Part shown: positions 1 to 63,878 of the stretch, in pieces
Layout: every line of letters begins with the position of its first letter
How positions within the stretch are numbered: the first letter of the stretch is position 1
Assembly: GCF_020622345.1 (NCBI RefSeq)
Contig: NZ_JACNMO010000030.1
Location: 1 to 63,878, forward strand
DNA from: Roseobacter weihaiensis
GTDB taxonomy: Bacteria; Pseudomonadota; Alphaproteobacteria; Rhodobacterales; Rhodobacteraceae
Direction: 5' to 3'
Length of the DNA stretch: 63,878 bases
Notes under the pieces: generated by a model
Told to the model about the DNA's origin: nothing
Seen by the model: only the letters and a program-made list of their open reading frames with translations
The model's database searches: none
Position numbers and translations under genes: made by a program

Positions 1-127
1 CCGCTGCCATGTCCGCCGTGCCCGCCGTCCTGTCCTCCCGCGTCGCCATGGTCGCTGCCGTCGCCGTGGTCACCGCCATCGCCATGATCGCCGCCGTCGC
101 CGTGGTCACCGCCGTCGCCATGGTCGC
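1..127. repeat. Terminal direct repeat (circular-assembly overlap), left copy
   Basis: Bases 1-127 are identical to 63752-63878. The copy starts in unique sequence (ccgctgccatgtccgccgtg) before entering the 18-bp repeat array, so the match is anchored and is not just repeat similarity. A 127-bp end overlap is what a k=127 de Bruijn assembler leaves on a circular contig. The real circle is therefore 63,751 bp. Confidence 0.95.
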
Positions 128-614
128 TGCCGTCGCCGTGGTCACCGCCATCGCCATGATCGCCGCCGTCGCCGTGGTCACCGCCGTCGCCATGGTCGCC
201 GCCATCGCCGTGGTCGCCGCCATCGCCGTGGTCACCGCCGTCGCCATGATCGCCGCCATCGCCATGATCGCCGCCGTCGCCATGGTCACCGCCATCGCCA
301 TGATCGCCGCCGTCGCCATGGTCACCGCCATCGCCATGATCGCCGCCATCGCCATGGTCGCCGCCGTCGCCATGGTCGCCGCCGTCGCCATGGTCACCGC
401 CGTCGCCATGGTCGCTGCCATCGCCATGATCGCCTTTGTCGTCATGCCCCCCGGCATCCATATGCTCGTCTGTGTCTTCTTCTTCTTCGAGGGTGACGGG
501 CACCACGGTCTTGTTTTCTGTGTCTTTCACGTCCTCGGAACCGGTCCCACCGGCGGATGCCACGAGAGCAGCCGAGGATAAGCCTCCGATCAAGCTCAGA
601 AATAATGCGAACAT
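1..614 (-). CDS. G8-domain protein with GGDHGD repeats, 5' part (continues at 63751)
   Basis: This is the N-terminal part of a 1,059-residue protein that runs off base 1 and continues in the same frame at 63751 on the circle. The ATG is at 614-612. Residues 1-22 (MFALFLSLIGGLSSAALVAS) form a hydrophobic N-terminal segment without basic residues, probably a secretion or membrane signal. Then come an acidic stretch (VTLEEEEDTDEHMD) and, at residues 60-191, 22 copies of a hexapeptide GGDHGD, sometimes GSDHGD. The Asp/His repeats could bind metal or calcium and act as a flexible linker; that is inference. They do not match the RTX nonapeptide. After the repeats the chain continues (GHGGHGSGALPLP) into the G8 domain described under 61186-63878. 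The + strand reading of this region, Ala/Val/Met-rich, is an antisense artefact. Confidence 0.88.
   Translation of the reverse strand, partial: MFALFLSLIGGLSSAALVASAGGTGSEDVKDTENKTVVPVTLEEEEDTDEHMDAGGHDDKGDHGDGSDHGDGGDHGDGGDHGDGGDHGDGGDHGDGGDHGDGGDHGDGGDHGDGGDHGDGGDHGDGGDHGDGGDHGDGGDHGDGGDHGDGGDHGDGGDHGDGSDHGDGGDHGDGGDHGDGGDHGDGSDHGDAGGQDGGHGGHGS
42..437. repeat. 22 x 18-bp coding tandem repeat
   Basis: An uninterrupted array of 18-bp units, + strand form gtcgccatggtcaccgcc, encodes GGDHGD on the minus strand. The histidine codon recurs every 18 bp from 48 to 426, giving 22 units. Units differ mostly at synonymous positions (cat/cac, gat/gac), apart from Gly/Ser at unit position 2 and a Lys in the last, diverged unit. 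Bases 51-122 and 123-194 are an exact 72-bp (four-unit) duplication. The array continues into the terminal overlap at 63793-63878, so its assembled copy number may be wrong. Confidence 0.97.
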
Positions 615-1133
615 TTCAATCTCTTCCTGCAGGTCTTCGGATTCTGCTCGAATCCGTGCCGAATTTTCATTTTTTGGGAATTACCAGTCGTACAAACTCG
701 GAACGCATGCCTTAGGGGTTAATTTTTTGTTTACCAATAAGAAGATTTTATGTTCCCCGTTTGGTATTTTGGTGAACCCCGTTTTCGAAATGGCTGCAGC
801 GCGAGAGCGTTCGGCAGCCGCCTGTTAAAGGCATACGCATAGGCTGCCGGGTTCGAAAGCGCGCCGCATGCGGCTGGTCAAAAAGCCGCCGATGTACAAG
901 CGGTATTCCCTAAAACACTGTAATAAAATGGTTTAATCAAGCGCCCCCAAGAAAACTGCGATCCCGGGAAAATTTTCCACGATCATTTATAAGCGATTTT
1001 GAGCCGAAAAAAAACCCGATGTGGCGGGATTTCGCCAAAAGGCAAGGCGGTCATTTTTACGGGGCAGGGGGCCTGCGCAAGGCCCCCGCTGGCTCAAGCG
1101 GTCTCGTGAAAAGAGGCTGTCGGGGCCCTTATC
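615..1133. other. Intergenic region upstream of the G8 gene, with two palindromes
   Basis: This 519-bp gap lies between the G8 gene start (minus) and the end of the TPR lipoprotein gene (minus), and should hold the G8 promoter. Composition is AT-rich at 660-780 and 890-1020. Two perfect 12-bp palindromes are visible: gccgcatgcggc at 863-874 and ggaaaattttcc at 967-978. A hairpin (8-bp arms 1067-1074 and 1080-1087, GGGGGCCT/AGGCCCCC, 5-nt loop) follows the TPR gene but has no U-run, so it is only a weak terminator candidate. I see no convincing gene or sigma-70 promoter. Confidence 0.5.
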
Positions 1134-3590
1134 TCACTCCGGTGCCGCCTCCAGTGCGGTCAATTCCTGCCGGATCAGGGCGGCCACGCTCTGATCGCCG
1201 AGGGTGCCCACGGTCGCAAGCGCCTGGCTCAGCTGGGCCTGGGCCTCTTCTGTGCGCCCGGCAGCAGCATAGGCCGCGCCCAGATGGTATTGAACCCGTG
1301 CGTCATCCGGCAACCCCTGGGCTGCGGATTCCAGATAGGGCAGGGCCCCGTCCACATCGCCGGACTGGTAGAGAATCCAGCCATAGGTATCCTGAAACGC
1401 AGGCACATCGGTGCCTCTGAGCCGACGTGAAATCGTGCGCGCGCGGTCCAGGCTGGCCTCATCCGCCCGGTGGGTCGACAGCAGGCTCGCCAGGTTGTTG
1501 GCGATCACGGGGGAATTGGACATCTGCTCATACATGGATTCGTAGATTTCGATGGCCCCGTCGATATCCCCGGCGGTTTGCAGGAAAGATGCCTTGCCCC
1601 ACAGCAGATCCAGCGCGCCGGGGGCTTTTTCCAGACCTTCGTCGATGATGCTGCGGGCCGTCTCCTGGTCGCCCTGGGCGGCCTTGATCCGGGCCAGCCG
1701 GACCCAGATGCTGCTCAGATCGGGGCGCTGTTCCAGAATGGCATTATATTCAGCCTCTGCGGCCTCCAGGTCCTGGGCAACCAGATGGGCCTGGGCCAGG
1801 GCATTGCGGCGGCGCAGATCCTCGGGGTTTTCCGCGACCAGCGCTCTGGCCAGTGTGATCGCCTCGTCGGTCTGCCCTGCCTGCAGCTGGCCCTGGATCA
1901 GGTTGAGCCGGGCCGTGATGTTCTCGGCACCTTCTTCCTCGGCAAGCTGTTGCAGGAAATCAAGCGCCTGATCGGCCCCGGCCTGCCGGGCCATGATACT
2001 GGCATTCAGCGCATTGGCCGCAGCCACGGCATTGGGGTCCTCGAGGTTTTCCAGCGTCTGGGCCACCCGCTGGGCGCGGGGCAGGTCTTCCAGTCTCAGG
2101 TAGATGCTGCCAAGCGCCTGCAGAATGCTCATGTTATTGGGCGCGGTGCGCAGCGAAGAGATCAGGATCTGTTCGGCCTGCACGAATTTTTCATCCGCGT
2201 TGAGGAAGTTTGCGTAAATCAGCGCGTACCGCGGCGCGTTGTTGGAGGCATCCACGGCAAGCGACAGGAAATCCTCTGTCAGCGCCCTGTCTCCGGCCCG
2301 TTCATAGGCCTGCGCCATGAGGATCATCGCATCCGCATCTTCGGAGGCGTTCTCAAGGGCGGTCCGCAGCGCGGTGATGGCCTCGGTGGTCTTGTCTTCC
2401 TGAATGAGCCAGACCGCCTGCATCTTGAGGGCAGGGGCAGAGCTTGGGTCGGCTTGCAGCACTTCTTCGACCTGACGCCGGGCCCCGACCTCATTGCCGG
2501 TGGTCACCAGCATCTCCGCGAGGGCGATCTTGGTGTTTTGCCGCTCGGTGTCGCTCAGCGTGCTTTCTTCTTTCGACAAGACCGCTTCGAGCGCGGCAAT
2601 GCCCCGGTCCTGTTCACCGCCTTCAAAGCGCAGGGTGGCCAGCAGCACGCGCCAGGCATCATTGTCAGGCTCTTCTTCCAGGCTGGCCTCAAGCCGGGCG
2701 AGGGCCGCCTCGGGGCCGCGGATCGTCTGCAGGAACTGGATGATGTTGACGAAGGTCTGGTTGCGCTCCTCGCGGGTTTCGGCCTTTGCGAAGAACTCTT
2801 CGAGCAAGGCTTCGGCATCGTCGGTGCGTTCCTGGCCGAGCAGGTAGCGCAGCAGGGTCTGTTTCGGCGCGATATTGTCTGGAAAGACGTCGATCATGGT
2901 GCGCAGCTCCGCTTCGAGAGCCGCCTGCTCGCCAAGCTGGGCCAGGAACTGCAACTTGCTATTATAGAGTGTCAGGTCGTCAGGCGTTTCCGCGATGCTC
3001 TCGTCGATCAGGGCGAGGGCGGCGCGGTAGTCCTGCTTGCCGACATAGCCGTCGATGCGGATCCGGCGGATGATATCACTGTCGGGCAGGGCACGGGCCA
3101 GGGTCTCGGCCTCCTGCAGGATGGTGCTGCGCGCGGCCACGTCTTCGTCCAGCGTGGCCTGCCGGTAGTTCAGACCGATGTTGATGGCCTTGACTTCGAG
3201 ATCCTCGGGCGCAAGCTCGACCGCACTGCGGCCATGCCGTTCGAATTCTTCCCAGTTGCGGCTTGTAAACGCCATCTTGGCCAGCTTGACCCGCGCCTCA
3301 AGATCGTCGGGCGCGCGTTCAACAAGTTGCAGATAACTGCGGTAGGAGGCGTTGTAGCGTCCCAGTTCTTCCTGAACTTCGGCAATCTTGCGCCGTGCCT
3401 CGATATTGTCGGCGGTCAGATTGAGCGTGTTGAGGAATTCCACCATGGCGCGCTGAGGGTCACCTTCCTCAATCAGCCTCAGGCCGTTCTCATAGTGTTC
3501 TGCGGCGCGTTCTTCGGTTGACTTACAGGCCACCAGGGCGACGCAAACCAGAACGGCAAGACATGAATTTCTGAACGCAGAGTGGGTCAC
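1134..3590 (-). CDS. TPR-repeat lipoprotein of PEP-CTERM/EpsH polysaccharide locus (PrsT-like)
   Basis: An 818-residue, almost wholly helical TPR protein. The start chosen is the GTG at 3590: it has a GGAG ribosome site 9 bases upstream and gives a clean lipoprotein signal with lipobox LVAC near residue 22; a longer ATG reading from 3641 would bury that signal. Repeats of about 34 residues (e.g. AEEHYENGLRLIEEGDPQRA-like) fill the chain to the C-terminus. Family knowledge: such TPR lipoproteins occur in exosortase/exopolysaccharide loci and are thought to scaffold polysaccharide export in the periplasm. The exosortase, autokinase, chain-length and ATPase genes typical of those loci lie at 21-29 kb. 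The gene follows the initiating sugar transferase on the same strand after 120 bp. Confidence 0.85.
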   Translation of the reverse strand: MTHSAFRNSCLAVLVCVALVACKSTEERAAEHYENGLRLIEEGDPQRAMVEFLNTLNLTADNIEARRKIAEVQEELGRYNASYRSYLQLVERAPDDLEARVKLAKMAFTSRNWEEFERHGRSAVELAPEDLEVKAINIGLNYRQATLDEDVAARSTILQEAETLARALPDSDIIRRIRIDGYVGKQDYRAALALIDESIAETPDDLTLYNSKLQFLAQLGEQAALEAELRTMIDVFPDNIAPKQTLLRYLLGQERTDDAEALLEEFFAKAETREERNQTFVNIIQFLQTIRGPEAALARLEASLEEEPDNDAWRVLLATLRFEGGEQDRGIAALEAVLSKEESTLSDTERQNTKIALAEMLVTTGNEVGARRQVEEVLQADPSSAPALKMQAVWLIQEDKTTEAITALRTALENASEDADAMILMAQAYERAGDRALTEDFLSLAVDASNNAPRYALIYANFLNADEKFVQAEQILISSLRTAPNNMSILQALGSIYLRLEDLPRAQRVAQTLENLEDPNAVAAANALNASIMARQAGADQALDFLQQLAEEEGAENITARLNLIQGQLQAGQTDEAITLARALVAENPEDLRRRNALAQAHLVAQDLEAAEAEYNAILEQRPDLSSIWVRLARIKAAQGDQETARSIIDEGLEKAPGALDLLWGKASFLQTAGDIDGAIEIYESMYEQMSNSPVIANNLASLLSTHRADEASLDRARTISRRLRGTDVPAFQDTYGWILYQSGDVDGALPYLESAAQGLPDDARVQYHLGAAYAAAGRTEEAQAQLSQALATVGTLGDQSVAALIRQELTALEAAPE

Positions 3591-3710
3591 GAAACAATTC
3601 TCCAAGACTATCAATGGCGCAACTTTAACGCCCAAATGCAAATAAACTCCAGTGTTCTTGGAGTTTACTGCCGTTTAAATGTTCACGATTTGACTGGGCT
3701 CAGACTGGGC

Positions 3711-4406
3711 TCAGTACCCGGTGCCACGCATGACAACCTTGACGGTGCGCAGCAGGACGGCAACGTCCGTGGAGAACGAAACGATCCTGTTATAGGTGTC
3801 ATCGAATTTGACGCGATCGCTGAACGCGCAATCATTGCGGTCGGACACCTGCCACAGCCCTGTGATGCCGGGGCGCAGTTCGAAATAGGAGGTCCCGGAG
3901 TAGAGGTTCTTTTGCGAGGCCATCATCGGGCGGGGACCAACCAGAGACATGTCGCCGATCAGCACATTGAACAGCTGTGGCAGCTCATCGGCAGAGATCT
4001 TGCGCAGGATGCGTCCGATCGGTGTGATCCGGGGGTCATTCTTGAGCTTTTGCGTGGTTTCCCATTCGATCCGGGCGCTGCTGTTGGTGCGCAGATGCTC
4101 GGCCAGCATATCGTCCGCATTGGCAACCATCGTGCGCAGCTTGTACATCCGGAAGTTCTTGCCGAACCGTCCGACACGCTGGTGGCTGTAGATGGGGGAA
4201 TGGCCGTCCCGCGCAATAAGCCCCATCAGCACAACCAGAACAGGCAGTACCACAAGACCCGCGAGCACCACCAACGTTACATCAATCGCACGTTTCGTGA
4301 TATTTCTATAGAAATAAGGCTGTTTGGGCGAGCTTTCGCCAAAAAACACCTCTCGTTCCGAAATGGGTTGGCCTTGAGTACTAAAACTCTGAGTATCGAA
4401 TGGCAT
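3711..4406 (-). CDS. Undecaprenyl-phosphate sugar phosphotransferase (ExoY/WbaP type)
   Basis: 231 residues. The ATG at 4406 is preceded by a strong GGGAGG six bases upstream, which decides it over an upstream reading. One membrane helix (residues about 45-68, VTLVVLAGLVVLPVLVVLMGL) precedes the cytoplasmic bacterial sugar transferase domain. Family motifs are visible: KLRTM, KNDPRITPIGRILRK, SADELPQLFNVLIGDMSLVGPRP and RPGITGLWQVSDR. The enzyme should transfer a sugar-1-phosphate from a UDP-sugar to undecaprenyl phosphate, starting each repeat unit. It is the only initiating transferase seen, so it probably feeds the whole pathway; the sugar (galactose or glucose most often) cannot be told from sequence. 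Confidence 0.93.
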   Translation of the reverse strand: MPFDTQSFSTQGQPISEREVFFGESSPKQPYFYRNITKRAIDVTLVVLAGLVVLPVLVVLMGLIARDGHSPIYSHQRVGRFGKNFRMYKLRTMVANADDMLAEHLRTNSSARIEWETTQKLKNDPRITPIGRILRKISADELPQLFNVLIGDMSLVGPRPMMASQKNLYSGTSYFELRPGITGLWQVSDRNDCAFSDRVKFDDTYNRIVSFSTDVAVLLRTVKVVMRGTGY

Positions 4407-5022
4407 AATAAGCCTCCCAGCTATACATTGCTGCACTTTTAAAAACTTGGGCAAGAGCGCCCGTCACTTGCGGAAGAATGTCCGCACCTTCACCGGTATG
4501 TTAATTCCATGTAATTTATTTAAAGGTCGAGATAAATTAACAGATAGATTTTGGTATTTCCAGCGATAGAACGGATTAAGAGGCGGTTTTGTCAGAGTTT
4601 TCAGCAAAGCATGCCTCAAAATCAATCAGGAGTAGAGGGTGACGGGGGTGTTTTGGCCTGTGCGTGCGATTCTCCATGAGGGGGGGTTGAGGTTTCCCAG
4701 ATGATTCTTTCCCCCGCAGTCTAAAAGATTTTCATTCCGATTGACTGAACAGGCCGCGCAAGGCGCTGCCCCCCAGACAGCCCCGTGGCAAGGCCATGAG
4801 CCCGGTTTTTCCGGGTATTTTTTAACATAATTATGCTTATCGGGATCAAAATAGCAGATCTTTTTCGCTCTGGCCGCGCAGGAGCGTGACAGTTGCAATA
4901 TTTTCGAGAGTGACCGGAAACTTGGCCTTGAACACGCAAGGGTCTGCCCATTAAGAGCGGCCCGAGACGGCGCGCCTTTGGGGGGAGGGTGCTATTTTGG
5001 TTTTTTCACGAGAGAGACGTTT
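4407..5022. promoter_or_regulatory. Divergent intergenic region between sugar transferase and PAPS synthase
   Basis: 616 bp with divergent genes on both sides, so promoters for both are expected. The left third (4490-4590) is strongly AT-rich and holds an inverted repeat GTTAATT (4500-4506) / AATTAAC (4535-4541), a possible operator. Short readings in the middle (e.g. 4626-4898 minus) have no family likeness and poor start sites, so I do not call a gene. No clear -35/-10 pair was recognised. Confidence 0.45.
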
Positions 5023-6735
5023 ATGAATACCCCGAACCTGTCCCCGATCCCTGAGCTTTATGTCTCCTACGAGTCTGCTCAGAAGCTGAAGCTAGAGGCC
5101 GGTGATCTGGCCAGCTGGGATCTGACCCCGCGCCAGATCTGCGATCTGGAGCTTTTGATGAATGGCGGGTTCAACCCGCTCAAAGGGTTTCTGTCAGAGG
5201 CTGACTATATCTCTGTCGTCGATACCATGCGCCTGACCGACGGGGCGCTCTGGCCGATGCCGGTCACGCTGGATGTGAATGAGGATTTCGCGGCAGGGCT
5301 CGAGATCGGGCAGGACATCGCGCTGCGCGACCAGGAAGGGGTGATCCTTGCCACCATGACCGTCACCGACCGCTGGGAGCCCAACAAGGCCCATGAGGCG
5401 GCGATGGTCTTTGGGGCGGATGATGCCGCACACCCGGCGGTGAACTACCTGCACAATCAGGCGGGCAAGATTTACCTGGGCGGCCCCGTCACGGGGATCC
5501 AGCAGCCGGTACATTATGATTTCCGCGCCCGCCGCGATACCCCCAACGAGCTGCGCGCCTATTTCCGCAAGGTCGGCTGGCGCAAGGTCGTGGCCTTCCA
5601 GACCCGCAACCCGCTGCACCGCGCGCATCAGGAGCTGACTTTCCGCGCGGCGCGCGAGGCGCAGGCCAACCTGCTCATTCACCCGGTCGTCGGCATGACC
5701 AAACCCGGTGACGTGGATCACTTCACCCGCGTGCGCTGCTACGAGGCGGTGCTGGACAAATACCCCGCTGCCACCACGTCGATGTCGCTGCTCAATCTGG
5801 CGATGCGCATGGCCGGCCCGCGCGAGGCGGTCTGGCACGGGCTCATTCGCAAAAACCACGGCTGTACCCATTTCATCGTGGGCCGCGATCACGCGGGCCC
5901 CGGCAAGAACTCCGCCGGTGAGGATTTCTACGGGCCTTACGACGCGCAGGATCTTTTCCGCGCCCATCAGGATGAGATGGGCATCGAGATGGTGGACTTT
6001 AAACACATGGTCTGGGTCGAGGACCGCGCGCAATACGAGCCCATGGACGAGATCAAGGATAAGGACAGCGTCACCATCCTGAACATCTCGGGCACCGAGC
6101 TGCGCCGCCGCCTGCAGGAAGGTCTGGAAATCCCCGAATGGTTCTCTTTCCCCGAAGTGGTGGCTGAGCTGCGCCGTACCCGCCCGCCGCGCAACCAGCA
6201 GGGCTTTACGGTGTTCTTCACCGGCTTCTCGGGCTCGGGCAAATCCACTATTGCCAATGCCCTGATGGTCAAGCTGATGGAGATGGGCGGCCGCCCCGTC
6301 ACGCTGCTGGATGGCGACATCGTGCGGAAAAACCTCAGCTCCGAGCTGGGCTTCTCGAAAGAACACCGCGATCTCAACATCCGCCGCATCGGTTATGTGG
6401 CCTCCGAGATCACCAAGAACGGCGGCATCGCGATCTGTGCGCCCATTGCGCCTTATGCCACCACCCGCCGGGCGGTGCGCGAGGATGTGGAAGCCTTTGG
6501 TGCTTTCGTCGAGGTGCATGTGGCGACCTCGATCGAGGAATGCGAGCGCCGCGACCGCAAGGGGCTTTACAAGCTGGCGCGGGAAGGCAAGATCAAGGAG
6601 TTCACCGGGATTTCAGACCCTTACGATGTGCCTGAAAACCCCGAGCTCAGCGTCGAGACCGAGAATGTCGAGGTCGACAACTGTGCCCATCAGGTGCTGT
6701 TGAAGCTCGAAAGCATGGGGCTGATCTCGGGCTGA
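5023..6735 (+). CDS. cysC: Bifunctional ATP sulfurylase / APS kinase (PAPS synthase)
   Basis: 570 residues, two domains. The N-terminal ATP sulfurylase (about 1-390) has the nucleotide motif QTRNPLHRAH near residue 192 and GRDHAGPGKN near 288. The C-terminal APS kinase (about 395-570) has Walker A GFSGSGKST near 403 and DGDIVRKN near 428. The ATG at 5023 follows GAGAGA; a longer upstream reading has no ribosome site. It activates sulfate to APS and then to PAPS, the sulfate donor for sulfotransferases. Three sulfotransferases are encoded on the same plasmid (32050, 41637, 46683), and no sulfite-reduction gene is present, so the likely use is sulfation of the polysaccharide, not cysteine synthesis. 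The gene is convergent with the phosphohexomutase gene. Confidence 0.96.
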   Translation: MNTPNLSPIPELYVSYESAQKLKLEAGDLASWDLTPRQICDLELLMNGGFNPLKGFLSEADYISVVDTMRLTDGALWPMPVTLDVNEDFAAGLEIGQDIALRDQEGVILATMTVTDRWEPNKAHEAAMVFGADDAAHPAVNYLHNQAGKIYLGGPVTGIQQPVHYDFRARRDTPNELRAYFRKVGWRKVVAFQTRNPLHRAHQELTFRAAREAQANLLIHPVVGMTKPGDVDHFTRVRCYEAVLDKYPAATTSMSLLNLAMRMAGPREAVWHGLIRKNHGCTHFIVGRDHAGPGKNSAGEDFYGPYDAQDLFRAHQDEMGIEMVDFKHMVWVEDRAQYEPMDEIKDKDSVTILNISGTELRRRLQEGLEIPEWFSFPEVVAELRRTRPPRNQQGFTVFFTGFSGSGKSTIANALMVKLMEMGGRPVTLLDGDIVRKNLSSELGFSKEHRDLNIRRIGYVASEITKNGGIAICAPIAPYATTRRAVREDVEAFGAFVEVHVATSIEECERRDRKGLYKLAREGKIKEFTGISDPYDVPENPELSVETENVEVDNCAHQVLLKLESMGLISG

Positions 6736-6751
6736 TCGCGCCGGTTTCCCG

Positions 6752-8125
6752 TCAGAGCGCCTGCGCCAGATGATGCAGGCCCTCTGACAGCAGCGCCTGC
6801 GCCGTTTCAGGGTCTTTTGCCTCGATATAGAGCCGTAATTCGGGCGCATTTCCCGAGGGGCGGATATGCACCACGCGCCCGTCGTCCAGTGTCATCCGCA
6901 CCCCGTCGGTGAGATCGCAACCGGCTTCCTGCCCGCCCAGCTTGGCCAGAAAACCCGCGCGCGCGGCGACATCCCGGCTCAGGCGCGCCACAAAGGGTTG
7001 CGTTCGGTCTTGCGGGACGTCTTGCAGCCGATCGGCCACGGTAAAAACCGGTGGCTCCTGCGCCACGCGCTGCGACAGCGGCGCCGCCCCGGCGGCGATC
7101 AACGTCATCAGCAGCGGCAGCACGCAGTCGCGGGTGGGCAGCGGCGCAAAGACCCCTGCGGGGCCCTGTGCGGCAAAGCCCAGCAGAAACCCGCCATTGG
7201 CCTCATAGCCCACGACACGCCCCGCCAGCGCTTCCATCCCGGCAATCACATATGGCGAGCCGATGCGCGTGCGCGCGACACGGGCAAACCCCTTTTGCGT
7301 CACCCCGCTGTTGGAAGAGATCGGCGTGACCACCGCCTCGGCGGCCAGCGCCTCCGCAGTGATTTGTCCCATGATGTCGCCGGGCACGATCCGGCCGGTT
7401 TCATCCGCCAGCAGCGGGCGGTCGGAATCCCCATCGGTGGAGACCAGCGCATCAAGGCGGTGCTCGGCCACCCAGGCCTTGATCTGGCGGCGCACATCGG
7501 GGGCCACCGCTTCGGTATCGACGGGGATGAAGGTGTCGGAGCGGCCAAGCTCGGTCACCTCTGCCCCCAGCCCGGTCAGGATCTCGGCCAGCAGGTCGCG
7601 GCCCACGGCGGAATGGCTGTAGAGCCCGATCCGCCGCCCGGTGAGCGCCCCTGCCCCGCAGCCTGCCACATTGCGCGCCACGAACCCAGCCCCGACAGTG
7701 TCGTCCTGTCGCAAAATCGTCTCTGATACGAGGCTTTTGGGCTTTGTGCCCAAGGCCGCGAGGATTGCGGTCTCGTGGGTTTTGGTGATCTCGCCCTGTG
7801 GGGTGTAGAACTTCAGCCCGTTGCGGTCCGCGGGGATATGGCTGCCCGTGACCATGATGGCCGCCGCCCCCTGCTGCATCGCGGCCAGGGCCAGCGCCGG
7901 CGTGGGCACGGCCCCGCAGGTGGTAACAGGAACCCCCATGCCGCGCGCGGCCTGGGTGACATCTTCGGCCAGCCGCGGCGAGGAAGGGCGCAAATCTTCG
8001 CCCACAAAAAGCCCGTGGCCGGTGTCACAGGCGGCGATAAAGGCGCGCACGTGGTCCTGTACCAGATCAGAGGTCAGCTCTGTCACCAGCCCGCGGAGCC
8101 CGCTTGTGCCGAATTTGGGCGCCAT
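6752..8125 (-). CDS. Phosphomannomutase / phosphoglucomutase
   Basis: 457 residues of the alpha-D-phosphohexomutase family. Visible are the N-terminal FGTSGLRG, the phospho-serine loop VTGSHIPADRNGLKF (serine near 94), the metal loop DGDSDRPLL, the sugar loop YEANGGFLLG, and the phosphate-binding RPSGNAPELRLY near the C-terminus. It interconverts hexose 6- and 1-phosphates, supplying glucose-1-P for RmlA and/or mannose-1-P for ManC. It is the last gene of the minus-strand rml operon, 16 bp after rmlA. Substrate preference (mannose or glucose) is not decided by the sequence I can read. Confidence 0.92.
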   Translation of the reverse strand: MAPKFGTSGLRGLVTELTSDLVQDHVRAFIAACDTGHGLFVGEDLRPSSPRLAEDVTQAARGMGVPVTTCGAVPTPALALAAMQQGAAAIMVTGSHIPADRNGLKFYTPQGEITKTHETAILAALGTKPKSLVSETILRQDDTVGAGFVARNVAGCGAGALTGRRIGLYSHSAVGRDLLAEILTGLGAEVTELGRSDTFIPVDTEAVAPDVRRQIKAWVAEHRLDALVSTDGDSDRPLLADETGRIVPGDIMGQITAEALAAEAVVTPISSNSGVTQKGFARVARTRIGSPYVIAGMEALAGRVVGYEANGGFLLGFAAQGPAGVFAPLPTRDCVLPLLMTLIAAGAAPLSQRVAQEPPVFTVADRLQDVPQDRTQPFVARLSRDVAARAGFLAKLGGQEAGCDLTDGVRMTLDDGRVVHIRPSGNAPELRLYIEAKDPETAQALLSEGLHHLAQAL

Positions 8126-8141
8126 ATGACGTCTCCTCCGG

Positions 8142-9008
8142 TCAGAGTTTGTTCAGATAGTCGCCGTAGTCGTTCTTGGTGTATTTCTGCGCCTCGCGGG
8201 CCAGATCGGCACGGCTGATCCAGCCGAGCTGAAAGGCGATCTCTTCGGGGCAGCCGATTTGCTGGCCCTGGCGCTTTTCGATGGTGCGCACGAAGTTGCC
8301 CGCATCCAGCAGCGAGCCATGCGTGCCGGTGTCGAGCCAGGCATAGCCGCGCCCCATGCGCTGCACCCGCAGGTTGCCCTCGGCCAGATACATCTCCAGA
8401 AGGGTGGTAATCTCGACCTCTCCGCGCGCCGAGGGCTTGACCGTGCGCGCCTTGGCCGGCGCCGTGCCATCAACGAAATAAAGCCCCGTGACCGCGTGGT
8501 TGGAGGGGGGCACATCCGGTTTCTCGATGATGCCGCGCACGGTGCCGCTGTCGTCGAAGTCCACCACGCCGTAGCGTTCGGGGTCTGCTACCTGGTAGCC
8601 AAAGACCGTGGCGCCGGTGGCCTGGTCGTCTGCGGCGGCCATCAGATCGGGCAGCCCGTGCCCGAAAAAGATGTTGTCTCCCAGCACCAGGGCCGATGGC
8701 GCGCCTGCCAGAAAATCCTCTGCCAGGATAAAGGCCTGGGCCAGACCGTCAGGCGAAGGCTGCTCGATATAGGTGAGTGACAGGCCCCATTGCGACCCGC
8801 CCCCCAGCATGCGCTGGAACTGCGCCTGATCCTGCGGCGTGGTGATCATGGCGATCTCGCGGATGCCGGCCAGCATCAGCACCGAAAGCGGATAGTAGAT
8901 CATCGGCTTGTCGTAGATCGGCAGGAGCTGTTTGGAGACCCCCAGCGTGATCGGGTAGAGCCGTGTGCCGGACCCGCCTGCCAGAATGATGCCTTTGCGC
9001 GCTGTCAT
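8142..9008 (-). CDS. rmlA: Glucose-1-phosphate thymidylyltransferase
   Basis: 288 residues, the usual length for short RmlA. Motifs include GIILAGGSGTRLYPIT at the N-terminus, SKQLLPIYDKPMIYYPLS, LGDNIFFGHGL, and EKP followed by the GLYF and MGRGYAWLDTGTH motifs. It joins dTTP and glucose-1-phosphate to dTDP-glucose, the first step to dTDP-L-rhamnose. It lies third-to-last on the operon (rmlC-rmlB-rmlD-rmlA-phosphohexomutase), 13 bp after rmlD. Confidence 0.97.
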   Translation of the reverse strand: MTARKGIILAGGSGTRLYPITLGVSKQLLPIYDKPMIYYPLSVLMLAGIREIAMITTPQDQAQFQRMLGGGSQWGLSLTYIEQPSPDGLAQAFILAEDFLAGAPSALVLGDNIFFGHGLPDLMAAADDQATGATVFGYQVADPERYGVVDFDDSGTVRGIIEKPDVPPSNHAVTGLYFVDGTAPAKARTVKPSARGEVEITTLLEMYLAEGNLRVQRMGRGYAWLDTGTHGSLLDAGNFVRTIEKRQGQQIGCPEEIAFQLGWISRADLAREAQKYTKNDYGDYLNKL

Positions 9009-9021
9009 GATGTGTTCCTCG

Positions 9022-9870
9022 TTACGTCATCTTGAGATCGGCCAGCACCTCGGCCAGATCCTGTCGCCAGTCCGGGCGTTCGATCCCGAAGGTGGCAGTT
9101 GTCGCGCTGCAGTCAAGCCGGGCGTTCAGCGGCCGGGCGGCCGGCGTCGGGTAGGCGCTGGTGGGGATGTCTTCCACGATGGTCCCCTGCCCCGTCCGGG
9201 CAAAGATTTCCCGGGCAAACCCGGCCCAGCTGACCTCTGGCGCGCCGCTGAAATGGTAGGTGCCAGAGGTGGCGGGATCGCGCAAAAGCGTCTCTGCAAT
9301 GGTGTAAACGGCCCCCGCGATGGCCCGCGCAGAGGTGGGCCCGCCGATCTGATCGGCGACAATGGTCAGCCTGTCGCGGTCCGCGCCCAGTCGCAGCATG
9401 GTCTTGACGAAGTTGTTGCCATGGGCGGAAAACACCCAGGCCGTGCGCAGGATCGCATGGGCCCCGTCGGCCCGCCGTACGCCCTGCTCACCGCCCAGCT
9501 TGCTGGCCCCGTAGACGCCAAGCGGGCCGGTGGCGGCCCCCGGAGGCCAGGGGTCCGTGCCGGCGCCGTCAAAGACATAATCGGTGGAGATATGCACAAA
9601 CGGCAGCCCGCGCGCGGCGGCGGCGGCGGCCATGGCCGCAGGGGCCATGGCGTTGACGATCATGGCCGTGTCGCGGTCTTCTTCGGCGCGGTCGACGGCG
9701 GTGTAGGCAGCAGCGTTGATCACGGCCTCTGCGTCGGTCTTGGTAATCAGGGCCTCGCAGGCCCCGGGGTCCGTCAGATCCGCCTCATCGCGCCCCAGAC
9801 AGGTGACCCCGTCAAAGCGCGCCAGTTCCGTGGCGACCTGGCCCGTCTTGCCAAAGACCAGAACCTTCAT
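9022..9870 (-). CDS. rmlD: dTDP-4-dehydrorhamnose reductase
   Basis: 282 residues. The ATG at 9870 overlaps the rmlB stop (ATGA), which fixes the start and implies translational coupling. The protein opens with a Rossmann motif ([16 protein letters not shown]) and has the SDR elements [11 protein letters not shown] and [10 protein letters not shown] (catalytic Tyr/Lys), plus RTAWVFS. It carries out the last step to dTDP-L-rhamnose. Short intergenic spacing on both sides shows one transcription unit with rmlB and rmlA. Confidence 0.97.
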
Positions 9871-10907
9871 GCGCGGGCCCCGAGACGTTGCCCCACACCG
9901 TCGCGGTCCTGCAGGGCGCGCCACCAGGCCTCATTCTCGAGATACCAGGTGACGGTCTTTTCCAGACCCTGTTCCAATGTGACCGAGGGCCGCCAGCCCA
10001 GCTCGCTGGCAATCCGTGTGGGGTCGATCGCATAGCGCAAATCATGGCCCGGACGGTCCGCCACAAAGGTGATCTGCTCTGCATAAGGCGTCTCTTTGGG
10101 CCGTTTAGTATCTAATATCGTGCAGATCATCTGCACGATGTCGATGTTGCGCGCCTCATTCTCGCCGCCGATGTTGTAGCTGCGCCCCAGCGTGCCTTTT
10201 TGCAGCACGGTCAGCAGCGCATCGGCGTGGTCTTCGACGTAAAGCCAGTCGCGCACGTTCAGCCCCGCGCCGTAGACGGGGATCTCCTTGCCCGCCAGCG
10301 CGTTCAGGATCACCACGGGGATCAGCTTTTCAGGAAAATGATAGGGCCCGTAGTTATTCGAGCAATTGGTCATCACGATCGGAAGACCGTAGGTTTCGTG
10401 CCAGGCCCGTACCAGGTGATCGCTGGCGGCCTTGGAGGCCGAATAGGGGCTGCGCGGATCGTAGGGCGTGGTTTCGGTGAACTGGCCGGTGTCGCCCAGG
10501 GAGCCAAAAACCTCATCGGTGGAGATATGGTGGAACCGAAACCCTTCGGGTTTATTCTGCGCCGTCCAATAGGCGCGCGCGGCCTCCAGCAGGTGATAGG
10601 TGCCGGTGATATTGGTCTCGATGAAGGTGCCCGGCCCGTCGATGGAGCGGTCCACATGGCTTTCGGCGGCCAGATGCATCACCGCGTCGGGGGCGTGTCT
10701 GGCAAAAACAGCGTCCAGGGCCGCGCGGTCCCGGATATCTGCGTGTTCAAAACGGTAATCGGGTCTGTCCGCGACGCTGGCCACGTTGTCCAGACAGGCC
10801 GCATAGGTCAGCGCATCGAGGTTGACGACCGCATGCCCCTGGGCGATGGCGGCCCGGACAACGGCAGATCCGATAAACCCGGCCCCCCCGGTCACAAGCA
10901 GTTTCAT
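9867..10907 (-). CDS. rmlB: dTDP-glucose 4,6-dehydratase
   Basis: 346 residues, standard length. Features are the N-terminal NAD motif [15 protein letters not shown], the [12 protein letters not shown] signature, HISTDEVFG, catalytic [12 protein letters not shown], and the substrate-binding [16 protein letters not shown] typical of RmlB. It converts dTDP-glucose to dTDP-4-keto-6-deoxyglucose. The gene starts 3 bp after rmlC and overlaps rmlD by 4 bp. Rhamnose synthesis genes on a RepA plasmid are the hallmark of roseobacter biofilm plasmids. Confidence 0.98.
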
Positions 10908-10910
10908 AGA

Positions 10911-11474
10911 TTATCCTTCATAGACAAACGGGCTGTCGAAATCGGCCAATCCGGGGGCCGCCGCGTCCTTTTCAGACAAAACAGGCTCCAAACCGCCCAA
11001 TCCCCAGTCGATCCCGATCTGCGGGCAATCAAAGCGCACCGCCCCGTCACAGTCGGGCGCATAGACGTCAGAGCATTTATAGATGATCTCGGTGTCGGGC
11101 TGGCGTGTGGCAAACCCATGCAGAAACCCTGCCGGGATCAGCAGCTGGCGACCGTTTTCAAAGCTCAGCTCTTCCCCGATCCACTGGCCATAGGTGGGCG
11201 AGCCGCGCCGGATGTCCACCGCCACGTCAAAAAGCGCGCCGCGCCCGCAGCGCACCAGCTTGTCCTGGGCATGGGGCGGGGCCTGAAAGTGCAGGCCCCG
11301 CACGGTGCCCACCTGCATCGAGAGCGAATGGTTGTCCTGCACCCAATCGAAATGGAAACCGGCCCCGGCCATGGCGCGCTGGCTCCAGCTCTCGCTGAAG
11401 AACCCGCGGGCATCGCCAAACCGTTTGGGGGTCAGGATGAAGACATCCGCCAGCTTTGTCGTCTCGACCTGCAC
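10911..11474 (-). CDS. rmlC: dTDP-4-dehydrorhamnose 3,5-epimerase
   Basis: 187 residues, a cupin-fold RmlC. I choose the GTG at 11474: AGGAA sits six bases upstream, and the product then opens MQVETTKL as in the family; a TTG two codons earlier would leave no spacer. Motifs are LTPKRFGDARGFFSESW, HFQAPPHAQDKLVRC, the catalytic His/Asp region GALFDVAVDIRRGSPTYG, and PAGFLHGF. First gene of the rhamnose operon, divergent from the UDP-glucose dehydrogenase gene, with which it shares a 175-bp promoter region. Confidence 0.96.
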   Translation of the reverse strand: MQVETTKLADVFILTPKRFGDARGFFSESWSQRAMAGAGFHFDWVQDNHSLSMQVGTVRGLHFQAPPHAQDKLVRCGRGALFDVAVDIRRGSPTYGQWIGEELSFENGRQLLIPAGFLHGFATRQPDTEIIYKCSDVYAPDCDGAVRFDCPQIGIDWGLGGLEPVLSEKDAAAPGLADFDSPFVYEG

Positions 11475-11649
11475 AAGCAATTCCTATTCTCGCAGCTCTC
11501 CCCCCTCGTCCCATTAGCAATGCGCTTAAGATGTGTCACCCCAAAAGCGTGTTCGCGCCGTTCTTGCGGGGGGACGTGCCCCTTCGAGTTGACAGGGGAC
11601 CCCCCTTGCCGCATCACCTTTGCAACAGCCATATGCAGGAGAGCGCGCA
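11475..11649. promoter_or_regulatory. Shared promoter region rmlC / UDP-glucose dehydrogenase
   Basis: Divergent 175-bp spacer that must drive the rhamnose operon leftwards and the dehydrogenase rightwards. A consensus-like -35 hexamer TTGACA lies at 11589-11594 on the plus strand, but no good -10 follows at normal spacing, so the start point is not assigned. A GC-rich imperfect inverted run around 11570-11605 is visible. Confidence 0.4.
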
Positions 11650-12969
11650 GTGAAAATTGCAATGATTGGGACAGGATACGTGGGTCTGGTATCCGGTGTG
11701 TGCTTTTCGGATTTCGGCCATGAGGTGGTCTGTGTCGACAAGGATCCCGCCAAGCTTGAAAAACTCAATGCCGGCCAAGTGCCGATCTACGAGCCGGGTC
11801 TGGATGATCTGATGGCGCGCAATGTGGCGGCAGGCCGGTTGTCGTTTTCGGGGGATCTGGCGGCGGCGGTGGAGGGCGCGGAAGCTGTCTTTATCGCGGT
11901 GGGCACGCCCACGCGGCGCGGTGACGGGCATGCGGATCTGACCTATGTGATGTCCGCCGCCGAAGAGATCGCCCGCGCGCTGACCGGCTATGCGGTTGTG
12001 GTGACGAAATCCACCGTGCCGGTGGGCACCAACCGCAAGGTGGCCGAGACCATTGCCGCGGTGAACGCGGAGGCCGAATTTGACGTGGCCTCGAACCCGG
12101 AGTTTCTGCGCGAAGGGGCGGCGATTGACGACTTCATGCGCCCCGACCGCATCGTCGTCGGCGTCGAAAGCGACCGCGCGGCAGAGATCATGCAGGCGAT
12201 CTACCAGCCTTTGTACCTGCGCGATTTCCCGATCATGACCACCGATCTGGAAAGCGCTGAGATGATCAAATATGCCGCCAACGCCTTTCTGGCCACCAAG
12301 ATCACCTTCATCAACGAAATCGCCGCCCTGTGTGAACGCACCGGGGCGGACGTCAAGATGGTCTCCAAGGGGATCGGGATGGACGGGCGCATCGGGGCCA
12401 AGTTCCTGCATGCAGGTCCGGGCTACGGCGGGTCGTGCTTTCCCAAGGATACCTCCGCGCTGGCACGCATCGGGCAGGATCATGCTGTCCCGATGCAGCT
12501 GACCGAGACTGTCATCAAGGTCAACGAAGAGGTCAAACGCCGCATGATAGAGAAGGTTTTCGACCTGTGTGGCGGGTCGGTGAACGGCAAGAAGATCGCC
12601 GTGCTGGGGGTGACGTTCAAACCCAACACGGACGATATGCGCGATGCGCCGTCTCTGGTCATTGTGCCGGCACTGGTGGGCAATGGGGCGTCGGTGCGCG
12701 TGGTCGATCCGCAGGGGTTCCGCGAAGGCGAAGCACTCTTGCCGGGGGTGACGTGGGTCGAAGACGTCTACGAGGCGGCCAAGGGCGCTGATGCCATCGT
12801 GCTGCTGACCGAATGGAACGAATTCCGCGCCCTGGACCTCGGGCGGCTGGTCGAAGAGATGGCCAGCCCGATGATGGCCGATCTGCGCAATATCTATTCC
12901 GCGCAACAGGCCCGGGCGAGCGGCTTTCAGGGCTATACCTCGATCGGACGCCGGGACGAGGTGGCCTGA
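11650..12969 (+). CDS. UDP-glucose 6-dehydrogenase
   Basis: 439 residues. The GTG at 11650 is preceded by AGGAG, and the product opens with the expected Rossmann motif (VKIAMIGTGYVGLVSG). The catalytic cysteine is residue 263 in GYGGSCFPKD. The C-terminal UDP-binding domain has VTFKPNTDDMRDAPS. It oxidises UDP-glucose to UDP-glucuronate. With the UDP-glucuronate 4-epimerase at 24520 this gives UDP-GlcA and UDP-GalA, so the polymer is probably acidic. A second, distinct UDP-sugar dehydrogenase lies at 23233. Confidence 0.95.
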   Translation: MKIAMIGTGYVGLVSGVCFSDFGHEVVCVDKDPAKLEKLNAGQVPIYEPGLDDLMARNVAAGRLSFSGDLAAAVEGAEAVFIAVGTPTRRGDGHADLTYVMSAAEEIARALTGYAVVVTKSTVPVGTNRKVAETIAAVNAEAEFDVASNPEFLREGAAIDDFMRPDRIVVGVESDRAAEIMQAIYQPLYLRDFPIMTTDLESAEMIKYAANAFLATKITFINEIAALCERTGADVKMVSKGIGMDGRIGAKFLHAGPGYGGSCFPKDTSALARIGQDHAVPMQLTETVIKVNEEVKRRMIEKVFDLCGGSVNGKKIAVLGVTFKPNTDDMRDAPSLVIVPALVGNGASVRVVDPQGFREGEALLPGVTWVEDVYEAAKGADAIVLLTEWNEFRALDLGRLVEEMASPMMADLRNIYSAQQARASGFQGYTSIGRRDEVA

Positions 12970-12979
12970 GCGGCAGCGC

Positions 12980-14053
12980 TCAGGGGGGCTGCGCGGCAAA
13001 ATGGGCCTGACAGGCCTCGATCCGGGTGCCGATTTCAGCGGCGCAGAGCCCATCGACCCGGATCACGCCGAAATTCCGCACCCCCATGCCCGCGGCGACA
13101 AACAGCGTGTTGTTGACCCACCAGTCGTCGACCACCAGTTCGATCACCGTGCTGGGGGCCCAGAACATGATGTTGAGCAGGCCCGATCCGTGATCGCCGA
13201 TCACGGTCTCGGCCTCCTGACCGTAATCAGCGGCGGTTGTCGTATTGAGGTCGGCCTGGCGGATCACCCGCCCCCCGATGGATCTGACATACGCGGCGGC
13301 GGCGTCACTGGGAAACTGCCGCGTGACGGTCTCACCGGTCAGATCAAAGCGCCCCAGATAGGACACCGACCCCGGCGTGGGTGGCGTGGGCGTGACGGCA
13401 AACGCGGTGCGAAAGGCCGCCACATCCTGCGGCGAGAAATAGAATTTCGGGTTCGGCTTGCGCAGCACGAAAGCCTTTTCGATGTGGTACCAGCCGGTTG
13501 CCGCGATCCAGTTGATCCCCGCCCGGTCCAGATCACGCCGGACATAGCTTTTCTGCGCCAGCGCCTGCGGGATCAGCACCGGCACATCGGGGAAACCCAC
13601 CGACAGCAGGGTGCCCAGGTAGCAATGCACCCAGTCCCCGTAAGAATAGAGATAGTCACATTCGACCACGGCACAGGCGGGGAGCGTCTGCGCGCGCGCA
13701 GGCGGGCGGGCGCGCAGATCGCTCAGCCGGATCGGCTGGACGCTGAATTTCTCGACCAGGCACCCGCCGACCCAGGCCATGCCGCCCGGGGCATAAAACA
13801 GATCCGGCACCTCTTCATAGGCCGGTCGGGGCGGGCAAAACGCCAGGCGGGTCTCTTTCTGCGGTCCCATCTCTGCGGACGTGCCGACCCGATGGCCAAA
13901 AAAGGGCACCGTCTCGCAGGGCTGTGTCAGGTTGTCTGATGGCGACAGGGGCCGAAAGCGCCCGGCCCGCGCGAACCCTCGAAAGAGCCCTGATTTGACA
14001 AGATGCTTGATCCTGGCCTTGGGACTTCTCCAGTCGTCCATATGGGTTTTCAT
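12980..14053 (-). CDS. Glycosyltransferase family 61 (DUF563)
   Basis: About 357 residues. The start lies at 14053 or at the in-frame ATG at 14041; AGGAG is 1 base from the first and 13 from the second, so the choice is open. The C-terminal half has the GT61-like pattern VIGDHGSGLLNIMFWAPSTVIELV, with the VECDYLYSYGDWVHCYLG region before it. Probably a cytoplasmic transferase adding a pentose or hexose to the growing repeat unit; the substrate is unknown. It is single on its strand, convergent with the UDP-glucose dehydrogenase gene. Confidence 0.8.
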   Translation of the reverse strand: MKTHMDDWRSPKARIKHLVKSGLFRGFARAGRFRPLSPSDNLTQPCETVPFFGHRVGTSAEMGPQKETRLAFCPPRPAYEEVPDLFYAPGGMAWVGGCLVEKFSVQPIRLSDLRARPPARAQTLPACAVVECDYLYSYGDWVHCYLGTLLSVGFPDVPVLIPQALAQKSYVRRDLDRAGINWIAATGWYHIEKAFVLRKPNPKFYFSPQDVAAFRTAFAVTPTPPTPGSVSYLGRFDLTGETVTRQFPSDAAAAYVRSIGGRVIRQADLNTTTAADYGQEAETVIGDHGSGLLNIMFWAPSTVIELVVDDWWVNNTLFVAAGMGVRNFGVIRVDGLCAAEIGTRIEACQAHFAAQPP

Positions 14054-14376
14054 ACTCCTGTGCTGGCCCTGCAAGAGAGATCCGCAAAGCGGTCGGAACC
14101 TGCCCGGTCGGGGGCACAGGGCAGGTCTATCGTTTCTGACGGTGCTCTGTGAAGCGTTCAAAACCGGGGGGCGCACAAGAGCGTGGACTGTGCTCTTTGC
14201 GCCCATGCCGTGGATGCCCTGTTTGCCGGGGGGCGTTGCTCTGGAAAAATCTGTATTTTCCTGTACTGGCTTTCACGGCCACACATATGCCTGCCGGGCA
14301 GGTTGGTTTAAGTCAAAGGTTCCGGCGGCGCGGATGTTCCGATATCTGCCAGCCGCTGGTCATATAAGGTTTTGAG
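14054..14376. promoter_or_regulatory. Divergent spacer between two glycosyltransferase genes
   Basis: 323 bp between divergent genes. A small inverted repeat GGAAAA (14243-14248) / TTTTCC (14256-14261) lies near the middle. No gene and no clear promoter pair were recognised. Confidence 0.35.
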
Positions 14377-15495
14377 ATGCGTATGATCGGAGATGTCCTG
14401 GCACGCCGCCGCCTGTCAAAAGGCACACGCCGGATCGCCGCGGCCTGGATGGCGCGCCCTTTCACGCGGGGAACCGGGCGCCGGGTTGTTGCCTTCCACG
14501 ATCCCAACCGGATCAGCTATTCACAGCTCTATCCGTTTTTCCACTATCGCAAGGCCTTACACGCGCGGTTTGGCGTCACCCTGCGCGCCTACCCCTTTCA
14601 GGATTTGCTGACGGGAAAACTTGCCCCTGTGCCGCAGGCGGATGACATCCTGCTGCAACCCTGGTTCACGGTGCCCCCCGAGGCGCTTGCCGAGGTTTGC
14701 ACGCGTTTGCGACAGGCCAATCCTGACGCGCGCATTTCCTTTCTGGACAGCTATGCCCATAACGATCTGCGCCTCTCGGCCCATCTGCCCGATGATCTGA
14801 GTTTTTACGTGAAAAAGTCTCTGTACAAGGATTTTGCGCACTACAGGACCTGTTACCGGGACACCTACCTGTCCGGCCACTACGCTGAATTTTACGATGT
14901 CGACGGCCCGTTCAAGGACTTCCGTGCACCGGAAGGCGTCCTTGAAAAACTGCGCCTGTCCCCCAATTTTTTTACAGCCCCGCATCTGATCGGCGGGTTT
15001 ATGGCCCCGGTCCCCCCGCCCCAGGACGGGCGCACCCTGGATGTGCAGGCCCGGCTCGCGGTCACCGGTTCACCCTGGTATCAGGCCATGCGGCAGCATG
15101 CGCGCACCCTGGTGGCCGGGCTGGAGGGTGTTTCCGTCTCGGGAACCGATCTGCTGTCTTTGCCACAGTTCAACGCGGAACTGCGCCGCGCGCGCCTGTG
15201 TTTCAGCCCCTTTGGCTATGGCGAGCTTTGCTGGCGCGATATCGAGGCCATTCAGGCAGGGGCTGTTCTGATCAAGCAGGACATGAGCCATCTGCGGACC
15301 CTGCCCGATCTTTATGAACCGGGGGTCACCTACCTGCCGGTCAAGTGGGATTTCAGCGATCTCGAAGAGGTCGTGCGCACCGCATTGGCGGATGACGATC
15401 TGCGTGTGCGTCTCAGCCAGGAAGCGTTCCGCCGTGTCTCGGCCTATGTCTCGAACGCCCGGTTTGTGGAGGATGTCGGGTTTCTTTTCGAGTAG
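14377..15495 (+). CDS. Exostosin-like glycosyltransferase
   Basis: 372 residues, start ATG at 14377. The N-terminus is basic; the body shows a GT-B-like layout, with the C-terminal signature SPFGYGELCWRDIEAIQAG and LIKQDMSHLRTLPDLYEPG, as in exostosin-type and related transferases. The product should add a sugar to the repeat unit on the cytoplasmic side. It is followed after 190 bp by the oxidoreductase operon on the same strand. Acceptor and donor are unknown. Confidence 0.7.
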   Translation: MRMIGDVLARRRLSKGTRRIAAAWMARPFTRGTGRRVVAFHDPNRISYSQLYPFFHYRKALHARFGVTLRAYPFQDLLTGKLAPVPQADDILLQPWFTVPPEALAEVCTRLRQANPDARISFLDSYAHNDLRLSAHLPDDLSFYVKKSLYKDFAHYRTCYRDTYLSGHYAEFYDVDGPFKDFRAPEGVLEKLRLSPNFFTAPHLIGGFMAPVPPPQDGRTLDVQARLAVTGSPWYQAMRQHARTLVAGLEGVSVSGTDLLSLPQFNAELRRARLCFSPFGYGELCWRDIEAIQAGAVLIKQDMSHLRTLPDLYEPGVTYLPVKWDFSDLEEVVRTALADDDLRVRLSQEAFRRVSAYVSNARFVEDVGFLFE

Positions 15496-15688
15496 ATCAA
15501 TCTAGTTTCGGTTGCTAAGTGCAGGATCCTGAAAAACCTCGTTTGTCTTCTTTGCCCGGAGGGTCGGCATGTTGTTCCGTTTGCCGCAAAAACGTCGTGG
15601 GAATGACACCAATTGTAATGGATTGTTGCGTACATGCCGGTTAGGGACGGGTGACGCGTGAAATCAAGGTAATCGGAAAGGCTGATCC

Positions 15689-16789
15689 ATGCAGGACAAG
15701 ATCAAGATCGCTGTCGTGGGGCTGGGAAAGATGGGGCTGTCTCATTTTTCGATGGTGCGGGCCCATCCAAACGCCGAGACGATCGCCTGTGACGCCACGG
15801 GGTTTCTGGTGGATGTGCTCAGCAAGAATATCCCCGGCCTGACGGTGCACCGCAAATACGACAGGCTGCTGGAGACCGAAGACCTCGATGCGGTGGTGAT
15901 TGCAACGCCCTCGCGGATGCATGACACGATGGTGCGCGCGGCTCTTGAACGCGACATCCATGTGTTTTGCGAAAAACCCTTCTGTCTCGACTGGCGCACG
16001 GCCGAGGCCCTGGCGGATCTGGCAGAGGCCAGGGGGCTGGTGAACCAGGTGGGCTACCACTACCGCTACGTGGGGGCCTTTCAGCACATGAAAAAGCTGC
16101 TGGAGGCCGGGGCCATCGGCAGGGTGACCCACGTGCAGGCCGAAGCCTACGGGCCTGTCGTGCTGCGCGAGAACAAGAAAAGCTGGCGCAATCAGAAATC
16201 CGAGGGCGGCGGGTGTCTTTATGACTATGCAGCGCATCCGCTCAACCTGCTGAACTGGTTCTTTGGCGCGCCCACGGAGGTGTCGGGCTCGGTGCTCAGC
16301 TCGATCTTTTCGCGCGATACCGATGATGCGGTGCTCTCGACACTGCAATTCGGTGCGGTGCCTGCCCAGCTCTCGGTGAACTGGAGCGACGAATCGCACC
16401 GCAAGATGAGCACCAAGATCACCATGATCGGTACAAACGGGCGGCTTTATGCGGACCGGCAGGAATGTCAGCTGTTCCTGCGCGAGGTGCCCGAGACCTT
16501 GTCCGGGTATGAAAAGGGCTGGACGGTGAAATACACCACCGAGCTGACCGAAGACCCGTGGTTCTATCTGCGCGGCGAGGAGTATTCCAACCAGCTTGAC
16601 GGCTTCATCCAGGCGGTGCGCGCCAAGCGCGGGGCCGCGGAGGAAAATGATTTCCGCTCCGCCGCGCTGACCGACAAGAGCATCGCGATGATTCTGGAGG
16701 ACAATGCCCGCAGCCCGCAAGCCGCCGCGGCCCCTGCCCCGTCACCGGCACAGGCCGGGCGCAAGCGCAGCTGGTTCGGGCGGGCCTGA
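15689..16789 (+). CDS. Gfo/Idh/MocA-family NAD(P)-dependent sugar oxidoreductase
   Basis: 366 residues. The N-terminal Rossmann fold has VVGLGKMGLSH; VVIATPSRMHD and HVFCEKPFCLDW carry the family's catalytic-lysine EKP motif near residue 100. The C-terminal domain is the alpha/beta substrate-binding fold, ending in a basic Ala/Pro tail (KRSWFGRA). It likely oxidises or reduces a nucleotide sugar. The next gene begins 2 bp after its stop and a GT26 transferase follows, so the three probably make and add one special sugar. Confidence 0.9.
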   Translation: MQDKIKIAVVGLGKMGLSHFSMVRAHPNAETIACDATGFLVDVLSKNIPGLTVHRKYDRLLETEDLDAVVIATPSRMHDTMVRAALERDIHVFCEKPFCLDWRTAEALADLAEARGLVNQVGYHYRYVGAFQHMKKLLEAGAIGRVTHVQAEAYGPVVLRENKKSWRNQKSEGGGCLYDYAAHPLNLLNWFFGAPTEVSGSVLSSIFSRDTDDAVLSTLQFGAVPAQLSVNWSDESHRKMSTKITMIGTNGRLYADRQECQLFLREVPETLSGYEKGWTVKYTTELTEDPWFYLRGEEYSNQLDGFIQAVRAKRGAAEENDFRSAALTDKSIAMILEDNARSPQAAAAPAPSPAQAGRKRSWFGRA

Positions 16790-16791
16790 GC

Positions 16792-17697
16792 ATGAGCAAG
16801 GAGACACATGTCATGGACCGTCTGCTTTTTGGCGACAACCAGTTTTTCGGCATCAACCACATGTCCGAGGAAAAAGCCCGCGCCCAGTCGATGCGCTTTC
16901 AGGACACGCAGGCGATCATGGAGGTGCTCGATATCGCTTATGACGAGGGCATTCGCACCTTCATGTGCACCACCCATGACCGGGTCAGCCAGATCTGCGA
17001 TGTGGTGCGCGCCAATCCCGGGCGCTATCGCGATTTCATCTTTTACCCCTGCATGCCCTACGCCCATAAATACGCCAATGCAGTGACGGATCACGGCATG
17101 GTCGGGGCGGTGACCCATTTCATGCCGGATGACGGGCTGATGAAGACGATGCTCTCGGGCGGCAAGGCGCTGGCCTCGAAGGACGTCGAAGGCATCGTCA
17201 AGATCCTCATCGATGTGGAGATGAAGATGTTTGCCGGTCTCGACACGCCGGTGATCTTCTTGCAGAACGTCTTTACGGATCTTCTGCTCGGCATGGGGTT
17301 CAACCGGGCGTTCCGCATCTTTCACGATCACGTCCGGCAGAAATACGGGGCCGAGCCCGGCTACATCACCATGAACATGCCGATGCTGCTCGACGTGCTG
17401 GAAGAGCAAGGCATCGAGAACCCGGTGATCTGCTCCAACATCAACAAGATCGGCTTTCGCATGGCCGGCGGTCTGGAGCGCTATCTGGAGGTGCTCAGGA
17501 CCCGCAAGCTGCAGGCCATCGCCATGTCGGTCTATGCCTCGGGCGCGATCCCGGCCGAAGAGGCGATCTCCTGGATCGGTGATCTGCCCAACGTGCAGTC
17601 CATCGTCTTTGGCGCCTCCTCGGGCGGCAATATCCGCAACACCCGCGATCTGGTCCAGACCCATATGGGCCCCGTGACAGCCCCCGGAGTGGCCTGA
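16792..17697 (+). CDS. Conserved protein of unknown function, possibly TIM-barrel/aldo-keto-reductase-like
   Basis: 301 residues. I do not recognise a named family. The opening (LLFGDNQFFGINHMSEEKA) and the pattern LDIAYDEGIRTFMCTTHDRV resemble the start of aldo-keto-reductase-like barrels, where a strand is followed by 'A...GI..F'. Later blocks are VISSNINKIGF-like, AIAMSVYASGAIPAEEAISWI and SIVFGASSGGNI, which could be the phosphate-binding end of a barrel. It is sandwiched between a Gfo/Idh/MocA oxidoreductase (2 bp) and a GT26 transferase (3 bp), so a role in making or handling the sugar that the GT26 enzyme adds is likely but unproved. Confidence 0.85.
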   Translation: MSKETHVMDRLLFGDNQFFGINHMSEEKARAQSMRFQDTQAIMEVLDIAYDEGIRTFMCTTHDRVSQICDVVRANPGRYRDFIFYPCMPYAHKYANAVTDHGMVGAVTHFMPDDGLMKTMLSGGKALASKDVEGIVKILIDVEMKMFAGLDTPVIFLQNVFTDLLLGMGFNRAFRIFHDHVRQKYGAEPGYITMNMPMLLDVLEEQGIENPVICSNINKIGFRMAGGLERYLEVLRTRKLQAIAMSVYASGAIPAEEAISWIGDLPNVQSIVFGASSGGNIRNTRDLVQTHMGPVTAPGVA

Positions 17698-17700
17698 GCG

Positions 17701-18495
17701 ATGCAACAGTCAACAGACGCCGCAGCCCCCGCGCAGGACTACCCCCGGGTCGAGATGCTCAACGCCTATGTGCATGACCTCTCGATGGAGGAGCTGGTCG
17801 AGAATTTCGATGAAGGTCTCCTGCTGACGCTGCATGTGGACATGATCATGAAGCTGCAGCAGGACAAGGAATTCTACGACATTCTCGGGGCCTTCGACAT
17901 CATCACCTGTGACAGTCAGATCATGTATTTCGCCACCAAGTTCCTCGGCCACCCGGTGCAGGAACGGGTCTCGGGGTCGGATTACTTCCCCAAATTCTAC
18001 AGGCACCACAAGGACAACCCCGACATGACCGTCTTTCTGCTGGGCGGCAAGCCGGGCATCGCGGAGAGGGCGGCACAGAACATCAACGCCAAGGTCGGGC
18101 GCGCCTTTATCCCTGGCTGCTACGCGCCGGCGTTCAATTTCGAGGATGACCCGGCCGAGATCGACCGCATGATCGAAGCGGTGAATGCGTCCGGGGCCAC
18201 CGCCTGTCTGGTGGGTCTGGGCGGCGGGCGACAGGAAAAATTCATCGTGAAATACCGCGACCGGATGCCGGGCGTAAAGCTCTGGCTGCCTTTGGGCGGG
18301 ACGATCGACTACGAAAGCGGCACCTTTGCGCGCCCGCCCACCTGGATCACCGAAGGCGGGCTGGAATGGCTCTACCGGCTCGTCAAGGAGCCGCGGGCGC
18401 GGTTTCATCGCTATGTGATCCACGAGCCGCCGTTTCTCTGGGCGGTGCTCAAGCAGAAATTGGGCCTGTACAAGAACCCCTTTGGCGGCGTTTAA
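17701..18495 (+). CDS. WecG/TagA/CpsF-family glycosyltransferase (GT26)
   Basis: 264 residues. Family marks include TLHVDMIMKLQQDKEFYD, the ITCDSQIM motif with the conserved aspartate, VSGSDYFPKF, VFLLGGKPGIAERAAQNI, and the LVGLGGGRQEKFI substrate loop. These membrane-associated enzymes transfer ManNAc(A), glucose or similar sugars to an undecaprenyl-diphosphate-linked acceptor. It completes a tight three-gene unit with the oxidoreductase and the unknown protein upstream. Confidence 0.93.
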   Translation: MQQSTDAAAPAQDYPRVEMLNAYVHDLSMEELVENFDEGLLLTLHVDMIMKLQQDKEFYDILGAFDIITCDSQIMYFATKFLGHPVQERVSGSDYFPKFYRHHKDNPDMTVFLLGGKPGIAERAAQNINAKVGRAFIPGCYAPAFNFEDDPAEIDRMIEAVNASGATACLVGLGGGRQEKFIVKYRDRMPGVKLWLPLGGTIDYESGTFARPPTWITEGGLEWLYRLVKEPRARFHRYVIHEPPFLWAVLKQKLGLYKNPFGGV

Positions 18496-18535
18496 TAAGA
18501 AGCATATTTTTTTGCTTCATTACAGAGCCATTTAT

Positions 18536-19306
18536 ATGAAATCGACCATTACCAGGGGTCTGAAAGCGGTTTTGCCGCAGTCTTCGGCGGATAGTCTCTT
18601 TCGTCTTGGTGTTAAACTGGCCCCCGAGGAATTCCGGCGCGTCGCTTTCGAGACCGCCTTTGCACCTGAAATGAATCTCGCGCTGCGCAAGCTGGCCGCC
18701 CGGGGGTTTGCCCCGCGCAGGATCGCGGATGTGGGCTCGTTTCACGGCGACTGGTCGCGCATGGTCAAGGCCATCTGGCCTGCCGCCGAACTGGAAATGA
18801 TCGAGGCCAATACCGACAAGCGCGAGACCCTCGAGCCGGTGGCGCAGGAGCTGGGCGCGCAGGTGCATTTCGCCCTTCTGGGCCCGCAGGACGGTCAGGA
18901 GGTGGTGTTTCACGTCATGGAAAGCGGCTCTTCGGTGCTGGAGGAAAACAGCCCCCTCGACCGGCGCACCGAGACCCGGGCGACCCGGACGCTCGACACG
19001 GTTCTGGCCGGGCGGCAGGTCGATCTGCTGAAACTGGACGTGCAGGGGTTCGAGCTGGAGGTGCTGAAAGGCGGTGCCGGGACCCTGAAACAGAGCCAGG
19101 CGCTCATTCTCGAAGTATCACTGCTGGAGATCAACAAGGGCGCGCCGCTCTTTGCCGAAGTTGTGGGCTTCATGCATGCCCGCGGCTTTGAGGTCTGCGA
19201 TATCCTTGAGCTGCACCGCCGCCCGCTCGACAAGGCCACCAACCAGGTCGACATCCTGTTTGTGCCCAGTGCTTCCGCGTTTCTGGCCGACAAACGCCAT
19301 TTCTGA
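18536..19306 (+). CDS. FkbM-family methyltransferase
   Basis: 256 residues from the ATG at 18536; a longer reading from 18482 would overlap the previous gene. The SAM-dependent fold shows IADVGSFHGDWSRMVKAIWP (motif I) near residue 60, VLEENSPLDRRTETRATRTLDTVL, then LLKLDVQGFELEVLKGG, the characteristic FkbM 'D.(Q/E)G.E...L.G' motif. It probably O-methylates a sugar of the polysaccharide. The ribosome site is weak, so the start is less sure than the identity. Confidence 0.9.
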   Translation: MKSTITRGLKAVLPQSSADSLFRLGVKLAPEEFRRVAFETAFAPEMNLALRKLAARGFAPRRIADVGSFHGDWSRMVKAIWPAAELEMIEANTDKRETLEPVAQELGAQVHFALLGPQDGQEVVFHVMESGSSVLEENSPLDRRTETRATRTLDTVLAGRQVDLLKLDVQGFELEVLKGGAGTLKQSQALILEVSLLEINKGAPLFAEVVGFMHARGFEVCDILELHRRPLDKATNQVDILFVPSASAFLADKRHF

Positions 19307-19377
19307 GCGGCCCGCGCTCAGATCGCCGGTTTGAGCCCTTCTTGTCTTATGCTGCGCCGCCACACTACAATGTTGTC

Positions 19378-19863
19378 ATGATTTGCCTTGCCGATAGCAA
19401 TGTGCGCGTTCTCGAAGCTGTCGAAACACTTGACTATTTCGATAGCCAAACTGTTCAATTGGCCAGACATATAGCGCCTTTGGATGCTTGGAACTTGATC
19501 ATGGAAGACCCGCAATCGATGTTGAGACTCGCGTTCAGAGTACGTGACATGGTGTCAAGCTTGTTCGGCGTGAAGTCGATCGGTGGCTTCAGCGGGAACC
19601 CTGCCAAAGCTGTAACTGTCGGAGACCACCTTGATTTTTTCCTTGTGGAATACGTTGATAGCGATACCCTCGTTCTTACAGAAAGAGACCGCCATCTTGA
19701 TGTGATGACATGTATCTCAACTGACGGGCCGTCTATTTCCATTACATCTTCAGTGCGGGTGCATAACCGGTTTGGACAGGCGTATATGATCCCTGTTGGG
19801 ATTGCTCATAAGTCAATTGTAAGAAACATGTTAAACCAATTGAGGCGCAAACTTTCCGACTGA
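19378..19863 (+). CDS. DUF2867-like small protein
   Basis: 161 residues from the ATG at 19378; a TTG at 19342 would add 12 residues, and neither has a good ribosome site. The pattern resembles DUF2867: LDYFDSQTVQL, APLDAWNLIM, VGDHLDFFLVEY, LTERDRHLDVMTCIS, then ending with a hydrophobic 'I....H..IVR..L..L' helix. Function unknown. Its base composition is visibly more AT-rich than the neighbours (frequent TTG, ATT, AAA, TGT codons), suggesting a separate origin. It lies between FkbM and manC and is not obviously part of the pathway. Confidence 0.7.
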   Translation: MICLADSNVRVLEAVETLDYFDSQTVQLARHIAPLDAWNLIMEDPQSMLRLAFRVRDMVSSLFGVKSIGGFSGNPAKAVTVGDHLDFFLVEYVDSDTLVLTERDRHLDVMTCISTDGPSISITSSVRVHNRFGQAYMIPVGIAHKSIVRNMLNQLRRKLSD

Positions 19864-19872
19864 GCCGAAGGT

Positions 19873-19926
19873 CGGGTTTTCCCGCAAAGCAGACATCGCC
19901 AATCGCATTGACACCCGGTTTTCCCG
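19873..19926. terminator. Possible bidirectional terminator between convergent genes
   Basis: A small hairpin cgggttttcccg (19873-19884) is repeated imperfectly as cggttttcccg at 19916-19926, between the convergent DUF2867-like and manC genes. Stems are only 3-4 bp and have no U-run, so strength is doubtful. Confidence 0.3.
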
Positions 19927-21351
19927 TCAGTCGCGGGCGTAGATGTCCTCGTAGCGGACGATATCGTCTTCGCCCAGGTAGGGGCCGGTCTGCACTTCGA
20001 TCAGCACCATGTCGAGCTTGCCGGGGTTTTCCATGCGGTGCACGGCCCCCAGCGGGATATAGACGCTTTCGTTCTCGCCCACGAGCTTGACCGCATCGTT
20101 GACCGTGACCTTTGCCGTGCCCTGCACCACGATCCAATGCTCCGAGCGGTGGTGGTGGCTTTGCAGGCTGAGCGCGGCCCCAGGGTGCACCACGATCCGT
20201 TTCACCTGAAAGCGGCTGCCGGTCACAAGGCTCTCGAACCAGCCCCAGGGGCGATGATCGATGGGAAACTCCGTGGCCTGTTTGGCATTTTTCGCCTTGA
20301 GAGCGGCGACGGCTTCCTTGACCCGCTGGCCTTCGGATTTGCGCGCCACCAGCACCGCGTCCGGCATGGCGATGGCCACGATATCCTCCAGCCCGATGCC
20401 GACAACTTCGAGGTTTTGCGCCTCGCTGCGCAGCAGGGTGTCGGTGCAATCGATGGCCGTGGCGTTGTCAGAACAGACGTTGCCCGCCGCATCCGGGCCG
20501 GTCTGCAGCCAGACCGCCTCCCAGCCGCCCAGATCGGACCAGTCGCCGCTGAACGGCATCACCGAAAGATTATCGGCCTTTTCCATGATCGCGTAATCGA
20601 TCGAGATATCCGCCACCTCCGCCCAGGGTTCAGGCGCCAGCCGGGTAAAGCTCAGATCGGTTTCGGCACTTTCGACAGCAGCGCGCACAGTCTCTAACAA
20701 GGCGGGCGCATGGGTTTCGTAAGCCGCAATCACCGCGCGGGCGGAGAACAGGAAGATGCCTGCGTTCCACAGGAAATGCCCCGCCGCCAGCATCTCGCGG
20801 GCCTGGGCCTCACCCGGTTTTTCGACAAAGCGCGCCAGAGGCTGCGGGGTGGTGTCTGAGCCGGCCTCTGCGGCCAGCTCCAGATAGCCGTAGCCTGTCT
20901 CGGGGCGGGTCGGCGTGATGCCAAAGGTGACCAGATCGCCCTGTGCGGCCCGCGGCAGCGCGGCGGCAACGGCGGCCTGAAAGGCCTCTGCATCGGGGAT
21001 GACGTGATCGGACGGTGCCACCAGCATCAGCGCCTGCGGATCGCGCGCGGCCAGCCACAGGGCTGCGGCCAGCACCGCAGGGGCGGTGTTGCGCCCCTCG
21101 GGCTCAATCAGGATGGCCTGGGCGGCCTGTTCGATCGCGGCCAGCTGTTCTGAGACGATAAAGCGGAAATGATCGCCGGTGACCACAAGCGGGGCGGCGT
21201 ATTCAGGTCCCGACAACCGGCGCGCGGAGGCCTGAAACAGGCTCTGATCCCCGATCAGGGGCGCGAACTGCTTGGGATAGGATTTGCGCGACAGGGGCCA
21301 CAGGCGGGTGCCCGCCCCTCCGCACAACAGGACTGGATGCAATTTAGCCAT
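19927..21351 (-). CDS. manC: Mannose-1-phosphate guanylyltransferase / mannose-6-phosphate isomerase
   Basis: 474 residues, usual for the bifunctional type II enzyme. The N-terminal transferase has PVLLCGGAGTRLWPLSRKSYPKQF and FVEKPGEAQA. The C-terminal cupin isomerase begins at RPWGWFESL and includes QSHHHRSEHWIVVQG and the closing LVEVQTG-like segment VLIEVQTGPYLGEDDIVR. It makes GDP-mannose, with the phosphohexomutase at 6752 a possible partner for mannose-1-P. It is the last gene on a long minus-strand stretch starting at 28869, but 75 bp from the exosortase gene, so it may or may not be co-transcribed. Confidence 0.97.
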   Translation of the reverse strand: MAKLHPVLLCGGAGTRLWPLSRKSYPKQFAPLIGDQSLFQASARRLSGPEYAAPLVVTGDHFRFIVSEQLAAIEQAAQAILIEPEGRNTAPAVLAAALWLAARDPQALMLVAPSDHVIPDAEAFQAAVAAALPRAAQGDLVTFGITPTRPETGYGYLELAAEAGSDTTPQPLARFVEKPGEAQAREMLAAGHFLWNAGIFLFSARAVIAAYETHAPALLETVRAAVESAETDLSFTRLAPEPWAEVADISIDYAIMEKADNLSVMPFSGDWSDLGGWEAVWLQTGPDAAGNVCSDNATAIDCTDTLLRSEAQNLEVVGIGLEDIVAIAMPDAVLVARKSEGQRVKEAVAALKAKNAKQATEFPIDHRPWGWFESLVTGSRFQVKRIVVHPGAALSLQSHHHRSEHWIVVQGTAKVTVNDAVKLVGENESVYIPLGAVHRMENPGKLDMVLIEVQTGPYLGEDDIVRYEDIYARD

Positions 21352-21426
21352 GTATTTGAGGCCCTGACAGATTGTTTGCAGACGTCAGGGCAGATACAAG
21401 CGCAGCTGCCCTGTCCCGAGAATGGG

Positions 21427-23031
21427 TTACCCTTCCGGTATGAACCGCGGCAACGGTTCCTGCAAGGCATCCAGCATGGATTTCAGGCGCGCTTCAGCCT
21501 GCGCCTCCTCTTCGTCGGGGGCGATGATGGTGGTCAGCCGGACCAGGGCCCCATCGGTGCGGCCGGTGCGGATTCCATCCACCATGAGCCACCACTTCGC
21601 CTCGAAATCCCAGGCGATCTTGCGGCTTTTCTGCTGGAACCAGTAATAGACCATCATGCGGGCCTCACCCTTCTGGATGATCGCGCGGTTGATCTCGAAG
21701 GGTGTATCGGTTCCCATCGTCTGCGAGATATCGGTCCGTTCCAGCCAGGCGATCTCCCAGCCCGCACCCGGCAGACAGATCTCGGGGCTGTGCACGCCGC
21801 CCTGGCTCTGGTCGTCATACCAGGCCATGAAGAGACCCACCAGCGGCGTCCCCTCGGATACGGCAAAGTTCACCTGGTGATAGTCATCCGCGCCCAGAAC
21901 GTTTTCGATGCCGGGGCTGAGCTTGGTGGCGCGCCCGACCTGGGACCAGTCCTCCAGCTGGCGCGGGAAGAGCACAAAGCTGTCGCGTTCGATCTTGGTC
22001 ATGCCGCGCTCCGGCATGGCCTGCAGGGACAGGGCCGCGGCGATCATGAAGACACCCGAGAACACCAGCGCGCGCGAGGGTTGCACCAGCCGCAGCCGCA
22101 TGGCCTGCGTGCCCAGCCCGTCGGTTTCCAGATCCAGCGCCTCTGTCAGGGACATCTTTTCGCGCTGCAGTTTCAGCATGATCCAGGCCAGCAGGAACAG
22201 GATGAGAATACAGGAGATAAAGATCACCCAGCCTTCGAAGAAATGCGTAAAGCCGTCGAGCCATTCGACCCCGTAACGCTGGGCGATCACGCCTGCGACG
22301 GCAATCCGGACGGAGTTCATCAGCACGGTGATGGGCGCCGCCGAGATCAGCAGCACCGCCTTGTGCCACATCGGCCCTTTGTAGAGTACCGCAAAGATGT
22401 AGGAAAAGCTGAGGATCGGGAAGAGATAGCGCAGCCCCGAGCAGGCCTCGGCCACATGCAGTTTCAGCACGCCCAGATCGATGATGTTGCCATCCAGAAA
22501 GACCGGCACGCTCATCAGTTGCAGGAACCAGACGCCCAGCTCCGAGGAGATGAACTGCAGCCAGGCCGACATCTTGTAATAGAGCACGCCCGGCAGCGGC
22601 AGCATGTAGACAAGGTGCAACACAGGGGGCCAGAAATACTTGCCCGTGCGCCAGCCAAAGCTGATGAGCAGCAGCCCCCCGACCCAGAGGATCAGCGCAT
22701 AGGCCACGATATCGTCGATGTTGGACAGAATACCCAGGGTGCCCATGGTCATCGCCAGCAGGACAACAAACACACCGGGCAGGCGGTCGCTCACTGATCC
22801 GTGGTTTTCGGGAAACTCTTTGAGTTGACGCAGGAACAGCAGCGCCGACAGAACCGGGATCAGCGGCCCGTGGCTGTACTCGGGCAATTGCCAGGCCACC
22901 AGCAGCGCATTGAGGCCGTCGGAAAAGAAGATCAGCGCGCCAATAATGGCCGCAACAAGCCAGAACATGCCCCAGGACATGAAATTTTCGAGAAACCTGA
23001 CAGGTTTTAAAGTGTTGTTCAAAACCGACAT
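21427..23031 (-). CDS. Exosortase fused to EpsI domain (XrtD-like)
   Basis: 534 residues; ATG at 23031 preceded by AGGTGG. Residues about 20-285 form an eight-helix membrane exosortase. The presumed Cys-Arg-His triad is visible: C197 in EACSGL, R242 in NSVRI and H263 in DGFTHFFEGW. Residues about 335-534 form a periplasmic EpsI-like domain with HSPEICLPGAGWEI. This fusion fits the VPLPA-CTERM-type exosortase D known from Rhodobacterales, though the subtype is inference. Exosortases cleave and relocate PEP-CTERM-type proteins to the surface in step with polysaccharide. No protein in the window ends in a VPLPA/PEP-CTERM signal, so its substrates must be encoded elsewhere. Confidence 0.93.
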   Translation of the reverse strand: MSVLNNTLKPVRFLENFMSWGMFWLVAAIIGALIFFSDGLNALLVAWQLPEYSHGPLIPVLSALLFLRQLKEFPENHGSVSDRLPGVFVVLLAMTMGTLGILSNIDDIVAYALILWVGGLLLISFGWRTGKYFWPPVLHLVYMLPLPGVLYYKMSAWLQFISSELGVWFLQLMSVPVFLDGNIIDLGVLKLHVAEACSGLRYLFPILSFSYIFAVLYKGPMWHKAVLLISAAPITVLMNSVRIAVAGVIAQRYGVEWLDGFTHFFEGWVIFISCILILFLLAWIMLKLQREKMSLTEALDLETDGLGTQAMRLRLVQPSRALVFSGVFMIAAALSLQAMPERGMTKIERDSFVLFPRQLEDWSQVGRATKLSPGIENVLGADDYHQVNFAVSEGTPLVGLFMAWYDDQSQGGVHSPEICLPGAGWEIAWLERTDISQTMGTDTPFEINRAIIQKGEARMMVYYWFQQKSRKIAWDFEAKWWLMVDGIRTGRTDGALVRLTTIIAPDEEEAQAEARLKSMLDALQEPLPRFIPEG

Positions 23032-23232
23032 CAACTACCACCTAAACTAAAAATTTGATTCCAATTGCCGCGGAACATATCATTTCGCCCCGCCTGCTCA
23101 TAGCGGGTAACGGCGCGTTGGCGAAGATGTTATCACGAAAATGCGCCTTTTTTTGGTGTTTTCGGGCGCGGCGCTCCCCAAAACCCAGGACAGCTCTTCT
23201 GCCCGCCGGGTTCTGGCGGGGAGCAGGGTAAT

Positions 23233-24510
23233 CTAAAGCCTCAACACCCGTGGATCGCGTGGCAGGACCGCTTTGACATCGAAAATCACCGGCGCGCCGG
23301 AGAAAAGCGGCAAGAGCGCTGCAAGCCCGCCGGCGCGGAACGCGTCATGCGCCACCGCAAGCACGATGGCGTCATAACGGCCCTTAACAGGCTCTGATAT
23401 AGGCGTTAGACCCAATTGCGTTGTCACCTCTTCGGCCTCGGCCACCGGATCATGCACATCCACGGTGATGTCATAGCTTTCCAACTCGGTGACCACGTCC
23501 AGAACGCGCGTGTTGCGCAGGTCGGGGACGTTTTCCTTGAAGGTCAGCCCCATCACAAGGACCCGCGCGCCTTTCACGCGGAGGTCATCGCAAATCATCC
23601 GGCGCACCAGCCGCCCCGCAATCTCGCGGCCCATGCCGTCGTTGATCCGGCGCCCGGCGAGCACCATCTCGGGATGATAGCCGAGGCTCTGCGCCTTGTA
23701 GGTCAGGTAATAGGGGTCAACACCGATGCAGTGCCCGCCCACCAGACCGGGGCGATAGGGCTGGAAGTTCCACTTGGTGCCCGCCGCCTCCAGCACATCC
23801 GTGGTATCAAGCCCCATCCGGTCGAAAATCAGGGCCAGCTCGTTGATGAGGGCGATGTTGACGTCCCGCTGGGTGTTCTCGATAACCTTGGCGGCCTCGG
23901 CCACCCTGATGGAGGGGGCCAGATAGGTGCCGGCCGTGATGATCGAGGCATAAAGCTGCTCGACAAAGGCTGCCACCGCCGGGGTCGAGCCGGAGACCAC
24001 TTTCAGAATATCCGCAAGCCGGTGGGTGCGGTCACCGGGATTGATCCGCTCGGGGCTGTAACCGGCAAAGAAATCCCGGTTAAGCCGCAGCCCCGAGGCC
24101 GCCTCGATCACCGGCACGCAGTCTTCTTCGGTGGCGCCGGGATAGACGGTGCTTTCGAAAATCACTGTATCGCCCGGAGAGATGACCTGCCCCACCGTCT
24201 CGGAGGCGCGCAGCAGCGGCCCCAGATCCGGGCGCTTCATGATGTCGATCGGGGTGGGCACGGTCACGATATAGACGTTGCAGACCGCCAGATCAGCGAT
24301 CTGCGTGCTGTAGGTCAGCCGGGTGGCCGCCGCGCGCTCGGCGCTGTCGGTTTCCTGCGTGCTGTCCTTGCCCGCCCGCAAGGCGTCGATCCGGGCGGTA
24401 TCGATATCAAAGCCGATCACGGGATATGCCCGCCCGAAGGCCACCGCCAGAGGCAGGCCGACATAACCCAGCCCGATGACGGCAATTTTCACCTCGCTGA
24501 GCGGCGGCAT
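23233..24510 (-). CDS. UDP-sugar 6-dehydrogenase (TviB/WbpO type)
   Basis: 425 residues. N-terminal NAD motif KIAVIGLGYVGLPLAVAFGR, middle YSPERINPGDR, catalytic-cysteine loop GGHCIGVDPYYLTYKA, and C-terminal LTFKENVPDLRNTRV. This pattern is that of UDP-N-acetylhexosamine dehydrogenases (GalNAc or GlcNAc to the uronic acid), unlike the UDP-glucose enzyme at 11650. It lies 9 bp before the epimerase gene's stop on the same strand, so both belong to one operon. The exact hexosamine is not certain. Confidence 0.93.
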   Translation of the reverse strand: MPPLSEVKIAVIGLGYVGLPLAVAFGRAYPVIGFDIDTARIDALRAGKDSTQETDSAERAAATRLTYSTQIADLAVCNVYIVTVPTPIDIMKRPDLGPLLRASETVGQVISPGDTVIFESTVYPGATEEDCVPVIEAASGLRLNRDFFAGYSPERINPGDRTHRLADILKVVSGSTPAVAAFVEQLYASIITAGTYLAPSIRVAEAAKVIENTQRDVNIALINELALIFDRMGLDTTDVLEAAGTKWNFQPYRPGLVGGHCIGVDPYYLTYKAQSLGYHPEMVLAGRRINDGMGREIAGRLVRRMICDDLRVKGARVLVMGLTFKENVPDLRNTRVLDVVTELESYDITVDVHDPVAEAEEVTTQLGLTPISEPVKGRYDAIVLAVAHDAFRAGGLAALLPLFSGAPVIFDVKAVLPRDPRVLRL

Positions 24511-24519
24511 TGGCTGTCC

Positions 24520-25533
24520 TTACTTTTGATAATAGTCTCTGAACCAGGTGACGAACTGCGCCACACCGTCCTGAAACGGGGTTTCGGGCCGGTAGCCTGT
24601 GAGGGTCTTGAGCAGATCCGCATTGGCCCAGGTGGCCGGGACATCGCCGGTCTGCATCGGCATCATGTTGCGCGTGGCCTTGCGGCCCAGACAGTCTTCA
24701 ATGGCGTCGATGAAATCCAGCAGGCGGATCTTTTCGGAGTTGCCGATATTGACCACGCGGTAGGGGGCCACCGGGCTCAGGCTGTCACCGGGGGCGATCC
24801 CGGCAGGGTCTGCAGGGCGCTCGGGCACCGCATCGATCAGCAGCCGGATGCCGTGTACCAGATCCGTGACATAGGTGAAATCGCGGTACATTTCACCGTG
24901 ATTGTAGACATCGATGGGCCGCCCGTTGAGGATCGCATCGGTGAACTTGAAAAGCGCCATATCCGGGCGCCCCCAGGGGCCATAAACGGTGAAAAACCGA
25001 AACATCGTCGTCGGCAGATCGTAGATATGCGCGTAGGAATGGGCCATCGCCTCATTGGCCTTTTTGGTGGCCGCATAGATCGTCAGCGGGGTGTCGGCCT
25101 TATCGGTCTCGCAAAAGGGCATGTCCTCATTGGCGCCGTAGACCGATGAGGTGGAAGCCATCAGCAGGTGCTGGACCTTCTGGGCGCGCGCAGCCTCCAT
25201 CACGTTGAAGGTGCCCGTGACATTGCTGTCGATATAGGCCCGCGGGTTCTCAAGCGAATAGCGCACCCCGGCCTGGGCTGCGAGATGCACGATCACATCC
25301 GGCGCAAAGCTTTCGACCAGCGTTCTGACCGCCCCGGCGTCTTCCAGCATCGCCTCGGTGGCCGCGAAGCTTGGGTTTTGCAGCAGCATCTGGTGCCGCC
25401 GCTGCTTGAGGGCGACATCATAGTAATCGGTCATCCCGTCCAGACCCTGCACCACAAAGCCATCGGCCAGCAGCCGCGCGGCGAGGTGAAAGCCGATAAA
25501 CCCAGCGGACCCTGTCACAAGAACACGTTTCAT
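24520..25533 (-). CDS. UDP-glucuronate 4-epimerase-like NAD-dependent epimerase
   Basis: 337 residues from the ATG at 25533, where the expected MKRVLVTGSAGFIGFHLA begins; 20 extra residues in a longer reading have no counterpart in the family. Motifs are HLAAQAGVRYSLENPRAYIDSN, the STSSVYG motif, catalytic YAATKKANEAM, and RFFTVYGPWGRPDMALFKFT. This set is typical of UDP-glucuronate (or N-acetylgalactosaminuronate) 4-epimerases. It follows the tyrosine autokinase gene with a 43-bp gap. Confidence 0.94.
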   Translation of the reverse strand: MKRVLVTGSAGFIGFHLAARLLADGFVVQGLDGMTDYYDVALKQRRHQMLLQNPSFAATEAMLEDAGAVRTLVESFAPDVIVHLAAQAGVRYSLENPRAYIDSNVTGTFNVMEAARAQKVQHLLMASTSSVYGANEDMPFCETDKADTPLTIYAATKKANEAMAHSYAHIYDLPTTMFRFFTVYGPWGRPDMALFKFTDAILNGRPIDVYNHGEMYRDFTYVTDLVHGIRLLIDAVPERPADPAGIAPGDSLSPVAPYRVVNIGNSEKIRLLDFIDAIEDCLGRKATRNMMPMQTGDVPATWANADLLKTLTGYRPETPFQDGVAQFVTWFRDYYQK

Positions 25534-25576
25534 GGCGTGCCGATCTTTCTGTTGGTGTTGCCGGGGACCCCGGGGG

Positions 25577-26413
25577 TCAGTAATACCCTGCATCCGCGTC
25601 TGCAGGGTTGAGCAGGCGGCAGTTGTTCAGCACCACGCCCAGAACATTGGTCTGCTCGGCCACCTCGCGTTCGCAGATGTCGAGCTGGCTGATCTTGGTC
25701 TGCTCCGCGCGCGCGACAATCAGGGCACAATCCACATGCGACAGCATCGCGCGGGCGTCATCGGTCACCAGCATCGGCGGCAGATCGAACATCATGACAT
25801 CGGGCTCAAAGTCTTTCTGCAGCGTATCGATGGTCGTCGCGGTCTGTTGCGACATCAAAACCTGTATCGGGTCGCTGACCGGGCGCTCCGCCATGGAGAT
25901 TGCCACATTGGAACGCAGCCGCACCATCTGCTCTTGGGCCGACACCTCGCCCAGCAGAAGGTCCTTGATGTCATGCTGCGGTTTATGCCCCAGTATGTTC
26001 GCGATGCCCGGCCGGCGCAGATCAAGATCCAGCAGGATGGATTTGACCTCTCGCTGGCGCGAAAACCCAAAGGCCAGGTTACAGGCGGTCGTGCTTTTGC
26101 CACAGGCCTTGTCCGGCGAGGTGATCGCCATGCGTGACCAGCCGTTCTGTTGCATCAGCAAGAAGATCTTGGTGCGCAGCACGTCAAACGGGTTGGCTTC
26201 TGACTGCGCATTGAGCGTGATGACCCGGTTCGACAGCAGGGTCGCGGGATCCGGATCAAAAAGCGGCAGCCTGTTCCAGATCTCGGGCAGCGGCAGGCCC
26301 GGGTCGGCCTCCGCCACCTCGGCGCGCGGCACGGGCCCGGCGCGGTTTTTGCCAGAAGCGGTTTTGCCGCGCTCCTGTCGGGCCTTATTCAGGGCTTTTT
26401 GAAGTTTTTCCAT
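25577..26413 (-). CDS. Exopolysaccharide tyrosine autokinase (CpsD/EpsD type)
   Basis: 278 residues. The ATG at 26413 gives the family-like opening MEKLQKALNKARQERG. The ATPase core has the P-loop in SPDKACGKSTTACNLAF, Walker A' SILLDLDLRRPGI, and Walker B MMFDLPPMLVTDD. The C-terminus ends DADAGYY, a minimal tyrosine cluster for autophosphorylation. Proteins of this kind, with a separate Wzz partner, control chain length in PEP-CTERM/EpsH loci. The partner gene ends 45 bp upstream. Confidence 0.93.
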   Translation of the reverse strand: MEKLQKALNKARQERGKTASGKNRAGPVPRAEVAEADPGLPLPEIWNRLPLFDPDPATLLSNRVITLNAQSEANPFDVLRTKIFLLMQQNGWSRMAITSPDKACGKSTTACNLAFGFSRQREVKSILLDLDLRRPGIANILGHKPQHDIKDLLLGEVSAQEQMVRLRSNVAISMAERPVSDPIQVLMSQQTATTIDTLQKDFEPDVMMFDLPPMLVTDDARAMLSHVDCALIVARAEQTKISQLDICEREVAEQTNVLGVVLNNCRLLNPADADAGYY

Positions 26414-26458
26414 TGGGTCAGAGACTTCTTTCAACGAAACCGGAAGGGGAAGAATACA

Positions 26459-27985
26459 TCAGGTCAGACGCTCGAGGATTTTCTGAAAAAGCTCATCCAA
26501 CGGCATGTAGAAACGGTCGATCCCCCACATCATGCTGGGGACCGCCACGATGACGATCACCAGGACGGCAATCTGCATCGTGCGGCGACTGCGGCGGTCG
26601 CTGTCTGTTTCAAACCTCGGAATGGTGGCCAGCGGTGTGATCTCCAGCGCCTTGACGATATCGGTGGGGCGCCGGATGGCCTGGTTCAGAGCCTCGAGCA
26701 GGACAAAGAGCCCCACCGCCAGGGCGATGCCGGCTCCGATGCCCATGGTGGCGACTTTCGTGCGGTTCGGACCTGATGGAAATCTGGGGACCGAGGCGCT
26801 TTCCAGCACCGTGATCCGCTCTCCCTTGGCGGTCACCTCGATCCGCTCGCCCATACGGGCTTCCGCCACCCGCTGGATGGCAGAAGAATAGAGATTGCGG
26901 ATGTTTTCATGCTCGCGCTCCATTGCTTCAAGGGCGATGCGGTTGGCCGGCGTGCGGTCAATGCTCTCCTGCAGCCCTTCCAGTTCGGTGCTGGTATCTG
27001 CAATTTCCTGTTCCAGGGCCGCGATCTGGCTGTTGATCTCGGCCAGGCTGATGTCGAGCGCGGTCACCTCGGTGGGTGCACTGCCCTCTTCCGAAGGGGC
27101 CCCGGCGATCTGTTCGGTCAGGGCCGCAATCCTGTTGCGCAGCAGTTTGACGCGGGGGTTTTCTTCGGAATAGACCCCAAGGGCCACCCGCAGCTCGCCC
27201 TCAAGCGTGCGCAGCTGAACCTGTTCAGGGGTCTGCGGCATGTTGACCGGCGTGCCCAGCGATCCGTTCGAGGCCAGGAACCGCTCTATGTTGGCGCGCT
27301 GCGACAGGAAGGTTTCCAGATCCCGCTCCGCCCGGCTCAGCCGTTCTTGCAAAAGGCTCTGACGGCCCTGACGGTAGCTCAGGTTTTCAGGCAGGGCGTT
27401 GGCATTGGCATTCTTGAACGCAACGATCTTCTGGGCCTGGATATCGAGGTCTTCTGACAGTCTCTCAGCCTCTTCGCGAAAGAAATCCAGAGTTCCGCCG
27501 GCACGGCCTTCGCGAATCTGGGCATTCGTTGCCAGAACGATCGTGACATATTGATTGACCACGGCTGCGACCTGCTTGGGGTCTGTGCCGGTGAAGGAGA
27601 TCCGCATCACCGTGGCCCGGTTGCGTCCCGAGGTGTTGCGGACCCGCGTATTGCGGCGCATCTGCTCGACGATGGTATCGGGGTCCGCGCGCGGGCGGTC
27701 TCTGAAAATCCCGTTCTCACGCGCGACATTCAGCAGATTGGCACGTGTCAGCAGCCGCTGCTGGATCACATCCAGCTGCTCTGTCGGATCGATGTCAATC
27801 GTGGCCTGCACCAGCGCATCGGGAATCTGCGACCCTTCCACCAGCAAGGTCGCGGTTGTGGAATAGGTCGTGGGCAGGCGCAGGGACATGACCAGCCCGA
27901 TGCTGCTGGCCAGAATGAACAACGCCGCCATCGCCGGAAAACGGCGCGACAGGAGCTTGAGATAAAACCAGATATCCGTGGTCAT
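26459..27985 (-). CDS. Polysaccharide chain-length determinant (Wzz/GumC-like, EpsH-locus type)
   Basis: 508 residues. One membrane helix near residues 17-37, a long periplasmic region with coiled-coil at about 160-400 (EINSQIAALEQEIADTSTELE), and a membrane segment at about 425-445 are seen, plus a hydrophobic helix near the C-terminus (IAVLVIVIVAVPSMMWGI). The ATG overlaps the stop of the ATPase gene (ATGA), showing coupling. It should set polymer length together with the autokinase and link Wzy to the export channel. Confidence 0.94.
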   Translation of the reverse strand: MTTDIWFYLKLLSRRFPAMAALFILASSIGLVMSLRLPTTYSTTATLLVEGSQIPDALVQATIDIDPTEQLDVIQQRLLTRANLLNVARENGIFRDRPRADPDTIVEQMRRNTRVRNTSGRNRATVMRISFTGTDPKQVAAVVNQYVTIVLATNAQIREGRAGGTLDFFREEAERLSEDLDIQAQKIVAFKNANANALPENLSYRQGRQSLLQERLSRAERDLETFLSQRANIERFLASNGSLGTPVNMPQTPEQVQLRTLEGELRVALGVYSEENPRVKLLRNRIAALTEQIAGAPSEEGSAPTEVTALDISLAEINSQIAALEQEIADTSTELEGLQESIDRTPANRIALEAMEREHENIRNLYSSAIQRVAEARMGERIEVTAKGERITVLESASVPRFPSGPNRTKVATMGIGAGIALAVGLFVLLEALNQAIRRPTDIVKALEITPLATIPRFETDSDRRSRRTMQIAVLVIVIVAVPSMMWGIDRFYMPLDELFQKILERLT

Positions 27986-28869
27986 TCCGCAGCCTTACTC
28001 TGAGGGACGTTCAGCGGGTTTTGCAAAAGGAAAACATCCCGGGTCCGTGGTTTGATAAACAATCCGTCCGCCACAAGCTCCCGGATCAGGTCGATGCCGA
28101 CAACCTTCCGCGACCCGACAGCCGCATAGACCAGCGCCAGATCGCACAGCTTGTTGATGAGCCGGGGCACGCCGTTGGTTTCTTCGTAAATCCGCCTGAC
28201 GGCAAAGGCAGAGAATTCATCGCCCGTCCCGCCGACATGCAGCAGCCGGTGCTGGATATAGGCTTTGGTCGCCTTCATATCCAGCGCCTTGAGATGGTAG
28301 GTGGCCGTGACCCGCTGGGCAAACTGCACCAGCGAGGGGCTGGCAATGATGTCGCGCAGCTCTGGCTGACCCACCAGGATGAGCTGCAGAAGTTCATCCT
28401 TGTTGGAATTGATATTGGTGAACATGCGCAGCTCTTCGAGCGCCTCGACGCTGAGGTTCTGCGCCTCGTCGATGACCAGCACCACATGGCGGCCCTTTGC
28501 GTATTCGCCGATGACAAAGTCCTGAAACCGCTTGAACATGGTGATGTAGTCGTCTTCGTTCGCCGCCTCCACGCCCAGGGCGTAAAGCACCCAGCGCAAG
28601 AGATCCCCGCGCCCGCCCTGCGCGTTCGAGATCAGACCCACCGAGATATCCTCTTCCAGAGAGGCCAGAAGCTGCTGGATCAGGGTGGTCTTGCCCGCGC
28701 CGATCTCGCCGGTCACGACCGTCAGCGGAGACCGGGTGGCGATCCCGTATTCCAAGACCGAATAGGCCCGCTGATGGTTGCTGGACCAGAACAGAAAATC
28801 CGGATCCGGCAGCAGCGTAAACGGTCTTTCGGTAAATCCGAAAAAGGATGTATAAAGTTCAGCCGCCAT
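27982..28869 (-). CDS. ExeA-like AAA ATPase of exosortase/EPS locus
   Basis: 295 residues. Opening YTSFFGFTERPFTLLPDPDFLFWSSNH is the family hallmark. Walker A is VTGEIGAGKTTLIQQLL, and Walker B is VVLVIDEAQNLSVEALEELR with the sensor LQLILVGQPEL. These cytosolic 'secretion ATPases' accompany PEP-CTERM/EpsH exopolysaccharide clusters. It is the first gene of the minus-strand run (ATPase, chain-length, autokinase, epimerase, dehydrogenase, exosortase). Confidence 0.95.
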   Translation of the reverse strand: MAAELYTSFFGFTERPFTLLPDPDFLFWSSNHQRAYSVLEYGIATRSPLTVVTGEIGAGKTTLIQQLLASLEEDISVGLISNAQGGRGDLLRWVLYALGVEAANEDDYITMFKRFQDFVIGEYAKGRHVVLVIDEAQNLSVEALEELRMFTNINSNKDELLQLILVGQPELRDIIASPSLVQFAQRVTATYHLKALDMKATKAYIQHRLLHVGGTGDEFSAFAVRRIYEETNGVPRLINKLCDLALVYAAVGSRKVVGIDLIRELVADGLFIKPRTRDVFLLQNPLNVPQSKAAE

Positions 28870-29326
28870 TTAGGTCTTTGCTCAAATAAATTTGTAGGTG
28901 TCCAACCTGCGTGACCGGATTATCCCTACCTTTGCGTCGCCGGGATTCATTCTCTGTCTTGTCGCATTTTACTCAAAAAACAAAAAATCACAGCCACTGC
29001 GTTTTATATAGGGAACGTGGCAAGAATAGGGAAGATCATCGCGTGCCTTTCCCCAAAGGCCAATAAAAATACCCCCCACCGCAGGCGTGCCCGAAAAACC
29101 CCCCGGACGGGGTCAAAAGAAGCCCTGATGCATTGGTTTTTGCGGCCAATCCCTCCCCGGAGGCAGGCCAGGAGCGTGACAAACCCACAACAATCGCGGG
29201 TCGATCTGGCCCTGCCCGGGGGCCAAAAGCTGGTTATTCCCTTTCCGGATCAGGCCGATTGCCCTTATAGTATCCCCAAACAAGCCTTCTGTTTGGGCAC
29301 CTCACTTCAATCTTCTGAGGCCTATT
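28870..29326. promoter_or_regulatory. Divergent control region between ATPase and export genes
   Basis: 457 bp separating the two halves of the export locus, so promoters for both should lie here. AT-rich segments are at 28870-28900 and 28960-29010. A perfect 8-bp inverted repeat CCCAAACA (29275-29282) / TGTTTGGG (29290-29297), loop 7, lies 30 bp before the export gene and could be an operator or a leader hairpin. A 132-codon reading at 29017-29415 overlaps the export gene, has no family likeness and is rejected. Confidence 0.5.
29275..29297. promoter_or_regulatory. Inverted repeat before the export gene
   Basis: Perfect 8-bp arms CCCAAACA and TGTTTGGG with a 7-nt loop, ending 29 bp before the start codon at 29327. 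It may be a repressor or activator site, or an RNA hairpin in the leader. There is no U-run after it, so it is not a classic terminator. Confidence 0.45.
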
Positions 29327-29929
29327 ATGAAATATATTTTACTCGTTCTCTGGAGCCTTCTGCTCACCGCCACATCGGTTACGGCACAAAGCAATTACCG
29401 CATCAAGCCCGGTGACACGATCACTGTCGAAGTGCTTGAAGATGCCTCTCTCAACCGCTCCATCCTTGTTCTGCCAGACGGCTCGATCAGCTTTCCCTTT
29501 GCCGGCAGTGTCCCGGTCAGTGGCCGCACAGTGCCCGAGGTTCAGCAGGCGATCACCTCTGGCATTGCGGGCAATTTTGCCGCCGCCCCCACGGTTTTTG
29601 TCAGCGTCAGCGCCGTGCGCCCGGCTGCCCCGAGCAGCTCTTCGACAGCGAGCATTTCGGTCTATTTCGTGGGCGAGGTGAATGATCCGGGCCTGCGCCC
29701 GCTGACCCGCGGGACAACCTTTTTGCAGGCCGTCGCGCAAAGTGGCGGCTTTACGCGCTTTGCCGCGACCAAACGCGTGCAGCTCAGGCGTCTTGATCGC
29801 ACGACCGGCCAGCAGAGCATCTTTACAATGAATTTCAAGGCACTTGGGGACGGAGAGGCTTTGAGCAATGACATCACCCTGATGGAGGGCGATGTGATCC
29901 TTGTACCGGAACGCAGGCTCTTCGAATAA
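29327..29929 (+). CDS. Polysaccharide export outer-membrane protein (Wza-like, short EpsH-locus type)
   Basis: 200 residues; ATG with CTGAGG upstream. A signal peptide of about 20 residues ends at TSVTA; there is no lipobox cysteine. The poly_export domain follows (YRIKPGDTITVEVLEDASLNRSILVLPDGSISFPFAG), and then a SLBB-like domain (ISVYFVGEVNDPGLRPLTRGTTFLQAVAQSGGF). It lacks the extra SLBB copy and C-terminal helix of full Wza, as usual for the short PEP-CTERM-locus exporters. It should form the polysaccharide exit with the outer-membrane protein that follows 30 bp later. Confidence 0.94.
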   Translation: MKYILLVLWSLLLTATSVTAQSNYRIKPGDTITVEVLEDASLNRSILVLPDGSISFPFAGSVPVSGRTVPEVQQAITSGIAGNFAAAPTVFVSVSAVRPAAPSSSSTASISVYFVGEVNDPGLRPLTRGTTFLQAVAQSGGFTRFAATKRVQLRRLDRTTGQQSIFTMNFKALGDGEALSNDITLMEGDVILVPERRLFE

Positions 29930-29959
29930 CAATAAAACGAAATCGATGAGGCAAAATCG

Positions 29960-31306
29960 ATGCGGGCAAAAAGAATAATCCTGAGCGGCCTCGCAAGCGC
30001 CGCTCCTTTATTGATTCTGATCGACAGCACCCGGGCCGATCCCGGTCTCAGTGCCAGCCTGACCGTGGGCGAACGGCTGCGTCATGTGGAAAAAGACGGG
30101 TTTTCCAGACCTCAGGACGAAGGCACAAGCGCTGTGACGACGTTTGACTTCAGCCTGGACTCCGAAACCGCCGGTGAAACCTTCTCGCTCGATCTTGGCG
30201 CCGATATCCCGCTGTTTCTCGATGATAACGACACTTCGTCCAGCACCCTGGAAGACCCCTTTGCGCGCCTCGATTACGCGCGCGAAAACCGCAGCACGCT
30301 GCTGTCTTTCTCGACCTCTTACCGCGAGTCGGATGTGGGCGAATCCAACTTTCTTGACGAGACGATCGATGACGACGTGGTCACGGGCGGGGGCACCCGC
30401 GAACTTCTCTCGGGCCGCGTGGCGCTGACATTGGGCCGCGAGAGCCCGGTGCAGACCGATCTGTCGTATTCCTATCTCAGAAGCACCTATGATGATGCCG
30501 ATCCGGACCTGTCTGACAGCACGACCAATACGGTTGCCGCCCGCGTCACCTTCCGCCTGAACCCCGTGGCCTCCGCTTTCGTCTTTGCGGACTGGCGCGA
30601 GGAAGACCGGGATCTGGCCAGCCAGTCGGACCGCACCACGAGCGCCATCGGGATCGGCACGACCTATGACCTCTCCGCGCTGAGCCGTGTGACGGCGCAG
30701 CTGTCCTATGACCGCGATGAGGATGATACCGACAGCAACGAAGGGCTGGGTTTTCAGTTCGGCGCAACCAGAGCTGTGTCGAACGGGACTTATAGTGTCG
30801 ATTTGTCCGGTACAGAGACGATTGACGGCTTTCGCCAGCAGGTATCGGGCGGGCGCAGCTACAATCTTGCGCGCGGGTCTTTTTCCTTTTCGCTGGGGGC
30901 CGTCAAGGATGAGGGCACATCGGTTGAACCGCTGGCCAATCTCCAGCTTGCGCTTGAGCTGACCGAGATCAGCCGTTTCAATCTGGGCCTCAGCCAGTCG
31001 CCTGATTTTGACGACAATGACGACAGCGTCATACGCACCCGGCTGAATGTGGGCTATGATCTGGATATCAACGCGGTCTCTTCGCTGTCCGCAGATTTTC
31101 AGGTTGCCGAAGACGACCGTTTTGGCACCAATGCGGGCGACAGCAGGTCGCTTCTGGCCAGCCTGTCTTATAACCGGGCCATTACGCGCGACTGGGATCT
31201 GGTAGGTGGGATCAGTTATGAATCAGATCAGAATGAAAACCGCGCAGACACCAATACCAGCACCGTTTTCCTGGGCGTCGAGAGAACCTTTGATTTCAGG
31301 CGCTGA
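29960..31306 (+). CDS. Predicted outer-membrane beta-barrel protein of EPS locus
   Basis: 448 residues. The N-terminus has a basic-hydrophobic signal (MRAKRIILSGLASAAPLLILI). The rest alternates short amphipathic strands rich in Ser, Thr and Asp, as in a beta-barrel of about 16-18 strands, and ends with aromatic-rich TVFLGVERTFDFRR. Such proteins of similar length sit beside the export protein in exosortase/EPS loci, and some may be the true outer-membrane pore. Only topology and place support the call. Confidence 0.82.
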   Translation: MRAKRIILSGLASAAPLLILIDSTRADPGLSASLTVGERLRHVEKDGFSRPQDEGTSAVTTFDFSLDSETAGETFSLDLGADIPLFLDDNDTSSSTLEDPFARLDYARENRSTLLSFSTSYRESDVGESNFLDETIDDDVVTGGGTRELLSGRVALTLGRESPVQTDLSYSYLRSTYDDADPDLSDSTTNTVAARVTFRLNPVASAFVFADWREEDRDLASQSDRTTSAIGIGTTYDLSALSRVTAQLSYDRDEDDTDSNEGLGFQFGATRAVSNGTYSVDLSGTETIDGFRQQVSGGRSYNLARGSFSFSLGAVKDEGTSVEPLANLQLALELTEISRFNLGLSQSPDFDDNDDSVIRTRLNVGYDLDINAVSSLSADFQVAEDDRFGTNAGDSRSLLASLSYNRAITRDWDLVGGISYESDQNENRADTNTSTVFLGVERTFDFRR

Positions 31307-31351
31307 GCCGGCCTGCCTCCGCCGCGGGCCGCGTGATCCTGACATGACACC

Positions 31352-32011
31352 ATGAGCTTTTCTCTGCCGGCCCTCGCCCCGATTCTGAGGCGGTACTGGA
31401 TGCCGCTTGGCCTGATTGCGGTCTGCACGGTGCTGGAGGGCATCCTGGTCCTGGGCGATCTGGGTATTCTGGCCACGCCCCGCGCGCGGCAGACGGCCTA
31501 TGAATACGGAGGCTTCTGGCCCGGGCTGCTGGACGAATGGCGGCCCAACTACGCAGTGCAGCCCTATGCGATGTTTCTGACCTATGCCTTCCTGCACAGC
31601 GGCCCCACGCATCTGATCTTTAACATGGTCACCCTGTGGAGCCTGGCCTGGGCAGTGATCCAGCGGGTCGGCTCCTCGGGGTTCTGCCTGCTCTATACCG
31701 GGGCGGTGCTGGGCGGGGCGGTGGGCTTTGGCCTGCTGGCCGAGACAACCCGCCCGATGGTGGGGGCCTCGGGCGGTCTTTTCGGGCTGGCAGGCGGCAT
31801 TCTGGCCTGGAGCTACATTGACCGTTTTTCCGCCTCTTTGGGTCTGTGGCCCGTGGTCCGCGCCGTGGCCGGTCTGCTGGTGCTGAACCTCGTGATGTGG
31901 TGGCTGATGGACGGGTTGCTGGCCTGGGAGACACATCTGGGCGGATTTGTCGCCGGATGGGTCACGGCGCTGCTGGTTGACCCGCGCAGCAGACCGGACC
32001 AAGCAGAATGA
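31352..32011 (+). CDS. Rhomboid-family intramembrane serine protease
   Basis: 219 residues with about six membrane helices. The motif GPTHLIFNMVTLWSLAW carries the conserved H...N, VGASGGLFGLAGGI holds the catalytic serine, and WETHLGGFVAGW the catalytic histidine. It cleaves single-pass membrane proteins in or near the membrane. The gene stands 45 bp after the beta-barrel gene and 38 bp before a sulfotransferase, so it may process a secreted component of the biofilm system. A rhombosortase-like role is only a guess. Confidence 0.92.
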   Translation: MSFSLPALAPILRRYWMPLGLIAVCTVLEGILVLGDLGILATPRARQTAYEYGGFWPGLLDEWRPNYAVQPYAMFLTYAFLHSGPTHLIFNMVTLWSLAWAVIQRVGSSGFCLLYTGAVLGGAVGFGLLAETTRPMVGASGGLFGLAGGILAWSYIDRFSASLGLWPVVRAVAGLLVLNLVMWWLMDGLLAWETHLGGFVAGWVTALLVDPRSRPDQAE

Positions 32012-32049
32012 ACCACCCCCCTGCCCCCTGAAAGACCAGGCGAGAGATC

Positions 32050-32844
32050 ATGATTATTTTGACCGAGAAGAAATTCGCTTTCCTGCACATTCCCAAATGC
32101 GGCGGCAGCACGATCCAGAAATGGCTCCGGCAGCATCTGACCAGCGATGGCGCATTCTATGGCAAGATCGAGCATCCGCAGATCGGCACCGTCTACCGCG
32201 AACATCTGACGCTGCAACAGCTCGCCGCACATTATCCGGATGTGCTGGAAACCCTGCGGGCCAGTGACACCTTTGCGATCCTGCGCGATCCGCTCAAACG
32301 TTTTGTCTCTGCCTTGGGTCAGTATGTGAACGAAATGCACGGGGGCAATATCACCCTGATGTCCCCCGGTGACGTCAACACCCTGGCCGGCGATATTCTG
32401 GACCAGCTTGAAACTCTCGACGGGGCATTCCGCTTTGAGTTGACGCATTTCATCCCGCAGGCCGATTTCATCGAACTGGAGGGCGTGCGCGTGGCCCGCG
32501 AGCTGCGCCCGCTGCAGCAGATGGAGGCGACCTTTGCCGAGCTGTCCACCCGGCTTGATATTCCGCCGCCCCAGGTGGTCCGGCAGAACGTGCGCAAGGA
32601 GTTTCGCGTCAAGGCGCTGGCGCCAATCTTGCGCAGGCTGGATCAGCTGGCCCGCCGGGTGCTGCCGCGCAAACTGGCGACCCGGCTGAACGCGCTGGCC
32701 AGCGGGGTTTTTCAGAGGCCGAAATCGGCCCAGTCCGCGCCCCTGCTGGACGCAGAAACCGCGCGCCGCATCCGGGCGTTTTACCGCCGGGATTTCGAGC
32801 TCTTGCAAGAGATATCAGAGACTGAAAAGGCCAAATTGGCCTGA
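32050..32844 (+). CDS. Sulfotransferase family 2-like protein
   Basis: 264 residues. The 5'-phosphosulfate loop is seen near the N-terminus as FLHIPKCGGSTIQKWL, and the 3'-phosphate motif as FAILRDPLKRFVSALGQYV. The rest is helical, with a basic C-terminal half. It should transfer sulfate from PAPS, made by the synthase at 5023, to a sugar hydroxyl. It is the first of three sulfotransferases of different subfamilies on the plasmid. Convergent with the small membrane protein gene. Confidence 0.9.
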   Translation: MIILTEKKFAFLHIPKCGGSTIQKWLRQHLTSDGAFYGKIEHPQIGTVYREHLTLQQLAAHYPDVLETLRASDTFAILRDPLKRFVSALGQYVNEMHGGNITLMSPGDVNTLAGDILDQLETLDGAFRFELTHFIPQADFIELEGVRVARELRPLQQMEATFAELSTRLDIPPPQVVRQNVRKEFRVKALAPILRRLDQLARRVLPRKLATRLNALASGVFQRPKSAQSAPLLDAETARRIRAFYRRDFELLQEISETEKAKLA

Positions 32845-32857
32845 TGATGGCTGGGCT

Positions 32858-33199
32858 TCAAAGCGCCTTGACCTGCTCCACCAGCCGCCCCAGGTGGCGC
32901 GTCTTGGCCACCAGCACCGCAAAGCTGCCGATGATCCAGGGCAGATGCGCGATCATCCCCAGAACGGGTGTGGTCGCGCAAAAGGTCACCATATAGTCAA
33001 GGATGACCCACATATACCAAAGCATCGCCAGGCAGGTGACCCCCATCGCCAGCTCGGCCCAGCGGTAGCGGTTGCGCTGTCTGGTATCGGGCATGATCGC
33101 CGGATAGCGCGCCACCACCTCGCGGCAGAGCATATGCACCACGGCCAGAGGCAGCATCGCCAGGATCATGAGGGCAAAATAGATATGGGCAGCGGTCAT
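32858..33199 (-). CDS. Small three-helix membrane protein, unknown function
   Basis: 113 residues with three predicted membrane helices (about 5-25, 48-68, 78-98), ending in a short basic helix (KTRHLGRLVEQVKAL). No family recognised. It follows the second G8 gene by 11 bp on the same strand, so it is probably co-transcribed with it. Confidence 0.75.
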   Translation of the reverse strand: MTAAHIYFALMILAMLPLAVVHMLCREVVARYPAIMPDTRQRNRYRWAELAMGVTCLAMLWYMWVILDYMVTFCATTPVLGMIAHLPWIIGSFAVLVAKTRHLGRLVEQVKAL

Positions 33200-33210
33200 C
33201 GGCCCCCTCC

Positions 33211-36200
33211 TCAGGATGTTGTGACGGAGATTTTCACGGTCTCAAAGCGCCCGCGCCCATCGGTGATGAAGACGAACATGGTGTCCGGGATGTCCGGGGG
33301 GCTGACGTAATCGCGGTCAGGGGTGTAGGTGACCGTGCCGTCACCATTGTTCTTGAGCTCGCCATAGTCCGGTTTGATCCTGTCCTCAAAGAGCGACAGC
33401 GTGGTCCCGGCCTCGCCACTGGCTCCTGCCAGCACATCGAGGGTGACCGGCGTATTGCGGTCCGTCGTTGCGGTGAGATCAGCCCGTGCGGGGCCCGTGG
33501 CCGACAGGGTGAAGGCCCCGTTGGAACTGCCGAAGGTGCTGGCCGCGCGCACCGTGCCCGTGCAGCGCACCGCAACCGTATGAAGCGCAGGCCGCCCCGT
33601 CACCCGATCCGAGATATAGAGCGGAAAGACCGCGATATCGTCGCCCTGATAGGTCCAGTACCCCACACGGGCAATCTGCTCTTGCAGCAGCTTGCCTGTC
33701 AGCTTGGCATCCTGCTCGTCGACTTCGGTTCTAACGCCCTCGATGGTCTTGATGTTGTGATCTGACTTGCCATACCAAAGGCCCGATGTGTCATAGCTGA
33801 CGGGAATAGGAGCCGTGCCCAGGCTGTCGGTGACCGTAAAGACAGAATTGGTGTAATCGTAGCTTTTTTCGACATCCAGATTCTGCGTGCCCCCCGTCCA
33901 GTCGTAGGCAATGAACGGGCCTGAGAGGGTCGGCTCCACCTCTGCCGGGACGGAGGACAGAAACAGGGTGCGGTCCTGCGCGGTGACGGTGGTCAGAGCA
34001 TCCCGCTCGGCCTGCGCCTCGGTGTATTCATAATCGACTGTGTTGTTGACCAGCGTCGGCGCGATGATGGCAAAAAGCGGGTCATCGGGCAGATTGAAAT
34101 CCTTCGTCCAGGCAAAGTTCGAAACCCCCCAGAGGTCAAAAGCCACGTCAAAGCCTTCCACGTGGTTGCGCACGTTGGAAATCTGGATGGCGGCCAGACG
34201 GAACCCTGTTTTCGTCTTGCCCCCGATGGTCCGGCCCGTGGCATAGAACCGGTTATCAAGGAAATTGTAGCGCGCCACATACTCAAGATGCGTGCCGATC
34301 CCGACCGCCCAGAACTTGTTGTTCTTGACGTTGATGGCCAGGGCATGGTCCTGCTTTGCCCCCGACTTGGTGACGGCAAAACCGTATCCCTGGACGCCCG
34401 CGCATTCATTGCCCGCAAAGTGACGGATCGGCACATCCTCCGCATTCAGGTACCCATTCTGCCAGTCCAGATAGGACAGCGACCCGATATCAAGATGCGC
34501 GCGCGGGACTTTCAGTTTCTTGGAGAGCTGATACGCCGGGTTGTCTGCGCGGTTGGCCCGGTGAAAGAACACATAGGCGGACGGCACGGACATGACCATG
34601 TTGTTGTTGACCCGCATGGCGCGGCCCCGGAAAAACATGCCCATACCGGTAAAGGCGAAATCCCCGTATCGGGCCGAGGCGCCTTCGTCATTCTTGGGGT
34701 TTCCGGCGCTCACGCGGTTGCCGGCAAACCCGGGGCGCGTGCCCAGCATCAGGTTGCCGACCCATGCGCCCAGCTCATCCGCGGTCTCAGAGACCATGCC
34801 CGCGCCCACGAACCGGTAGCCGACATTGTCAAAGAAGTCTGCCTCGCAGCCGTGGTGAACATAGGCCCAGGCCGGCGCGTTCTCCACATAGCAGGCCTGG
34901 ATGACGGGCTTTTGCGCGCCGCGACCAAAGCCTGCAAAATGCACATGCAGAGGATAGCGCGACTGCAAATTCGACCGTGCCGTGAGCGGGCTGTAGCGGA
35001 TCACGTCCTGGTTGACCGACCTGACAGCCCCTGCGCCATCGACATTTATGGTCGGCAGGCCATCGGGGTTGGCGGCGGGACGCTCCACGGCGGTGACGGT
35101 ATCGCCGCTGCGGGTGACCGTATACCCCAGCCCTTCCAGCGTGGCCTGCAAGCTCGCGTCGATGCTCTGACCGACATATTGCTCTTCGTCTGAATCGTAA
35201 GGGTAGCTGGCAAAGCGGCCGTCCCGGATGATGCCCGAATAGATCGATTTATCCGTGCGGCCCATATCCAGACAGGCAACCCCCCAGAGGTCGACCCGGG
35301 TTGTCATATGCATCGCCATGGAGTGACCGCGGCGCCAGGGCTTGTCCTCGTTGGGGGCCTCGGAGCGCCAGATCACATTGCGCTTTTTGTTGAGCACCGC
35401 AGGCTGCAGCTCCGTCACCCCGGTTATCCCTGCGTTCTGGTGGTCGTGGTCGTGAACCAGCGGCGCATTCGCGGCCCAGCCGACGGTCGCCCCGTTTATC
35501 GATGTGATGACACGCTCTTCGTTTTCCTCGCCAGTGATGATCCCGTTGGATTCCCGAAAGAACGTGCCGCCAATGACGATGGTGTCTCCGACGGCCCAGC
35601 CCGTGGGGGCTTCGGCCAGTGTCAGGGAGGTGTCACCCGTCATGGGCGCGCTTGCCGGGGCGGTGCGCAGCCAGGGGGTGACGTCCTGCGCCCAGACGCT
35701 GACCCGGCCATGCCACAACAGACCGCGCGACAGCAGCATCGGGTCATGCGTCAGGCTGAGATCCGACGGGGCGTCTGCGCTGTCGGGATAGTGCCGGTCG
35801 GAAAAGGTCAGCACATGCCTGAACTGGTCCGGCAGCCGGGCCGCCGGGGTGCCGACGCGCAGTTCACCCGACTGGGTGACCACCACCGTCTCCACCAGCA
35901 TCTCGGTGTCCTGCAGGATCGAGACATTCAGCAACCCGTCCAGCCGCACCCGGTCAAGGCGCGGCGCGCTGGCCACGTCATAGGTGACGGTGCGCCCGAA
36001 AGGCACAAGCACCACGGCGCCGGCACCGGGTACGGTGCCCGTGTCCCATGTCGCCGCCGAAGACCACGCCCCATCCCGGATGGCGATATGCGTGGCCGCC
36101 GCATGCGGCACAAGCGCCAGCACTGCATTGTCCATCGTGTTGTGCGACGGATCGCCATGCGCATGATAAATCCGCACGGCGGGCGTCTCTGCGGTGCCTT

Positions 36201-36444
36201 GCATGCCTGTCACAAGGCAGGAGACCTGCGCGCCCATCGGCATCATCGGGGCTGAAAAAGTGGCCCCCGTCGCGCCGGAGACACTGGCGCCATTCACGCG
36301 CCATTGATAGCTCGACAGGCCCGTCATGCTGCCTGCCGCGATGCTCAGGGGCACACCGGCCCGTTGGGTGCCCACAATACGGGGCAATGCGGTGATGGCC
36401 GCTTGCGGCGTGGAGAAACTGTTTGTCGTGACCAGGGTGACCAT
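33211..36444 (-). CDS. G8-domain / parallel beta-helix protein
   Basis: 1,077 residues. No signal peptide is seen. Residues about 20-95 look Ig-like (SSYQWRVNGASVSGATGATF), the G8 domain spans about 118-225 (THIAIRDGAWSSAATW ... ELRVGT), a long beta-helix-like region follows to about 850, and the C-terminus has a cadherin-like repeat (NNGDGTVTYTPDRDYVSPPD). It is clearly homologous to the G8 protein at the junction: GMVSETADELGAW against GFVSETGNEIGAW, and LDMGRTDKS against HELGRTDKS. G8 proteins in animals (CEMIP) bind or degrade hyaluronan; for bacteria glycan binding is inference. It starts 4 bp after the Ig-like gene, in one operon. Confidence 0.92.
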   Translation of the reverse strand: MVTLVTTNSFSTPQAAITALPRIVGTQRAGVPLSIAAGSMTGLSSYQWRVNGASVSGATGATFSAPMMPMGAQVSCLVTGMQGTAETPAVRIYHAHGDPSHNTMDNAVLALVPHAAATHIAIRDGAWSSAATWDTGTVPGAGAVVLVPFGRTVTYDVASAPRLDRVRLDGLLNVSILQDTEMLVETVVVTQSGELRVGTPAARLPDQFRHVLTFSDRHYPDSADAPSDLSLTHDPMLLSRGLLWHGRVSVWAQDVTPWLRTAPASAPMTGDTSLTLAEAPTGWAVGDTIVIGGTFFRESNGIITGEENEERVITSINGATVGWAANAPLVHDHDHQNAGITGVTELQPAVLNKKRNVIWRSEAPNEDKPWRRGHSMAMHMTTRVDLWGVACLDMGRTDKSIYSGIIRDGRFASYPYDSDEEQYVGQSIDASLQATLEGLGYTVTRSGDTVTAVERPAANPDGLPTINVDGAGAVRSVNQDVIRYSPLTARSNLQSRYPLHVHFAGFGRGAQKPVIQACYVENAPAWAYVHHGCEADFFDNVGYRFVGAGMVSETADELGAWVGNLMLGTRPGFAGNRVSAGNPKNDEGASARYGDFAFTGMGMFFRGRAMRVNNNMVMSVPSAYVFFHRANRADNPAYQLSKKLKVPRAHLDIGSLSYLDWQNGYLNAEDVPIRHFAGNECAGVQGYGFAVTKSGAKQDHALAINVKNNKFWAVGIGTHLEYVARYNFLDNRFYATGRTIGGKTKTGFRLAAIQISNVRNHVEGFDVAFDLWGVSNFAWTKDFNLPDDPLFAIIAPTLVNNTVDYEYTEAQAERDALTTVTAQDRTLFLSSVPAEVEPTLSGPFIAYDWTGGTQNLDVEKSYDYTNSVFTVTDSLGTAPIPVSYDTSGLWYGKSDHNIKTIEGVRTEVDEQDAKLTGKLLQEQIARVGYWTYQGDDIAVFPLYISDRVTGRPALHTVAVRCTGTVRAASTFGSSNGAFTLSATGPARADLTATTDRNTPVTLDVLAGASGEAGTTLSLFEDRIKPDYGELKNNGDGTVTYTPDRDYVSPPDIPDTMFVFITDGRGRFETVKISVTTS

Positions 36445-36448
36445 GTGA

Positions 36449-38563
36449 TTAATCCGCCGTAATTGCTATGCCGAGCAGCGATGAGGCACCGCCTGAGCCA
36501 GCCTGAAATGAAAAGGTAAGAGGAGAGCTGTCGTCTGTCCGCAAAAGGCCAGCCACCGCCATCTTGCGGTTATCGGGCTGCGGGGGGACATCGAGGTAGA
36601 TTTCGCTGAGATCCGTCCATGTGACGATGCCATCGTCGATGTAAGACGTGGGCCCGACCGAAAAGGCGATGACATAGTTGGCTTGCCCTGCGGGGGTCAC
36701 CGCCAGCGTGATGGGGTCGGTGCCGCTACTGCGGTAGGCATGGGCCACCGCGGCCCCGGTCCCGATTGTGCCGTCCTTGACGCCGTAGACCATCAGCAAG
36801 TGGTCACGCACGACAGCCGCAAGTGTCACCACCACGGTGGCAGCCCCGCTGCCATCGTCCGTCATGACATATTTGAACGCCGTGGTGAGCGACGCTCCCG
36901 CAGCGCCCTGATCGACAGAGAGCTTTGTCGCGGCGTCGCCATCAACCGTAAGGGCCGTCCCGTAAGCCCGCGTGCCAAGCATGAACAACAGCTCGTCACC
37001 AGCGGCATAGCCCGACAGATCGACGGTATAGGTGACGGTATCCGTGGTGCTTCTGGACCCCTGGATCGTGCCGATCCGGTCCACGGTGAAGGCCGAGGTA
37101 TCGAGATCCACATCCGTCACAAAGGCCGCGTTATCCCAAAGATCGCCTTCGTCATCCTCGACGGTGGCATAGAAATCGAAGGTGCCGCTGGGGTTGCCCC
37201 CCAGATTCACATTGATGACGCCTGCCGCCGAAACCGTGTAGCTGCCCGCAAAGACCGCCGGGGCCGCGTCTGCATCGTGGCCTGCTTTGATCTGTGGCGC
37301 CGAAGGGGCGACCGCCCCGGCAGGAATACCAACAATATAGACACTGTAAGGCGTCGGTTGATCTTCTGTCATGCTGATCGACACCGGCAGGTTGGTGCCG
37401 GAAAGCGCCCCGATTGTCAGCGTGTTGATGCGCGGCGACACGCGGGCTGCGACCGCATTCAGGCCCACCGTGATTTCATCGGACAGGATATCCGCCTGCC
37501 CCGCACTTGAGGCCCGGAACCGCGCCGTAATGATGCCCGCCGTCTCGCCCGAGGTGTCCCAGGACAGCCCCGACAACGCGTCCGACTTATCCACGCCATC
37601 GAGCCGGAAGTCTTCGACCGTGATCGTGGCCGCCGGGCTGGCGGCCCCCTCGATCAGCGTGAGCGTATCGCCCACCGTATAGCCGGGCGCCCCGAAGGAC
37701 GGCTGCACATCGAATTTCAGCAGATCAATCGCCGGGACACTGGTCGCATAGGTGTTCACCCCTGCGTCGACCTCCACATGGAGCGTGCCTGCGCTGAAAG
37801 CCTGCGGGTTTTGGGCGGTGCCGTATTGCGCCCCACCGGGCGTGCTGCCCCATCTGAAGCTGTCGATCTCGCGCCCGTTGGAGAGCTGCGCGCTGATACC
37901 GGGATAGGTGTCGACGTCCGCAGCCCCCTCCGTCAGGTTGGTGATGCTCACAACCGTCTGGTCGATCTGCAGCGTCGTGGTGCCAGAGACCGCGCCGCCG
38001 CTATTGGTCGCCGTGATGATCAGGACCGTGCCGGATTGTACGTCGATGAGATCCGTGTTGACCTCGATAAACCCGTCAGGCCGGATCGTGAGATTCTCCG
38101 CACCCGAGACGGACCAGGCTATATTAGAGCCTGAAAAGGCGGCTTGCGCGTCTTCATAGACCTGCGGGCCAAGACCTTGCTGGTAGCTGATGGGCGACAG
38201 CGGGCCGGTAAAGACCGGCGCGCGAGATGCCACGATGCGGGGCTGCACCCCAAAGGTCCGACGACCGCCTGCGCTGTCGGTCACGGTGATGGCAAAACTG
38301 ATCCGGTCGCCTTCTGCAAGCGGTGTGCTGTCATCAGGAACGTCACCTGTATAGTCGACCCTGACCGTGGCAATCGTGGCCTCCGGCGCGCCTGCGATGT
38401 AATTCGAGGCGCGGGTAAAGAGGGTCCAGTTGGGGGTTTGCGCAAGCGTCTGCCCGACCTCAAGCGGCGCGGACGCTGGCGTCACAAGCGCCCCGATGGG
38501 TTGGGGGCCCTGCAACGTGACCACATTCGAGGCAAATGCGATACTGGCGCCGACGCCGATCAT
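36449..38563 (-). CDS. Multi-Ig-like-domain structural protein
   Basis: 704 residues. The ATG overlaps the stop of the 87-residue gene upstream (ATGA). The N-terminus is hydrophobic but not a clear signal peptide (MIGVGASIAFASNVVTL). The body is built of repeating 80-100-residue beta domains with Ig/cadherin-like patterns (AGDRISFAITVTDSAGG, IDVQSGTVLIITATNSGGAV, TYTVDLSGYAAGDELLFML), and the last about 180 residues resemble a separate beta domain (AVVRDHLLMVYGVKDGTIGTG). No enzyme motifs were found. As the middle gene of the spike-like trio it could be a fibre; that is inference. Confidence 0.85.
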   Translation of the reverse strand: MIGVGASIAFASNVVTLQGPQPIGALVTPASAPLEVGQTLAQTPNWTLFTRASNYIAGAPEATIATVRVDYTGDVPDDSTPLAEGDRISFAITVTDSAGGRRTFGVQPRIVASRAPVFTGPLSPISYQQGLGPQVYEDAQAAFSGSNIAWSVSGAENLTIRPDGFIEVNTDLIDVQSGTVLIITATNSGGAVSGTTTLQIDQTVVSITNLTEGAADVDTYPGISAQLSNGREIDSFRWGSTPGGAQYGTAQNPQAFSAGTLHVEVDAGVNTYATSVPAIDLLKFDVQPSFGAPGYTVGDTLTLIEGAASPAATITVEDFRLDGVDKSDALSGLSWDTSGETAGIITARFRASSAGQADILSDEITVGLNAVAARVSPRINTLTIGALSGTNLPVSISMTEDQPTPYSVYIVGIPAGAVAPSAPQIKAGHDADAAPAVFAGSYTVSAAGVINVNLGGNPSGTFDFYATVEDDEGDLWDNAAFVTDVDLDTSAFTVDRIGTIQGSRSTTDTVTYTVDLSGYAAGDELLFMLGTRAYGTALTVDGDAATKLSVDQGAAGASLTTAFKYVMTDDGSGAATVVVTLAAVVRDHLLMVYGVKDGTIGTGAAVAHAYRSSGTDPITLAVTPAGQANYVIAFSVGPTSYIDDGIVTWTDLSEIYLDVPPQPDNRKMAVAGLLRTDDSSPLTFSFQAGSGGASSLLGIAITAD

Positions 38564-38826
38564 CAGGACAGCCCGACGATGCCGGTGGCTGTCGTGCCGG
38601 TGGACCAGACACGCGTGGCCCGGAGCGGGAAAGGGATCCCCGCGGCAATGGTGATCGCACCGGTCTGCCCATCGAGTGTCGTGACAAACACGGTTCCGGT
38701 CGTGGCCACATTGAGGGCGCGCGTCACAGTCTGCAGATCGGCGCTGTCAGAGGGGGTGATTTCTTCAAGCTCGGTCAAAGGACCGGTGGAACCTGTTTGA
38801 GAACCATTGAATTTATTCTTGGGCAT
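38563..38826 (-). CDS. Small protein resembling gene-transfer-agent head-spike base (Rcc01079-like)
   Basis: 87 residues; ATG preceded by AAGGA at 8 bases. The pattern EITPSDSADLQTVTRALNV, then TTLDGQTGAITIAAGIPFPLRATRVWSTGTTATGIVGL, recalls the short proteins of alphaproteobacterial phages and of the Rhodobacter capsulatus gene-transfer agent whose product forms the capsid spike base. I rely on memory of the motif, so family membership needs a search. It is translationally coupled to the 704-residue Ig-like gene and, through it, the G8 gene. No other phage genes are present. Confidence 0.75.
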   Translation of the reverse strand: MPKNKFNGSQTGSTGPLTELEEITPSDSADLQTVTRALNVATTGTVFVTTLDGQTGAITIAAGIPFPLRATRVWSTGTTATGIVGLS

Positions 38827-39191
38827 TGGGATGTCCTTGTGAAAGTGAGTGGCAAAGGCCGGGCGGTCGGACCCCCGGATCCACGTCGGGAAGACGGTGA
38901 ATGCATTTGGTGTAAGACGGTTGAGACGGGGCAGGCCTCTGGTTCAATCAGACGTCAACGCTCCGACCCCTGTGCAAAAGATGCCGACAGAAGATGCCTC
39001 GCAAAAACGAAGGTTTCGCATACGGATCGGGCGGGGGATAAAGGAACTGGTAAGACCTGTGGCGCGCCTGCGAAGGGCACGGCCGCTCTCTTTGAACCTT
39101 TGGGTGCTATATCGGCAAAGTGAATTGTGCTAAGCAGAAAACCGATTGTATAGACGATACTCCGATCCAAATTCTCGCCGTGGAATGATCA
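38827..39191. promoter_or_regulatory. Divergent spacer between spike-like operon and polymerase operon
   Basis: 365 bp between divergent genes. It should hold the promoters of the spike/G8 operon (leftward) and the polymerase operon (rightward). I recognise no clear promoter hexamers, repeats or gene here; the short overlapping reading frames lack support. Confidence 0.35.
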
Positions 39192-40664
39192 ATGGCTGTT
39201 GCGTATTTTGCTCTGTTTAGCTGGCCTGTTGTGGCCTTTCTGGCCTTCCGGCGCTTTGAGGTGCCGCTGGCGATCCTGGTGACGCTGATCTTTGGGTACC
39301 TGTTTTTGCCCACGCAGATCTCGGTCAACCTGCCGGTGCTGCCGACGCTGGATAAAAACACCATCCCCGCCTTTGCCGTGCTGGCGCTGGTTTTGCTGGT
39401 GTTCAAAAAATCCCTGTCGGCCCCGGGGACGACCACCTTCATACCGCGCTCCGCGCTGGCGCGGCTCTGTCTGGTCACCTTCGTATTCGGCGCGTTTTTT
39501 ACCGCCGCCACGAATGATGATCCGTTGCAATACGGCCCCATACGCCTTCCAGCCCTGCGCACTTATGACGCTTTTTCCATCATCCTTGCGTTTTTCTCGA
39601 CCCTTGTGCCCTTCTTTCTGGCGCATAAATTTCTGGCCCATCCCGAAAAGCAGCGGCTTTTTCTGAAGATCTTTGTGCTGGCGGCCCTCATCTACACGCT
39701 GCCCGCCCTTTACGAGGTGCGCATGTCGCCGCAGCTCAACCGCATGGTCTACGGATTTTTCCCGCACAACTTTCTGCAACACATGCGCGGCAACGGGTTC
39801 CGCCCGGTTGTGTTTCTCGAACACGGGCTGGTACTGGCCATCTTCATGACCATGGCCCTGGTGGCTGCGATCGGGCTGACCCGGCTTGAACCCCCCGCAC
39901 GGAAAACCCGGCTGGTCCTCGCCGCGATCTGGCTGTTCTTTACGCTGGTGCTGTGCAAATCGCTCGGGGCGCTGGCGATTGCGCTGGCCCTGATTCCCAT
40001 GGCCTTGCTGCTGACCGTGCGGCTGCAGCTGATGATGGCGGTCGGGCTTTTCATCATCTTCCTCAGCTATCCGGTGCTGCGCACTGCGGGCTATGTCCCG
40101 GTTGACCGCATCAACGCCTATGCCGAAAGCGTCGATCCGATGCGCGCCGCCTCGCTGCGCGTGCGGCTCGAGAACGAGGACGATTTCCTTGCCAAGGTGG
40201 CAGAGCGTCCGGTCTTTGGCTGGGGCGGGTATGGCCGCTCGCGGGTGTTTGCCGAAAACGGCACGGATACGAGCATCGCGGATGGCGCCTGGGTCATGAC
40301 GCTTGGCGTTGGCGGCTGGGTGCGCTATCTGGCCCAATTCGGGCTTTACTGCCTGCCCGCCTTCTATCTTTTCTGGTTTCGACGACATCTCAATCTGACA
40401 CTGGAGACATCGATCCTCACCCTGATGCTGGCGGCCAATATCCTCGATCTGATCCCCAATGCCAGCCAGACCCCCCTGACCTGGATGCTGGCGGGATGCT
40501 TGTGGGGGCGGCTGTCCCTGGGCCGGGTCAGCCACGGTCTCGAAGAGGAAAAGGCCGCCGCTCCAAAGCGCGGGGTGCAATATGCCCGCCCCCATCCCAA
40601 ACGCCCGCCAAGAGGGGTGACGCTGAGGGCGCGGCGGCTTGTTCCCACGGAACACAAAGGGTAA
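39192..40664 (+). CDS. O-antigen polymerase/ligase-like membrane protein (Wzy-like) 1
   Basis: 490 residues, about 10-12 membrane helices. A central periplasmic loop includes NGFRPVVFLEHG and FLAKVAERPVFGWGGYGRS, a pattern shared with O-antigen ligase/Wzy proteins. It would join repeat units at the periplasmic face. A distant paralogue with the same GFRP.(V/G)LFEHG-like motif and a similar opening (RLETRLAILI vs RFEVPLAILV) is encoded at 49464. The start has GGAATGATCAATG upstream. It heads a + operon with glycosyltransferase, sulfotransferase and glycosyltransferase genes. Confidence 0.88.
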   Translation: MAVAYFALFSWPVVAFLAFRRFEVPLAILVTLIFGYLFLPTQISVNLPVLPTLDKNTIPAFAVLALVLLVFKKSLSAPGTTTFIPRSALARLCLVTFVFGAFFTAATNDDPLQYGPIRLPALRTYDAFSIILAFFSTLVPFFLAHKFLAHPEKQRLFLKIFVLAALIYTLPALYEVRMSPQLNRMVYGFFPHNFLQHMRGNGFRPVVFLEHGLVLAIFMTMALVAAIGLTRLEPPARKTRLVLAAIWLFFTLVLCKSLGALAIALALIPMALLLTVRLQLMMAVGLFIIFLSYPVLRTAGYVPVDRINAYAESVDPMRAASLRVRLENEDDFLAKVAERPVFGWGGYGRSRVFAENGTDTSIADGAWVMTLGVGGWVRYLAQFGLYCLPAFYLFWFRRHLNLTLETSILTLMLAANILDLIPNASQTPLTWMLAGCLWGRLSLGRVSHGLEEEKAAAPKRGVQYARPHPKRPPRGVTLRARRLVPTEHKG

Positions 40665-40675
40665 GTGCCGCTCTC

Positions 40676-41635
40676 ATGGCACATGACATCCTCATTTCCA
40701 TCATCAACTACCGGACAGGGCCCCTGACACTGGCCTGTGTCCGGTCCGTGCTGGCCGATCTGGACGGGATCGATGGCCGAGTGGTGGTGGTGGACAACGC
40801 CTCGGGCGATGGCTCTGCCGAAGAGATCGCAGCCTGGATCGCGGCCCATCCCGACGCGCCGGTGGAGCTGGTGCACTCGGCCACGAACACCGGCTTTTCC
40901 GGCGGGCACAATCAGGGCATGGGCGCCCATGACGCGCGCTACTACCTACTGCTGAACTCCGATGCGGAACTGCGACCGGGGTTTTTGCACAGGATCCTGG
41001 AGGCCGCAGAGGCGCAGCCGGACGCCGGCCTGATCGCCCCCCGGCTCGAAGGCGAGGACGGGCAGCCCCAGGTCAGTCTCTTTCGGTTTCACTCGCCTCT
41101 GGGCGAGCTCATCCGCGGGGCCGCCACCGGGCCGGTGACGCGTCTGTTCAAACATCATGACGTGCCGCTGGGGCTGGACCCTGACCCGGCGCAGATCGAC
41201 TGGGCGAGCTTTGCCTGTATCCTGCTCAAGGGCGAGATGGTGCGGGCGCTCGGACCCATGGACGAAGGCTATTTCCTCTATTTCGAGGATGCCGAGTACT
41301 GCCTGCGGGCCAAACGCGCAGGCTGGAAGATCATCCATACCCCAAAGGCGGTGGCGGTGCATTTTCGCGGCGGCAGCGGCCCGGTCAAGGCGATGGAGGC
41401 CGCCCGCAGGCGACGGCCACGGTATTACTACCGGGCGCGGGCACGGTTCATGTATCAGGCCCATGGGGCGGCAGGGCTGCTGGCGGCCAATACGCTCTGG
41501 ACCCTGGGGCGGGCGATCTCCTACCTGCGGCTGATCGCAGGCCGCCAGCTGCCCGGCACGATCGAAGGTGAAGCCCGTGACATCTGGATCAACACGCGCC
41601 ACCCGCTCGACACCCGCCGCGCGGTCGAGGACTGA
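40676..41635 (+). CDS. Family 2 glycosyltransferase
   Basis: 319 residues from the ATG at 40676; a reading from 40496 lies inside the previous gene. GT-A fold: ISIINYRTGPLTLACVRSVL, VVDNASGDGSAEEI and LLLNSDAELRPG (the DxD-like site), then EGYFLYFEDAEYCLRAKRAGW. A rhamnosyltransferase-like role is possible, since this pattern recurs in such enzymes, but it is not proved. The stop is 1 base before the next ATG. Confidence 0.93.
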   Translation: MAHDILISIINYRTGPLTLACVRSVLADLDGIDGRVVVVDNASGDGSAEEIAAWIAAHPDAPVELVHSATNTGFSGGHNQGMGAHDARYYLLLNSDAELRPGFLHRILEAAEAQPDAGLIAPRLEGEDGQPQVSLFRFHSPLGELIRGAATGPVTRLFKHHDVPLGLDPDPAQIDWASFACILLKGEMVRALGPMDEGYFLYFEDAEYCLRAKRAGWKIIHTPKAVAVHFRGGSGPVKAMEAARRRRPRYYYRARARFMYQAHGAAGLLAANTLWTLGRAISYLRLIAGRQLPGTIEGEARDIWINTRHPLDTRRAVED

Positions 41636-41636
41636 C

Positions 41637-42497
41637 ATGACCCTGCCCGATTTCATGATCGTCGGTGCGATGAAATGCGGCACCTCCACGCTGCAGGCCC
41701 AGCTGGCCGCCCAGGACGGGGTCTTCATGACCACGCCGAAAGAACCCAATTTCTTTTCCGATGACGCCGTCTATGCCAGGGGGATCGACTGGTACCGCGC
41801 GCTTTATGACGGGGCCGCCCCCGGCGTGCTCACCGGTGAGGCTTCGACCCATTACACCAAGCGGCCCACCTACCCGGACACGCTGGCGCGGATGCAGCAC
41901 GCGGCGCAGACCGCAGGCGCGCCCCTGCCGCGGCTCCTCTATATGATTCGCAACCCGCTCGACCGGGCGGTGTCGCATTACATCCACGAATGGACCGAGG
42001 CGCGCATGGGCCAGGACCCGGTGGCCGAATTCCAGCGCCACCCTGAGATCGCAGCCTATAGCTGCTACGGCATGCAGATCGCGCCCTTCATCGAGGCGGC
42101 AGGGGCGGACCAAGTCTTCCTGACCTCACTGGAGCAGATCAAGGCCGACCCGGATGCGGAATTCGCCCGCATCGCCCGGTTTCTGGGCCTCGGCGCAAGC
42201 GCCGTCTGGCAGCATGACATGGCGGCGCAGAACGTCTCGGCCAACCGGGCGCGGCGGTTGCCCTTGCAGGGGCTGCTGCTCGACAACCCTGTCGCGCGGA
42301 CCCTGCGTCAGACACTGGTGCCCAAATCCCTGCGCACCCGCATCCGCGCCCGGCTGACCATGCAGGAGCGGCCCGCCCTGCCCCCGACCCTGATCGCCGG
42401 GCTGCAGGAGCGGTTCCTGGAGGACCGCGCGCGGCTGGCCCGACAGTTTCCCGACCATCCCGCCCTGTCCTTGTGCTTTCCCTTTGCCGGATCATGA
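41637..42497 (+). CDS. Sulfotransferase (PAPS-dependent)
   Basis: 286 residues. The ATG at 41637 follows the upstream stop after 1 base. The 5'-phosphosulfate loop is FMIVGAMKCGTSTLQAQL, then KEPNFFSDD, GEASTHYTKRPTYP, and the 3'-phosphate motif LYMIRNPLDRAVSHYIHEW. This resembles carbohydrate sulfotransferases of the heparan-sulfate type. Placed between two glycosyltransferase genes with coupled starts, it very probably sulfates the repeat unit. Confidence 0.94.
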   Translation: MTLPDFMIVGAMKCGTSTLQAQLAAQDGVFMTTPKEPNFFSDDAVYARGIDWYRALYDGAAPGVLTGEASTHYTKRPTYPDTLARMQHAAQTAGAPLPRLLYMIRNPLDRAVSHYIHEWTEARMGQDPVAEFQRHPEIAAYSCYGMQIAPFIEAAGADQVFLTSLEQIKADPDAEFARIARFLGLGASAVWQHDMAAQNVSANRARRLPLQGLLLDNPVARTLRQTLVPKSLRTRIRARLTMQERPALPPTLIAGLQERFLEDRARLARQFPDHPALSLCFPFAGS

Positions 42498-43462
42498 GCC
42501 GGCACCCCGATATTGCCGCCGTGGTGATCGGCCGCAATGAAGGCGCGCGGCTGATCCGCTGTCTTGCAGCGCTCAAGGGCCAGGCCGGGCGCATCGTCTA
42601 TGTGGACAGCGGCTCGCGTGATGGCTCACAGCAGGCGGCCCGCGCAGCAGGCGCCGAGATCGTGACACTGGATATGTCCCAGCCCTTTACCGCGGCGCGT
42701 GCGCGCAACGCCGGGATCGACCAGACCCGGCAGACCGGAACGGCGCCGCGCTACATCCAGTTTCTCGACGGCGACTGCGAGATGCGCACCGGCTGGCTGG
42801 ACACCGCAAAAGCCTTTTTAGAGACACATCCTGACGTGGCCGTTGTCTGCGGCAGACGCCGCGAACGCGCGCCGGAGGCCAGCCTGTACAATGCCCTCAT
42901 CGACAGGGAATGGAACACGCCGACGGGCGAGGCCAAGGCCTGCGGCGGGGATGCGCTCTTTCGGGCCGACGCGCTGGAGGCGGTGGGGGGGTATAACCCC
43001 CTTCTGATCGCAGGCGAAGAACCGGAGCTTTGCGTGCGGCTGCGGCAGGCGGGCTGGCGGGTCTGGCGGCTGGACGCGGAAATGACCTGGCATGACGCCG
43101 CCCTCACCCGGTTTTCCCAGTGGTGGCGGCGCGCAAAGCGGGGCGGGTTTGCCTTTGCCGAAGGGGCCGCCCTGCATGGGAGCCCACCCGAGCGCCATTT
43201 CGTGGCAGAGACCCGCAAGGCGGCGATCTGGGGGGGCCTGCTGCCCGGTGTCGTCCTGCTGCTGGCGGTGCTGGTCACGCCCTGGGCGCTGGCGCTCGCG
43301 GTGATCTGGCCCCTGCAGATCCTGCGCCTGCGATGGCGCGGCGAGCCCTGGGCCAGCGCGTTGTTTCTGACGCTGTCGAAATTTCCCGAAGCCCAGGGGG
43401 CGCTGCAATACCTCTGGCGCAGGCTCACCGGCGGCCGCGTGGCGCTGATCGAATACAAGTGA
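42494..43462 (+). CDS. Family 2 glycosyltransferase with C-terminal membrane helices
   Basis: 322 residues. The ATG overlaps the sulfotransferase stop (ATGA). Motifs are AAVVIGRNEGARLIRCLAAL, VDSGSRDGSQQAA, FLDGDCEMRTGW and AGEEPELCVRLRQAGW. The C-terminus has hydrophobic helices (IWGGLLPGVVLLLAVLVTPWALALAVIW), tying it to the membrane. Last gene of the + operon, convergent with the flippase gene. Confidence 0.93.
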   Translation: MSRHPDIAAVVIGRNEGARLIRCLAALKGQAGRIVYVDSGSRDGSQQAARAAGAEIVTLDMSQPFTAARARNAGIDQTRQTGTAPRYIQFLDGDCEMRTGWLDTAKAFLETHPDVAVVCGRRRERAPEASLYNALIDREWNTPTGEAKACGGDALFRADALEAVGGYNPLLIAGEEPELCVRLRQAGWRVWRLDAEMTWHDAALTRFSQWWRRAKRGGFAFAEGAALHGSPPERHFVAETRKAAIWGGLLPGVVLLLAVLVTPWALALAVIWPLQILRLRWRGEPWASALFLTLSKFPEAQGALQYLWRRLTGGRVALIEYK

Positions 43463-43463
43463 T

Positions 43464-44816
43464 CTAGAGCACCCAGAACCCGACAGGGATCGCCACCAGT
43501 ATGGCACCCCCCCAGAGCGCCTCGATCCGGACCTCTTTCGTGCCCAGCATCGGGTGCACCAGATAGAGCAGATAGGGCAGCGGGCTCAGCGGCGCGAGCA
43601 CGACCCCCAGAACGGCCCCGTCCAACCCGTAAAACCGGTACCCCAACGCCATCAGGGTGACGGAGACCACCGCCAGGATCGCCGAAACGGTGAGCATGGC
43701 ACGGCTGTTGCCGGCCGTCAGGACAAGATTGCTCAGAGTGCTGAAGCGCAGGACCAGAAAACTGAAAGCCATCAGTTGCAGCAGATGACCCGCCTGCTGG
43801 TAGGTATCGGTATAGAGCAGATCGACAATGATCGGCCCGCCCACCACGGCCGCTGCGCAAGCCGCCAGACAAAGCGCATCGATGCGGTACTGAAACCGCC
43901 GGTAGAGCCGTACCAGATCCTCGGGCCGGGTGCGGGCCACTTCGGCGATCACAGGATAGCCGATGCCGTCCCCGATTTTCTTGATGAGGTTGCGCCCCGC
44001 CTCCACCCAGATCTGCGCAATCACGTAAAGTCCGAAGGTGGCAGACCCCAAAAGCGCTCCCAGCACGAATTTATCCGCATTGCGCGACACGAAGGACAAA
44101 AAAGAGGACCCCATGATCCATTTGCCAAAGTGCCACAGGCGGTCCCCGATCTCCTTGTCCCAGACAAACTTCATGCGCGGGCCGGGGAAAAACAGATGCG
44201 TGGCCAGGCTCTGCACCAGGAAATTCGTCAGCATGCCGAACATCAGCGCCCAGACCGTCGGGCTGATCTGGGCAAAGGCGATCATCGCAAGGATGCTGAC
44301 CATGAGGGGGAGAACCGTCCAGATCACGATGGAGCGCCGGTCGATATTGCGCAGCGCCAGTTCCCAGTTGGCCGATCCCATCCCGCGACAGATCGGGGCC
44401 AGTGCAATCAGCGCAATCAGGCCCGGCATTTCAGGCTGCGCATAGATCGTCCCGGCAGGGGCCAGACCGGGTGCCAGCAGCCACATCAGCGCGGCCAGAG
44501 CCAGAATCGCCCCGGCGATGAGCGCACTGCGCAGCATTTTCACCATCCAGGCCATGCGCAGGAACAGCTTGGTATCCCCATCGGGCTCGCGGGTGACGGA
44601 ACGGGCGATGCCCATATCGGTGGACAGGTTGATCGCTGTCATGATGGTGCTGGCCAGCGCGATCATCCCAAAAGCCTCGGGCACCAGCAGCCGTGTCATG
44701 ATGAGATTGCTCGCCAGCCTTATGACACTGGTCAGCGCAATGCCGATCACCGTCCAGCGCGCGCCGCGTTTGGCGCGCTGACCAAGCGATTCTCCTTGGT
44801 TTTGTGCCACTTTCAT
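43464..44816 (-). CDS. Polysaccharide flippase (Wzx/MATE-like)
   Basis: 450 residues with about 12 membrane helices (MOP superfamily). The opening AKRGARWTVIGIALTSVIRLASNLIMTRLLVPEAFGMIALAST is typical. It should flip lipid-linked repeat units across the inner membrane. The start is ambiguous: GTG at 44819, ATG at 44816, or the GTG at 44810, which has the best spacing from AAGG. It is single on the minus strand between + strand operons. Confidence 0.94.
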   Translation of the reverse strand: MKVAQNQGESLGQRAKRGARWTVIGIALTSVIRLASNLIMTRLLVPEAFGMIALASTIMTAINLSTDMGIARSVTREPDGDTKLFLRMAWMVKMLRSALIAGAILALAALMWLLAPGLAPAGTIYAQPEMPGLIALIALAPICRGMGSANWELALRNIDRRSIVIWTVLPLMVSILAMIAFAQISPTVWALMFGMLTNFLVQSLATHLFFPGPRMKFVWDKEIGDRLWHFGKWIMGSSFLSFVSRNADKFVLGALLGSATFGLYVIAQIWVEAGRNLIKKIGDGIGYPVIAEVARTRPEDLVRLYRRFQYRIDALCLAACAAAVVGGPIIVDLLYTDTYQQAGHLLQLMAFSFLVLRFSTLSNLVLTAGNSRAMLTVSAILAVVSVTLMALGYRFYGLDGAVLGVVLAPLSPLPYLLYLVHPMLGTKEVRIEALWGGAILVAIPVGFWVL

Positions 44817-44956
44817 CACCTTTTCTTCACTTCATTGGTGTGCAAGGGACCAAAACCCGGCTATCCGACCACCGGACAGACCCATAAACCAGAAACCGCA
44901 GGCTTGTCTTTAAGGGTCGGAAAAAAACCGGACAATAGTAAATCGGGGCCGGGGGC

Positions 44957-46051
44957 ATGAAAGGGACAGAGATCGAAATGGCATCAACGGGGTTTTGGAT
45001 CAGCTATCTGCAAAACGGCATTGCCCGCAAGCTCGGCAGGAATACGGATATGGACCGCAGGACCTGCAAGCTGGAGACGCTCTATCCCGAACGGCATTAC
45101 GACCATAAACCCGCACTTTACCTGCCGGGCGAGCTTGACAAGATCAAGGCGGCAGGCTTTGGGCAACCCATTGAAAGAATGATAAAAATAGTCAAGGGCA
45201 AGGGGCTTTACAGCAACACGCTGGCGCGCCTTGAGGTGAAAAATGCCTATCTGACCCCGAAATACGCGTTTTCCGGGGCCCTGCGCCGGACATTTTATCA
45301 CAAGGCCCCCAGCAGCCTGATGCAGGATTTCGAGACACGCGATCACGGCACGCTGGTCTCCTCCCATGTGGGGTGCAACTTTTTCGGGCATTGGCTGCGC
45401 GATGACTGCGCCACATACCCGCTGGCGGCCAGGGAGGCAGGCGGCACGCCGCTGGTCATGCCGATCCCGTCCTGGGCCGAACAGCCCGACTATGCCCGGC
45501 GGTTCGGGCAGGACTGGACCCCGACGCGGCCGGCTTTTTTCCGCACCCTGTCGCTTTACGTGGATCACGGCCAGAACCCGCATAAAGCCGAACGGTTTCA
45601 CGCGCTGCGCCAGAGCCTGCGAACCCATGCACGGGCCGAAGGCAAGACCCCCGGCGGGGCCGGGATGGTCTATCTCAAGCGCGGGCCGCAATCGACCGCG
45701 CGCACGCTGACCAATGAGGCAGAGGTGATCGCCCTGCTGGAAAAGAGGGGCTGCCACATCCATGAGGCGGAAAGCGGCATCTCCCAGCTGGAGACGGCAG
45801 GGCTGGATGCCCGGATCATGATCGGGGTCGAGGGCAGCCAGCTGTCCCATGCGCTTTATACGATGCGCGACCGGGGCGGGCTTTTGGTGCTGCAGCCGCA
45901 TGACCGGTTTTTCACCTCCCATCTGGATTGGTGCCGCGAGATGGACATGGAGTTCGCCTTCATGGTGGGCACACCCGATCAGGGCGGGTTTTCCATGGAC
46001 CTTGAGGTGCTCGCCCGCACGCTGGAGATGCTCGACAAAGCGGTGCCCTGA
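44957..46051 (+). CDS. Glycosyltransferase family 61-like protein
   Basis: 364 residues. The region HVGCNFFGHWLRDDCATYPLA, then VYLKRGPQSTARTLTNEAEVIALLEKRG, and IMIGVEGSQLSHALYTM follow the DUF563/GT61 layout, with the basic RG..RTLTNE nucleotide site. Start at 44957, with the in-frame ATG at 44978 as the alternative; neither has a perfect ribosome site. A second GT61 protein is at 12980; the two are not close copies. Confidence 0.85.
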   Translation: MKGTEIEMASTGFWISYLQNGIARKLGRNTDMDRRTCKLETLYPERHYDHKPALYLPGELDKIKAAGFGQPIERMIKIVKGKGLYSNTLARLEVKNAYLTPKYAFSGALRRTFYHKAPSSLMQDFETRDHGTLVSSHVGCNFFGHWLRDDCATYPLAAREAGGTPLVMPIPSWAEQPDYARRFGQDWTPTRPAFFRTLSLYVDHGQNPHKAERFHALRQSLRTHARAEGKTPGGAGMVYLKRGPQSTARTLTNEAEVIALLEKRGCHIHEAESGISQLETAGLDARIMIGVEGSQLSHALYTMRDRGGLLVLQPHDRFFTSHLDWCREMDMEFAFMVGTPDQGGFSMDLEVLARTLEMLDKAVP

Positions 46052-46059
46052 GCGCCGCC

Positions 46060-46683
46060 TCAGATATCCGTGCGGCCTTTGTTGGCGTTGGGAAAAGGCG
46101 CCTGCGGGACCGGACGCTCCAGAAAATCGCACAGCGGCACCCAATCGGGATTTTCGGTCAGATTATACTCTAAAAAGGCCGGATCGCCCGCAAATGCGGC
46201 ACGCACGGCCGTGTCATGGCGCAGATAAGCCGCGCGGTAGAGCGCCTCATCATAGAGAAACGAGCCGTAGAAGGCCTGTGACAGCTCCATCAGGTGAAAG
46301 TTCTTTTGCGCCACGCGGCGGGCCGCCAGATCATGGGTGAAATGCCGCCGGCAACTGTCGAGCCACTTGTCCAGATCACGCGGCGTGTAGATGAACCGTG
46401 CCCTGGGAAACAGCGCGCGCAATTCCTCAAAGACCGCCGCCACGCTCAGATCGGTGGCCGCGTCACATTTCGACAGCCACCAGGGCCAATCGAGCACGAT
46501 CTTGCCCGCTGGCGCCACCCGCGTTGCCGGCGGCAGATGCTCTGCGCGAAAGCCCAGGATATTGAGCGCCTCGTTCAGGGAGGTGGTGCCGGTCTTTGAC
46601 AGACCGATCCCAAAGACGAAGGGGCGCTGCGTCGGAATATATCCCAGCGTGTCATAGAGCACTTTTTGCAAGAGTTTCTGCAT
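46060..46683 (-). CDS. Sulfotransferase-like protein (family 4 type)
   Basis: 207 residues from the ATG at 46683; a longer reading starts inside the divergent gene. P-loop near the N-terminus: FVFGIGLSKTGTTSLNEALNILGF; then DWPWWLSKCDAATD, and the 3'-phosphate motif ARFIYTPRDLDKWLDSCRRHF. This is the short sulfotransferase type found in bacteria and some eukaryotes. The third sulfotransferase of the plasmid, unlike the other two in sequence. Confidence 0.88.
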   Translation of the reverse strand: MQKLLQKVLYDTLGYIPTQRPFVFGIGLSKTGTTSLNEALNILGFRAEHLPPATRVAPAGKIVLDWPWWLSKCDAATDLSVAAVFEELRALFPRARFIYTPRDLDKWLDSCRRHFTHDLAARRVAQKNFHLMELSQAFYGSFLYDEALYRAAYLRHDTAVRAAFAGDPAFLEYNLTENPDWVPLCDFLERPVPQAPFPNANKGRTDI

Positions 46684-46789
46684 CGTACCGGCCTCGGGGC
46701 AATCGCAAATCTTGTCATCACAGTCTTGGCGCGCGCGCAAGCATTTGACATGAAGGGAGACAGAAAACAGGCCTCCGGCGGGGAAACAG

Positions 46790-47794
46790 GTGCATTTTAT
46801 CAACATATCCGATCTGGCCGGGCCGACGTGGCGGTTTCTGGAGCCGCTGAGCACTGACCCGCAGGTCAGTTGGAGCATGCACTACGGACGCCCCCGCAAC
46901 TGGTTCGAGAAATCGGTGCCGCGCCCGGCGCTGGGGCGTTACCGGGCGGCCTGGATGGCCGCGCACGCGGCGCGCGGGCGCACGGACGCCGTGCTGGTCT
47001 CGCATCTGCCACGGGTTTCTGCGGCCACCAACCGGGCGCGCCGGTGGCTCTGCCCCGACACGCCCCATATCGCCTTTGCCTTCAACTTCACCGATCTGCC
47101 ACAGGGGCGCGACCGGGCGCGGCTCACACGCGGGCTGCGCGGCATCGACGCCTATGTGGTCTTTTCGCGTTTCGAGCAGGCGCAGTATCCCGCCTATTTC
47201 GATCTGCCCCCCGACCGGGTTCACTATCTGCCCTGGACGATGGAGCCGCCCCTGCCCGGCCCCGACAGCCCGGTGACAGGCAGCACCCCTTATCTCTGCT
47301 CCATCGGCGGTGAGGGACGCGATTACGCGCTGCTGGCGCAGGCCATGGCCGCCCTGCCCCGCCAGAGGATGGTGATCGTGGCGCGCCCCTATTCGGTTGC
47401 GGGCATCGCCTTTCCCGACAACGTGGAGGTCTTTACCAACCTGCCCAAGCAACAGACCTGGCGGGTGGCGGCAGACAGTCTGGGTCTGGTAGTACCCTTG
47501 CAAAGCGATCAGACCGCCTGCGGGCATATCACCATCATCGGCGGCCAGCTTCTGGGCCTGCCGCTGCTGGTGACCCGCTCGCGCGGGGTGGAGGATTACA
47601 TCACCGAGGGCCAGACCGGCCTGCTGATGGCGGCAGGCGATAAAGCCGGCATGATCAAGGCGCTCCGGCACCTTGCCGAGGACCGACCGGCAGCGCAGGC
47701 ACTGGGACAGGCCGCCCGGATCAAGGCCCGGCAGGACAACAGCCCCGCGGTCTGGCTGGAATATTTCAACGCCGTCGCCCGGACCGGGTTTTGA
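46790..47794 (+). CDS. Family 4 glycosyltransferase
   Basis: 334 residues; the start is GTG at 46790, with a purine-rich GGGGAAACAG before it. GT-B fold: opening HFINISDLAGPTWRFLEPL, donor domain CSIGGEGRDYALLAQAM, then PLQSDQTACGHITIIGGQLLGLPLLVTRSRGVEDYITEGQTGLL, which replaces the usual E-x7-E with a divergent but alignable loop. It probably adds one sugar to the repeat unit. Followed after 64 bp by another GT4 gene. Confidence 0.87.
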   Translation: MHFINISDLAGPTWRFLEPLSTDPQVSWSMHYGRPRNWFEKSVPRPALGRYRAAWMAAHAARGRTDAVLVSHLPRVSAATNRARRWLCPDTPHIAFAFNFTDLPQGRDRARLTRGLRGIDAYVVFSRFEQAQYPAYFDLPPDRVHYLPWTMEPPLPGPDSPVTGSTPYLCSIGGEGRDYALLAQAMAALPRQRMVIVARPYSVAGIAFPDNVEVFTNLPKQQTWRVAADSLGLVVPLQSDQTACGHITIIGGQLLGLPLLVTRSRGVEDYITEGQTGLLMAAGDKAGMIKALRHLAEDRPAAQALGQAARIKARQDNSPAVWLEYFNAVARTGF

Positions 47795-47858
47795 GGAAAA
47801 CACCTTGTATAGAGACGATATCAGAGGGCGCCCCCGTCCGGACAAGAAAGGTTAGACC

Positions 47859-48926
47859 GTGAAGATCACATTCCTGAGCCCACCGCCGAACCTGACCGGC
47901 GGTCAGCGCGTCAATGCGATTTATGCAGAGCGGCTTCAGGCGCGGGGTCATGAGGTCACCGTGGTCGCCCGAAAGCGCCAGCCTCTCCCCCTGCAGCAGC
48001 GGCTGAAATCGCGGCTGAAGCTGCAAAAGCCACAGTCCTTTCCGGATGTGTCACATTACGACACCATGAAAGCCGGGCTGAAACTGATCGATCGCGCAGG
48101 CTCTTTCATGCCAGACGACCTGCCCGATGCCGATGTTCTGGTGGCAACCTGGTGGGAGACCGCCTTTCACGCCGCCCGGATGCCGCCGGAAAAGGGTCGG
48201 CAGTTCTATTTCGTGCAGCATCATGAGGTCCACAATCAGATGACGCGCCATCTGAGTGCCGGCAGTTACTACCTGCCGCTGAAAAAGATCACCATTGCCG
48301 GCTGGCTGGTTGATGAGATGGCCCGGACCTACGGGGACCATGACGTGGCCCTTGTGCCGAACAGCGTGGATCAGAGCCTGTTTCACGCGCCGGAACGCCC
48401 CAAACAGCCTCGCCCGACGGTGGGGCTGATGTATAGCACGACCCCCTTCAAGGGGTTGGACACCGCGCTCGAGGCCCTGCACAAGGTTCAGCAGGCCTGG
48501 CCGGATCTGCGGATCATTGCCTTCAGCAAGGATCCCTATCATCAGGATTTCGCGCTTCCCAAAAGTGCTGAACGCCATCTGCGCCCCGCGCAGGACGATC
48601 TGCGCAAGCTTTACGCCCAATGTGACGCCTTTCTCTTTGCCAGCCGCACCGAAGGCTTCGGGCTGCCGGTGCTGGAGGCCATGGCCTGCCGCACCCCGGT
48701 GGTCGGCACCCGGACCGGCTGCGCGCCGGATGCGATCACGCCGGGGCGCAATGGCTATCTGGCCGATATCGGTGATGCCGAGGGGTTGGCGCAGGGGCTG
48801 ATACAGGTGCTGAAGGCCCCACAAGAGGAATGGAAGGCGCTTTCAGCCGCCGCCCACGCCTATGTCAAGGATTACAGCTGGGAGGACGCCACGGCGCTCT
48901 TTGAAAAGGTGCTGACCGCGCCCTGA
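47859..48926 (+). CDS. Family 4 glycosyltransferase
   Basis: 355 residues; start GTG at 47859. GT-B protein with an N-terminal acceptor domain (KITFLSPPPNLTGGQRVNAIYAERLQARGHEVTVV), a linker VPNSVDQSLFHAPERP, and donor domain ending in SRTEGFGLPVLEAMACRTPVVGTRTGCAPDAI, the E-x7-E motif. Classical capsule/EPS-type transferase. Convergent with the 164-residue gene. Confidence 0.93.
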   Translation: MKITFLSPPPNLTGGQRVNAIYAERLQARGHEVTVVARKRQPLPLQQRLKSRLKLQKPQSFPDVSHYDTMKAGLKLIDRAGSFMPDDLPDADVLVATWWETAFHAARMPPEKGRQFYFVQHHEVHNQMTRHLSAGSYYLPLKKITIAGWLVDEMARTYGDHDVALVPNSVDQSLFHAPERPKQPRPTVGLMYSTTPFKGLDTALEALHKVQQAWPDLRIIAFSKDPYHQDFALPKSAERHLRPAQDDLRKLYAQCDAFLFASRTEGFGLPVLEAMACRTPVVGTRTGCAPDAITPGRNGYLADIGDAEGLAQGLIQVLKAPQEEWKALSAAAHAYVKDYSWEDATALFEKVLTAP

Positions 48927-48932
48927 TCTCTT

Positions 48933-49427
48933 TCAGGGCCTGCGGGTCCTGACGGCCCGCCGCGCGCAGACCGTGGTCAGGACCGCAAGGCCCACCCACA
49001 GCCAGCCGATCCCCAGCAAGGGCCCGACCCGATGGTAAAAGACCGCGTCAATCGCATGCAGCGATGTTGCCTCCAGCAGGAAAAACACCGGGGCCAGAAG
49101 GCTGAGCCAAACCGCACGCGGGCCAAGACCGGCGCGGGCGCGCCACAGCACGAGCGCCGCCACCAGCAACAGGGCCACCACAAGGCCCGACTGCCAGAGG
49201 CGGCGGTCGTCATAGGCCTCCAGCGCCCGCAGCCCGCCCCGTACCGCATCCGAGAGCATATAGCGCCCGCCCCAGAGGACATCGGCCGCCATCAGCACGT
49301 AAATCGCGCTGATCCACCCCCAAAGCCGCGCGGCGGCGGCCCCCCTCCGCCAGGCGCTGTAACAGGCGATGGCGGCGATGCCAAAGCTCAGCACACCGGC
49401 AAGCTGTGTTGCGTTCACATCCATCAT
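48933..49427 (-). CDS. Small membrane protein, unknown function
   Basis: 164 residues with four or five membrane helices and Arg-rich cytoplasmic loops (AWRRGAAAARLWGW, CARRAVRTRRP at the end). No family recognised. Two adjacent ATGs begin the frame. Located between a GT4 gene and the second polymerase gene, with only 36 bp separating it from the divergent polymerase start, so both starts and promoters must be tightly packed. Confidence 0.72.
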   Translation of the reverse strand: MMDVNATQLAGVLSFGIAAIACYSAWRRGAAAARLWGWISAIYVLMAADVLWGGRYMLSDAVRGGLRALEAYDDRRLWQSGLVVALLLVAALVLWRARAGLGPRAVWLSLLAPVFFLLEATSLHAIDAVFYHRVGPLLGIGWLWVGLAVLTTVCARRAVRTRRP

Positions 49428-49463
49428 GCTGCCAGACTACCCGGTGACCCGGAGAAGTGAACC

Positions 49464-50813
49464 ATGGTTGATATCACCACATCCTACATCGCGTTTCTTG
49501 CCCTCTCTGCCGTGCTGTTCTGGCGCCTGGAGACGCGTTTGGCCATCCTGATTGTCTTTTTCGGGGGCTGGCTGGTGCTGCCGGTCGGGCCCTATCCGCC
49601 CCTGCAGCCCTCGGACGGGTTTGCCTGGTGGATCACCGGGCTGGCGCTGCCCGGTGACATGCTGCTGTCCAAGGCCTGGGGGGTGCCGGCGGTCGCGCTG
49701 GCGGGGGCTATGCTGGCGGACCGGCGGGCGGTCGGACGGTTTCGACCCTGCAGGTGGGATCTGCCGGTGCTGCTTTGGTGCCTGTGGCCGCTGGGGCTGG
49801 CGCTGAGCGGCACGGCGCTGCGCCCAGAGGCCCCGCTTGCCGCAGCCTATCTGACGGGCTGCTGGGGGCTGCCCTGGCTTTTGGGGCGGATCTGGTTTTC
49901 GGACACCGCAGGGCGCGTGGCCTTGCTGAAAGGCTGTGCCGGGGCCGGGGCGGCCTGCCTGCCCTTTGCCCTGCTCGAAGGGACCGGCACATTGCGGTTT
50001 TACGAGGTGCTCTACACCCCCCACCCCTTTCGCGACGATGGCTGGGCCCGCTATGTGGGGTTTCGGCCCGTTGGTCTTTTTGAGCACGGCAATCAATACG
50101 GCATCTGGGTGGCGCTCTCGGCGCTGGCCGCTTTGTGGGGTGCGGTGACATACCGGCAGACCGGGAGCGGCAGGCGCTGGCTTTTCCTCGCCCTGCTGAC
50201 CCTTGCGATCGCCTGTGCGGCCCAATCGATCGGGGCGCTTTTGTCGCTGATCGCGGGGGGGGCCATTCTGGCGGGCTGGGGGCGACGGCTTACCGGGCTG
50301 CTGCTGATGGCCGGGTTCGGCGCGCTGGGGCTTCTGGCCGCCCTGCATCTGAGCGGCGTGGTGCCGCTGGAATATATCGCCCGGCAAACAGCCATCGGGC
50401 AAACCCTCCTTGAGGGCTTCCGCACGGTGGGGCGCGGCTCTTTTCTATGGCGGATCTCGGCGGATCTCAAATCGCTGGAGATCGCGCAGGAGGTCTTTCT
50501 CCAGGGCACCGGCCTCTGGGATTGGTGGCGGCCCTCCGACAGCCGGCCCTGGGGGCTTTGGCTGCTCCTGATCGGACAGTTCGGGCTGATCGGGTTTCTG
50601 CTCTGCTATGGCACGTTGCTGGCCCTGGCCGGACGCGGGCTCTACCACCTGCGCCGCATGCCTGCCTGGGTGGGGTCTTCTGCCGCGCTGCCGCTGGCGC
50701 TGATCGTGATTTTTGCCCTGTTAGACTCTTTTCTGAACGCGTTTTTCTACTTCCCGGCCCTGCTGGCCGCAGGTGCCATCGCCGCGGACAGGGCGCACCC
50801 TCAGACCCTCTAG
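49464..50813 (+). CDS. O-antigen polymerase/ligase-like membrane protein (Wzy-like) 2
   Basis: 449 residues, about 10-12 membrane helices. The periplasmic region has GFRPVGLFEHGNQYGIW, resembling GNGFRPVVFLEHG of the protein at 39192, and VFLQGTGLWDWWRPSD. The two are distant paralogues, so one could polymerise and the other ligate, or each could serve its own repeat unit. Its stop shares a CTAG with the convergent repA stop. Confidence 0.86.
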   Translation: MVDITTSYIAFLALSAVLFWRLETRLAILIVFFGGWLVLPVGPYPPLQPSDGFAWWITGLALPGDMLLSKAWGVPAVALAGAMLADRRAVGRFRPCRWDLPVLLWCLWPLGLALSGTALRPEAPLAAAYLTGCWGLPWLLGRIWFSDTAGRVALLKGCAGAGAACLPFALLEGTGTLRFYEVLYTPHPFRDDGWARYVGFRPVGLFEHGNQYGIWVALSALAALWGAVTYRQTGSGRRWLFLALLTLAIACAAQSIGALLSLIAGGAILAGWGRRLTGLLLMAGFGALGLLAALHLSGVVPLEYIARQTAIGQTLLEGFRTVGRGSFLWRISADLKSLEIAQEVFLQGTGLWDWWRPSDSRPWGLWLLLIGQFGLIGFLLCYGTLLALAGRGLYHLRRMPAWVGSSAALPLALIVIFALLDSFLNAFFYFPALLAAGAIAADRAHPQTL

Positions 50814-51805
50814 ACCTGCTGCTTGCGCACCCAGCCCAGAAAGGCCTTGTCCGGCGCGCTGAGCCGCGTCCGGCCGGATTGGGCCCACCAGGCGCGCCAC
50901 TGTGCCTCCAGCGCATAGACATCCGCCTGCGGGGCCAGCGCGCGCGCCGCCTCGATGGCCGCGGCCGAGATCTGCGGCCCCTGCCCCGGCGCCTCGATCA
51001 GACGGCGCGGCGAGATGCGGATGATATCGCCCGGCTCTTCGGTCAGGTCATAATCGGGCAGGCTGTCGGCCTTGATGATCTCGCGGATCATCGCCCGGAA
51101 CACCCGCCGCGGCGAATTGGAGCCGGATTTCTTGCACAATGTCTCGACGGACACACGCCAGGTCGGCTGGCGGCCACAGTGTTTGCGCGCCAATTCGTAA
51201 AGCCGCCGCTCCAGCGGTTTGCGCAGGGAAAAATAGGCGCGGTTCAGCGTCAGCACCGATTTCGACAGCACCGCCTGATAGAGCCACTCCGACAGGGTCA
51301 CCGAAACGCTGACCATCCGGCCCGCGCGGGTCTTGCGCACGATCTCCCAGGCTTCGATCAGGCCAAAGCCGGAGGTGACCTCGCGCTCGCCGGTGGTGAT
51401 ATTGGTGGTGATCCGGGTGCCGGCCAGCCGCTCAAAAGCATCGCGCAGGCGGCGGTAGCTGTCGCCGGAGGTCTCGCGCCGGGTCGCCAGCAGCAGGTCA
51501 TGAGCGGTCAGCGTCAGGGTGCGCGACACCGGCCGACCGGCATTCAGTCCCGCCATCAGCTGCGAAATGCAAAAGATCAGGATATCCGCATCAAAGATCG
51601 TGGCCCGACCCTTGACCGATGGGGTGATGGTGATGTCGGTGTCGTTGTGACTGTAGTTCAGAATACGCCGGTCCGGCCGGGTGGAGAGCGAAAACACCGG
51701 ATGCTCCATGCTGGCCAGATCATGTTTGGGCACAGCGCCGAGAAAATCGCAGACAAAAAAATCCTGCGGCCCCGCGCCCGCCTGTGCCACCTGTCTGGCG
51801 TCCAT
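50810..51805 (-). CDS. repA: Plasmid replication initiator, RepA (RPA family)
   Basis: 331 residues of the replication initiator protein A family. Recognisable blocks are DFFVCDFLGAVPKHDLASMEHPVFSL at the N-terminus, ILNYSHNDTDITITPS, GRATIFDADILIFCISQL, and the winged-helix stretch SDSYRRLRDAFERL/SGDSYRRL with TLSEWLYQAVLSKSVLTLNRAYFSLRKPLERRLYELARKH. It binds the origin and starts replication. It is read away from the adjoining 432-bp origin region and from parA-parB. RepA replicons with parAB are characteristic of roseobacters; the subgroup (RepA-I expected for a biofilm plasmid) was not tested. Confidence 0.96.
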   Translation of the reverse strand: MDARQVAQAGAGPQDFFVCDFLGAVPKHDLASMEHPVFSLSTRPDRRILNYSHNDTDITITPSVKGRATIFDADILIFCISQLMAGLNAGRPVSRTLTLTAHDLLLATRRETSGDSYRRLRDAFERLAGTRITTNITTGEREVTSGFGLIEAWEIVRKTRAGRMVSVSVTLSEWLYQAVLSKSVLTLNRAYFSLRKPLERRLYELARKHCGRQPTWRVSVETLCKKSGSNSPRRVFRAMIREIIKADSLPDYDLTEEPGDIIRISPRRLIEAPGQGPQISAAAIEAARALAPQADVYALEAQWRAWWAQSGRTRLSAPDKAFLGWVRKQQV

Positions 51806-51894
51806 TGTACTGTCCTGCTCTTCGGGTCGATCCCGGTTTTTCCACCTGTCTTGGAGGCGGATGGGATTCGTCGTTTCATTGACACCCAGCGTAG

Positions 51895-51903
51895 TTATCC
51901 ACA
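51895..51903 (+). promoter_or_regulatory. DnaA box
   Basis: TTATCCACA, exact match to the consensus bacterial DnaA box, 25 bp before the first 17-bp direct repeat in the origin region. Confidence 0.8.
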
Positions 51904-51927
51904 GGCAACCTGTCGAGAGGGGATGAT

Positions 51928-51944
51928 CGGGGGATCAGAGTCGC
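51928..51944. repeat. 17-bp origin direct repeat, copy 1
   Basis: cgggggatcagagtcgc, repeated exactly at 51972-51988, 44 bp away. Likely RepA binding site (iteron-like), since it lies beside repA and a DnaA box. Confidence 0.75.
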
Positions 51945-51971
51945 CTCACCGTGGTTTTGGAATCATTCTTT

Positions 51972-51988
51972 CGGGGGATCAGAGTCGC
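51972..51988. repeat. 17-bp origin direct repeat, copy 2
   Basis: Exact second copy of the repeat at 51928-51944. The 44-bp period places both on the same helix face. Confidence 0.75.
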
Positions 51989-52165
51989 TTGTACGCTGAC
52001 AAAGGCCATTTATCCCTTTAATCACATGAAATTAGAGAAACCCCATCAGACCCGTAACCTATAATAACAGGATTCTAACAGCGTCTTTTTTTATTTACCC
52101 CTGCAAAAACCGGGTAAAATCAGCGAAAACCCTGGGAACGGCAAGGTTTATCGCGGACTTCTTTC

Positions 52166-52176
52166 CATGTGACATG
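52166..52176. promoter_or_regulatory. 11-bp palindrome upstream of parA, copy 1
   Basis: CATGT-G-ACATG, perfect inverted repeat around one base. A second CATGTNACATG is at 52199-52209, 33 bp away (about three helical turns), ending 28 bp before the parA start. Candidate operator for ParA autoregulation or a centromere-type site. Confidence 0.6.
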
Positions 52177-52198
52177 TTTCGTGATACTTCTGAGAAAT

Positions 52199-52209
52199 CA
52201 TGTTACATG
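52199..52209. promoter_or_regulatory. 11-bp palindrome upstream of parA, copy 2
   Basis: CATGT-T-ACATG, the same palindrome as at 52166-52176 with a different central base. The shared arms, but not centre, suggest a dimeric protein site. Confidence 0.6.
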
Positions 52210-52237
52210 AGGCCAGAAGAGCCAAGGAAACCAGAAA

Positions 52238-53620
52238 ATGAGCAGCAGCGAACCCCCCCCTTATTTCAATATATCCCCTGATGAGGCGTTAAGGCAACTT
52301 GCCCCCCCCACAGGCACCGCGGGCTTTGCCGAGATTGCACAGGCCTGCACCCAGGGCCGCAATGACCTGGCCGGGCGCGGGCTTGATGCAAAAGGCTCGA
52401 AATCCCTGCGACTGTTTTCCACCTGGGAGATCACGAAGTACCTGATCCCGGTGGCCCCTGCGCATTTCCGCCGGGTGCTGCGCCAGAATGAAAGCCTGCC
52501 GCAGGGGCGCTCGGAAACCGCCGGCGGTGCCAAGTGGTTTACCCTTGATGAGGTGCTGCGGCTGCGGGCTTTCTTTGCTGCTGAAGGTTCAAAATCCAAG
52601 GACTATCAACCGTACCGGCCCAAAAATGCAGCAGCCAAGATCGTGGCCGTGGCAAATTTCAAAGGCGGGGTCGGCAAGACATCGACCTGTGCCCATCTGG
52701 CGATGTCAGCGGCCCTCGATGGCTATAAGGTGCTGATGATAGATCTCGACAGCCAGGGCTCCATGACGTCAATCTTCGGCGGCAAGGTCGAAGACGAATG
52801 GCAGACCGTGTTTCCGCTGCTGGCGCGCCATTACGCCCACACGCTGCAGGCAGACAATCAGCGCCGTCTGGACCGGGGAGAGGCCCCCTTGCCGCTGGAT
52901 GACACGCTGACCGAAGCGCTGACCGTCCGGACCCAGGACATCATTCAGAAAACCCACTGGCCCAACATCGATCTGATCGGGGCCCAGCTCAACCTCTACT
53001 GGTCCGAGTTTCAGATCCCGGTCTGGCGCATGCAATCGCGGGGCTGGAAGCTCTGGGATGCGCTGACCGATGTGCTTCAGGACGATGGGGTGTTGCAGGC
53101 ATACGATCTGGTGTTTGTCGATACCCCCCCTGCCCTGGGGTATCTGACGATCAACGGGCTGTCGGCGGCCGAGATCTTGCTGGTCCCGCTGGGGGCGTCG
53201 TTTCTGGAATTTGATTCCACGGGGCGGTTTTTCGACATGCTGCATTCCACCTTTCAATCCATCGAAGAAGGTGAAAACACCGCCGCGCGCGCGCTGGGAC
53301 GGCCCGAGATGGGCTTTGAATGGGATGCCGTACGCGCGGTGATCACCCGCTATGACGGTGGCCAGCAGGCCGAGATGGCCGGGCTCATCCAGGCTTATCT
53401 GGGACGAACCCTTTCGCCCTACCGGCAGGATTTCACCGCGTTGATCGGGCAGGCGGGGGAAAGTGTGAACGGGATCTACGAGGCCGATTACCGGGATTTC
53501 AACCGCGAGACCTATACCCGCGGGCGCGCCACCTTTGACGAGACCTATGCCGCGTTCAAGACCCTGTTGCTGGGCATCTGGCGGCGGGAGGAGCTGGAAA
53601 CGCTCTCCGAGGCGGGCTGA
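52238..53620 (+). CDS. parA: Plasmid partition ATPase ParA
   Basis: 460 residues; AAGGAAACC precedes the ATG. The N-terminal about 120 residues include a winged-helix-like region (STWEITKYLIPVAPAHFRRVLRQ ... FTLDEVLRLRAFF), as in type Ia ParA/RepA proteins that repress their own operon. The deviant Walker motif is ANFKGGVGKTSTCAHLAMS, then MIDLDSQGSMTS, and LVFVDTPPALGYLTINGLSAAEI. It moves plasmid copies together with ParB. The palindromes upstream are its probable operator. Confidence 0.96.
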   Translation: MSSSEPPPYFNISPDEALRQLAPPTGTAGFAEIAQACTQGRNDLAGRGLDAKGSKSLRLFSTWEITKYLIPVAPAHFRRVLRQNESLPQGRSETAGGAKWFTLDEVLRLRAFFAAEGSKSKDYQPYRPKNAAAKIVAVANFKGGVGKTSTCAHLAMSAALDGYKVLMIDLDSQGSMTSIFGGKVEDEWQTVFPLLARHYAHTLQADNQRRLDRGEAPLPLDDTLTEALTVRTQDIIQKTHWPNIDLIGAQLNLYWSEFQIPVWRMQSRGWKLWDALTDVLQDDGVLQAYDLVFVDTPPALGYLTINGLSAAEILLVPLGASFLEFDSTGRFFDMLHSTFQSIEEGENTAARALGRPEMGFEWDAVRAVITRYDGGQQAEMAGLIQAYLGRTLSPYRQDFTALIGQAGESVNGIYEADYRDFNRETYTRGRATFDETYAAFKTLLLGIWRREELETLSEAG

Positions 53621-53647
53621 CGACAGGCACAGGGAAGGAAGACTTCT

Positions 53648-54607
53648 ATGGCAAAACGCAAACGACTGACCTCTGCGGCGCTGACCGGCATGGCCCCCGT
53701 GACCCCCAAGACCGCCACGCCGCGCCGCGCACCCATTGCCCACGTGGCCGGAGACGCTGCTGCCACGGCCGCCCTGCAGGATCTGGCGGGTGAAATGCAG
53801 ACCGCGCGGGCGACAGGGCGGCTTGTGCAGGCCCTGCCCCTGCAGGCAATCGCCGCAGACCACCTGATCCGCGACCGTCTTGTGCAGGACGACGCGGAAA
53901 TGGCCGCGCTCAAGGCCTCGCTCGTGGCGCGGGGCCAGCAGACCCCGGTGGAGGTCGTCGAACTGGGTGACGAGACATATGGGCTGATCTCGGGTCATCG
54001 GCGGCTGAGTGCGCTGCAGGGGCTCTTTGAGGAAACCGGCGAGGCGCGCTTTGCGCAGGTGCTGGCACTCATCAAACCGCTGGAGGGAGCTGCCGCCAGC
54101 TATACCGCCATGGTCGAGGAAAACGAGATACGCGCCAATCTGTCGTTCTATGAACGGGCCCGGCTGGCGGCTGAGGCGGCCCGGATCGGCGTCTACCCGA
54201 CCCCGGCCCGGGCCGTGGCCGCACTTTTTGCCAATGCGCCTGCCGCCAAACGCTCGAAGATCGCAAGCTTCTTGCGGGTGCATGCGGATCTGGGCCCCGC
54301 GCTGGCGTTCCCCGCGGCCATTCCAGAAAAGCTGGGGCTGGCGCTCTCCAAGGCGCTGCAGGCGGATGCGGGGTTTGCCCCGCGCCTGAAGGCGGCCTTG
54401 CGCCGCGCGCCTGACCGGGATGCCGAGCAGGAGCGGATGATCCTGGAGCGCAGCCTCAAAAGCAGCGCGCCCAAGGGGCCCACGGAGGTGCGGCAGCTGC
54501 GCGCTGATCTCGCGCTGCATGTGGGGCGGGGCCAGGTCACGGTCAAAGGGGCAGGGGTCACGCCAGAGCTCATTGCGCAGCTTGAGCAGTGGCTGGCGCG
54601 GCGCTGA
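53648..54607 (+). CDS. parB: Plasmid partition DNA-binding protein ParB
   Basis: 319 residues, 27 bp after parA. The N-terminal nuclease-like domain (IRDRLVQDDAEMAALKASLVARGQQTPVEVVEL) has the GHRRLSALQGL signature, followed by the ENEIRANLSFYERARLAAEAARIG segment and a KRSKIASFLRV helix-turn-helix-like region. It binds parS; two palindromic candidates sit just downstream of the gene. Confidence 0.95.
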   Translation: MAKRKRLTSAALTGMAPVTPKTATPRRAPIAHVAGDAAATAALQDLAGEMQTARATGRLVQALPLQAIAADHLIRDRLVQDDAEMAALKASLVARGQQTPVEVVELGDETYGLISGHRRLSALQGLFEETGEARFAQVLALIKPLEGAAASYTAMVEENEIRANLSFYERARLAAEAARIGVYPTPARAVAALFANAPAAKRSKIASFLRVHADLGPALAFPAAIPEKLGLALSKALQADAGFAPRLKAALRRAPDRDAEQERMILERSLKSSAPKGPTEVRQLRADLALHVGRGQVTVKGAGVTPELIAQLEQWLARR

Positions 54608-54625
54608 TTTTTCGCACGCGAAAAA
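54608..54625. promoter_or_regulatory. parS-like palindrome 1
   Basis: TTTTTCGCACGCGAAAAA, 8-bp arms around a central AC, starting right after the parB stop codon. It shares a 14-bp core with the site at 54757. Confidence 0.7.
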
Positions 54626-54756
54626 AATCCGGATAAGTATCTGTATTATAAAGAAAAGATGGTGTCACTCAGATTTGACGCAGTGATTTTTTTACTGGAT
54701 ATGACCCGAAATTTCCGGTTATAAACAGTTTCGAAACAGATAGTTGACGACTTTAT

Positions 54757-54770
54757 TTTCGCACGCGAAA
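54757..54770. promoter_or_regulatory. parS-like palindrome 2
   Basis: TTTCGCACGCGAAA, identical to the core of the site at 54608, at the other end of the AT-rich region. Confidence 0.7.
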
Positions 54771-54838
54771 TCCTTTCTCGCCTCTGCCCCGTGCCCGACC
54801 TATGATTTGACGAGTGATTTTACCGTAACAGGACCTTT

Positions 54839-55957
54839 ATGCGCGACCCTGCCGCTGCTTATGAAACCTACCGAAATGTCCGTTTTTTCGGCGCGCTCGA
54901 CGGGCTGCGGTGCCTGTGCGTCATGGCCGTGCTCTGGCACCACAGCCCGCTGCACGGGGTCTTTGAAGAGGCGGCGCAGATCTTCTTTCGCGGCTTTGTC
55001 GGCGTGAACTTCTTTTTCGTGCTCAGCGGCTTTCTGATCACCACGTTGCTGCTGCGCGAAGAAGCGCGAAAGGGCAGCTTTTCGATCAGCGGCTTTTACT
55101 GGCGGCGGACCCTGCGGATCGTGCCGGTCTATTTTCTGGTGGTCACCTTTGCCGCGGTCTGGTGGATCGGGGTCAAGGGAGAGACGGAATATCTGCCCAA
55201 GCTGCCCTATTACTATCTCTTCCTGTCCAATGTTCTGGTGGGCGATCTGCCCCTGCTGCAGCCGACCTGGAGCCTGGCGGTTGAAGAGCAGTATTACCTG
55301 ATCTGGCCCATGCTGCTGCTGTTTCTGCCGATCAAGGGGCATGCGCGCGCCAGTGTGCTGATCGGGCTGATCGCGGTCTGTGTGCTCTCGGCGGCGGGTC
55401 TTCTGGCATTTCTGGGGGTGCGGCCGATCGTGACAGAACACGCGATCTGGACCTTTTCCGTCACGGGGTATTCCGCGATCCTGATCGGATCCCTGCTGGC
55501 CATCGTGCTGCATAACCCCAGGGGGTTTGCGATCTGCTACCGGCTGTTCGGGTTTTACTGGACGCCGGTGGTGACCTTTCTGGCGCTCGGCGTGGTGCTG
55601 AATGAAACGCCCGGCGTGTTGCGCGGGTGGCCCGATTTTCTGATGCATCTGACCATGGCGCTCTGTCTGATGAGCATCGTGCTGCGCGAGGATCATGCTC
55701 TGATGGGGGTGCTCCGGGCGCGGCCCATCGCGCGCCTCGGGCAGATCAGCTACGGGCTCTATCTCTATCATCTGATCGGGCTGCATTTCGGGATGGAAAT
55801 CGGCAGCCGCCTGGGGCTGGAAGGCCTGGCCGAGCTGCTGGTGATCACGGCGATCTATGTCGCCCTCTCGATCCTCATCGCAGAGATCAGCTTCAGAACC
55901 TATGAGCGTTACTTTCTGTCGCTCAAGGACAGGGGCCGCCGGGCCGTGCCGGCATGA
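54839..55957 (+). CDS. Acyltransferase family 3 (OatA/exopolysaccharide O-acyltransferase type) 1
   Basis: 372 residues, about 10 membrane helices. The opening RFFGALDGLRCLCVMAVLWHHS-like block (FFGALDGLRCLCVMAVLWHHS) has the catalytic histidine, then FVLSGFLITTLLLREE, WSLAVEEQYYLIWPMLL and GQISYGLYLYHLIGLHFGM. It acylates, most often acetylates, polysaccharide sugars at the membrane. The stop overlaps the start of the C25-like gene (ATGA), hinting at a common process. Confidence 0.94.
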   Translation: MRDPAAAYETYRNVRFFGALDGLRCLCVMAVLWHHSPLHGVFEEAAQIFFRGFVGVNFFFVLSGFLITTLLLREEARKGSFSISGFYWRRTLRIVPVYFLVVTFAAVWWIGVKGETEYLPKLPYYYLFLSNVLVGDLPLLQPTWSLAVEEQYYLIWPMLLLFLPIKGHARASVLIGLIAVCVLSAAGLLAFLGVRPIVTEHAIWTFSVTGYSAILIGSLLAIVLHNPRGFAICYRLFGFYWTPVVTFLALGVVLNETPGVLRGWPDFLMHLTMALCLMSIVLREDHALMGVLRARPIARLGQISYGLYLYHLIGLHFGMEIGSRLGLEGLAELLVITAIYVALSILIAEISFRTYERYFLSLKDRGRRAVPA

Positions 55958-57894
55958 GCCCGTGGCCCCCCCTCCGGGCGCTTCTGGTGGCCCTGGCCTG
56001 TCTCTGCCTTGGGGTGGCGGCGGGTGCAGAGCCTGCGCAGCCGCTGGCGCTGGATGGGCAGATCTCTGACGATGGCACCAAGATCGGGCTGAACTGGGCG
56101 CCTGTGAAAAACACCAGTGCCGCCGTTTTCCGGCGTACGCTGGACGACCGGGGGCTGGATACATGGCAGCCCATTGCGCCCCGTGTTCTGTCCGGGACGC
56201 GCCTGCTGGACGACGACATCCGACCGGGGGTGGCCTATGAATACCAGGTCCGGCTGCAAGGGCAGGACGGGGTCCACATCGGCTATTGGGCCGCGGGGCA
56301 TCAGGTGCCTCACAGGTCAGAGGCGCGCACCGCGCTGATTGTCATCGATGAAACGATTGCCACGCCGCTGGCGCTGCACCTCGATCGGTTTGAGCTGGAC
56401 CTGATCGGGGATGGCTGGCAGGTCGCGCGTCTCCTGACCCCGCGCGGGGTGGGTCGCAAACAGGACAGGGAGGCCGTGCGCCAGGCGCAGGCCCTGCGCG
56501 CCCAGATCGCGGAGCGGTACTGGTCAGACCCGTTCTCTTCCTACGCGCTGATCCTGGTGGGTCATGTACCCGTGGCCTATACCGGCAACGTGTTCCCCGA
56601 TGGGCACAAGCCCAAAGCGGTGCCGTCCGATCTTTTCTATGCCGATCCCGAAGGCGCCTGGCCGGTGATCGAGGATGCCAAGAAAAAGCTGCAGTTTGCC
56701 CCCGGGGGCCTGCCCGCAGATCACATCAAGATGCAGGTGGGCCGGATCGATTTTGCCAACCTGGGTCCGGCGTTTGGTGGTGAAATTCCCCTTCTCAGAG
56801 CCTATTTCGACAAAAACCACCATTGGCGTCACGGCAGGCTGGGGGATACCCGGCAGGCCTATGGCCAGAACAAGCATGTGATTGTCGAACGAAACGGGCT
56901 GCGCAATATCGTGGGCCCTGATGCGGTCACGGCAGGCGGGCATCATGACACCACGGGGCAGGGGCCGTTCCTCTTCGGCGTGGATTTTGGCAGTTGGAAA
57001 GGCGGCGAATATGCGACGCTGCCGCCGTCCGAGGCGGTCTTTACGATCAATTTCGGCAGCGGCAAGCATATGTTTGCCGGGCGCGACAACCCGATGACAG
57101 CCTTGCTGGCGCAGCCGTGGTACCCGCTGACCTCGGCCTGGGGCGGCCGCCCGGCGTGGCAGTTGCACACCATGGCCCTGGGCGAAAGCATTGGCGCGGC
57201 GCATCTGCGCACGGTCAACAACGGCGAGCGGTCCCGGGGGATGCCGGACACGCGGGAATATGTGCCCACGGGCCGCTATGACTGGATCAACCCCACCTGG
57301 GTCAATCTGCTGGGGGATCCGACGCTGCGGCCCTTTCCCTTAAGTTCCCTGCGCGATTTCAGCGCCCGTGCCGAGGGCCATGCTGTGCAGCTGAGCTGGA
57401 CCCTGCCCGCGGCGGCGCAAGGTGTCATCCTCTACCGGGCAGAGACCCGCGCGGGGCCGTATCGCGCTCTGGCGGGGGGGGATCTGCTGACAGGGGGCGC
57501 CTTCACCGACCCCGGCCCTGTTGCCGGCGCGTGGTATATGGCCCGCGCGCAGGGGCTGGCAGAGGTTTATGCGGGATCCTTTTACCGCTTGTCCCAGGGC
57601 GCTTTCGCGACAGCAGAGAACAGCCCGCCGGAGATCCTGCCGGAGCAGATCACCCTGACGGAGAACACGCCTGTTCCCCTTGATTGGCCTGTAACAGACC
57701 CTGATAACGCGGACCAGCTGCTGGCAGCCCCGCTTCGGGGCCCGGCGCGGGCCCTGCGCCATGCGGACGAAGGGGTTGTCTTTGACCCCGCAGGCGTGCA
57801 GCGCGGACGTCTCACCCTCAGCTTTTCGGTTTTTGATGGCGTGGCGTCCCGGCTGGGCACGGTAGAGATCGACACATCCGGGGTGGCTCCGTAA
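55954..57894 (+). CDS. Secreted C25-peptidase-like protein without cysteine, flanked by Fn3 domains
   Basis: 646 residues. Signal peptide about 1-25 (ALLVALACLCLGVAAGA). A fibronectin-III-like domain at about 30-110, a caspase-like C25-type region at about 120-460 (ALIVIDETIATPLALHLDRF, LILVGHVPVAY, TAGGHHDTTGQ, AVFTINFGSGKHMF, TSAWGGRPAWQLHTMALGESIG, NLLGDPTLRPFPL), a second Fn3-like domain at about 470-550, and a cadherin-like tail. The mature protein contains no cysteine, so it cannot be a normal C25 cysteine peptidase. It may bind or assemble rather than cleave. Coupled to an acyltransferase gene by ATGA overlap. Confidence 0.8.
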   Translation: MSPWPPLRALLVALACLCLGVAAGAEPAQPLALDGQISDDGTKIGLNWAPVKNTSAAVFRRTLDDRGLDTWQPIAPRVLSGTRLLDDDIRPGVAYEYQVRLQGQDGVHIGYWAAGHQVPHRSEARTALIVIDETIATPLALHLDRFELDLIGDGWQVARLLTPRGVGRKQDREAVRQAQALRAQIAERYWSDPFSSYALILVGHVPVAYTGNVFPDGHKPKAVPSDLFYADPEGAWPVIEDAKKKLQFAPGGLPADHIKMQVGRIDFANLGPAFGGEIPLLRAYFDKNHHWRHGRLGDTRQAYGQNKHVIVERNGLRNIVGPDAVTAGGHHDTTGQGPFLFGVDFGSWKGGEYATLPPSEAVFTINFGSGKHMFAGRDNPMTALLAQPWYPLTSAWGGRPAWQLHTMALGESIGAAHLRTVNNGERSRGMPDTREYVPTGRYDWINPTWVNLLGDPTLRPFPLSSLRDFSARAEGHAVQLSWTLPAAAQGVILYRAETRAGPYRALAGGDLLTGGAFTDPGPVAGAWYMARAQGLAEVYAGSFYRLSQGAFATAENSPPEILPEQITLTENTPVPLDWPVTDPDNADQLLAAPLRGPARALRHADEGVVFDPAGVQRGRLTLSFSVFDGVASRLGTVEIDTSGVAP

Positions 57895-57900
57895 CCTCTT

Positions 57901-58809
57901 ATGTCGCATCTGATCTCGATTGTTATCCCGACATTCCGCAGGCCTGACTTTCTGCGTGATATCCTGTCAGAGCTGACCGCCCAGTTGCCTAGCGACGGGT
58001 CGGTCGAGGTGGTCATCGTCGACAATGATAGCGCAGGTTCGGCGCGCAGTGCGGTGCCCGAGGACGCCGCCTTTCGCTATATCGCAGAGCCGCGTCCCGG
58101 CGTCGCCCATGCCCGCAATACCGGGGTGATGCAGGCACGGGGGCGCTTTATCCTCTTTCTGGATGACGACGAGATGCCGGGGCAGGGGTGGCTTGCCGCC
58201 TTCCTGGCGCGCGCGCAGGCCGGGGACCCGGTCTGCTTCGGGCCGGTACAGGCTCAATTCACCAGCCCACCACCCGAAGATCTCGCCCCGATCCTGCGCG
58301 ACATGTTCAGCCGCATTCTGCCGGACCCCGACGGGGCCGAGATCAGCGGCAAGCGCGCCTATCTGGGCACCGGCAATTCGATGTTCGACAGCAGGCTGTG
58401 CTTTGACAGCCCTCCGTTCGATACGCATTTCAACGGCGGGGGAGAGGATGTCTGGCTGCTGCGCCATCTGGCCGAAGACCGCGGTCTGCCGTTTTACTGG
58501 ATCGCCGAGGCGGTGGTTTATGAACAGGTGCCTGCGGGCCGCAGCACGCTTGCCTTCATCCAGGAACGCAAATATCTGGGCGGCATGCTGCGCTGTGTGG
58601 TCGAGAGCGGCGCGCAGGGGCCTGCGCGGTTCCTGCGGTTGGGAAAATGGATGGCGATCGGAGCGGCGCAAGTGGGAATATTCGGCTCTATCGGGCAGTT
58701 TCAGGCTCTAATAGGGGCGAAATCGGCCCCGGTGAATCTGGCGCGCAGTGCGGCGGGCCGGGGCAAGCTGATGTGGTGGCGGCACCCTTATGTCAGCACC
58801 GCGCGCTGA
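57901..58809 (+). CDS. Family 2 glycosyltransferase
   Basis: 302 residues. Opening ISIVIPTFRRPDFLRDIL, VVIVDNDSAGSARSA, FLDDDEMPGQGWLAAFL with the DDD site, then FNGGGEDVWLLRHLAED, the product-side acidic motif. GT-A fold; adds a sugar to the repeat unit. Spaced 6 bp from the C25-like gene and 14 bp from the GT4 gene that follows. Confidence 0.92.
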   Translation: MSHLISIVIPTFRRPDFLRDILSELTAQLPSDGSVEVVIVDNDSAGSARSAVPEDAAFRYIAEPRPGVAHARNTGVMQARGRFILFLDDDEMPGQGWLAAFLARAQAGDPVCFGPVQAQFTSPPPEDLAPILRDMFSRILPDPDGAEISGKRAYLGTGNSMFDSRLCFDSPPFDTHFNGGGEDVWLLRHLAEDRGLPFYWIAEAVVYEQVPAGRSTLAFIQERKYLGGMLRCVVESGAQGPARFLRLGKWMAIGAAQVGIFGSIGQFQALIGAKSAPVNLARSAAGRGKLMWWRHPYVSTAR

Positions 58810-58823
58810 GAGAGGCCAGGCTC

Positions 58824-60053
58824 ATGCCCCCCGTAACCCCCGTGATCCCCGTGATCCCCGTGACAGGCTATCTGATCAGCGAATACCCGGCGGTGTCGCA
58901 TACCTTTATCCAGCGCGAGATCGAAGGGCTGCGCCATCACGGGGTCGATGTGCGCACCTATTCCATCCGCGAACCGGCGCCCAGTGGTCTGACCGGCACG
59001 GCAGAGCAGCAAGAGCATGCGCGGAGCTTTTATATCTTTCCCAAGCTGAAATCGCCGCTGGCGCTGCTGACGGCCCACGCCCGGCTTCTGGCCCGCGCGC
59101 CGGGGCGGTATCTGAAGGCGCTGGCGCTGGCGCTGCGGGTCCGGCCCGCAGGGGTAAAGGCATTGGTCTACCATCTGGCCTATTTTGCCGAAGCGGGCGT
59201 GCTGGCCGCCCGGATGCAGCGCGACGGGGTGGGGCATCTGCATGTGCATTTCGCCAATGCGGGCTGCACGGTGGGCATGCTGGCGGCCGAGATCTGCGAC
59301 ATGTCTTTCAGCTTCACCATGCATGGCCCCACGGAGTTTTTCGATGTGCACCGTCTGGGACTGGCGGAAAAGCTCAAGCGCGCGGCCTTTGTGGCCTGCA
59401 TCAGTCATTTCTGCCGCAGCCAGCTGATGCTGTTTTCTGACAAGTCGGATTGGGACAAATTCCATATCATCCATTGTGCGCTGGACAGCGACAAGTACGA
59501 CGCCGAAAGCCCAAAACAGCCGCACAACCTGCTCTTTGTCGGGCGGATGGCCGGGGTGAAGGGGGTCCCGCTGCTGCTGGAAAGCCTTGCCGCCCTGCGG
59601 GATGATTTTCCGCAGCTTACCGCGACGCTGGTGGGGGACGGGCCGGAACAGTCGGCGCTGGTGGCGCAGGCCGCAGCACTGGGGCTGGGCGATATCGTCC
59701 GTTTTACCGGCTACCAGACGCAGCAGCAGGTCGCGGGCCACATGGCGCGCGCGGATCTCTTCGTGCTGGCCAGCTTTGCCGAGGGGCTGCCCGTGGTGCT
59801 GATGGAGGCGCTGGCCAGTGCGACCCCCGTCCTTACCACACGCATCGCTGGCGTGGCAGAGCTGGTCGAGGATGGGGTCCACGGCCGTCTGGTGTCCCCC
59901 GGGGATCAGGCGGGGCTTACAGCGGCGCTCAGGGCCCTTTTGGAGGATGACGCAGGCCGCGCGGCCATGGGGCGCGCGGGGCCTGCCAAGATCGCCGCAG
60001 AGTTCGACACCAGGACCGAAGCAGGCAAGCTCAAGCAGCTTTTCAGCCGCTAG
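58824..60053 (+). CDS. Family 4 glycosyltransferase
   Basis: 409 residues from the ATG at 58824, 14 bp after the previous stop. After a Pro/Val repeat (MPPVTPVIPVIPV) comes ISEYPAVSHTFIQREIEGLRHHGVDVRTYSIR, then NLLFVGRMAGVKGVPLLLESL and the donor motif SFAEGLPVVLMEALASATPVLTTRIAGVAEL. This is the colanic-acid-type GT-B family. The 3' end overlaps the convergent acyltransferase gene by 11 bp. Confidence 0.93.
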   Translation: MPPVTPVIPVIPVTGYLISEYPAVSHTFIQREIEGLRHHGVDVRTYSIREPAPSGLTGTAEQQEHARSFYIFPKLKSPLALLTAHARLLARAPGRYLKALALALRVRPAGVKALVYHLAYFAEAGVLAARMQRDGVGHLHVHFANAGCTVGMLAAEICDMSFSFTMHGPTEFFDVHRLGLAEKLKRAAFVACISHFCRSQLMLFSDKSDWDKFHIIHCALDSDKYDAESPKQPHNLLFVGRMAGVKGVPLLLESLAALRDDFPQLTATLVGDGPEQSALVAQAAALGLGDIVRFTGYQTQQQVAGHMARADLFVLASFAEGLPVVLMEALASATPVLTTRIAGVAELVEDGVHGRLVSPGDQAGLTAALRALLEDDAGRAAMGRAGPAKIAAEFDTRTEAGKLKQLFSR

Positions 60054-61095
60054 GCCTTACCCCCTCTGCGGGGGGGTGTCTTGCGGTCTGGCGCTGCGTG
60101 ACCCGCAAGAGGGGCTTTTCAACGCGCTGGTTGATCCTCACGGAGATCCAGTAGAGCGCGCCATAGGTGACAAGCAGGATTGCCAGCATCGGCCCCAGCC
60201 CGAACATCACGTCATTGGGCAGCATATAGGCCAGGGGCGACATCACCACCGGATGCACCAGATAGAGCGCATAAGAAGCGTCCCCCGCGGTTGCAAAGCG
60301 CGGAAAGAACCGCGCGCCCACGCCGCGCTGTTCCAGAATCGGCAGCCCCAGCACCAGAAAGATGCTCGGCAGGCCCCAGATGATAACGCTGGGCAGGGCG
60401 TTGTAGCCAATCACCACAGAGAGCGCAAAACCCGCCGTCCCGAGCCCCACGGCAGCCCAGCCGAGCCAGCGGGGCAGGGTGGGAAACCGGATCAGCAGCT
60501 GCGCAATCCAGGCCCCGGCGACAAATTCCATCAGCAGCACATTGGTGACAAAGGAGAGCGAGACACTATCGAACCGCATCACCTGACCCACCGCGACCAG
60601 CGCGGCAAAGATCACCGTCATCCCGATCAGGGTCACCACGCGCCCCAGCTGCAAGGCCAGACAGAGCGCAAAGACGGCGTAGAAAAGCATCTCGAAGGTC
60701 AGGGTCCAGCCCACAAATATGAGTTTGCTGGCCTCTGAGGGCCAGAGCAGGAAGGCCCCGACCCATTCCGCGATGGTGCCGGGGGTCTGGCGCTCGATCA
60801 GCATCAGGATGGGGACATTGATCAGTGCGAGAATCCAGTAGAGCGGATAGATCCGCGCCACGCGCCGTTTGAAGAACCCCCAGGGGGCCGCCTTGCCGAA
60901 CTGGTTCGCCTGCGTCCAGACCATGACGAAGCCACTGATAACAAAGAAGATATGTACACCCGCAGCGCCCACTTTGGACAGGTGCTGCGCAGCTTCGGCA
61001 TGGGCTGTCATATGCGGGGCGAGAAAAATCACCCCGTGATAGATCACGACCAGGGAGGCCGCCACATGCCGAAGGAACTGGATAGAATAGACCAT
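60043..61095 (-). CDS. Acyltransferase family 3 membrane protein 2
   Basis: 350 residues, about 10 membrane helices. Opening MVYSIQFLRHVAASLVVIYHGVIF has the family histidine, then HIFFVISGFVMVWTQAN, FKRRVARIYPLYWILAL and DASYALYLVHPVVMSPL. A second polysaccharide O-acyltransferase besides that at 54839; the two are not close. Head-to-tail with the end of the G8 gene (90 bp). Confidence 0.93.
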   Translation of the reverse strand: MVYSIQFLRHVAASLVVIYHGVIFLAPHMTAHAEAAQHLSKVGAAGVHIFFVISGFVMVWTQANQFGKAAPWGFFKRRVARIYPLYWILALINVPILMLIERQTPGTIAEWVGAFLLWPSEASKLIFVGWTLTFEMLFYAVFALCLALQLGRVVTLIGMTVIFAALVAVGQVMRFDSVSLSFVTNVLLMEFVAGAWIAQLLIRFPTLPRWLGWAAVGLGTAGFALSVVIGYNALPSVIIWGLPSIFLVLGLPILEQRGVGARFFPRFATAGDASYALYLVHPVVMSPLAYMLPNDVMFGLGPMLAILLVTYGALYWISVRINQRVEKPLLRVTQRQTARHPPAEGVRPSG

Positions 61096-61145
61096 TGGGC
61101 TCGCCGTGCATTTGCTTTCCCGGCAAATTACCTGCCCCGGCCTGC

Positions 61146-61186
61146 GGACGTAACCCGGATTATGCTTTCAAATCCGGGTTACGTCC
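61146..61186 (-). terminator. Long hairpin overlapping the end of the G8 gene
   Basis: Perfect 16-bp arms at 61146-61161 and 61071-type partner 61171-61186 with a 9-nt loop (61162-61170). The upstream arm in minus-strand reading begins at the last base of the G8 stop codon (TAG, 61188-61186). No U-run follows, so it may protect the 3' end or act as a Rho-linked terminator rather than a classic one. Confidence 0.6.
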
Positions 61187-63878
61187 TAAACGGTCTCCAA
61201 TTCGGGGTCGGGCGCTTCTTCCTGGGGCTCTTCTTCGTCACTTATGACGGGGAAGCCTTCGGTCAGAGACTGCCAGAGCTCCGCGCTGGCCTCTGGCGAT
61301 GCCATCGATGCATGGGAGCTGTGATCCGTCATCCCCATGTCATGGGTGTGGTCGGTCGGCGCCGTGGCCCCTGCGGCATCCTGCTGCTCGACCGTGACCA
61401 CGACGGGGCGCGCCACCAGTTCCGCGGGGGCGGTCAGCGCTTGCAGGTCGTCCTGGCTGTAGGTCCCGTTCTTGACCGTGCTGTCGGAGGTGAACCATTT
61501 CGAAGGTGCCCCTGCGCCAAATTGCACCAGCTCGGTCTGCTTGTAGATATCCCCGGTCAGCCGGTCCGAGAAATAGAGATCGGCGACAAAGTAATTGTTG
61601 CCCTCGGGATCTGAATAGAACCCGTCTGTCTCCATGATGTGGCGCATCTGCGAGAAATCGATGTCGAAGTAATCGGTGCCGGTCGGGAACTCGGTATTGC
61701 CCAGGCTGTCGGTCTTGGTGCCATTGAGTTCCAGACGGTGGTTCCCTGTGCTGTTGCCGATCTCAAAGACCAGCGGCTTATCGAAGGTCAGCGTCGGCGT
61801 GTAGGCTGTCGTGGGCGCGTTGTCGAGCACCACATCTTCGGTCGGATCGTAGTTCTCGAAAAGCTTTCCGGGCCCGGTGATCTTGGTGTTTATGACGGTG
61901 AAGTCGTGGGTTTCATCCGGATCCGCCTTGAGGTTGGGTGTGAAGCTTTTGGAAAGATTGACGCCTTCGCGGAACCCTTCGATGGAGGAATCCACGATGG
62001 TGATGTCAGAGGTGTTGGTGCCAAGGGTGATCCCAGACACCGGTTCGCTGAATCTTTCACTGTCGTCGCGGGCGATCAGGTCGAAATCCTTGATCACATA
62101 ATGCGCGGTATATTCCAGATGCGCGCCCGAGCGCACGCTCCAGGCGGTGAAATCTTCCAGAACGCTGTGCACGTCGTGACCCTGATTGGGGTTGGCCTTG
62201 ACGATGTGCAGGCCCTCGCGGGCGGCAAAGGTCTCATTGTTCGAGAAGGAGAGGATCGGCACATCATCCATGCGCAGATCATCCTCGCCGTAAAAGATAT
62301 CGGGCAGGGGCGTGACATCCGCGTCGAAATTTATCAGATCCTTGAGCGGGCCGCGGTGAAAATAGACAAACCCGGTGTTCACGCTGGCTGCGATATTATC
62401 TTCGGAGGCGATCATCCGGCTCTGGAACCAGAACCCGTCACCGCCTTTGCCCAGATCAAACTCGAGGAAATCGTCGAAGCTTTGGGCATTCTTGGGCACG
62501 GCCCAGTTCGCCCCTTCGGCGAAAATCGCGATGTTGTCGGTCCAGGCGCCGATCTCATTGCCGGTTTCAGAGACGAAGCCCGCGCCAAACGTGTCATAGG
62601 AGGCATTGTTGTCCAGAATGGCGTTGCTGTCGTGGTGCACAAACCCCCAACCGGGCGATCCGTAAACGGCGTTGCCCTGAACGATGGCCGGGTTGTCCAC
62701 ATCGTCGACGCCCAGGCGGTGCAGGTGCAGCCCGTAGCGGCCCTTGACGTTGCTGTCTGCCTCGATGTTCGCGAAATCAGAGGCGTCCCGGGCACTTTCC
62801 GATTTATCCGTACGGCCCAGTTCGTGGAATTCGGCATAGCGGATATCCACGTCGTCGGAATGCATGAACATGGCGTGGCCGCGTTCATGGATCTCGGCGC
62901 TGTCGGGATCTTCGGTGGAGAAGGACACATTGCGGGTGTAATTGGCCACCGAGGTGTGCAGGTCATCGCGCGGCGTGTCGTGGTCATGCACGAGCGGGTC
63001 GTCGAAATGGACCTTGTTGCCTTCGATGGCGGAGATGATCCGCACTTCGTCTTCGGGCTCGTTATGGGTCATTTCGCCGTTTTCGCGGCGGTGCCCGTCA
63101 TAGTGGGTACCGGCGATGACGATGGTGTCGCCGACCTGCCAGCCTTCGGGCGCTTCGGCAAAGGTGACATGGGTGTCCCCGGCCATCGGGTCGTCGGTCA
63201 CCTTGTCGTGGGAATCCTTCTCGGCCCCGTGGATCTGTACCTCGCCATGGGAAATAATGCCGCGGCTCAGCAGGTCGGGGTCCCAGTTGACGTCGATGTC
63301 GCCATTGTTGGCAAAGATGATGTCCACATCCACATTCGGATCAACCGGGGTGTCTTCGGTCCCGATGGTCAGGGAGCCGGTTGGAGAGACCACGAAGGTA
63401 TCGACAATCATCTGCGAGTTCTGGTCGGTGGCGAAATCAAGGTTTCCGTCAACCCGCAGGGTAAAGAGCCGCGCATCGCTGACCTGATCGTATTCCATAT
63501 AGACGCCGTCCGGGATGATGACTTTTGCATCGTCTCCGGGGATTTCGCCGTTGTGCCAGTTATCCGGGTTGAACCAGCTGCCGTGATTGATGGCGATATG
63601 GGTGGTCTCTGCCGGGGAGACGAGATCCATGACGGCGCCATGCTCGCCCGCCATCGGGCTGTCGGGGTCGTGGACATGCACCTCGGTGCCCGCACGAATG
63701 GCGGCAACATATGCCTCTATCTCATCTGGGGTGGTCGGCAAAGGCAGCGCGCCGCTGCCATGTCCGCCGTGCCCGCCGTCCTGTCCTCCCGCGTCGCCAT
63801 GGTCGCTGCCGTCGCCGTGGTCACCGCCATCGCCATGATCGCCGCCGTCGCCGTGGTCACCGCCGTCGCCATGGTCGC
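61186..63878 (-). CDS. G8-domain protein with GGDHGD repeats, 3' part (starts at 614 on the circle)
   Basis: C-terminal 850-odd residues of the 1,059-residue protein begun at 614; bases 63752-63878 duplicate 1-127. The frame is continuous: 614 + 2,566 bases = 1,060 codons with the stop. After the repeats, the G8 domain lies at about 254-358 (THIAINHGSWFNPDNWHNGEIPGDD ... SLTIGT), then a right-handed beta-helix-like region with LHLHRLGVDDVDNPA, FVHHDSNAILDNNASYDTFGAGFVSETGNEIGAW and VYFHRGPL, and an acidic C-terminus (DEEEPQEEAPDPELETV). It parallels the G8 protein at 33211. No exosortase or RTX signal at the C-terminus. Probably secreted and glycan-binding; enzyme activity is unknown. Confidence 0.93.
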   Translation of the reverse strand, partial: DHGDGGDHGDGGDHGDGGDHGDGSDHGDAGGQDGGHGGHGSGALPLPTTPDEIEAYVAAIRAGTEVHVHDPDSPMAGEHGAVMDLVSPAETTHIAINHGSWFNPDNWHNGEIPGDDAKVIIPDGVYMEYDQVSDARLFTLRVDGNLDFATDQNSQMIVDTFVVSPTGSLTIGTEDTPVDPNVDVDIIFANNGDIDVNWDPDLLSRGIISHGEVQIHGAEKDSHDKVTDDPMAGDTHVTFAEAPEGWQVGDTIVIAGTHYDGHRRENGEMTHNEPEDEVRIISAIEGNKVHFDDPLVHDHDTPRDDLHTSVANYTRNVSFSTEDPDSAEIHERGHAMFMHSDDVDIRYAEFHELGRTDKSESARDASDFANIEADSNVKGRYGLHLHRLGVDDVDNPAIVQGNAVYGSPGWGFVHHDSNAILDNNASYDTFGAGFVSETGNEIGAWTDNIAIFAEGANWAVPKNAQSFDDFLEFDLGKGGDGFWFQSRMIASEDNIAASVNTGFVYFHRGPLKDLINFDADVTPLPDIFYGEDDLRMDDVPILSFSNNETFAAREGLHIVKANPNQGHDVHSVLEDFTAWSVRSGAHLEYTAHYVIKDFDLIARDDSERFSEPVSGITLGTNTSDITIVDSSIEGFREGVNLSKSFTPNLKADPDETHDFTVINTKITGPGKLFENYDPTEDVVLDNAPTTAYTPTLTFDKPLVFEIGNSTGNHRLELNGTKTDSLGNTEFPTGTDYFDIDFSQMRHIMETDGFYSDPEGNNYFVADLYFSDRLTGDIYKQTELVQFGAGAPSKWFTSDSTVKNGTYSQDDLQALTAPAELVARPVVVTVEQQDAAGATAPTDHTHDMGMTDHSSHASMASPEASAELWQSLTEGFPVISDEEEPQEEAPDPELETV
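63752..63878. repeat. Terminal direct repeat (circular-assembly overlap), right copy
   Basis: Exact copy of bases 1-127; see the left copy. Removing it closes the plasmid at 63,751 bp and restores one uninterrupted G8 gene. Confidence 0.95.

Follow-up and report, generated by a model that had tools for sequence, protein, structure and literature searches.

A putative gene transfer agent head-spike operon within the exopolysaccharide cluster of a circular RepA plasmid from Roseobacter weihaiensis

Gene transfer agents (GTAs) are generally regarded as chromosomal elements that have been domesticated. A long-standing question concerns their exchange partners and the scattered loci encoding their receptor-binding proteins, and the plasmid locus analysed here bears on it. 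The closest described system is the Rhodobacter capsulatus GTA (RcGTA), whose spikes consist of GhsA and GhsB (Rcc01079/Rcc01080). According to the accessible portions of PMC7296036 and PMC10218006, a short base gene is followed by the fibre gene, the fibre carries an N-terminal alternating-hydrophobic anchor, and the locus is separate from the GTA core cluster and adjoins polysaccharide genes. Adjacency of spike and capsule genes, their co-regulation and binding are reported for this species in the accessible text of PMC10218006, while the available part of PMC13420450 places the RcGTA receptor-binding proteins at loci away from the core. A three-gene locus in Roseobacter weihaiensis shares the base family, the gene order, the anchor, the separation from the GTA core and the polysaccharide neighbours.

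The window, i.e. the whole stretch of DNA analysed, is a complete contig of 63,878 bases. Its first 127 bases are a perfect copy of its last 127, giving a circle of 63,751 bp. It encodes a RepA replication initiator (50810..51805, minus strand; 70% identity to replication initiator protein A of Thioclava plasmid CP155826), a ParA partition ATPase (52238..53620, plus strand; Pfam AAA_31) and, adjoining ParA, a ParB-like partition protein (53648..54607, plus strand; Pfam ParB_N, E 0.00087, below the cut-off). The terminal overlap, RepA and the ParA/ParB pair support a plasmid, which the preliminary description had only inferred. Much of the plasmid beyond these three genes is given to exopolysaccharide (EPS) synthesis. 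Pfam identifies an EpsH/Xrt-type exosortase (21427..23034, minus strand), a Poly_export/SLBB polysaccharide export protein (29327..29929, plus strand) and a Sulfotransfer_2 sulfotransferase beside the trio (32050..32844, plus strand). The EPS core of CpsD-like ATPase, Wzz-like chain-length protein and ExeA-like AAA ATPase (25577..28869, minus strand) was assigned from Pfam and gene order; the Wzz-like protein has no Pfam match and is named by its place beside CpsD/ExeA, following the ExeA-Wzz-CpsD order of annotated plasmids. A putative O-antigen ligase/Wzy-like polymerase (39192..40664, plus strand; Wzy_C 24.7 bits, below the cut-off of 31.7) is divergent from the spike operon. Glycosyltransferases, ManC, further sulfotransferases and ATP sulfurylase/APS kinase complete a gene set that, with the circular RepA replicon, supports the designation as an exopolysaccharide plasmid. 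When positions 20000-44000 were compared with plasmids by megablast, 44 of 72,556 records matched, none over 80% of the query; each of the 10 matches listed covers 5-6% of it, corresponding to a single EPS gene.

The first gene of the trio encodes a spike base protein of 87 residues (38563..38826, minus strand) assigned to the Rcc01079/GhsA family. The profile NF048002 ('spike base protein, RCAP_Rcc01079 family') matches residues 4-86 of the 87 with 99.2 bits, well over its cut-off of 28, phrog_12296 scores 75 bits, and the RcGTA spike base in PDB 6tb9 is similar with E 1e-10. At the level of sequence, this similarity is far beyond chance, and the three matches bear out the GTA/phage-type spike base proposed in the preliminary description. 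The coordinates, lengths and spacing given there for the trio were also correct, as was the coupling of the second gene to the base: the two overlap by 1 nt at stop and start, and a 4-bp gap separates the second gene from the third. No obvious signal peptide was seen by eye in the trio proteins. Capsid, portal and tail families were absent from the 48 window ORFs scanned with Pfam, in agreement with the earlier observation, and between positions 28700 and 48699 no ORF of at least 100 residues has similar ORFs on more than one of 80 viral contigs that bear a spike.

The second gene (36449..38563, minus strand) encodes a putative head fibre of 704 residues, placed in the GhsB position by its overlap with the base, its anchor and an all-beta model. 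As in a GhsB-type fibre, it directly follows the base and begins with an anchor of five alternating hydrophobic positions; its N-terminus, M-IGVGASIAF, is of the star type, with Ala at the third hydrophobic position. On a simple motif score the anchor reaches 8 of 9, a value of at least 8 being found in 24 of 2384 control ORFs. Scores of at least 7 occur in 34/91 spike-adjacent picks vs 140/2384 controls, a contrast that is inflated because several ORFs and frames were open to choice on the spike side but only the starts of one ORF in the controls; the score of the 704-residue protein itself is unaffected by this freer choice. The Ig repeats claimed for it stand in part. The predicted structure is all-beta, with Ig-type Foldseek matches, but no Pfam domain exceeds its cut-off and model confidence is modest (pLDDT 64, pTM 0.36, with pLDDT below 50 for the first 30 residues); domain assignments more specific than Ig-like beta structure are not supported by such a model. 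Four relatives were found among the 7,996 scored candidates sharing most words, and none in viral contigs. The protein looks like the fibre of the 87-residue base, and we propose that its predicted Ig-like domains may bind sugar.

The third gene (33211..36444, minus strand) encodes the G8/beta-helix protein of 1,077 residues that had been described from the sequence, an assignment that held. Pfam scores are 37.4 bits for G8 (cut-off 22.9) and 34.1 for Big_9 (cut-off 23.6). A phage-tail-type Ig domain (residues ~16-89) precedes a beta-helix (~122-832), and a cadherin/Big_9 domain follows (~986-1075). The G8 domain is combined with a CEMIP beta-helix, as in CEMIP/TMEM2, and polar residues are conserved. 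The N-terminal anchor of the fibre is absent. Relatives occur on 7 plasmid records, none of which (0/7) is among the 30 plasmid records with a spike base; spike loci thus do not in general include the G8 gene. At one other searched spike locus (L218), a G8 relative lies near the base on the opposite strand. A second G8 protein, signal-like, is encoded on the same plasmid.

A GTA encoded elsewhere in the genome had been presumed, and a cluster was found on another contig. Genes for terminase, portal, major head, major tail, tail assembly, minor tail and a GTA_TIM baseplate lie in order on this contig (C24, 391 kb, probably chromosomal as judged from its size); they are components of a core GTA cluster, whose g1-g15 genes were covered in part. 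The plasmid copy is the only spike base match in the genome (99.99% complete, 91 contigs). The reading we favour, at a probability of roughly 0.62, is that the trio forms a head-spike operon serving the C24 GTA, a key linked on the plasmid to an EPS lock. Pentamers of the 87-residue base would sit on the capsid vertices; the 704-residue fibre, docked by the star-type peptide at its N-terminus, would display Ig-like domains that bind sugar. The 1,077-residue protein may be a co-expressed accessory that binds or processes carbohydrate. With the spike operon inside the exosortase-type EPS cluster of a circular RepA plasmid, the fibre would act as key and the EPS enzymes would make its presumed receptor; owing to this arrangement, key and lock would be inherited and lost together, and base, fibre and EPS genes could diversify while the two stay linked. 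Incorporation into GTA particles, EPS binding and the role of the G8 protein are what we infer here; that the trio binds the plasmid's own polysaccharide is plausible by analogy, given the linkage and the R. capsulatus precedent.

To place the locus in its family, 199 genomes, each of a different genus, were surveyed. A spike base is present in 68, with exactly one listed match in 61 of these. GTA_TIM was detected in 66/68 spike genomes vs 105/131 without a spike (p 5e-4, species relatedness ignored). Hence 105 of the 171 GTA_TIM-bearing genomes lack a detectable spike base, and many GTAs do without one. The surroundings of the bases were scored with 37 EPS markers, which had been compiled from annotated spike plasmids and the window itself; the RefSeq-plasmid set and the window (one of the 74 family loci) are therefore not independent of them. 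At least one marker ORF lies within ~10 kb of the base at 51 of 74 family spike loci (74 of 76 match rows were used, two fragments of G091:C15 being dropped), and none was found at the other 23. Markers were likewise near the base at 58 of 80 named genome-contig loci (the best 80 of 143, some identical with family-set loci) and on 17/17 opened annotated plasmids, vs 1/24 hand-picked control regions (nominally 'random', with contigs and coordinates chosen by hand) and 0/22 GTA-type regions, which include a prophage-like one on contig C14. For at least two markers per 20 kb, the 74 spike loci differ from the hand-picked regions with p about 4e-7, species relatedness being ignored; contig ends truncate some loci, and counts were normalised to 20 kb. 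Among 72,556 plasmid records, 30 carry a spike base, and 17 of these were opened, picked by rank and variety. EPS genes are annotated on 16; the exception, Thioclava GXIMD4215 p3, has mainly PQQ and sugar-transport genes, with YjbF/YjbH. Rep/partition markers were present in the fetched stretch of 8 of the 17. The lock-and-key adjacency established in one species thus appears widespread in the family.

Putative CtrA half-sites are reported for the RcGTA spike promoter in the accessible part of PMC9638019. Across the family, half-sites were found upstream of 31/74 bases vs 64/397 control upstream regions (p 2e-6), and sites with at most one mismatch upstream of 16/74 vs 34/397 (p 0.002). Exact full sites (3/74 vs 3/397, p 0.05) show no clear family-wide enrichment. 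Unlike for the RcGTA spike, no half-site was found upstream of this plasmid's base.

In the genus Roseobacter, a spike base is present in 17 of 19 genomes, and GTA_TIM matches all 19, with partial matches only in G207 and G210. A RepA at least 72% identical to that of this plasmid occurs in 14 of the 19. The RepA contig (41-105 kb) carries a base in 12 of these 14 genomes, one copy being interrupted, and in 9 genomes it holds the only base found. The interrupted copy is that of G203 (R. litoralis, as judged by size), whose chromosome holds an intact base; G200 and G201 have theirs on a chromosome-sized contig. Random placement by length would give 12/14 with p about 1e-18, shared ancestry being ignored; the plasmid sizes of G200 and G201 are approximate, and the maximum fraction used in the calculation is not set by them. 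Identity to the present base is 33-57% for those on the other RepA contigs (23% for the interrupted copy), and the proteins encoded next to them differ widely. As judged by RepA and these comparisons, one replicon lineage carries different keys. Spike-EPS adjacency in Roseobacter appears to be mostly on RepA contigs.

Among locus pairs with similar bases (relative score 0.60-0.95), fibre similarity is detectable in 90 of 495; the fibre-similar pairs share a mean of 2.2 neighbouring genes vs 0.43 for the rest, in a set that still held partly duplicated loci. This co-variation of fibre and EPS genes is suggestive, and physical linkage alone could explain it. The proteins encoded next to the base number 127, of which 96 were listed and 74 scanned for domains. 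A carbohydrate-esterase domain (SASA) was found in 7 and a Laminin_G-type lectin fold in 4, and several match phage tail or virion families. At least two scanned proteins are unlike fibres, with histone-deacetylase and glycosyltransferase matches.

Phages encode members of the base family too (34 of 50,697 phage records; at least 291 viral stretches, of which 80 were kept for comparison), and membership alone is consequently no proof of GTA use. The trio could be a phage-derived spike serving a phage or the C14 element rather than a GTA. Temperate phages commonly encode the base, the genes on C14 form a different, prophage-like set that has its own major head protein and portal as well as a baseplate of GTA_TIM type, and two Roseobacter spike loci without EPS markers (L365 and L369) hold 3 and 2 phage-like ORFs. 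We nevertheless consider this origin unlikely. The window locus has 0 phage-like ORFs, at least three occur at only 2/74 family spike loci vs 14/22 GTA-type loci, and spike loci are EPS-linked. Spike presence furthermore tracks GTA_TIM as given above, although prophages such as C14 have GTA_TIM too.

It is similarly improbable that the trio, with a co-opted base fold, forms an EPS-associated fibre that is secreted or displayed on the cell surface and has nothing to do with particles. The EPS context and the second, signal-like G8 protein on the plasmid would suit such a fibre, as would the several loci at which the base has no recognisable fibre, e.g. a Palleronia plasmid where a VPLPA-CTERM protein is encoded next. 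The trio proteins, in contrast, have no obvious signal peptide by eye and keep both a capsid-binding protein family and the fibre anchor, and the phage tail and virion matches of next-gene proteins likewise argue for particles; the surface fibre of its own suggested in the preliminary description found no positive support.

We give about as little weight to the view that EPS clusters are hotspots collecting surface-recognition genes, this fibre and this EPS not being related as key and lock: linkage alone could yield the co-variation, and spike base and RepA are both common in Roseobacter, but the adjacency, co-regulation and binding in R. capsulatus (accessible text of PMC10218006) and the recurrence across differing kinds of EPS and replicon speak against it. 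Two further candidates were rejected, namely a prophage remnant (the trio has 0 phage-like ORFs in its vicinity) and an accessory kit re-targeting GTA particles, as the preliminary description had it, since no second spike base was found in the 99.99% complete genome and there is no known resident spike to override; it is more likely that the plasmid carries the GTA's own head spike.

Returning to the head-spike reading, if the receptor-binding part and the biosynthesis of its receptor share a dispensable plasmid, plasmid carriage would set GTA compatibility, and a linked recognition system for gene exchange would exist in abundant marine bacteria. More speculative, and in our judgement somewhat doubtful, is the idea that RepA EPS plasmids of Rhodobacterales are portable, mating-type-like GTA cassettes comprising head spike and bound polysaccharide, with the G8 protein a spike-linked carbohydrate-active module matched to the EPS of its plasmid. 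Gain, loss or divergence of one plasmid would then redefine the group of cells among which chromosomal DNA is exchanged.

No description of plasmid-borne GTA spikes was found in the open literature as covered by titles and the starts of abstracts, most subscription papers lying outside it. Spike-capsule adjacency is known in R. capsulatus; its breadth, the plasmid location and the G8 protein seem new. The nearest plasmids are pRLO149_63 (G203:C2) and the presumed pTB2 (G200:C3), whose RepA is 79% identical to the present one and which, according to the accessible part of PMC3141670, carry cell-envelope biosynthesis genes as here. They differ in that the base is interrupted on the former and none was found on the latter, both genomes having a base on a chromosome-sized contig. 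For the G8 fold, the closest solved relative is TMEM2, which is without detectable hyaluronidase activity (PMC10206443). Identity to TMEM2/CEMIP is 16%, enzyme activity is disputed even for TMEM2, and the flanking phage-tail-type and cadherin-like Ig domains set the 1,077-residue protein apart. TspA, a detachable RcGTA tailspike that degrades biofilm (accessible text of PMC13420450), resembles the trio by description as a GTA-associated polysaccharide-acting protein, a role we propose here; it differs in being baseplate-associated. Relative to the RcGTA spikes, the present operon lies on a circular RepA plasmid, encodes a fibre of 704 rather than 325 residues, adds a third, G8/beta-helix gene, and is set among exosortase-type EPS genes in place of the rcc01081-01086 capsule cluster of R. 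capsulatus.

Two sequence classes of spike base can be distinguished (alignment A1), with the 87-residue plasmid protein belonging to the one marked by '...TGTTATGIVGL'; the other is characterised by 'NPFxNR...GTTATGIHA'. The N-termini of the fibres often differ between the two classes. At several of the loci compared (L043, L054, L084, L009 and others) the spike base adjoins the Wzz/CpsD/sugar-transferase core, and no recognisable fibre gene was detected downstream of the spike base at these loci. The plasmid spike base of another Roseobacter genome is interrupted, appearing as two partial matches (G203:C2:45199-45452), alongside an intact copy on a chromosome-sized contig.

Only two G8 matches were found in the whole genome, both plasmid-borne and located in the window. 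The second G8/CEMIP-type protein (1,059 residues) is encoded on the minus strand across the contig ends (window 61186-63878 and 1-614), and displays 35% and 28% identity to parts of the 1,077-residue protein of the spike trio. Its N-terminus appears signal- or membrane-like as judged by eye, and it contains a long GDHGDG-type repeat encoded by an 18-bp DNA repeat.

The plasmid encodes both a fused ATP sulfurylase/APS kinase (window 4978-6735) and a sulfotransferase domain protein, and their presence on the same replicon suggests that a polysaccharide is sulfated.

Elsewhere in the source genome, contig C14 (L115) carries a prophage-like element. One C14 protein has matches to major head as well as head-protease families. 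The GTA_TIM-type baseplate protein of this contig shares 38% identity with that of the GTA itself.
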